Shown here: positions 1 to 24,126 of the stretch, piece by piece | Numbering within the stretch: the stretch's first letter is position 1 | Layout of the letters: each line of letters starts with the position of its first letter | Source: a virus | Virus record (IMG/VR): IMGVR_UViG_3300040801_001914 | Coordinates: 1 to 24,126 of that record | DNA: 24,126 nt | Strand: one strand, 5' to 3' | Made by a program: the position numbers and the translations under genes | Notes under the pieces: generated by a model | What the model saw: only the letters and a program-made list of their open reading frames with translations | Told to the model about the DNA's origin: nothing | Databases searched by the model: none

Positions 1-3
1 GGC

Positions 4-246
4 GTGGCGAGGCCAACGAAAAAGGAACGGAACGCTTATCCGGCAGGTAAGAGCGTGAATGGGGAGTCCGTAGCTGCCACCCTGCTCCGTTGGAACCCTT
101 ATGGTGGTGAAACCTTTGTGGTGGGTTGGACGGCAGAGTACGCACTTCCGCGGGAAGTTCATGACGGCTACATGCGCCTGGCGGTTGGCAAGTGGGATCG
201 GTTCGTTGAAGCTAATGTCAAAAAGCAACGTACCAAACTCGGGTGA
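4..246 (+). CDS. small hypothetical protein, possibly 5'-truncated by the window edge
   Basis: An 80-residue frame opens with a GTG at the very edge of the window and ends at TGA 244-246. I do not recognise the family. The product is basic at its N-terminus (ARPTKKER) and has several aromatic residues (WNPYGGETF, VVGWTAEY), with no membrane segment. The frame is also open through the first three bases of the window, so the true start may lie upstream and no ribosome site can be judged. Its last 32 bases overlap the start of the next gene. By position, just before a glycosyltransferase cassette and the tail genes, it could be a minor head or neck gene, but nothing in the sequence proves that. 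Confidence 0.45.
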   Translation: MARPTKKERNAYPAGKSVNGESVAATLLRWNPYGGETFVVGWTAEYALPREVHDGYMRLAVGKWDRFVEANVKKQRTKLG

Positions 247-817
247 CCCCTGGTGGCTCTGCGTAGCCACGGGGCCCTCCCTACGGCGCACAGACCTAGA
301 TGCGCTCCGGTGGATTGGTGAGCGGTCCATAGCGGCGAACTGCGGGGTGTTCTTCGCTCCTTGGGTGGGACGGCATTATGCCGCGGATGAGCAATGGTAC
401 AGATACTACGGATGGAGGACGCGCCCCTGGTACCAGGGTGAACGGTATGGGGCCCAAACGCACCGCTCGGATGTCAAACGCTGGCGGCACCGACTGCGCT
501 GGACGGAGAAGGGCGGCAACAGCGGCCACCATATCATTCACATGGCGGTTGAACTGGGGGCAACCCGGATAGCCATTATCGGATACGACCACCAGCACAC
601 GGGCGGGAAGACGCACGTTCACGGGGACCACCCATCGCGAAACGGAATGCGCATGGGCAACGCTCAACCGGCCCATGTCTGGGCGCGTCGGATGCCGGCC
701 ACGGCCCGGGACTTGGCGAGACGCGGTGTGCAGCTAATCAACCTAACGCGGGTGACGGCTATCCAGTGCTTCGACCGTATGACGGCACCTGAGTTCACTG
801 AGGAGTATGGGCCTTGA
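215..817 (+). CDS. DUF115 / MptE-like Rossmann-type phage protein (sugar- or nucleotide-related)
   Basis: The 200-residue product has a Rossmann-like entry motif VATGPSL (residues 17-23), then GGNSGHH (100-106), IIGYDHQ (121-127) and HVHGDHP (134-140). This motif order is what I associate with phage proteins of the DUF115/MptE-like family, relatives of proteins acting with glycosyltransferases in surface-sugar metabolism; the biochemical role in phages is not settled. I chose ATG 215 because the alternative in-frame ATG at 101 adds a low-quality N-terminus lying wholly inside the preceding gene. The ribosome site is weak (TTGAAG about 6 bases upstream), so translation is probably coupled to the upstream gene, which it overlaps by 32 bases. 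It overlaps the next gene by 4 bases. Family fairly likely; function inferred. Confidence 0.65.
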   Translation: MSKSNVPNSGDPWWLCVATGPSLRRTDLDALRWIGERSIAANCGVFFAPWVGRHYAADEQWYRYYGWRTRPWYQGERYGAQTHRSDVKRWRHRLRWTEKGGNSGHHIIHMAVELGATRIAIIGYDHQHTGGKTHVHGDHPSRNGMRMGNAQPAHVWARRMPATARDLARRGVQLINLTRVTAIQCFDRMTAPEFTEEYGP

Positions 818-1524
818 TTGTTGGTATCACCAGGGTTCGCAATGAGGAGCTAATACTGGCTGACACGCTGGCGCACTTTCAACAATGGTGTGACCAAATC
901 ATTCTCTACGACGACTGCTCAACTGACGACACTGTAACCCTGGCGCTCGACAGCAACGCCGCTGTCATTGCCGGGGATGAGTGGCGGTCCGACAGGGTGG
1001 CCGAAAACACCCGTCACCGTAAGCGGCTGTTCGATGAAGCTTGCCGGGCTGGTGCGGAGTGGGTGCTGTGCTTTGATGCGGACGAACGGTTGGAGGGCAC
1101 GCTGCCAGAACTTACGGCGGACGCCTACACGTTCCGGCTTTACGATGGGTACATGGCTGACGGTTATGACGTGCCTTATACGGACGGACCGCTGGCTGAG
1201 CTCCCTCGCCTGTGGGGGCCGGAGTATCGGGACATCCGTATGCTGTTCCGTGCTAACCCACAACGGGTGACGTGGGCGAGGCCTGGTATGCGGCAGCCGG
1301 ACGTCCTTGGGTGTGTCAAGCGGGCCCCAATGGACGTTCGCCATTATGGGAAATGTCTGAGCGTTAAACACTGGGAGGAGACTTGCGATTACTACATCAA
1401 ACACTTCCCACAGTGGCGTGCCAAGTGGTGGGCGCGGAAGGGCAAGGCCATACATAGCAGGTCGGACTTCCTGCGCCCGTTGGTGCCCTGGGAACGTTTA
1501 AACAGTGTCGCGGTTCCGTTGTAA
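814..1524 (+). CDS. GT-A fold glycosyltransferase, family 2
   Basis: The 236-residue product has the GT2 nucleotide-sugar binding layout: N-terminal strand IVGITRVRNEE, then DDCSTDDT (residues 33-40, equivalent to the D-G/C-S-x-D-x-T signature) and the metal-binding DxD motif in CFDADERLEG (DAD at 88-90). It should transfer a sugar from a nucleotide donor, with acceptor unknown. The start is a TTG that overlaps the previous TGA (TTGA, 814-817), preceded by GAGGAG about 10 bases upstream, so TTG is well supported. It ends in TAA sharing one base with the ATG of the next gene. Members of this group act on cell-surface polymers or, in phages, possibly on virion proteins; no membrane anchor is visible. 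Confidence 0.85.
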   Translation: MIVGITRVRNEELILADTLAHFQQWCDQIILYDDCSTDDTVTLALDSNAAVIAGDEWRSDRVAENTRHRKRLFDEACRAGAEWVLCFDADERLEGTLPELTADAYTFRLYDGYMADGYDVPYTDGPLAELPRLWGPEYRDIRMLFRANPQRVTWARPGMRQPDVLGCVKRAPMDVRHYGKCLSVKHWEETCDYYIKHFPQWRAKWWARKGKAIHSRSDFLRPLVPWERLNSVAVPL

Positions 1525-2306
1525 TGCGCATTCTAATCGCCGGCAAATACGGCCCACATGGGCACCAGAAGATCGGTGGGGTGCAGACGTGGATCGCCAC
1601 CCTGGCGGCGGAGTTGGAGAGGCGCCACCATGTGGTTGAGTTGTGGGAGCACGGCCAGCGACTCCCGGAGGGACGCTTTGACATTGGGGTGCTTTCAAAT
1701 TGGAAGCACACGGGCAAGCTGGCTAAACAGTGTAACACCGTGCGGGTGGTGTGCCACGGCATTATCCCGGACGAGAAACCGTTGAACCGGGATGTTTACT
1801 TCACAAGCGAAGGTGTGCGTGACCATTGGCACGGGCGGGGACCGATACTCCGCCAGCCAATAGACTTGAAGTTCTGGACACCATCGCTGTGCGAAAAAGA
1901 ATACTACGTCCGGTTCAGCTATCGGCGGGGCTTGGCATTTTTGCCAAAAGTCGCCGTCGCTCTCAATCTACCGTTCTACCATTTACAGAACGCGACACCA
2001 CACCAGGCCCGCAGTGTTTTGCAGCGGGCGGCGTGTGTCGCTGCCACGGGCCGGGCAGCTCTGGAAGCAATGGCGGTCGGCGCTCCGGTTGTAATACTTG
2101 ACCATAGGTCGGCCTACCAAGGGCCACTACTGGACGTCCACACGCTTGCCTCCATGGCTAGAAACTACTCCGGGCGGGGTGGCACAGCCCCAACGATCGA
2201 TTCGGCCGTACAAGCGAGCAGGCGGGCGATAGCGTGCGGATCCTTGCGACACCATGTGGAACAGTACCACGACGTCGAGAAAATTGCGGGGGAACTGCTA
2301 CCGTGA
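1524..2306 (+). CDS. GT-B fold glycosyltransferase, family 4-like
   Basis: The 260-residue product starts MRILIAGKYGPHG and has the GGVQTW motif (residues 18-23) followed by an amphipathic helix, the classic N-terminal acceptor-side signature of GT4 enzymes (GG-x-x-x-x-x-x-LA-x-x-L). Near the C-terminus ATGRAALEAMAVGAPVV (174-190) matches the donor-binding segment E-A-M-A-x-G-x-P-V-V. At 260 residues it is clearly shorter than typical GT4 enzymes (about 350-400), so it is a compact phage form. ATG 1524 shares a base with the previous TAA, and the end overlaps the next start as GTGA. It probably adds a second sugar in the same pathway as its neighbours. Acceptor unknown. Confidence 0.8.
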   Translation: MRILIAGKYGPHGHQKIGGVQTWIATLAAELERRHHVVELWEHGQRLPEGRFDIGVLSNWKHTGKLAKQCNTVRVVCHGIIPDEKPLNRDVYFTSEGVRDHWHGRGPILRQPIDLKFWTPSLCEKEYYVRFSYRRGLAFLPKVAVALNLPFYHLQNATPHQARSVLQRAACVAATGRAALEAMAVGAPVVILDHRSAYQGPLLDVHTLASMARNYSGRGGTAPTIDSAVQASRRAIACGSLRHHVEQYHDVEKIAGELLP

Positions 2307-2788
2307 GTCGAATATGTTTAAACACCCCGGTCCTTGATTTCATGGAATTCCATTTGAACGGGAGGGGCCGCGTGCTGGAATTTGGTGGGGGTTTCTCAAC
2401 CCCGTGGTTCGCAGCGCGTTGTGATGTGCTGTTAACCCTGGAAACGAGCCGGGCCTGGGCGGACTTAATAGAGCAGGAGCTCCTGGATGGGCGCCACGTC
2501 AACGTCCAAGTTCTGCGCGTGAACCACGTTTGTGACATCACAGTGACGGGTGTATTTGACCTAGCACTTGTTGACTGTGTCAAGAGTCAACGGCACCAGG
2601 CTGCGCTCTACGGTTGGATGGTCCTTAAAGAGGGGGGTTGGCTGGTCTTCGATGACGCACAGCGGTCCGAACATAAAGGCACCGTGAGACATTTTGACAA
2701 CATGAGGGACGGGACGCGCCTGGGCTGGGACCGAGACTTTGACATCCCGCAGGCCCGTGAACGGTTGGCGGTAGCGTGGCAGAAATGA
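2303..2788 (+). CDS. class I SAM-dependent methyltransferase-like protein
   Basis: The 161-residue product contains a class I Rossmann methyltransferase motif I, VLEFGGGFST (residues 24-33), an acidic strand end LTLETS for ribose binding (44-49), ALVDCV (88-93) as a motif IV-like strand, and GGWLVFDDA (111-119) as the later strand. I chose GTG 2303, overlapping the previous TGA as GTGA with GGGGGAA upstream, instead of the ATG at 2234, which would extend the protein 23 residues into sequence that looks like a shadow of the GT4 gene. It ends as ATGA with the next gene. In this cassette a sugar O-methyltransferase, which would cap or decorate the glycan, is the simplest guess. The substrate cannot be read from sequence. 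Confidence 0.7.
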   Translation: MSRICLNTPVLDFMEFHLNGRGRVLEFGGGFSTPWFAARCDVLLTLETSRAWADLIEQELLDGRHVNVQVLRVNHVCDITVTGVFDLALVDCVKSQRHQAALYGWMVLKEGGWLVFDDAQRSEHKGTVRHFDNMRDGTRLGWDRDFDIPQARERLAVAWQK

Positions 2789-3480
2789 TTTACCTGCTAA
2801 CCAACACGGGAGGGCGGCCTGAATGCCTGCGCCTGCTGTCCGCGTACATACGTGCTCAGGATTACCAGGGGCCCATGACTTGGGTGGTGGTGGATGATTG
2901 CATACCGCGGACGCCGGTGATGGACCCAGGTAACTGTGACGTCCGCGTTGTTAACGCGCCTTGGGTCTGGAAACCTGGCACAAACACCCAGGCGCAGTCC
3001 ATACGTTTCGGCCTACAGCAAATCGAGGACGACGCTGCCCGCGTGTTGGTCCTGGAGGATGACGACGTGTACCTGCCAGGCCACGTTTTAAGCATCGTTA
3101 AGCACCTGGACAGTTTTGACCTTGTGGGCGAACGGTTGGCAAAGTATTACAACGTCAGAACTCGGCGCTATCGGGAGCTTCCCGGAATGCGTCATTGCTC
3201 CTTAGCGAGCACGGGATTAAAGGGCCCGGCCATAGGGAAACTACTGGACATCGTTGAAACACCAGGCGCCGTGCTCATTGACGCAAAGCTATGGGTCTCC
3301 TTCACTGGAAGGAAGAGGCAACTACGCACGGCAAACGTGGTCGGTATCAAAGGCATGCCCGGACGCGGGGGAATCGGCGTGGGCCACAGGCCGACGTTCG
3401 GAAAAACGGATGTCCATGGCAAGTTTGAGGCAGCGGTTGGTGCAGCCATTGCCCGTCAATATGAGGAGTACGCGAGGTGA
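2785..3480 (+). CDS. GT-A fold glycosyltransferase-like protein
   Basis: The 231-residue product begins MIYLLTNTGGRPECL, a GT2-type first strand, followed by VVVDDC (residues 34-39) and the metal-binding acidic run VLEDDDVYLPGH (89-100), which replaces the usual DxD. I prefer ATG 2785, which overlaps the previous stop as ATGA with GGCGGTAG upstream, to the GTG nine bases earlier. It is the last gene before the tail terminator, whose GTG start overlaps its TGA. It belongs to the same overlapping run as the two other glycosyltransferases and the methyltransferase, so all five are probably made from one mRNA together with tail proteins. Donor and acceptor unknown. Confidence 0.75.
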   Translation: MIYLLTNTGGRPECLRLLSAYIRAQDYQGPMTWVVVDDCIPRTPVMDPGNCDVRVVNAPWVWKPGTNTQAQSIRFGLQQIEDDAARVLVLEDDDVYLPGHVLSIVKHLDSFDLVGERLAKYYNVRTRRYRELPGMRHCSLASTGLKGPAIGKLLDIVETPGAVLIDAKLWVSFTGRKRQLRTANVVGIKGMPGRGGIGVGHRPTFGKTDVHGKFEAAVGAAIARQYEEYAR

Positions 3481-4814
3481 GTGTAGCGACGCAAATCTTG
3501 ACGGCATTCGGTGACCACCTGAAGAACTTTGCATACTCACCGGAGGTGCCAGTAATTCCGCCCAACAGGGGCGACCAAACACCCGATGCGGGGCTGTGGC
3601 TGGAAGCAAGCTTCTTCCCTAACGCACCGCTCAATGTGACACTGGACTTCAATGCTATTGACGAGCAGCTTGGCTTTTTTCAAGTGCTCGTCTGCTACCG
3701 TAAGGACATCGGGCAGGTCCGGCCGTCAGAGCTGGCGGATGCCGTCATCGACTGGTTTCCGAAGGGCCTGGAGGTTGGGCCTGTTCGTGTGCGGCAAACC
3801 CCCTACCAGTTGCCGGCAGTGACGGAAGACGGTTCACGATGCTACATCGCGGTAACCATCCCATATCGCGGCCTCGTGTGTGCTGACATTGAGCCGCCAC
3901 CGGAGCCGCCAACCACCGCGCCGACACTCTCCCTCACCGTGGTTTCAGACTCCGCTATCGCGTTGGAATGGACGACCGTGGTGGACGCTGAGGCATACCG
4001 CGTGGAGCGGTCCTTGAACAACTCGACGTGGACCGCTGTCGCCTTCACAGGCGGTCTGGTCTTTGGGGATACCGGACTTTCCGGGGAGACAGAATATTTC
4101 TACCGTGTGGTCGCTTACAGCGAAGGCGGTGACGGGCCCTTCAGTAACACGGAATCCGGAACGACCCTTGCCGCACCACTCTTCCTGGCGAACTTCGACG
4201 CCGACCCTTTGACGCTGCTCACGAATTACGTGCCCGACGCGGACCCGTCCGGCTTAGGTATTGTGGGGACACCGGCCTTTGGACCGGCTGGTGAGTGGGT
4301 CATAAACCAGGGCGCCCTCGGAACAGCCCAAGTCTTCACAGCGTCAACGGGCCTGAACCGCTTCCAGTGGGCGCTCGAAACGCCGCTCCTGGAGGAGTAT
4401 GAAATTGCCTATGAGTTCCGGGGTCTGTTCAACAACAACGCGCGCTCGCCAGGCATGTTGGTTTGCGGCGAAAACACGGCGGGGACCGCTTGCTATTACA
4501 TCCGTTGGGGATCGAGTCAAACATTTGAACTAATAGACATCCAAAGCGGCGGGCCGCAGGGCACGCTCGACAGCGCTGTTGTTGCACGAACCGCAAACCA
4601 TACTTACCGAGCGAGAGTCGTGGTGTCCGCCACGGAGATCAACGTGTACTTGAAAGACCTCACGGAGGATACGCCTGAGTCGCTAATATTGACTGCCGCG
4701 GACACACAGTTTCGCGGTGAATTTTTCGGCTGGAGATCAAGCCAATCCAGCAACGACCTCGGCGGAACTTTGTCGCCGGTTATTTATAGAATCAGAGCTG
4801 GCCAAGTCAGCTGA
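3477..4814 (+). CDS. tail terminator-like protein fused to FN3 and jelly-roll (ConA/LamG-like) domains
   Basis: The 445-residue product has three parts. Residues 1-138 (SVATQILTAFGDHL ... CYIAVTIPYRGL) resemble the small tail-terminator / DUF4128-type proteins that cap the head-proximal end of siphophage tails, and lie in the expected gene position just before the tail tube gene. A proline-rich linker (PPPEPPTTAP) leads to a fibronectin III domain at about 146-231 (SAIALEWTTV ... EYFYRVVAYSEGGDGPFSN). Residues 236-445 are beta-rich and resemble a ConA/LamG-type carbohydrate-binding jelly roll. Tail terminators are usually about 130-150 residues, so 300 extra residues are unusual; they would be displayed near the head-tail joint. 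GTG 3477 overlaps the previous TGA and has GAGGAG upstream. Domain calls are by eye. Confidence 0.7.
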   Translation: MSVATQILTAFGDHLKNFAYSPEVPVIPPNRGDQTPDAGLWLEASFFPNAPLNVTLDFNAIDEQLGFFQVLVCYRKDIGQVRPSELADAVIDWFPKGLEVGPVRVRQTPYQLPAVTEDGSRCYIAVTIPYRGLVCADIEPPPEPPTTAPTLSLTVVSDSAIALEWTTVVDAEAYRVERSLNNSTWTAVAFTGGLVFGDTGLSGETEYFYRVVAYSEGGDGPFSNTESGTTLAAPLFLANFDADPLTLLTNYVPDADPSGLGIVGTPAFGPAGEWVINQGALGTAQVFTASTGLNRFQWALETPLLEEYEIAYEFRGLFNNNARSPGMLVCGENTAGTACYYIRWGSSQTFELIDIQSGGPQGTLDSAVVARTANHTYRARVVVSATEINVYLKDLTEDTPESLILTAADTQFRGEFFGWRSSQSSNDLGGTLSPVIYRIRAGQVS

Positions 4815-4840
4815 AATGATATGACGCCCTGGGCGATCCA

Positions 4841-4854
4841 GGTTTCCGGAAACC
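4841..4854. repeat. 14-bp perfect palindrome in the gap before the tail tube gene
   Basis: GGTTTCCGGAAACC is fully self-complementary and sits in the 69-bp gap between the terminator-fusion gene and the tail tube gene, one of the few real gaps in the rightward block. It is followed by TTTACA, not a T-run, so it is not a convincing terminator. It could be an RNA processing hairpin or a protein-binding site. I see no good promoter in the gap. Confidence 0.4.
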
Positions 4855-4883
4855 TTTACAACTACAGAATGGAGGATTGAGTT

Positions 4884-5348
4884 ATGTCCGATTGCGGCAT
4901 CACCCACTCGGGCCTCGTCATTGGCATCAGCACCACGGTCGAAAACGACGACGTGGACCTGTCAACGGTCGAGGGCCTGTCTTACGAGAACCTGCCCAGT
5001 GTGGGCAACGCGGGCGACACTGGTGTCACCCAAAACATCATCAACTACAGTACCCTGGATCGGCAGGTAATTTGCAAGGGCAAGGGCGAGGCAAATGCCG
5101 GTGACCCCACCATTGAGGCGCTGGATGTACCGAGCGCAGCGTTGGACCTGTTCGTCGCGGCTGCGGCCACGGACAACAGTGACAACTACGTCATCCGGTA
5201 CCAGTGGCCCGACGGGTCCTATGAGTACAACCGAGGCTTGATCACTGGGCCGCAGCGCATGAAGGGCGGTAACGAAGACTTCAAGCGCATCATGTTCACC
5301 TGCGGTAACCAGCAGGCGCCCATTGTTGTTGAAGCTCCGTCAGCCTGA
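4884..5348 (+). CDS. major tail tube protein
   Basis: The 154-residue product is small, acidic, beta-rich and free of membrane segments (TVENDDVDLSTVEG, VICKGKGEANAGD, YVIRYQWPDGSYEYNRG). It lies between the tail terminator and the assembly chaperones, which is the usual place of the tube protein in siphophages. It has the best ribosome site of the tail block (GGAGG about 8 bases before ATG 4884), its own upstream gap, and an intrinsic terminator directly downstream, all expected for a protein needed in hundreds of copies per virion. Tube subunits are typically 130-250 residues. The assignment rests mainly on position, size and expression signals. Confidence 0.75.
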   Translation: MSDCGITHSGLVIGISTTVENDDVDLSTVEGLSYENLPSVGNAGDTGVTQNIINYSTLDRQVICKGKGEANAGDPTIEALDVPSAALDLFVAAAATDNSDNYVIRYQWPDGSYEYNRGLITGPQRMKGGNEDFKRIMFTCGNQQAPIVVEAPSA

Positions 5349-5363
5349 CGGTGTACACAGGTT

Positions 5364-5403
5364 CCCCCAGCTCCGGGCGCTTCGGAGTTGGGGGTTTCTT
5401 TCC
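5364..5403 (+). terminator. intrinsic terminator after the tail tube gene
   Basis: CCCCCAGCTCCG (5364-5375) pairs with CGGAGTTGGGGG (5383-5394), one G-U pair, across a 7-base loop, followed by TTTCTTTCC. It starts 15 bases after the tube stop codon. The next gene starts 28 bases beyond it with no evident new promoter, so it is probably partial and lowers downstream expression relative to the tube gene. Confidence 0.8.
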
Positions 5404-5430
5404 TAAAGCGCAAAATGAATGGAGAATGAT

Positions 5431-5832
5431 ATGGACCTTTCAACGATTGTACCCACAGGTCGTCAGTTCGAATTGCTGCACCCGCAGACGGACGAGCCGA
5501 CCGGAATTATCTTTCACCTGCGTTCACCCGATGCACCTGAAGTCAAAAAGGTTCAACGGGACTGGCAAGACCGCATGCTGGCGCCGAAGCGGCGGAGTAA
5601 AAATGTCGGCGCCGAAGACCTGGAGGCGTTCCAAAAGGAGCGCATCATTGCCCAGGTTGAGGGGTGGGAATTTACCAACTCTGATTTCAACTTGGGCCCG
5701 GACCAGGAGTTCACGCCCAAGCTGCTCCGCTCACTGCTGAAGAAATTGCCGTGGCTCCAAACGGCACTGACTGCTGAGACGGAGGACTTGTCTGCTTTTT
5801 TGACTGGTCCGGCGGACAGCTCGTCCGCCTAG
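5431..5832 (+). CDS. tail assembly chaperone, short (G-like) product
   Basis: The 133-residue product (MDLSTIVPTGRQFELLHP ...) occupies the position of lambda gpG, between the tube and tape measure genes, where siphophages encode chaperones that coat the tape measure before tube assembly. I chose ATG 5431 with GGAGA upstream (from 5421); the ATG at 5419 is in the same frame but its use would place the good ribosome site inside the gene. Near the end the codons GCT TTT TTG form the slippery heptamer TTTTTTG (5796-5802), and translation in frame stops at TAG 5830-5832. A share of ribosomes should shift by -1 and continue to 6200. Confidence 0.8.
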   Translation: MDLSTIVPTGRQFELLHPQTDEPTGIIFHLRSPDAPEVKKVQRDWQDRMLAPKRRSKNVGAEDLEAFQKERIIAQVEGWEFTNSDFNLGPDQEFTPKLLRSLLKKLPWLQTALTAETEDLSAFLTGPADSSSA

Positions 5833-6200
5833 TCCAGCACCTTATCCGCTATGATGGGCAGTGGGGCCATGAAGTTTTCACCGGCAGGAATGAACGCAAA
5901 AAAGTTTCGCGTCGGGAGTATTATGAAACCATTGGCTACCCTGTCCCGGATATGCCAGAGTGCCCGTCACAAGTTGAGCACGTTTGGCTGTGGTTCTGGG
6001 AAATAACGCGGAGGCGTGCGCCGGCATTTGACGGCGCCGCCCCTTTAACGCACACGGAGGTCGAAGCGTGGTCAAGGTTGACGCGGACGGTGATACGCCC
6101 CTGGGAGGTCAAAATGCTTTTCAGGATTGACGACGGCTACCTGGAACAGCGGGCCAAGGAAATAGAAGGCCAGCGGGACCGGCAGAAGGAGAAACAATAA
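5431..6200 (+). CDS. tail assembly chaperone, -1 frameshift (G-T-like) fusion product
   Basis: Reading join(5431..5802, 5802..6200) gives 256 residues: 124 from the first frame, then 132 starting DWSGGQLVRLVQHLIRYDG. The -1 frame is open without a stop from the slippery site to TAA 6198-6200, and its protein is sensible throughout (YYETIGYPVPDMPECP, WFWEITRRRAPAFDG, WEVKMLFRIDDGYLEQRAKEIEGQRD). The only ATG in the second frame, 5952, has no ribosome site and would discard 50 well-formed residues, so expression by frameshifting fits better than independent initiation. In lambda the equivalent G-T protein recruits the tube protein to the tape measure at a fixed low ratio. The end overlaps the tape measure ATG by one base. 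Confidence 0.85.
5796..5802 (+). promoter_or_regulatory. -1 programmed ribosomal frameshift slippery heptamer TTTTTTG
   Basis: The heptamer reads T TTT TTG in the zero frame, a canonical X-XXY-YYZ site. After slippage both tRNAs can re-pair on TTT TTT. It lies 27 bases before the zero-frame stop and in the correct register to enter the open frame of the T-like extension. Confidence 0.85.
5811..5829 (+). promoter_or_regulatory. frameshift-stimulating RNA stem-loop
   Basis: GGCGGAC (5811-5817) and GTCCGCC (5823-5829) form a perfect 7-bp GC-rich stem with loop AGCTC. The stem base is 8 nt downstream of the slippery heptamer, the usual distance for a stimulatory element. An outer CTGG/CCAG pairing (5804-5807 with 5834-5837) could extend it. 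Confidence 0.75.
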
Positions 6201-9200
6201 TGCCAGGTGCAACAAACCTTGCCCGCGTCGCTATTGAAGCGGACACAAAAGACCTTGTCAAACTAAAGCGCCGTCTCCAGGAGGCCCGTAGCTCGACAAA
6301 GCAAATGGCGGACTCCGTTGCGCGCATGCAGTCGCAGCTAAAGAAAGCCGAACGCACGATGGGTAAGCTCGGGCGGAACATGTCCTTGGGACTTACGGCG
6401 CCCCTGACGGCGGCTGGTGCGGCCATTGTGAAATTCGGGCTGGAGTTTGGCTCAACCCTGGCTACCATGAACACGCTGGTCGGGGTTAGCCGGGAGGAGA
6501 TTGCGCAGTTCCGAAAAGAGGTGTTGCAGTTGGCTCCCACAGTTGGCCGGGGGCCGGCTGAGTTGGCCAATGCGCTTTTCGCCATCACCTCCGCCGGCCA
6601 ACGCGGCGCCGCTGCCATGGAAACGCTCACCGCAGCCAGCAAAGCGTCCGCCATTGGGCTCGGCGACACTAGGGCAATCGCGCTCGCAGCGGGTGCGGCT
6701 GTCCAGGCTTACGGTGAGGCGAACATTACATCAACCGAAGCCGTGGAAGTCCTGGTCGGGACTATTGAGCAGGGCAACCTCGCGGCTGAAAGCCTGGCGC
6801 CCGTGTTGGGCCGTGTCATTGGCCTGGCCGCTGAAATGGGGATCACCTTTGATGAGGTTGGTGCGTTCATTGCCACCTACACCCGCCTCGGCATTAACGC
6901 TGAGGAAGCCACCACTTCCCTCCAGGGGGTCATGAGTGGCCTGCTGCGGGTGACGCCTGCGGTCGAAGCCGCCTTTGCGGATATGAATATGACTGCTGAC
7001 GGCTTCCGGCGTCAGATTGAGGATGAGGGGCTCATTGCCGCATTCAGTGATCTGGCTGCTGCTGCCAAAGCAAACAACACTGACATCTCCGCCCTGGTGC
7101 CCAACGTGCGGGCCCTGGCCGGTGTCTTGGGTGTGTTCGGTGGGGAGGGCAACACCGCCAAGGAAGTCGCCGAGGGCGTTGCCGGCGCTGTGGGCACCCT
7201 GGATGAACGCCTCAAGGCCCTTATTGAGCTTGACCCAGGCTTTGCCGTGCAGCAAATGAAGTCCGAGCTCCAGGCACTTGCCATTGAATTGTCCGCCGAC
7301 TTGCTTCCCGCTTTTGCCTCACTCATTGAACTCCTACGTGACGCCGTTGATGCCTTCCGCAGCTTGACGCCTGAGACACGGTCAACCGTGGTACAGGTGG
7401 CGGCATTCGCCGCAGCCATCGGCCCCCTCCTAATAGTGCTCGGCTCCGTCACCGCATCCATCCGGGTCCTGCTGGGCCTCCTCCCCCTATTGCGCACCGC
7501 AATGCTCTTCCTCGGCCCCACGGGGCTAGTCGTGGCTGCCGCTTCCGCGCTGGGTGGTTTGGCCTATGCTATGAGCCGGACTGGTGATGAAGCGGACGAG
7601 TTGACTGACCGCATAAATGCCCTGATGGAGCAAATGGACCGGGCAGGGAAGAGTCAGTTTGAGTTGGCCATGTTTGACCTCGGCCAGGCGTACCAGGAGA
7701 CAAGTGACGAAATTGCCGGCATGCGGGAGGAGATGGAATTGCTCCGTGACTTGCAGAGTGGCCCACGGTCCGAACGTGAAGCAATGCGCATGGCTGAACT
7801 CGCCAAGGAAATCGAAGCCGCGACCGCGAAGCTGGAGAAGTATAAGAACCTGATGCAGGAGCTTTCCGAGCGCCGGGCGGCAACTGTTCCGAGCCCGGAG
7901 TCGAACCTCATTGAAGGTGCGGACGCCACGGGCCCGGTGGAAGCCTACCGGCAGGCCCTACTTGAACAGGCTGCTGCGGCTGACCAGGCTGCTGCGGCAC
8001 AGAAGAAAGTCAACGCGCTGACCGCTGAGCTACGCGGCACAATCAACCCCGTTGTGGCGGCCCAAAATGAGCTCAATGCCGCTCTGGCTGAGTTCGCCAA
8101 GCTGAGCGACCTTGGGGCCAACGTGTCTGACGGTGTTGAGGCCGCGCTTGCTGTTTACATTGACGCGATCCGCGCTTACATTGACTCCCTGAAGGAAGCT
8201 GAGGACGCAACGGAGGAGTGGGACGCGGCTGGTGCGCTCCGCGGGCTTGAGGAGGCCATTGACCCGAGCCTTGTGGCGGTTAACAAATTCGTGGACCAGA
8301 TGGAGATCCTGAAGCGGCTGCTGGATGACGAGGTTATTGACGGCGAGCAGTTTGATGACATGGCTGTGGCGCTGGCCAACATGCGGGAGGAGGCTAACGG
8401 GGCGGCTAATGCGCTGGGTGATATTGCGGGCGCCGTCGGCCAGTTCTCCTCCCAACTAGCGGGTGACCTGCAGAGCTTTGCCGGGCTGTTCAAAGATGGT
8501 TCCGAAGAGGCGAAGCAACTCGCGATCGCTATCTCGGCGCTCAATGTTGTCACCGGGGTTGCGGCAGTGCTGAAACAGCTCTCCGAAGGCGATGTCTACA
8601 GCGCCATCCCCCGGGCCATTGCCGTCGCCGGCACAGTGGCGGCCTTGGGTGTGCAGATTGCCAACCTGTCCGGCGGTGCGGCTGACCCCACGGCGGCACG
8701 GCAGGAGTCGCTCGGTACCGGCACAGTTCTTGGGGACGCCGATGCGCGGTCCGAGAGCATTATCAACAGCCTGGAGATTACCGCAAACGCGACCGAGGAG
8801 CTTGTGGGAATCAACCGTGGCATGCTGCGTGCGCTAACCAACCTCACCGACGCCATTGCCGGCGCCACCACCCTCCTCGCTCGCCAGGCTGTGGACCTGG
8901 ACTTCGGGGCACTGCCCGGCACTGAGGGCCTGCTGGGAAGCCTGGGACTACCTGACCCGGTGTTTGGTTTGCTGAATGACTTCCTGGGTGGTTCAGTTGA
9001 CATTGCTGACACGGGTATCACCATTGCAGGCGGCAACCTGGACGAGCTTTTGGGCGGAGCGCTAATAACCGCGTTCCAGGACCTTGCGGTGAAGAAGAAC
9101 ATTTTCGATGACACTGACATTGAGCGCCGCACGGTAGAACTTTCGGACGCAGTGCAAAGCCAGTTCGGCGCCGTCTTTTCAGCCCTTGTTGATACCGTCA

Positions 9201-11137
9201 GGGAAGCAGCCGGTGTGCTTGGGTTTAGCATGGAGGAGATCCAAACGGCCCTTGATAACTTTATTGTCTACCAGCAGGACATCAGCTTTGAGGACATGAA
9301 CGCCGAGGAGCAGCAGGAAGCGCTTGAGGCGTTTTTCAGCACGGTGTTTGACCGGCTGGCCCACGAGGTTGTCCCGTTCCTGACAGACCTCCAGCAGCTT
9401 GGTGAGGGCATGGGTGAGACGCTGGTGCGGGTGGCGACCTCGGTGCAGGTGTTTGACTACGCATTCGAGAACATTGGCTTCCTGTTCAATTACACACTAG
9501 AGCAGTTCGGCGGCAGCCTGGAGGACTTCAGGTACCGCACCACCATCTCAAAAGTGGCGCTCATAGAATTGACCGGCGGGCTGGACGCTTTCATTGAAGG
9601 CATGAACGGGTTCATTGACGGCTTTGCCAGCGACGAGCAGAAGTTCCAAATGACGCTCAACGCGCTGACTATGCGGTTTGACGAGTTGGGAATTGCGCTG
9701 CCCACCACGCGCGACGGCCTGTGGGATCTTATGCAGTCACTTGACGCCAGTACCGAGGCCGGGCGCCAGGGGATTGCCACACTGCTTGAGTCCACTCCGT
9801 TGCTGGAAGCGTACTATGACGCCATGGAGGCAGGCGCCGCCACGGTGCGCAATTTCATTGATCTGCCGGGCGGACAGCTTGAGAGCCTGACGCAGCAGTT
9901 CAGGGCCGCTATGGAGGCGGCAAAACAGCTCAACGCCTCGCAACAGGAGTATGAGCTGATCGTGCGCAAGTTCAGCCGCAACCTCCAGCGGTTGGGCGCT
10001 GAGCTGACGCGCTCCGTACTGCAACAGTCCCTCAGCTTGTTCGGCGATGCTGCGCAGGACGCCGCGGAGGACATTGTGGGCGGCTTGACTGAGGTGCGGG
10101 AAGTGTCCAACTCGCTGTTCGGTGAGTGGCAACGGGCGCTGACAAACTTGAAAGGGTTTGCGGACGGACTGCTGCTGGACGAGAGCGTTACACCGCTCAA
10201 TCCCACGCAGCGTCTAAACGAGGCTGAAGCACAGTTCGAGGAAACCCTACGGCGGGCCCTGGAGGGAGATGTTGACGCCGCTGCGGACCTACCCCAAATC
10301 TCCAGTGAGTTCTTGGACATTGCGCGGTTCATGTTTGCCTCAACTGGCGAATACACCGCCATCTTCAACCGCGTCCAGGAAGCGCTGCGAGGGATTGAAA
10401 TGCCCCCTGGCATTGAGGAGTTCACGCAAGAGATTGTGGTTAACACCGGGCTCACGTCAGCCAACACGTCAGAGATGACGCGGCAGCAGAATGAAATGAT
10501 TGCGCAGCTTGACCGGCTGATTGCGGCCATGGACTTGTCCAACACCCTGGGCGAGCTTGCTTTCACCCTGGGGCAGTCACCAGTCGCCATCGCGAATGAG
10601 CTGGGTGTGCCCCTGAAGGATCTGGCGACGGCTCTGGGCATTGACCTGGACAGCGTTAGCACCGAGACGGTCATGGGGATCATTAACATGGCCGACCGCC
10701 TGGGTGCTGACATCTTTAACCTGGGTGACGCCCTGGGTGTTGACATCCAAGCAATGGCCGACCAGTTTGGCGTTGACATTAGCAACCTGGACCCGACGTC
10801 CCAGTTCGACCGGGAGATTGATTCGCTGAACAGCATCCTGAGTGAAAGCGTCGAACAGACAAACCTGTTGCGCATAATTGCCGGCGAGCAGCCGCTCATT
10901 GATACGGTAATTCCCACGGAGCGCGACCCTGTCGGCGCTGTGGACGACTTTGGGCCCGGTACAAAGCCAAGGGACCCCAATGACCAGCCGGGCGGCACAG
11001 GCGGCCCTACAGCGAGCCCTAGCGACGAGCTGCTTGAGGACACAAACACACTGCTCACTAAAATTGTGCAGCAGCAGGAGGACATGAAAACGGAGCTGCG
11101 TATCTTGTCCGAAACCACAGCGAGGCAAGTATCATGA
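6200..11137 (+). CDS. tail tape measure protein (TP901-like)
   Basis: The 1645-residue product sets tail length and is ejected during infection. The N-terminus is a helical coiled coil (residues about 10-60, LKRRLQEARSSTKQMADS) leading into a TP901-type core (about 65-320: ITSAGQRGAAAMETLTAASKAS, GTIEQGNLAAESLAPVLGRV, TRLGINAEEATTSLQGVMSG). A long hydrophobic stretch at about 390-458 could insert in the host membrane. The rest is mostly helical, with Ala-rich coiled coils, and residues 1453-1529 are seven 11-residue repeats. At about 0.15 nm per residue a tail near 245 nm is predicted. ATG 6200 shares a base with the preceding TAA and has AAGGAGA upstream. Family identity is firm. Confidence 0.95.
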   Translation: MPGATNLARVAIEADTKDLVKLKRRLQEARSSTKQMADSVARMQSQLKKAERTMGKLGRNMSLGLTAPLTAAGAAIVKFGLEFGSTLATMNTLVGVSREEIAQFRKEVLQLAPTVGRGPAELANALFAITSAGQRGAAAMETLTAASKASAIGLGDTRAIALAAGAAVQAYGEANITSTEAVEVLVGTIEQGNLAAESLAPVLGRVIGLAAEMGITFDEVGAFIATYTRLGINAEEATTSLQGVMSGLLRVTPAVEAAFADMNMTADGFRRQIEDEGLIAAFSDLAAAAKANNTDISALVPNVRALAGVLGVFGGEGNTAKEVAEGVAGAVGTLDERLKALIELDPGFAVQQMKSELQALAIELSADLLPAFASLIELLRDAVDAFRSLTPETRSTVVQVAAFAAAIGPLLIVLGSVTASIRVLLGLLPLLRTAMLFLGPTGLVVAAASALGGLAYAMSRTGDEADELTDRINALMEQMDRAGKSQFELAMFDLGQAYQETSDEIAGMREEMELLRDLQSGPRSEREAMRMAELAKEIEAATAKLEKYKNLMQELSERRAATVPSPESNLIEGADATGPVEAYRQALLEQAAAADQAAAAQKKVNALTAELRGTINPVVAAQNELNAALAEFAKLSDLGANVSDGVEAALAVYIDAIRAYIDSLKEAEDATEEWDAAGALRGLEEAIDPSLVAVNKFVDQMEILKRLLDDEVIDGEQFDDMAVALANMREEANGAANALGDIAGAVGQFSSQLAGDLQSFAGLFKDGSEEAKQLAIAISALNVVTGVAAVLKQLSEGDVYSAIPRAIAVAGTVAALGVQIANLSGGAADPTAARQESLGTGTVLGDADARSESIINSLEITANATEELVGINRGMLRALTNLTDAIAGATTLLARQAVDLDFGALPGTEGLLGSLGLPDPVFGLLNDFLGGSVDIADTGITIAGGNLDELLGGALITAFQDLAVKKNIFDDTDIERRTVELSDAVQSQFGAVFSALVDTVREAAGVLGFSMEEIQTALDNFIVYQQDISFEDMNAEEQQEALEAFFSTVFDRLAHEVVPFLTDLQQLGEGMGETLVRVATSVQVFDYAFENIGFLFNYTLEQFGGSLEDFRYRTTISKVALIELTGGLDAFIEGMNGFIDGFASDEQKFQMTLNALTMRFDELGIALPTTRDGLWDLMQSLDASTEAGRQGIATLLESTPLLEAYYDAMEAGAATVRNFIDLPGGQLESLTQQFRAAMEAAKQLNASQQEYELIVRKFSRNLQRLGAELTRSVLQQSLSLFGDAAQDAAEDIVGGLTEVREVSNSLFGEWQRALTNLKGFADGLLLDESVTPLNPTQRLNEAEAQFEETLRRALEGDVDAAADLPQISSEFLDIARFMFASTGEYTAIFNRVQEALRGIEMPPGIEEFTQEIVVNTGLTSANTSEMTRQQNEMIAQLDRLIAAMDLSNTLGELAFTLGQSPVAIANELGVPLKDLATALGIDLDSVSTETVMGIINMADRLGADIFNLGDALGVDIQAMADQFGVDISNLDPTSQFDREIDSLNSILSESVEQTNLLRIIAGEQPLIDTVIPTERDPVGAVDDFGPGTKPRDPNDQPGGTGGPTASPSDELLEDTNTLLTKIVQQQEDMKTELRILSETTARQVS
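10556..10786 (+). repeat. seven tandem 11-residue repeats within the tape measure
   Basis: Residues 1453-1529 divide without gaps into seven 11-residue units, among them LAFTLGQSPVA, IANELGVPLKD, LATALGIDLDS, MADRLGADIFN, LGDALGVDIQA and MADQFGVDISN; the fourth unit (VSTETVMGIIN) is degenerate. The consensus is [LMI]-A-x-x-[LF]-G-[VI]-[DP]-[LI]-x-x. The DNA is only partly repetitive, so selection acts on the protein. Confidence 0.8.
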
Positions 11138-12141
11138 GCGGTTTGGTAACGAGCTACCTTTGCGTCCAGGGTTGGGGGGAGGACAGCTCTGGCGTCAGCG
11201 TGGGCGAAATACTGTCAGCGGACAGCGGGACCACCCTGGTCACCAACGGGGAGGCCGCAGCATCCACCAACCTGGGTGACTTTACTACCTTGACAGGTGC
11301 TACCGGCGCCTCCACTGTTTCCTTCAACGTGGACGTCAGCATACAGCCGAACGACGCGAGCCTGGACGGCAAGTACGCGCTCGGGCTGATTGGGCTGCGC
11401 ATAAAACCGAGCAGCCGGGACGTGGTACTGCGCGCAACCCTGCAATCCGGGTCGGAGGTCTATGAGTCCGCTGCTACCATTTACGGCCTGGACATGGAGC
11501 GCGACCTACCTGTGGGAAACGAGGGGCACTTCCTGTTCGGCTCCGGGGTGTCCAACATTGTCTTCCACAACCTACCCGCGGACACGTTCGACAGCACGCT
11601 CACCGTCACTTTGGCCGTGGATTCAAACATTGTTGACCTGGGCGACCGCGACGTCTTGCTTGGCGCCGTGTGCCCGTTCCTGGAGATACCCATGTCCATT
11701 GAGCGGACGTCAGTGGCTATGGGGTTCGCCGTTATGCACGATGAAAACACCACCAGGGGAGGCAACGACATTTCCTCAAACGGGGTGCTCAAACGGACGC
11801 TCGCCGTGCAGGCAAAGGAGATGCCCATGTCAGCGTTAACTGGCATCAGTGACGGCTACTACGACGGTGACTTCATTGGAGCCAATATGATGCGAGCGGC
11901 CATTGCCAACGTGGGGCAGCCCATGCTGATGTCACTGTTCCCGTACCCGGTTGATTCCTCCTGGGGTGACTTCAGCGGGCTGTCCCCGGCCCAGGTTGAA
12001 GCCAGGAACCTTTCACGGCGCCAGAACTTCTATGCCATCTACGGCAAGCTGGACCGGCAGATTGACGTCACAATTGACGAGTCTTTTGAGGCTGGCGAAT
12101 CAACCTGGCGTGCGCGCCTGCGGTTTGGTGAACGCCGATGA
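11134..12141 (+). CDS. putative distal tail / minor tail protein
   Basis: The 335-residue product follows the tape measure directly (ATGA overlap at 11134-11137), where siphophages place the distal tail proteins that start the tip. It is beta-rich with no membrane segment: an N-terminal half with STVSFNVDVSIQ, VVLRATLQSGSEVY and STLTVTLAVDSN, then a region with MGFAVMHDENTTRGGND and a C-terminal part ending RQIDVTIDESFEAGESTWRA. I do not recognise a named family. The end overlaps the next gene as ATGA. The tail-tip role is inferred from order: tape measure, this gene, tip/hub gene, fibre-like gene. Confidence 0.6.
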   Translation: MSGLVTSYLCVQGWGEDSSGVSVGEILSADSGTTLVTNGEAAASTNLGDFTTLTGATGASTVSFNVDVSIQPNDASLDGKYALGLIGLRIKPSSRDVVLRATLQSGSEVYESAATIYGLDMERDLPVGNEGHFLFGSGVSNIVFHNLPADTFDSTLTVTLAVDSNIVDLGDRDVLLGAVCPFLEIPMSIERTSVAMGFAVMHDENTTRGGNDISSNGVLKRTLAVQAKEMPMSALTGISDGYYDGDFIGANMMRAAIANVGQPMLMSLFPYPVDSSWGDFSGLSPAQVEARNLSRRQNFYAIYGKLDRQIDVTIDESFEAGESTWRARLRFGERR

Positions 12142-13850
12142 CCCGGGACACTGTCAACGCCGTTGTTACGTTCACTGACCCGGACGCAACGCCGGAGCCC
12201 ATGTCTTCCGTGTACAGCGTGTCCACACACGGCTACGTTTCACCTGACGCGCCAAACCGGCACGCGCCTGCCAGGCTCGCCAGTGCCGTCACGGTTGAGA
12301 AGCGCATTGGCTTTCTTTTTTGGCAGGAGCGAAGTGGTGCCGAGTTCGGCAACATCGACATCAACATCCAGGACGGCGGCAAGGACACCATTGACGGTGA
12401 GGTTGTTGACTGGGTTGAGTGGGCTAAAGAAAACCTCACGCCGCAGGTTGTGATTTCGGTTGAGTTGAGTGACGGCACTTTGCGCCATGTTGCCACGGCT
12501 GACGCGGTCGAAGTTTCCTTCCCCAATGACAGGACGATCCGGGTTAGCTTGCAAGTCAAACACGGCCGAAAGCTGAAACAGTTCATCAACGACTATGTGC
12601 CCGAGACATCCAATTACGACCAGGAGGTGCAGGGGCTACCGATCCCCACCCTGCTCGGCGCCGGCCAGGCGTCACCCCCTGGTTATGACTACGCCACTTT
12701 CGAGCCACGCACACACGTCAAGACGCTACAGGTAGACCCGCAGAATTTGACCTACATGGTGACGTTCCTGGATGGGGATCTAGTGCCGGTGTCCGCGGGC
12801 GCTTACTACGTCATGGACCGGGGTGCAGTGCTGCGGGAAAATGAATCGCCGGGGTTCACCCTTGTGGAAAACGGTTTCCAGCTCACCAGCAATCCGAGCG
12901 GGGAAATCACCTTCACCTGGATGAGCGAGGAGGGCGGCGGGGTGCTGGATCCGGTTGACCTTACGAGCGGCGAGCTGCTCCAGGGGCATTTTCGAATTTG
13001 CCGTTGGGCAGTGTGGCGGGCGGGCATTGACGTCAACGAATTCTTTCCAGATGAGTTGGACTTCCCCGACCTGCAACCCACCAACATCGAGGACGACCAG
13101 AACCCACAGCTTTCCTATGTCGGTGAGGTGACGGCGGAGCAAGTGTTGGACGACTGCGTATCAACCGACGTGGGCGCCTGGTTCATAAATGAGTTTGGCG
13201 ATTTCGTGTTTCTAAAAATGGAACCGCCGGAGGACCAGACGCTCGACACCACCTACGACGACTCCGATATGATTGGGGACATTTCAGCATTCACCGATCG
13301 GGCCCCTGGGCTGTCAACCCGCCTCAACTACAGCTACTCCCCAGGCGCCATCGACATCAACAACCTGGCCGGCTCCATAACGGACGAGGCGCGTCGCGAG
13401 CGGCTGTCCCGGGAGTGGCTGGAAATGAGCACGGAGGCCAGTGTTATCGGCGCCTACGATACCGCCTTCGGGCACCCGCCAATGAAGTTCCGCGCTCCCG
13501 GCTTATTCACCAACAGGGTTCGCGATGAGCTGAACCGGCGGTGGCTGGACTACTACCTGGGCATCCGCCGTTTCTACACCATCACAGTCTCCATTAGAAA
13601 CGACAAGGGGATCCCGGAGCTCGGGGACGTTATCGGCATCCAATCGGAACGGTCCACCATGTTTCAATATGGCGTGCTCCCGCTGTTGGTCAAACGGGTG
13701 CGCTACAACCTCGGCGACGGCACTGTGCAGATTGAGGGGTGGGGCGGGGAGACTGCGGACCCGCCACCGCTGCCGCCGGCTCCGGTGCTGGAGGGTTCCG
13801 AGTTCGATGAAACTACCGCACAACTCGACTGGACGATACCTACAGCATGA
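12138..13850 (+). CDS. putative tail tip / hub protein ending in the first part of an FN3 domain
   Basis: The 570-residue product is the largest tip protein in the block. It has beta-rich segments (IGFLFWQERSGAEFGNIDIN, VTFLDGDLVPVSAGAYYVMD), a middle region VTAEQVLDDCVSTDVGAWFINEFGDFVFL that recalls hub proteins ringing the tail lumen, and near the end VLPLLVKRVRYNLGDGTVQI followed by EGWG. After a proline linker (PPPLPPAPVLEG) it ends TTAQLDWTIPTA, which reads as the first strands of a fibronectin III domain that then stops abruptly at TGA 13848-13850. The missing strands appear at the start of the next gene, one frame back. Start ATG 12138 overlaps the previous stop. Tip role by position and look; exact family uncertain. 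Confidence 0.65.
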   Translation: MTRDTVNAVVTFTDPDATPEPMSSVYSVSTHGYVSPDAPNRHAPARLASAVTVEKRIGFLFWQERSGAEFGNIDINIQDGGKDTIDGEVVDWVEWAKENLTPQVVISVELSDGTLRHVATADAVEVSFPNDRTIRVSLQVKHGRKLKQFINDYVPETSNYDQEVQGLPIPTLLGAGQASPPGYDYATFEPRTHVKTLQVDPQNLTYMVTFLDGDLVPVSAGAYYVMDRGAVLRENESPGFTLVENGFQLTSNPSGEITFTWMSEEGGGVLDPVDLTSGELLQGHFRICRWAVWRAGIDVNEFFPDELDFPDLQPTNIEDDQNPQLSYVGEVTAEQVLDDCVSTDVGAWFINEFGDFVFLKMEPPEDQTLDTTYDDSDMIGDISAFTDRAPGLSTRLNYSYSPGAIDINNLAGSITDEARRERLSREWLEMSTEASVIGAYDTAFGHPPMKFRAPGLFTNRVRDELNRRWLDYYLGIRRFYTITVSIRNDKGIPELGDVIGIQSERSTMFQYGVLPLLVKRVRYNLGDGTVQIEGWGGETADPPPLPPAPVLEGSEFDETTAQLDWTIPTA

Positions 13851-15463
13851 GCGACATTCTGGCTTTTCAAATCCAACGGGCGCTCGCCTCCGACGGGCCT
13901 TTTCAAACTGTGGACGCCAAGGGCGGGAACGCGGACACAGACTTGGACTTTGACCTGACAGCAGGCATCCCCTACTACTACCGCATCCGGGCCCGCAACG
14001 TCTCAGGGTTCGGCCCCTGGTCGAACGTGGTGGAGGTTACGCTGTCGCCTCCCATCGACGACCCGATCCCCGACCTTAACCCCTGGTTCTACCTGCGCGA
14101 CGATCTGGCTGGCTCCACGCCGGACAGGTGGGACGACATATCTGGGAACGGGCGGCATTGGAATAACCAGGCCGGTATGACGTTCCCAACCCTCACGGCT
14201 TCGGGCTTCGACTTCCAGGCCGGAGACAACACGACCACCAACCTAGTCCAGAACGGTCTGGAGGGACCAGACCTCACCGTGCTGAACGGCACCGCGGACC
14301 CTGCATATTTCGTGATCTACTGCCAGCGTAAATCAACCGACGCGGCCGGCCCGTGGGACTTCGGAACTACCGGGGAGGGGTCGAAGCCCTACTACCCGAA
14401 CGGCTCCTCGACCTGGAGGGAAACCTACAGCCGCCCCAACGTGGCCAGCGTATCGACGTTTAATGCCAATGAGGGCGCCCCGCTGACAAGAGGGCACTGC
14501 GTAACCATGCAGGGCGGAAACACCAGCGGCTCGGCCATGCAAGCGGGGTGGGAAGGCCGGATGGTTTATGGGGGCGGAAACGTCGATGATCTCCCTGATC
14601 CGCCGATCGTCGGAAACAATAATGACGTGGGGGAAGTTGACGCCACGTTGGGGGCCGACATGTACATCCGCGCTATGGTAATGTTCGACTACGAGCTGAC
14701 GCAGACGCAGGTGGATTCGGTTTGCGATTACCTTCACCAGCTTTACGGCACGCTCAACTATCGCTTTATCAGCCAGATGCTGGAAGTCGGAACCTCCTCG
14801 CCCATGTACGACCCGGGAACCTTCGTGGGGAACAATCAGGCTGGAACCATCAGCGGCGGAACGCGCAGCGTCCTGAACGGGATCAACATGGTGACCAATG
14901 GCAGTTACCTGTGGAGCGGTTCCCAAAGCGCCGCGTTCGATCAGAGCAGCAGTTGGAACGCTGCCGTCTGGGTGGCGCATGGGAACTTGACAGATGACGG
15001 GATGCTGTACATCAACTCCTCGTTCAACGGTAACGACATCTCCTTCGGCTTCCGTAAGGTAGCGGTCGGCGGTGGCGTCCAGCACCAGTGGGTCACGGGA
15101 GATTATGCGAGTTACACTACCCACGACATCGGACCTGTGGTCACTGAAACGGACACGCTTTACCACCTGGCTTTCACCCTCGATTTTACGGAGAGCGCCT
15201 TCGGTACCCTGCGCCTCTACTTCAACGGGGCGCTGGACGACACGATCGTCTTGGGGTCGGGCGATGTCGGAAACGGTCTGACCATGCAGCAGTTCCTCGG
15301 CATGCGATCTAAGACCGGGGAGACGCCCACGAGCCGCGTGGGGCAGTTCTTCATGGGGGTGGGGACTTCAGGAGAACCCATCGACGCCTGGCCCGCCTGG
15401 GTCGTGGAGACGCTTTACAACGGCGGCGACGGGATGCCCAACAACGACGACCCGTGGTACTAG
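13847..15463 (+). CDS. receptor-binding / tail fibre-like protein with two ConA/LamG-like domains
   Basis: The 538-residue product opens with what looks like the C-terminal two thirds of a fibronectin III domain (residues 1-66: AFQIQRALASDGPFQTV ... YYYRIRARNVSGFGPWSNVVEV), then a proline linker, then two beta-sandwich modules of ConA/LamG type (about 78-301 and 305-530). The first ends with TQTQVDSVCDYLHQLYG, a helix typical of such modules; the second holds LYFNGALDDTIVLGSGD and MQQFLGMRSKTGE. Binding of a surface sugar or receptor is the likely role. ATG overlaps the previous TGA as ATGA, but I see no good ribosome site, so it depends on re-initiation or frameshifting. Isoleucine codons are almost all ATC (about 16 of 18), unlike the ATT-rich tape measure, which suggests separate origin. 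Confidence 0.65.
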   Translation: MSDILAFQIQRALASDGPFQTVDAKGGNADTDLDFDLTAGIPYYYRIRARNVSGFGPWSNVVEVTLSPPIDDPIPDLNPWFYLRDDLAGSTPDRWDDISGNGRHWNNQAGMTFPTLTASGFDFQAGDNTTTNLVQNGLEGPDLTVLNGTADPAYFVIYCQRKSTDAAGPWDFGTTGEGSKPYYPNGSSTWRETYSRPNVASVSTFNANEGAPLTRGHCVTMQGGNTSGSAMQAGWEGRMVYGGGNVDDLPDPPIVGNNNDVGEVDATLGADMYIRAMVMFDYELTQTQVDSVCDYLHQLYGTLNYRFISQMLEVGTSSPMYDPGTFVGNNQAGTISGGTRSVLNGINMVTNGSYLWSGSQSAAFDQSSSWNAAVWVAHGNLTDDGMLYINSSFNGNDISFGFRKVAVGGGVQHQWVTGDYASYTTHDIGPVVTETDTLYHLAFTLDFTESAFGTLRLYFNGALDDTIVLGSGDVGNGLTMQQFLGMRSKTGETPTSRVGQFFMGVGTSGEPIDAWPAWVVETLYNGGDGMPNNDDPWY

Positions 15464-15498
15464 CGTTTGAAGTCCTCACGGTACACGGGCACCGGGCC

Positions 15499-15534
15499 GG
15501 TACCGTGGCCCTCAATAAAATCGGCCCCGGTACC
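15499..15534. repeat. imperfect inverted repeat with GGTACC centres in the convergent junction
   Basis: GGTACCGTGGCC (15499-15510) and GGCCCCGGTACC (15523-15534) pair with one mismatch across a 12-base A/T-rich loop. It lies between the end of the rightward block (15463) and the end of the leftward block (15608). There is no T-run after it on the plus strand, so it is not a clear rightward terminator. Confidence 0.5.
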
Positions 15535-15573
15535 CCCACACATGGCCGGAGAGGGGCCAGGGGTACCGGAGCC
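15514..15573 (-). terminator. probable terminator of the leftward transcript
   Basis: On the minus strand, GGCTCCGGTACCCC (15573-15560) pairs with GGGGTACCGGGGCC (15536-15523), one mismatch, loop 23 bases, followed by GATTTTATT (15522-15514). It starts 35 bases after the last leftward stop codon, the right place for an end-of-operon terminator. The long loop and short interrupted T-run lower confidence. It shares an arm with the plus-strand inverted repeat, so the two folds exclude each other. Confidence 0.5.
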
Positions 15574-15607
15574 GGAGAAAGCGCCGTAGGCGGCTACTGG
15601 CAGAGCC

Positions 15608-15742
15608 CTAGCCACCGAGAAGGGCACTGACGCCTACTAGGCCCAGCACCAGGAGGCATAATAGTACCACACCCCCCACCGCAGCCAGTAACACGCCGAG
15701 CGCTGTTTCGCACTGCTGTTTGAATTCCGTTCTGTTGTGCAT
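15608..15742 (-). CDS. small single-span membrane protein (44 residues)
   Basis: ATG 15742 is preceded by a perfect AGGAGG seven bases upstream. The product has a short polar N-terminus (MHNRTEFKQQCETA) and one strongly hydrophobic helix (residues about 15-43: LGVLLAAVGGVVLLCLLVLG and onward), ending at TAG 15608-15610. I reject the longer in-frame start at 15862 because it runs antisense through the neighbouring micro-ORF and lacks such a site. It is the last leftward gene. Small phage membrane proteins of this kind include holins, their regulators and superinfection-exclusion proteins; nothing here separates these options. Confidence 0.75.
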   Translation of the reverse strand: MHNRTEFKQQCETALGVLLAAVGGVVLLCLLVLGLVGVSALLGG

Positions 15743-15750
15743 GGTGCCTC

Positions 15751-15879
15751 CTATATCGCGGCAACGGTGTTTGTGATTAGCGTACCCGCCCAGATTACCA
15801 GAGCGGTGGCGGCCCAAGCTACCGCGGACAGGCCGAGGCCCCAACGTGCGCAGCGATACCAATCGATGTGATTACACAT
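15751..15879 (-). CDS. small membrane protein (42 residues)
   Basis: ATG 15879 is preceded by AGGAGG with 6-7 bases between, and the frame runs 42 codons to TAG 15751-15753, eight bases before the next micro-ORF starts. The product begins MCNHIDWYRCARWGLGLSAV and continues as one Trp/Ala-rich hydrophobic helix (residues about 13-36, AWAATALVIWAGTLI), ending NTVAAI. The strong ribosome sites on both tandem micro-ORFs argue that both are translated. They share size and a polar-then-helix layout but no clear sequence identity. Function unknown; a pair of small membrane proteins could act together in lysis timing or in blocking other phages. Confidence 0.7.
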   Translation of the reverse strand: MCNHIDWYRCARWGLGLSAVAWAATALVIWAGTLITNTVAAI

Positions 15880-15898
15880 TACCTTTCCTCCTACTAAT

Positions 15899-15919
15899 GG
15901 GCCCCGACAACCGGGGCCC
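15899..15919. repeat. perfect 8-bp stem, 5-base loop hairpin between leftward genes
   Basis: GGGCCCCG, loop ACAAC, CGGGGCCC. On the minus strand it lies between the stop of the 116-residue gene (15935) and the ribosome site of the first micro-ORF, and has no T-run after it there, so it may be an mRNA stability or partial attenuation element. On the plus strand TCCTCCCCCTTGTTTTT follows, which could help stop rightward read-through. Confidence 0.5.
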
Positions 15920-15934
15920 TCCTCCCCCTTGTTT

Positions 15935-16285
15935 TTACAGTACGGCTGAGCAGCCCAAAATTTTCGTAGCGTACTTTTTAATGTCGTGGCCTAAGCCGCG
16001 TTCCGCCCGCATGACCTGCATGCCGCCCCGCGGACCGATAACCACCAGCATATCAACCGTGGTCAGCATACGGCGGGGGCTGTACTTTTCGCAATCGTTG
16101 CGGCGAACCGTGATATTGGCGTAAACGTGCCGAACCTTATCGCCCGCCGCTTCAAATGTGTTGCGGCGAATGCGCACGGTGAGGTCGTCCATGCTGTGCT
16201 CGTTCTTGGCGAAGCGAATGGCGCGTTTCAGCGTGGCGATTTGGCTGTTGCTCATTTCGTTGCTTGTCAGGGTGCGCTCTTCCAT
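15935..16285 (-). CDS. hypothetical protein, 116 residues
   Basis: The first gene after the promoter at 16328-16356. ATG 16285 has CGGAGA about 8 bases upstream. I do not recognise the product. It is basic and probably a compact alpha/beta domain: a helix SNSQIATLKRAIRFAKNE (residues about 12-29), strands LTVRIRRNTFEAAGDKVRHV and YANITVRRNDCEKYSPRR, MLTTVDMLVVIGPRGG, and a C-terminal helix HDIKKYATKI. No membrane segment. Being first in a short promoter-driven unit ahead of two membrane micro-ORFs, it could be a regulator or early takeover protein, but this is only context. Confidence 0.65.
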   Translation of the reverse strand: MEERTLTSNEMSNSQIATLKRAIRFAKNEHSMDDLTVRIRRNTFEAAGDKVRHVYANITVRRNDCEKYSPRRMLTTVDMLVVIGPRGGMQVMRAERGLGHDIKKYATKILGCSAVL

Positions 16286-16302
16286 TGGTCTGTCTCCGTT
16301 TC

Positions 16303-16328
16303 GTGTGTTGCGTTTAACTTGGTACCCA
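16303..16328 (-). promoter_or_regulatory. 5' leader motif shared with the 24078 gene
   Basis: Read on the minus strand, the leader just downstream of the -10 box is TGGG, four bases, AAGTTAA, A, CG, then CA-rich ACACAC. The same string of elements precedes the gene starting at 24078 (24095-24126), the only other leftward gene here with a free upstream region. The shared leader suggests co-regulated promoters or a common RNA element. Confidence 0.55.
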
Positions 16329-16356
16329 CTATACAGACCGTATGATTACATGTCAA
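16328..16356 (-). promoter_or_regulatory. sigma70-type promoter, leftward
   Basis: On the minus strand TTGACA (16356-16351) is followed after exactly 17 bases by TATAGT (16333-16328). The -35 box is a perfect consensus and overlaps the stop codon of the polymerase gene. Transcription should start near 16320 and serve the 116-residue gene and two micro-ORFs. Confidence 0.85.
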
Positions 16357-18395
16357 CACTTTTGTTCGACTTTTTTTAAGTGGCCCCAATCGGGCCCAAC
16401 CTCGTCATCCACAAGTACGGGGATTTCTAGCTGCAACGCATTCTCCATCACATGCTTGATTTCCGCCCAGGCCTCCGGGTTGGTTCCGTCATCGCTAAAG
16501 TCAAGCTCGTCATGTACCGTGAGCAGCGGCAGCCGCCCCTCAGCGAACAGCCCTTGGCGGTAGCAGTCGATCGTCGCCTTCTTAATTAAGTCCGCGGCGC
16601 TGCCCTGGAGCTTTCGGTTGAGCGCCTTGTGCGTGCCGGCTCGTTTAATGTTCGGTCCGTAGCGGGACACCGCCTTATCAAGTGCCAACGCCGGGGCGGA
16701 CGGGTCGTACTCCTTGGGCTCCCACAGGTCGAAGCGAGAACGGCGCCCGAGTATTGTGGTCACGTAACCTTGGAGCTCGGCAAACTTGGAGACCTCGTCC
16801 ATTGTGCTGCGAACGAACGGCAACGCCGCGTGGTAGTCCTGGAACAACGACTGCACCTCTTTCACTGGCATGCCAAAGAGCGCCGCCAGGGCCGGGAGAC
16901 CCATACCGTAAATCAATCCGAAGTTGATATTCTTAATGGACTTGCGGGCAAGCTTGCGGCCTGTCTTGTGCGTCACAATGGTTTGCGTCTTTGCGTGGTA
17001 GTCGGTGTCCGGTTTGTCCCGGAATTCCTGCCGCACCTGTTCCGCCCCCTGGCCGACTGCGAAGTGGACAAGAAAGCGATATTCAATCTGGCTGTAATCC
17101 CGCTGCCGCCAGCGGCACCCGTGCTCGGGAATAAAAATACCCCGCATAATAGGCGCCATTTCCGGGTCCCGGCTGGGGATGTTCTGGAGGTTCGGATTGC
17201 TGGAACTGTAGCGGCCTGAGCGGGTGCCGTAGCCCGTGCCCCGCAGCGGGTGGAACTCGCAGTGAATGCGCCCGTTGACATGGGAGCCCATGATGTAGGA
17301 GCGCACAAAAGTATCCCGCAGCTTCATACATCGGCGCACCTCTGCGATCGCGTTGCCGACCGGGTGTTGCACGCTCTTGAGAAACGGTTTGGTGAACGAA
17401 GGCTTTTTCGACAGAGGGGTGAGCGGGTATTCTAGCCCCAGGGCGTCAAACAAGTGGCCCAAATCCTCCCCCGCGTTCACGTTGACCCGGCGGCCGGCGA
17501 TCCCGGATAGCAGCCCCTCCCCCACCTCAATCTTTTCCGATAGCTTGTCGTCGGCAGCTTGTGCAGCGTCCAGGTCAACCGGCACACCGCGGAACCGCAT
17601 GTCCAACAGCATGGGAAGCTGACTGCACTCCATAAGGAACAGGTCCAGGAGCCCCTCGCTTCGCAGCAGCGGCCACTGACGTTCGAGGATGGCTATAGGC
17701 ATTTCCGCATCGGCTTCCGCATACGGGCCGACCAGGGTTGGCGGGGAGCGCCACAGGTTCGCACGTTGATCTTTCTCGCCGCCACCGTACCAGTCAGCGC
17801 ACCACCTGTAGAGCGCGTTCGTTTCCTTGCCCCGCTCCAAGTACCGCTCACCCAAGTCGTCCAGAGCGATAGTACGCTGCTCATGCAACAGCGCCTCGGC
17901 CCATTGGACGTCAAAGCATGGGCCGCCGACATTGACGCCCTCCTCGCGCAGCCACCCCAAGTCATAAATCAGGTTGGCCCCAACCTTCGGGGTATCCCCA
18001 CCAAGGGTATCGCTCAACCAGGCAAGCACCGCATCCGGGTCCATGTTGGTTTCAGGTTGAACAGTGTGCCTCATTGGGAAGTACCAGGACCGCTCCGGCA
18101 CCGCCACGGAGACGCCCACAAGGCAGCCGTCCCCGTGCAAATACCCAGGCACCCCGGCGGGCGGCTTGGCGTTGGCGGGGTCGCGTCTGGCCCAGCCTGG
18201 GCCGGTGTCTTTAAGGTGCGGGTCGTAGGTTTCAACATCCACCCCCAGCACACCGGCCGCGGACAGGTTGGGAAATTCCTTTGGCGTGGACCAGCCGGTT
18301 TCCGGGATGGGAGGCATGGGCCCCAGAACGCGCTCACCCCTCTTGGTCTTGGCTGGGAAATCCTGCCAGAAAATTCCGACGTCGTCCGTTCGCAT
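16353..18395 (-). CDS. family A DNA polymerase with 3'-5' exonuclease
   Basis: The 680-residue product replicates phage DNA. Exonuclease motifs: GVDVETYD (D53, E55), NLIYD (N141-D145) and YAEAD (Y225-D229). Polymerase motif A is RDYSQIEYR (D433), motif B RKSIKNINFGLIYG (484-497; F492 is the residue aligned with F762 of E. coli Pol I), motif C TVHDE (catalytic D629, E630). There is no 5'-3' exonuclease domain; the exonuclease follows about 45 N-terminal residues. I start at ATG 18395, which shares a base with the upstream TAA, not at 18539, whose extra 48 residues run antisense-like inside the clamp gene. It is the last gene of the long leftward unit. Catalytic residues all look intact. Confidence 0.97.
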   Translation of the reverse strand: MRTDDVGIFWQDFPAKTKRGERVLGPMPPIPETGWSTPKEFPNLSAAGVLGVDVETYDPHLKDTGPGWARRDPANAKPPAGVPGYLHGDGCLVGVSVAVPERSWYFPMRHTVQPETNMDPDAVLAWLSDTLGGDTPKVGANLIYDLGWLREEGVNVGGPCFDVQWAEALLHEQRTIALDDLGERYLERGKETNALYRWCADWYGGGEKDQRANLWRSPPTLVGPYAEADAEMPIAILERQWPLLRSEGLLDLFLMECSQLPMLLDMRFRGVPVDLDAAQAADDKLSEKIEVGEGLLSGIAGRRVNVNAGEDLGHLFDALGLEYPLTPLSKKPSFTKPFLKSVQHPVGNAIAEVRRCMKLRDTFVRSYIMGSHVNGRIHCEFHPLRGTGYGTRSGRYSSSNPNLQNIPSRDPEMAPIMRGIFIPEHGCRWRQRDYSQIEYRFLVHFAVGQGAEQVRQEFRDKPDTDYHAKTQTIVTHKTGRKLARKSIKNINFGLIYGMGLPALAALFGMPVKEVQSLFQDYHAALPFVRSTMDEVSKFAELQGYVTTILGRRSRFDLWEPKEYDPSAPALALDKAVSRYGPNIKRAGTHKALNRKLQGSAADLIKKATIDCYRQGLFAEGRLPLLTVHDELDFSDDGTNPEAWAEIKHVMENALQLEIPVLVDDEVGPDWGHLKKVEQKC

Positions 18396-19354
18396 TAGGC
18401 GAGACCCACTATGACGCCGCGAATGTTGTCGCCGTACCATGCACAAGGCTTCGGCCAATCCTGCCAAGCTACACTCTGAGCAATGCCACCCAGCTTCGCA
18501 AGCTGGTCGGCGCTGTACTTGCCTTGCATACCAGCGCATTCCGTGGCGAGCATGTGGGCACCCTCCTCACACTCCGGAGCGCCTGTGCTGACCATGCCGT
18601 CAGGCGTTAGCCACACCCGCCGCAAATCATCCAAGAAGGGCCGCAGGTTGTCAAGTGTGGTAAACAGGGAGGCATCCACCGGGGAGCTTTCCTTGACATC
18701 TCCCAGCAGTGCGCTCGGGTCCGGCCACTTGCTTATCTCAATCAAATTACTGGTGAGCACCCGGTCCCCCTCAAAAGTGAACGTGATTGTGCGCCCGTCT
18801 GTCTGCAACGCAATCGGCTCCTCCCCGATGCGCAGCAGCTCGTTGACGCATTGTGTCGGGAGGCCGAACGGCTGCGGCACATCATAGCCCAGCCAGTGCT
18901 CCGCAAGGATTATATTGTTCGTCGCATAGGCGCTCTGCTTCGCGAATAATATACCGCGCGACCAGGGGCGGGACGCGTCATCGCTCATAAGTGCGTGTAA
19001 GCTGCGGAGGCATTCCTGCACGCCTCCCTCCAACGCCAGGGCCTCGCCGCCCGTCCGTATATCGGGGAACTCGTTTTCGGTGGTGTCAATGTAGGCTCGA
19101 AAGTCCTCGCTTCGCACAGCCAGGCGCCCAGTGTCTGTAATGTGCAGTGTCACCGTGTCCTTGCAGAGCTTAATCGCGTTCACAAACGGCGCCGCCAGGG
19201 GCCGGACGTCCAAGTCACAATCAATTGGACTGCGCAGCCCGACGACCCCGTTGTATGCCTGCACCACACCCGACTGGATTTGAAAGTGCTTCAGCATAGG
19301 TTCGGCCGTCTTTGTGCTCACGGCGCCCTGCACAAATTGCAGTGTTTCCAGCAT
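18395..19354 (-). CDS. DnaN-like sliding clamp (putative)
   Basis: The 319-residue product begins MLETLQFVQGAVSTK and shows beta-clamp-like blocks: ILFAKQSAYATNNIILAEHW, matching the clamp segment around ATDGHRLA, then FGLPTQCVNELLRIG (like IPRKAVDEL-type segments) and ITFTFEGDRVLTSNLIEISK followed by WPD (like the I-x-F ... L-x-S-x-L-I-E-G-x-F-P-D block). Bacterial DnaN is about 366 residues, so this is somewhat short. The start is set by AGGAG before ATG 19354, sharing a base with the upstream TAA; the longer start at 19417 lacks a site. Location next to the polymerase gene supports a processivity factor. The call is by motif order, not a certain match. Confidence 0.65.
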   Translation of the reverse strand: MLETLQFVQGAVSTKTAEPMLKHFQIQSGVVQAYNGVVGLRSPIDCDLDVRPLAAPFVNAIKLCKDTVTLHITDTGRLAVRSEDFRAYIDTTENEFPDIRTGGEALALEGGVQECLRSLHALMSDDASRPWSRGILFAKQSAYATNNIILAEHWLGYDVPQPFGLPTQCVNELLRIGEEPIALQTDGRTITFTFEGDRVLTSNLIEISKWPDPSALLGDVKESSPVDASLFTTLDNLRPFLDDLRRVWLTPDGMVSTGAPECEEGAHMLATECAGMQGKYSADQLAKLGGIAQSVAWQDWPKPCAWYGDNIRGVIVGLA

Positions 19355-20277
19355 TAGAAGAGCTCCTGTCGTTCCGGTTTGAAGGAGCCGCCGCTTACGG
19401 CTTCCCGCATTTCCCAATAAGCTTGGAGGTTAAAGACGCGCCGTGTCATGAAGTAGCGTTGCATCCTGTCCATGCAGTACCCGCGACGCGTCACCGCATG
19501 CTCAACACGCTCCCGCTCAAGCGGTGTCATGCTCGTGTAGTGTTGCCCGGCCACCTTACGGGATGGTGACTCGTGCGACATCTGCACCACTCCAATCTCA
19601 GGAATCAGTATGCCTCCGAAGCTGCTGGTCTGTACCCAGCTTGAGCTATCCACACTCGCCCAAGGATACCGCTCCATCAGCCGCAGCGATGTGAGGCCGA
19701 AGCCGTGGACTCGCGTGCGAGGATTGCCATCGGAATCCACAAGGTAGCGCCCCCATATCCGGTCCAGCCAGCGCTCAAGCCTGGGGGTGCTGCCGCCGAC
19801 CATTCCACCGAGAGCGATGTACTTGTAACCGGAGGCGCAGACTTCCGCGAGTTCCTCTGGGTCCCCGAAGTGGTAGCAGGGTATCGGAGGCTCTCCGAGC
19901 GCGTCCTCCATCGCCCTCTGGTTGTCCCAGGTTTCCTCCGCATTTCCGATTGAGTCCAGCCCCGCCGCAAGGAGGGCGCCGGAGCTGTCGCGTCGCACGA
20001 GCCCCTCATTTCGCTTGATGTATTTAACGTAAGCATCCAGATCCACCGTCGTTCCCAGAGTGGCGGCACTGTAGGCGCCGCTATCAAGGAGCACCGTGTG
20101 GCCGCTCTCAGCCATTGTGCGGGTGTGCTTATCGTTCGCGACGTAGTGGTAGGACTCGAGGCGGTCTGGCGTGTAGGTGTCCGTCACCTGTTGCTCAAAA
20201 TCGTTCAGCCGGGTTCGATAGGGTCGCTGCCCGGCATACATCCCATTATTGCACATCGCCGCCATGTAAACTTTCAT
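19354..20277 (-). CDS. dpdA: DpdA-like DNA guanine transglycosylase
   Basis: The 307-residue product resembles tRNA-guanine transglycosylase (TGT) blocks in order: LLDSGAYSA (residues 63-71, like TGT LTDSGGFQ; D65 is the likely acid/base), YIALGGMVGG (153-162, like YAIGGLAVGE), and HGFGLTSLRLMERYPWASVD then SSSW (191-214, like GVGTPEDL ... GVDMFDCV; D210 the likely nucleophile). The TGT zinc motif is not seen. This is the pattern of phage DpdA, which exchanges guanine in DNA for a 7-deazaguanine. The start at ATG 20277 overlaps folE's stop as ATGA; a start at 20448 would add 57 residues that are a shadow of folE. With all preQ0 genes beside it, a DNA-modifying role is much likelier than tRNA modification. 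Confidence 0.88.
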   Translation of the reverse strand: MKVYMAAMCNNGMYAGQRPYRTRLNDFEQQVTDTYTPDRLESYHYVANDKHTRTMAESGHTVLLDSGAYSAATLGTTVDLDAYVKYIKRNEGLVRRDSSGALLAAGLDSIGNAEETWDNQRAMEDALGEPPIPCYHFGDPEELAEVCASGYKYIALGGMVGGSTPRLERWLDRIWGRYLVDSDGNPRTRVHGFGLTSLRLMERYPWASVDSSSWVQTSSFGGILIPEIGVVQMSHESPSRKVAGQHYTSMTPLERERVEHAVTRRGYCMDRMQRYFMTRRVFNLQAYWEMREAVSGGSFKPERQELF

Positions 20278-20846
20278 CCGTTCACCAGTGATAGGAACTC
20301 GGCCCGCACCTCCGGCTCGTCCTTGAAGGCGCCGCGGAGCGCGGATGTCACCGTTGTTGAGCCGTGTACGCGCACGCCACGGGCCTCCATACACCCATGC
20401 GAGGCCCGTATAACAACTCCGACTCCCAAGGGCCGCAGGTGCGTCCACAGGGCCTCGGCGATCTGGTTTGTGGCACGCTCCTGCACCTGTAGGCGCCGCG
20501 CGTAGATGTTGGTAACGCGCACCAGCTTAGAAAGGCCCAGGATTTTTCCGTTGGGGATATAGCCGATGTGTGCCATGCCGCTGATTCGGGCCATGTGGTG
20601 CTCGCAATGGGACTCGAACGGTATATCCCGAACCATAACCATCTCGTCGCACCCCTCAGCCCCATCCTTAAACACCTTCATGACGTCCGCGGGGTCCTGC
20701 CCGTAGCCTGACGCCCACTCCTCAAGCCAGGCCCTCGCAACGCGACCCGGGGTTTCCGCTAGGCCGGGCCGGTTCGGGTCCTCGCCAATGGCGATAAGAA
20801 GGCCCCGGATAGCGGACTCCGCGTTACACCTGTCAGCGTGGCTCAT
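20274..20846 (-). CDS. folE: GTP cyclohydrolase I, type IA
   Basis: The 190-residue enzyme opens GTP to 7,8-dihydroneopterin triphosphate, the first step of both folate and 7-deazaguanine synthesis. The zinc ligands are present: C81 and H84 in SHCEHHM and C152 in SHGCMEARG. Other family blocks are NRPGLAETPGRVARAW, HIGYIPNGKILGLSKLVR and QVQERATNQIAEAL. Length matches short bacterial enzymes. ATG 20846 has a strong GGAGGTGA site and overlaps the queD stop as ATGA; its own stop overlaps dpdA's start. A phage copy presumably raises flux to preQ0. Confidence 0.96.
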   Translation of the reverse strand: MSHADRCNAESAIRGLLIAIGEDPNRPGLAETPGRVARAWLEEWASGYGQDPADVMKVFKDGAEGCDEMVMVRDIPFESHCEHHMARISGMAHIGYIPNGKILGLSKLVRVTNIYARRLQVQERATNQIAEALWTHLRPLGVGVVIRASHGCMEARGVRVHGSTTVTSALRGAFKDEPEVRAEFLSLVNG

Positions 20847-21280
20847 GCGTCACCTCCGAACGGGTCGATCGTGTAGGTTGCGGAACACTTGCGCGTCTCG
20901 TCAATTCGGCAAGCAATCAATTTGACGCCTGTGCCGTTGAGTTGCTTGGGCCCCACCACGTCGACAAGGTGCGCAGCCATGTTCTCCGCCGTCGGGTTGA
21001 ACGGGACAGCAATGATGCCGGGCGCGCCCATCATGGCCGGTAGCAGTTCATCCTTTTCCCACATTAGAAACTTGTGGTCCCAGTTGTACTCAAGCCACAT
21101 GCAGAGGCGCTCCTTCATAATGCCGAAGTCCACCACCCGGCCCAAGTCATCCAAGCGTTCCGCCATGCAGTGGAAATGGACGCGGTAGTTGTGGCCGTGA
21201 AAATCACGGCACTTGTTCTCGTGGCCCGCTACACGGTGGCCGGCGCTCATGTCATGGTACCTTGTGACGGTGTGTGTCAT
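20843..21280 (-). CDS. queD: 6-carboxy-5,6,7,8-tetrahydropterin synthase
   Basis: The 145-residue product converts dihydroneopterin triphosphate to 6-carboxytetrahydropterin. Zinc ligands are H15 (SAGHR), H28 and H30 (FHGHNY); the catalytic Cys is C24 (CRDFHGH, the C-x-x-x-H-G-H pattern that separates QueD from related pterin synthases); D68-H69 (NWDHKF) and E128 (RIDETR) complete the usual catalytic set, and PFNPTAENMA is the family block before the last helix. Size is normal. ATG 21280 overlaps the gat-queC stop as ATGA with GAGGG upstream. Confidence 0.95.
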   Translation of the reverse strand: MTHTVTRYHDMSAGHRVAGHENKCRDFHGHNYRVHFHCMAERLDDLGRVVDFGIMKERLCMWLEYNWDHKFLMWEKDELLPAMMGAPGIIAVPFNPTAENMAAHLVDVVGPKQLNGTGVKLIACRIDETRKCSATYTIDPFGGDA

Positions 21281-22686
21281 GCTGTTGCCCTCTCGTATGG
21301 AATAACTTCGGTCGCGCCGTTAATCTGAAAAGCTGTCCGACGCATGAAACATGGGCCGCAAGTGCCGCAGTGCTTTTCACCGTTGCGGTAGCAGCTCCAA
21401 GTCAGGTCCAAAGGAGCGTTGACGTCCAAACCTTTGCGAACAATTTCATGCTTCATTAGATTCCCGACAGGCATTGCAATTTGAACGTCAACACCGTCCG
21501 CCACTGCATACGGAAGAAGCTTGTTGAAGCGATCAATGAACTCCGGTTCGTTGTCGGGGTAAGCTCCAGCTTCCTCCAGGTTGTTACCGAGAACTACGCG
21601 GTTGAACCCGTTCGCCTCCGCGTAGGCGACAGCAAGCGACAGCATCACAAGATTCCGGGCAGGAACCCACTCATGCGCGAACTCCGCTCCAGCCTCGCCC
21701 CCAGCGACGGCACTGTCCGCGTCCAGCAAGCGGGAATCCTGCGCGTTGTAGATGCTCATATCGCGCACGGTGTACGGGACACCCAGCCTCTCCGCAATAG
21801 CAGCAACAGCATCCAGCTCCTTCGTCTCCGCTCGGCAACCATACGTGAAGTGGAGGAGGTGCGTGTGCTCCCCGCGCGCCACACAGATCGCCGCCGCGAC
21901 CGTGCTGTCCAATCCTCCGCTGCAGACCACCAGGCTCCTGTTCGGTGCGAGCTTTCGCGGTCGTAAGGACTCCCGGGTAGAAGTCACAGACCCGACCTTG
22001 CTCACCTGGAACCTATATATTGAATAGGGCGTCAACGCTTTGGGTCTTGCGTAACGGTTGAAGAACGATTCGCTCGAACCGAAGAGGACGCCGTGTTCTG
22101 TTTCCACATGCCAGATCGGTTTATAGTTGAGCGCCGCGTAGAGCACATCCGGTTCGTCCCTGTTGCGAGCAAGTATTGCGAAGCTTCCTTTCAGTCGTCG
22201 AATAACATTAGAAAAAGTCAGACCGGGCGTTTGCATACGCCCCTCCTCCTCCGCTAAAGCTTCCACGATAGCGGCGCTATCTATGGACGTGCTTAGGCTA
22301 CCCGTGCGAAGTTCGGAATCGTTTGCGATCGTACCGTTGTGGACAATAGTCCAGCTCCCGCAAGCGTACGGCTGTTGATCCGCGAGAACCTTTTTCTCCA
22401 CCCATTCGGTCGTCGGTTCCGCTCGATGGTTGGCGAGCGTTACGAGCGGGCCGATACTGCCGCCAGCAGCAGGGTTCTCCGGAAAGACGTCAAGGTAGTC
22501 TACCGGAGCGCAGAGTTGGCGCTTGTGACGACCGAGCCTCTTGCCGTTGGCCGTGTACATTGTCACATAACCGAAACCATCCCGGCCTCTTTTTTCGGAG
22601 TGAGCCAGAGTAAGCGCAGCAAACCACCGAGTTGATTCAAACTGCCCACTGTCGGGATAAAGAAGCGCTCCGAATATTGCGCACAT
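21277..22686 (-). CDS. gat-queC: class II glutamine amidotransferase fused to 7-cyano-7-deazaguanine synthase (Gat-QueC)
   Basis: The 469-residue product has two parts. Residues 1-220 form a class II (Ntn-type) amidotransferase: MCAIFG with C2 as nucleophile after Met removal, RGRDGFGY (33-40), LANHRAEPT (84-92) and IVHNGTIAND (114-123). Residues 250-469 are QueC: PP-loop SGGLDS (256-261), HEWVPARNLVMLSLA, NNLEEAGAYPDNEPEFIDRF and a zinc knuckle with C432, C440, C443 and C446. QueC makes preQ0 from carboxydeazaguanine with ATP and ammonia. Gat-QueC fusions are known from crenarchaea and from Escherichia phage 9g, where they are linked to formation of archaeosine (G+). GGAG lies ahead of ATG 22686, two bases after the queE stop. 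Confidence 0.93.
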   Translation of the reverse strand: MCAIFGALLYPDSGQFESTRWFAALTLAHSEKRGRDGFGYVTMYTANGKRLGRHKRQLCAPVDYLDVFPENPAAGGSIGPLVTLANHRAEPTTEWVEKKVLADQQPYACGSWTIVHNGTIANDSELRTGSLSTSIDSAAIVEALAEEEGRMQTPGLTFSNVIRRLKGSFAILARNRDEPDVLYAALNYKPIWHVETEHGVLFGSSESFFNRYARPKALTPYSIYRFQVSKVGSVTSTRESLRPRKLAPNRSLVVCSGGLDSTVAAAICVARGEHTHLLHFTYGCRAETKELDAVAAIAERLGVPYTVRDMSIYNAQDSRLLDADSAVAGGEAGAEFAHEWVPARNLVMLSLAVAYAEANGFNRVVLGNNLEEAGAYPDNEPEFIDRFNKLLPYAVADGVDVQIAMPVGNLMKHEIVRKGLDVNAPLDLTWSCYRNGEKHCGTCGPCFMRRTAFQINGATEVIPYERATA

Positions 22687-22688
22687 GA

Positions 22689-23405
22689 TCAGGGTACTCC
22701 TGCGATTTTATGGGTTTGCAGGCAGAGCGTGTACCCGTGCTCAAGCACGGAATTGACACACTCCGCCAGGTTTTCACCATCCGGGTCCGGGTCCATTGGC
22801 TGGACGTAGACCTTGGAGAGCGGTAGATGCTTCGGCGGCCTTGGCAGTTGTGGGTGAGCGGGGTGCCCCAGCGCATGGCTCGGGAGGCCCGTTGCGTCGT
22901 CGACCTCACCATGTTGAATGACGTACTTGTACGCAAGCGCAGCCTCCGCCATTCGTGGGTGAACGACCCCGGTCTTCGGTGATACAACATACTCCACGAA
23001 CGGTCGAAAGCTAAACCCAACCTCAGCCGGTGGGAGCGTGCCGTTAGTCTCAACCTGGACAAGGAAGCCAGCCGTGACTAGCGCTTCCGCCAGCGACGCG
23101 ATGGGCTGCCGTAGCGGCTCGCCACCAGTAAGGACCACCAGGGGCTCCCAGTTGTCGCCCGTGTTGTGCTTCCAAACCTTGACCACTGTGCTTGTCAGAG
23201 ACGCCACGTCCATGTCATCCCGCGTGCTGGTGTAATCCGTGTCGCACCAGGGGCACTGGAGGTTACACCCCCAGAGCCTGACAAAGACAGCGGGGCGGCC
23301 CGCGAACGGGCCCTCCCCTTGGATGGTGTAGAAAATGCTGTGGACTGCCAGGCCGGAAGCCTCGGGTCCAGTTACCCGAGGCTCAGGAGGCTGCTCGTTA
23401 ACCAC
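22689..23405 (-). CDS. queE: 7-carboxy-7-deazaguanine synthase, radical SAM
   Basis: The 238-residue enzyme rearranges 6-carboxytetrahydropterin to 7-carboxy-7-deazaguanine. The 4Fe-4S motif is GCNLQCPWCDTDY (C47, C51, C54; C-x3-C-x2-C), preceded by the family segment SIFYTIQGEGPFAGRPAVFV. GGEPL (94-98) and VETNGTL (118-124) are the SAM-binding and following strands. I place the start at GTG 23405, overlapping the TAA of the upstream gene by 8 bases; the open frame runs on to 23828, but that part is an Arg/Lys/Pro-rich shadow of the Lys-rich gene. The ribosome site is weak, so translation is probably coupled. Confidence 0.93.
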   Translation of the reverse strand: MVNEQPPEPRVTGPEASGLAVHSIFYTIQGEGPFAGRPAVFVRLWGCNLQCPWCDTDYTSTRDDMDVASLTSTVVKVWKHNTGDNWEPLVVLTGGEPLRQPIASLAEALVTAGFLVQVETNGTLPPAEVGFSFRPFVEYVVSPKTGVVHPRMAEAALAYKYVIQHGEVDDATGLPSHALGHPAHPQLPRPPKHLPLSKVYVQPMDPDPDGENLAECVNSVLEHGYTLCLQTHKIAGVP

Positions 23406-23715
23406 GCGGCTTGACCAGCCCGTGGAAGCGGCGCCAGGACTGGAAGTCCGCGGCAGCACCGGCAGGGGACAGCTCCTTGTTCTTGGCGGCCTCCTCCAGC
23501 ACCTTGGCGCGTTGTGCCGGCTCGCCGCCCTTCTTGGACAGCTTGTCGGCGATGGCCCACACCTGGCCCGCCTTGCTATTGGGCAGCGGGTGCAGCACAT
23601 CATTCTGACGCACGCGCTCAACCTTCTTGGCCGGGGCCTTTTTGGCCGCAGTTTTCTTCGGTGCCGCTTTTTCGGCGGGCGCTTTTTTGGCTTTCGTTTT
23701 CTTGGCAGTTGCCAT
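23398..23715 (-). CDS. possible internal in-frame start: 105-residue Lys-rich short form
   Basis: ATG 23715 (MATAKKTKAKK) is preceded by TAGGAGAAATGAC, a ribosome site better spaced than that of the full-length start. Translation here gives only the basic tract and C-terminal domain. Either the gene makes two nested products, or the upstream domain (ending near GDSNEDRRND) was once a separate gene that lost its stop codon. The sequence alone cannot tell which. Confidence 0.5.
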   Translation of the reverse strand: MATAKKTKAKKAPAEKAAPKKTAAKKAPAKKVERVRQNDVLHPLPNSKAGQVWAIADKLSKKGGEPAQRAKVLEEAAKNKELSPAGAAADFQSWRRFHGLVKPRG

Positions 23716-24078
23716 GTCATTTCTCCTATCTTCATTTGAGTCACCGTTCGGGTAATGCCCGTTCGGAATGATGGGGTACCGTCTGGCTTTCGCCGGCGGC
23801 CCCTGGGTGGTGGGCGCAAGGCCCGCAAGCTGGGAAACGATTAGCGCTTCCAGCTTGTCCCGGTCGTACTTGCCGGGATTCTGCCGGCCGCCCGTGTTGC
23901 GGTAAAGCTCCCACAGGTCGGCCAGTGTATAGGCTACAAGATGGTGGCGGCTGTTGCCGAGTATCATGTAGTCCGCGTACTGTGGCAAGGTGCTCGCGTA
24001 CTCCTCAAGCAAGGCCATGTCCTCGGAGGTGGCAACCACCTCCAGTGTCGCATTGTTGACTAGGTGCCCGGTGCTCAT
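23398..24078 (-). CDS. Lys/Ala-rich DNA-binding-like protein with histone H1-like tract
   Basis: The 226-residue frame has three parts: an N-terminal domain (1-100, MSTGHLVNNATLEVV ... DLWELYRNTGGRQNPGKYDRDKLEALIVSQL) that I do not recognise, a basic tract at 126-151 with KKAPAEKAAPKK and AAKKAPAKK like histone H1 tails and bacterial nucleoid proteins, and a C-terminal helical domain (about 155-226, AGQVWAIADKLSKKG ... FQSWRRFHGLVKPRG) that could be a small winged-helix fold. ATG 24078 has AAGGAG about 12 bases upstream. A second strong site lies inside, before ATG 23715. It heads the modification-replication unit and overlaps queE. DNA binding is inferred from the basic tract. Confidence 0.75.
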   Translation of the reverse strand: MSTGHLVNNATLEVVATSEDMALLEEYASTLPQYADYMILGNSRHHLVAYTLADLWELYRNTGGRQNPGKYDRDKLEALIVSQLAGLAPTTQGPPAKARRYPIIPNGHYPNGDSNEDRRNDMATAKKTKAKKAPAEKAAPKKTAAKKAPAKKVERVRQNDVLHPLPNSKAGQVWAIADKLSKKGGEPAQRAKVLEEAAKNKELSPAGAAADFQSWRRFHGLVKPRG

Positions 24079-24126
24079 ACGCTCTTCATCTCCTTGTGTG
24101 TGTGGTGTCGCTTAACTTGCCGCCCA
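24079..24126 (-). promoter_or_regulatory. 5' leader of the modification-replication operon
   Basis: On the minus strand this stretch reads TGGG, CGGC, AAGTTAA, G, CG, then CA-rich ACACACAC and the AAGGAG ribosome site. It matches the leader that directly follows the promoter at 16328-16356. The -10 and -35 boxes of the operon promoter would by analogy lie just beyond the window end. Confidence 0.5.

Follow-up and report, generated by a model that had tools for sequence, protein, structure and literature searches.

A candidate virion-glycosylation module carried as cargo between neck and tail genes of tailed phages

Introduction

What would sugar-transfer enzymes be doing between the neck and tail genes of a phage, and what would they modify? 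The question is raised by a 24,126-base IMG/VR virus record, called the window here and analysed over its whole length, in which a putative cassette of five overlapping genes (g1-g5) occupies positions 215-3480 of the plus strand, flanked by an HK97-gp10-like gene on the left and the tail terminator on the right. Along the plus strand a gp10-like fragment is followed by the cassette, the terminator, the tail tube and tape measure genes and the distal tail genes, while PolA and a 7-deazaguanine block of DNA-modification genes lie on the minus strand. In the literature that we found, proof of virion glycosylation by phage-encoded enzymes comes only from a few mycobacteriophages. Published accounts place an O-methyltransferase and three glycosyltransferases (GTs) among the head genes of Corndog, and report that the capsid and tail tube are glycosylated in the Corndog/Che8 system (PMC4351075, PMC11600133, PMC12363180).

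Results

Layout and junctions of the cassette

All five open reading frames that a sequence-only reading of this DNA had called a glycosylation-like cassette are present as described (Table 1), and measurement bears out its overlaps of 1-32 bases running into the tail terminator gene. The gp10-like gene overlaps g1 by 32 nt, and the junctions that follow overlap by 4 nt for g1/g2 (TTGA), 1 nt for g2/g3 (TAATG), 4 nt for g3/g4 (GTGA) and 4 nt for g5/terminator (GTGA). The g4/g5 overlap is 13 nt if g5 begins at GTG 2776 and 4 nt (ATGA) if it begins at ATG 2785, the latter being the more likely start because relatives start there. Junctions of the ATGA, GTGA, TTGA and TAATG type fit translational coupling. 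No terminator-like site was found on the cassette strand before 4038, and the strongest on that strand is the hairpin 3' of the tail tube gene, the total of such sites found in the window being not above that in shuffles. The gp10-like gene alone gave no match in Pfam or PHROG searches; its profile matches gp10-position genes in loci L006, L007, L011-L013, L057, L129 and L147.

Table 1. Features of the cassette and its flanks in the window
Feature	Positions	Strand	Basis or remark
HK97-gp10-like neck/tail-completion gene, 3' part	1..246	+	left flank of the slot; profile match to gp10-position genes
g1, DUF115/MptE-like, sialyltransferase-like	215..817	+	phrog_4603
g2 (GT2a), predicted GT-A type glycosyltransferase, TTG start	814..1524	+	PF13704
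g3 (GTB), predicted compact GT-B type glycosyltransferase	1524..2306	+	PF00534/PF13439 matches of relatives
g4, Methyltransf_24-like, accessory	2303..2788	+	PF13578
g5 (GT5), predicted GT-A type glycosyltransferase	2785..3480 (alternative GTG start 2776)	+	59-member family, AlphaFold model
g6, tail terminator with C-terminal extension	3477..4814	+	PF13554, PF00041; right flank of the slot
Major tail tube protein	4884..5348	+	phrog_158, E 1.8e-7; conserved in relatives
Terminator-like hairpin 3' of the tail tube gene	5364..5394	+	14-pair stem, T-rich tail

Predicted enzymes

The assignment of g5 is carried by its structure and its family. Taken singly, its score against PF00535 (13.7 bits) fails the cut-off of 23.3, and 31 of its 59 relatives match that profile at E<=0.01. 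Its AlphaFold model has a GT-A fold (pLDDT 96.4) with 303 PDB matches at E<=1e-3, the best being AvpGT (E 3e-8), SpsA (E 1e-7), WrtF and TarS. An acidic, DXD-type metal-binding motif, EDDD, is invariant across the 59 GT5 sequences, and the family also keeps T6, R11, Q25, W33, E91-D94, Y96 and D166 together with an invariant GIKGxPGRxGIGxGH-type block. We therefore refer to g5 as a predicted GT-A, GT2-like glycosyltransferase.

g2 scores above the cut-off against both PF13704 (35.3 bits, cut-off 27.5) and PF00535 (23.8 bits, cut-off 23.3), and its nearest PDB sequence is GmaR (E 1e-4), an enzyme that glycosylates flagellin. The assignments of g3 and g4 are weak. By itself g3 stays under the Pfam cut-off; PF00534 is matched at E<=0.01 by nine of 12 relatives and PF13439 by seven of the 12, and the family has invariant residues at R110-D114 and in the G176-E181 region. 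g4 falls just under the cut-off for PF13578 (E 4.4e-5, 24.7 bits, cut-off 26.3). A search for g4 relatives found none, and this methyltransferase is an accessory seen only in the cassette of the window.

g1 matches phrog_4603 (E 1.3e-30), and its relatives include PmgO of phage P1 and orf7 of Pseudomonas phage D3. Its match to the DUF115 profile PF01973 is weak (18.7 bits, cut-off 34.6), although the profile picks up 26 of its 36 relatives at E<=0.01; a single-sequence scan of viral contigs with g1 gave no matches, and profiles were required. The structure model (pLDDT 90.7) matches viral MptE-like models only, at TM 0.6-0.7, and a fold search of the PDB returned nothing at E<=1e-3, no solved glycosyltransferase among the targets being matched. 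The sialyltransferase label depends on the PHROG annotation and on weak profile matches to CstII, a GT42 sialyltransferase (E 0.007-0.01). With no solved glycosyltransferase fold matching it significantly, g1 might be something other than a glycosyltransferase.

A four-enzyme module recurs in other phages

Profile searches of IMG/VR gave 170 relatives of g5 (80 kept), five loci for g3 and 38 for g2. Such relatives come from uncultured contigs, with a small number in prophages (Lysobacter). The module that recurs consists of DUF115, GT2a, GTB and GT5: at least three of the four lie within 7 kb in 19 non-redundant contigs, eight of which have all four, and in 17 of the 19 a gene recognisable as head, neck or tail lies nearby. 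Synteny labels come from HMM matches with E-values between 1e-3 and 1e-6, and many of the contigs are short fragments, so that absences are soft. Across 78 GT5 loci, DUF115 lies within 6 kb of GT5 in 42 of 45 DUF115 matches, always on the same strand (binomial p about 6e-4 when an even spread along the loci is expected, a mild test with loci that are short and in part related to one another). Of the 38 GT2a loci, 26 have a GTB-family gene a few genes from GT2a, as counted from gene maps. By these counts, the joint recurrence of four of the five genes exceeds chance. The five-gene unit of the sequence-only reading thus survives in part: four genes recur as a set elsewhere, and the methyltransferase falls outside it.

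Where they are present together, GT2a, GTB and GT5 keep that order, with DUF115 either before or after them, and the module and the structural block always share a strand. The arrangement is otherwise loose. In L156 the module sits across the terminator, on its opposite side; in the prophage of Lysobacter spongiae 119BY6-57 (L090) two connector-like genes separate DUF115 from GTB-GT5; and on the contigs of L004 and L013 GT2a is located elsewhere (L155, L165). This retention of the enzymes together despite shuffling (L156, L157, L160, L090, L004 and L013) argues for a common function. Between L006 and L007, dN/dS is about 0.2 for GT5, GTB and DUF115 and similar for the terminator, which argues that these are maintained genes under purifying selection, not decaying insertions. 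Among 50,697 phage records, no match to GT2a, GTB or GT5 was found at E<=1e-3 by single-sequence tblastn, which remote relatives could escape; the queries were g2 and g5 together with the L003, L090 and L176 versions of GT5, GTB and GT2a.

The gp10-terminator junction as a cargo slot

The phages compared share homologous flanks, namely the gp10-like gene, the terminator and the tail tube. Natural empty sites occur in L149, where the gp10 stop abuts the terminator start, and in L136, where a 50-base gap lies between the two genes. The slot is filled by DUF115-GT2a-GTB-GT5 in L129 and L147, by a methyltransferase in L133, by two genes of unassigned function in L134 and similar contigs, and in L122 by DUF115 and three proteins that resemble, by eye, two glycosyltransferases and a methyltransferase, none of which matches Pfam. 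Empty sites and varied cargo between homologous flanks indicate that the junction is an exchange site, a slot that may be empty or carry other genes. In distant phages, the genes directly upstream of GT5 include nucleotide-sugar epimerases, methyltransferases and glycosyltransferases, and those directly downstream include head-tail adaptors. Microcystis phage Me-ZS1 was considered as a further empty site and rejected, its neck proteins having no match to the cassette-flank profiles.

Two slot proteins are of separate interest. L132 has a weak sulfotransferase match in the slot (L132:3000-3638), and a 171-aa slot protein of L006 (L006:7181-7696), without a Pfam match, resembles this sulfotransferase-type protein; together they hint at sulfated sugars in some phages.

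The terminator fusion and structural genes in the slot

In the window, g6 joins a tail terminator (aa 6-130; PF13554, E 3.1e-15) to an fn3 match (aa 149-225; PF00041, E 3e-5, at the cut-off) and a further C-terminal part that looks beta-rich. The sequence-only reading had put forward this FN3/jelly-roll fusion as the acceptor. As a conserved acceptor it is ruled out by L129 and L147, which have the same four enzymes and plain terminators of 133-135 aa; among more than 20 terminators the FN3 fusion is confined to the window, other terminators being 131-135 aa long. A second kind of terminator fusion is found in L123 (L123:1-2538), where about 700 residues of repeats precede the tail terminator in frame, incomplete at the contig start.

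In L006, L007 and L011-L013, the slot holds two probable structural genes. The first encodes 167-222 aa, and a VGSAPGDxTGDxGRTAFQxVNxN motif is conserved close to the start of its product; the second, variable one encodes 288-547 aa, with DUF285 repeats in L012 and a beta-rich product in others. In L004 such genes lie upstream of GTB. When tail tube and capsid C-termini were compared for a cassette-linked change, the capsids of relatives with the cassette showed no match to those of relatives without it.

Discussion

We consider it probable that the cassette belongs to a soluble module that glycosylates a virion protein and that tailed phages carry as cargo in a neck-gene slot. The genes, folds, signature motifs, selection, recurrence, slot and empty sites are observed; what we infer from them is enzyme activity, the sugar donors, the step order, the acceptor and what the sugar coat is for. 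The glycosylation enzymes would be produced alongside the neck and tail proteins and would draw on the nucleotide sugars of the host, working in its cytoplasm. Step by step they would assemble a short glycan on one virion protein, be it the capsid, the tail tube or a decoration protein, while the particle is being put together or earlier. GT2a and GT5, of GT-A type, and GTB, of GT-B type, may each add one sugar, the DUF115/sialyltransferase-like enzyme may begin or cap the chain, and the methyltransferase of the window phage may cap or edit a sugar. A fuller version can be offered tentatively, as possible rather than probable: that the four enzymes form a previously undescribed protein-glycosylation pathway, carried as exchangeable neck-slot cargo by diverse uncultured tailed phages; the pathway would equip a virion protein with a capped glycan and would have arisen independently of the mycobacteriophage system.

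The sequence-only reading had allowed for two targets, virion proteins or a host surface altered late in infection. Its sugar-transfer cassette coupled to virion genes is supported, and of its two targets the virion is the more likely, given the placement in a structural operon, the lack of membrane segments, the epimerases, methyltransferases and other glycosyltransferases at that position in relatives, and the mycobacteriophage precedent. Late alteration of LPS or capsule, for example, might spare progeny from loss to debris or superinfection; enzymes of GT2 type are common in pathways for surface polysaccharides, and among the neighbours of GT5 relatives are two that match a GtrB-like PHROG. 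Against such a role, none of the five cassette proteins has a membrane segment (highest 19-residue hydropathy 1.43), the cassette contains no flippase or polymerase, and its position within the structural operon is constant across many lineages, so we think it unlikely that the host surface is the target. The window also invites a reading in which the sugar goes onto modified bases in the DNA of the phage, since it has DpdA-, FolE-, QueD-, QueC- and QueE-like genes and phage glycosyltransferases are known to glycosylate DNA bases. We regard this as highly improbable, because the 7-deazaguanine genes do not track the module: QueC is found in none of 24 other module-family contigs, nor in L129 or L147 (fragments, in which absence is soft), a thymidylate synthase family member occurs in only one of 25 contigs, and Me-ZS1 shares the 7-deazaguanine block, yet its Phage_tail_S gene (a Pfam assignment) abuts the terminator with no cassette between. 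The block itself (18395-23828, minus strand) lies beside a clamp-like gene and PolA, and recurs in Me-ZS1 with its gene order kept. Its QueC open reading frame has a long N-terminal part resembling glutamine amidotransferase, and a protein encoded at 23398-24078 of the minus strand has a lysine/alanine-rich AKKTKAKKAPAEKAAPKK tract that resembles histone-H1-type tails.

If a virion protein is the target, the acceptor could specifically be a decoration protein, either encoded by the structural genes of the slot in relatives or supplied by the FN3/jelly-roll part in the window. The pair of probable structural genes that separates DUF115 from GTB in L006, L007 and L011-L013 and the long repeat region fused ahead of the terminator in L123 would suit this idea. 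However, L129, L147 and L057 have the module without such genes or fusions, and the fusion of the window has no sequence relation to the slot structural proteins of relatives; a dedicated decoration acceptor therefore seems improbable to us.

Among known systems, the closest parallel to virion glycosylation by the module is that of the mycobacteriophages. Corndog gp35-38 (Firecracker gp33-36) and Che8 gp108-110 combine several glycosyltransferases with a Methyltransf_24-type methyltransferase, as the window cassette does. The Corndog genes, however, lie between the portal and protease genes rather than at the neck-terminator junction, and Corndog and Che8 lack the DUF115 and GT-B enzymes of our module. 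With Firecracker sequences standing in for Corndog, the cassette proteins gave no significant BLAST, HMM or hhalign match to Corndog/Che8-type glycosyltransferases. By analogy, the module may work in a Corndog/Che8-like manner, and since its enzymes have no detectable homology to those of that cassette, we would class it as a variant of virion glycosylation, not as a member.

PmgO of P1 and orf7 of D3 (phrog_4603) are related to g1 at about 30% identity, and no relatives of GT2a, GTB or GT5 were found in P1 or D3. PmgO is not required for growth of P1 (PMC10695390), which fits decoration better than morphogenesis. In D3 (L151, D3 3500-9500), orf7 lies between the capsid and head-tail adaptor genes and the orf13 methyltransferase adjoins a gp10-family gene; with the unassigned 275-aa gene orf12 they are scattered among head-tail connector genes, perhaps as a reduced version of such a cassette.

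The flagellin glycosyltransferases Maf and GmaR offer a parallel for cytoplasmic transfer before assembly, although the window has no flagellin. Maf carries a DUF115 domain, and by profile it has this short DUF115-like domain alone in common with g1. Transfer of sugar by Maf to a structural protein takes place in the cytoplasm before assembly (PMC4065374). The gtrABC-type seroconversion clusters are likewise phage-borne glycosyltransferases, but they have a membrane flippase and a polytopic transferase, which are absent from the window cassette, located as it is in a virion operon.

The module suggests that virion glycosylation arose separately from the mycobacteriophage system and spread through uncultured phages, with a neck-gene junction as the exchange site for sugar-modifying genes. 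Because a prophage of a cultured Lysobacter has three of the four enzymes (DUF115, GTB and GT5), the question becomes testable. If the proposal is true, many phage particles would be sugar-coated, and the module would provide a new set of soluble protein glycosyltransferases.
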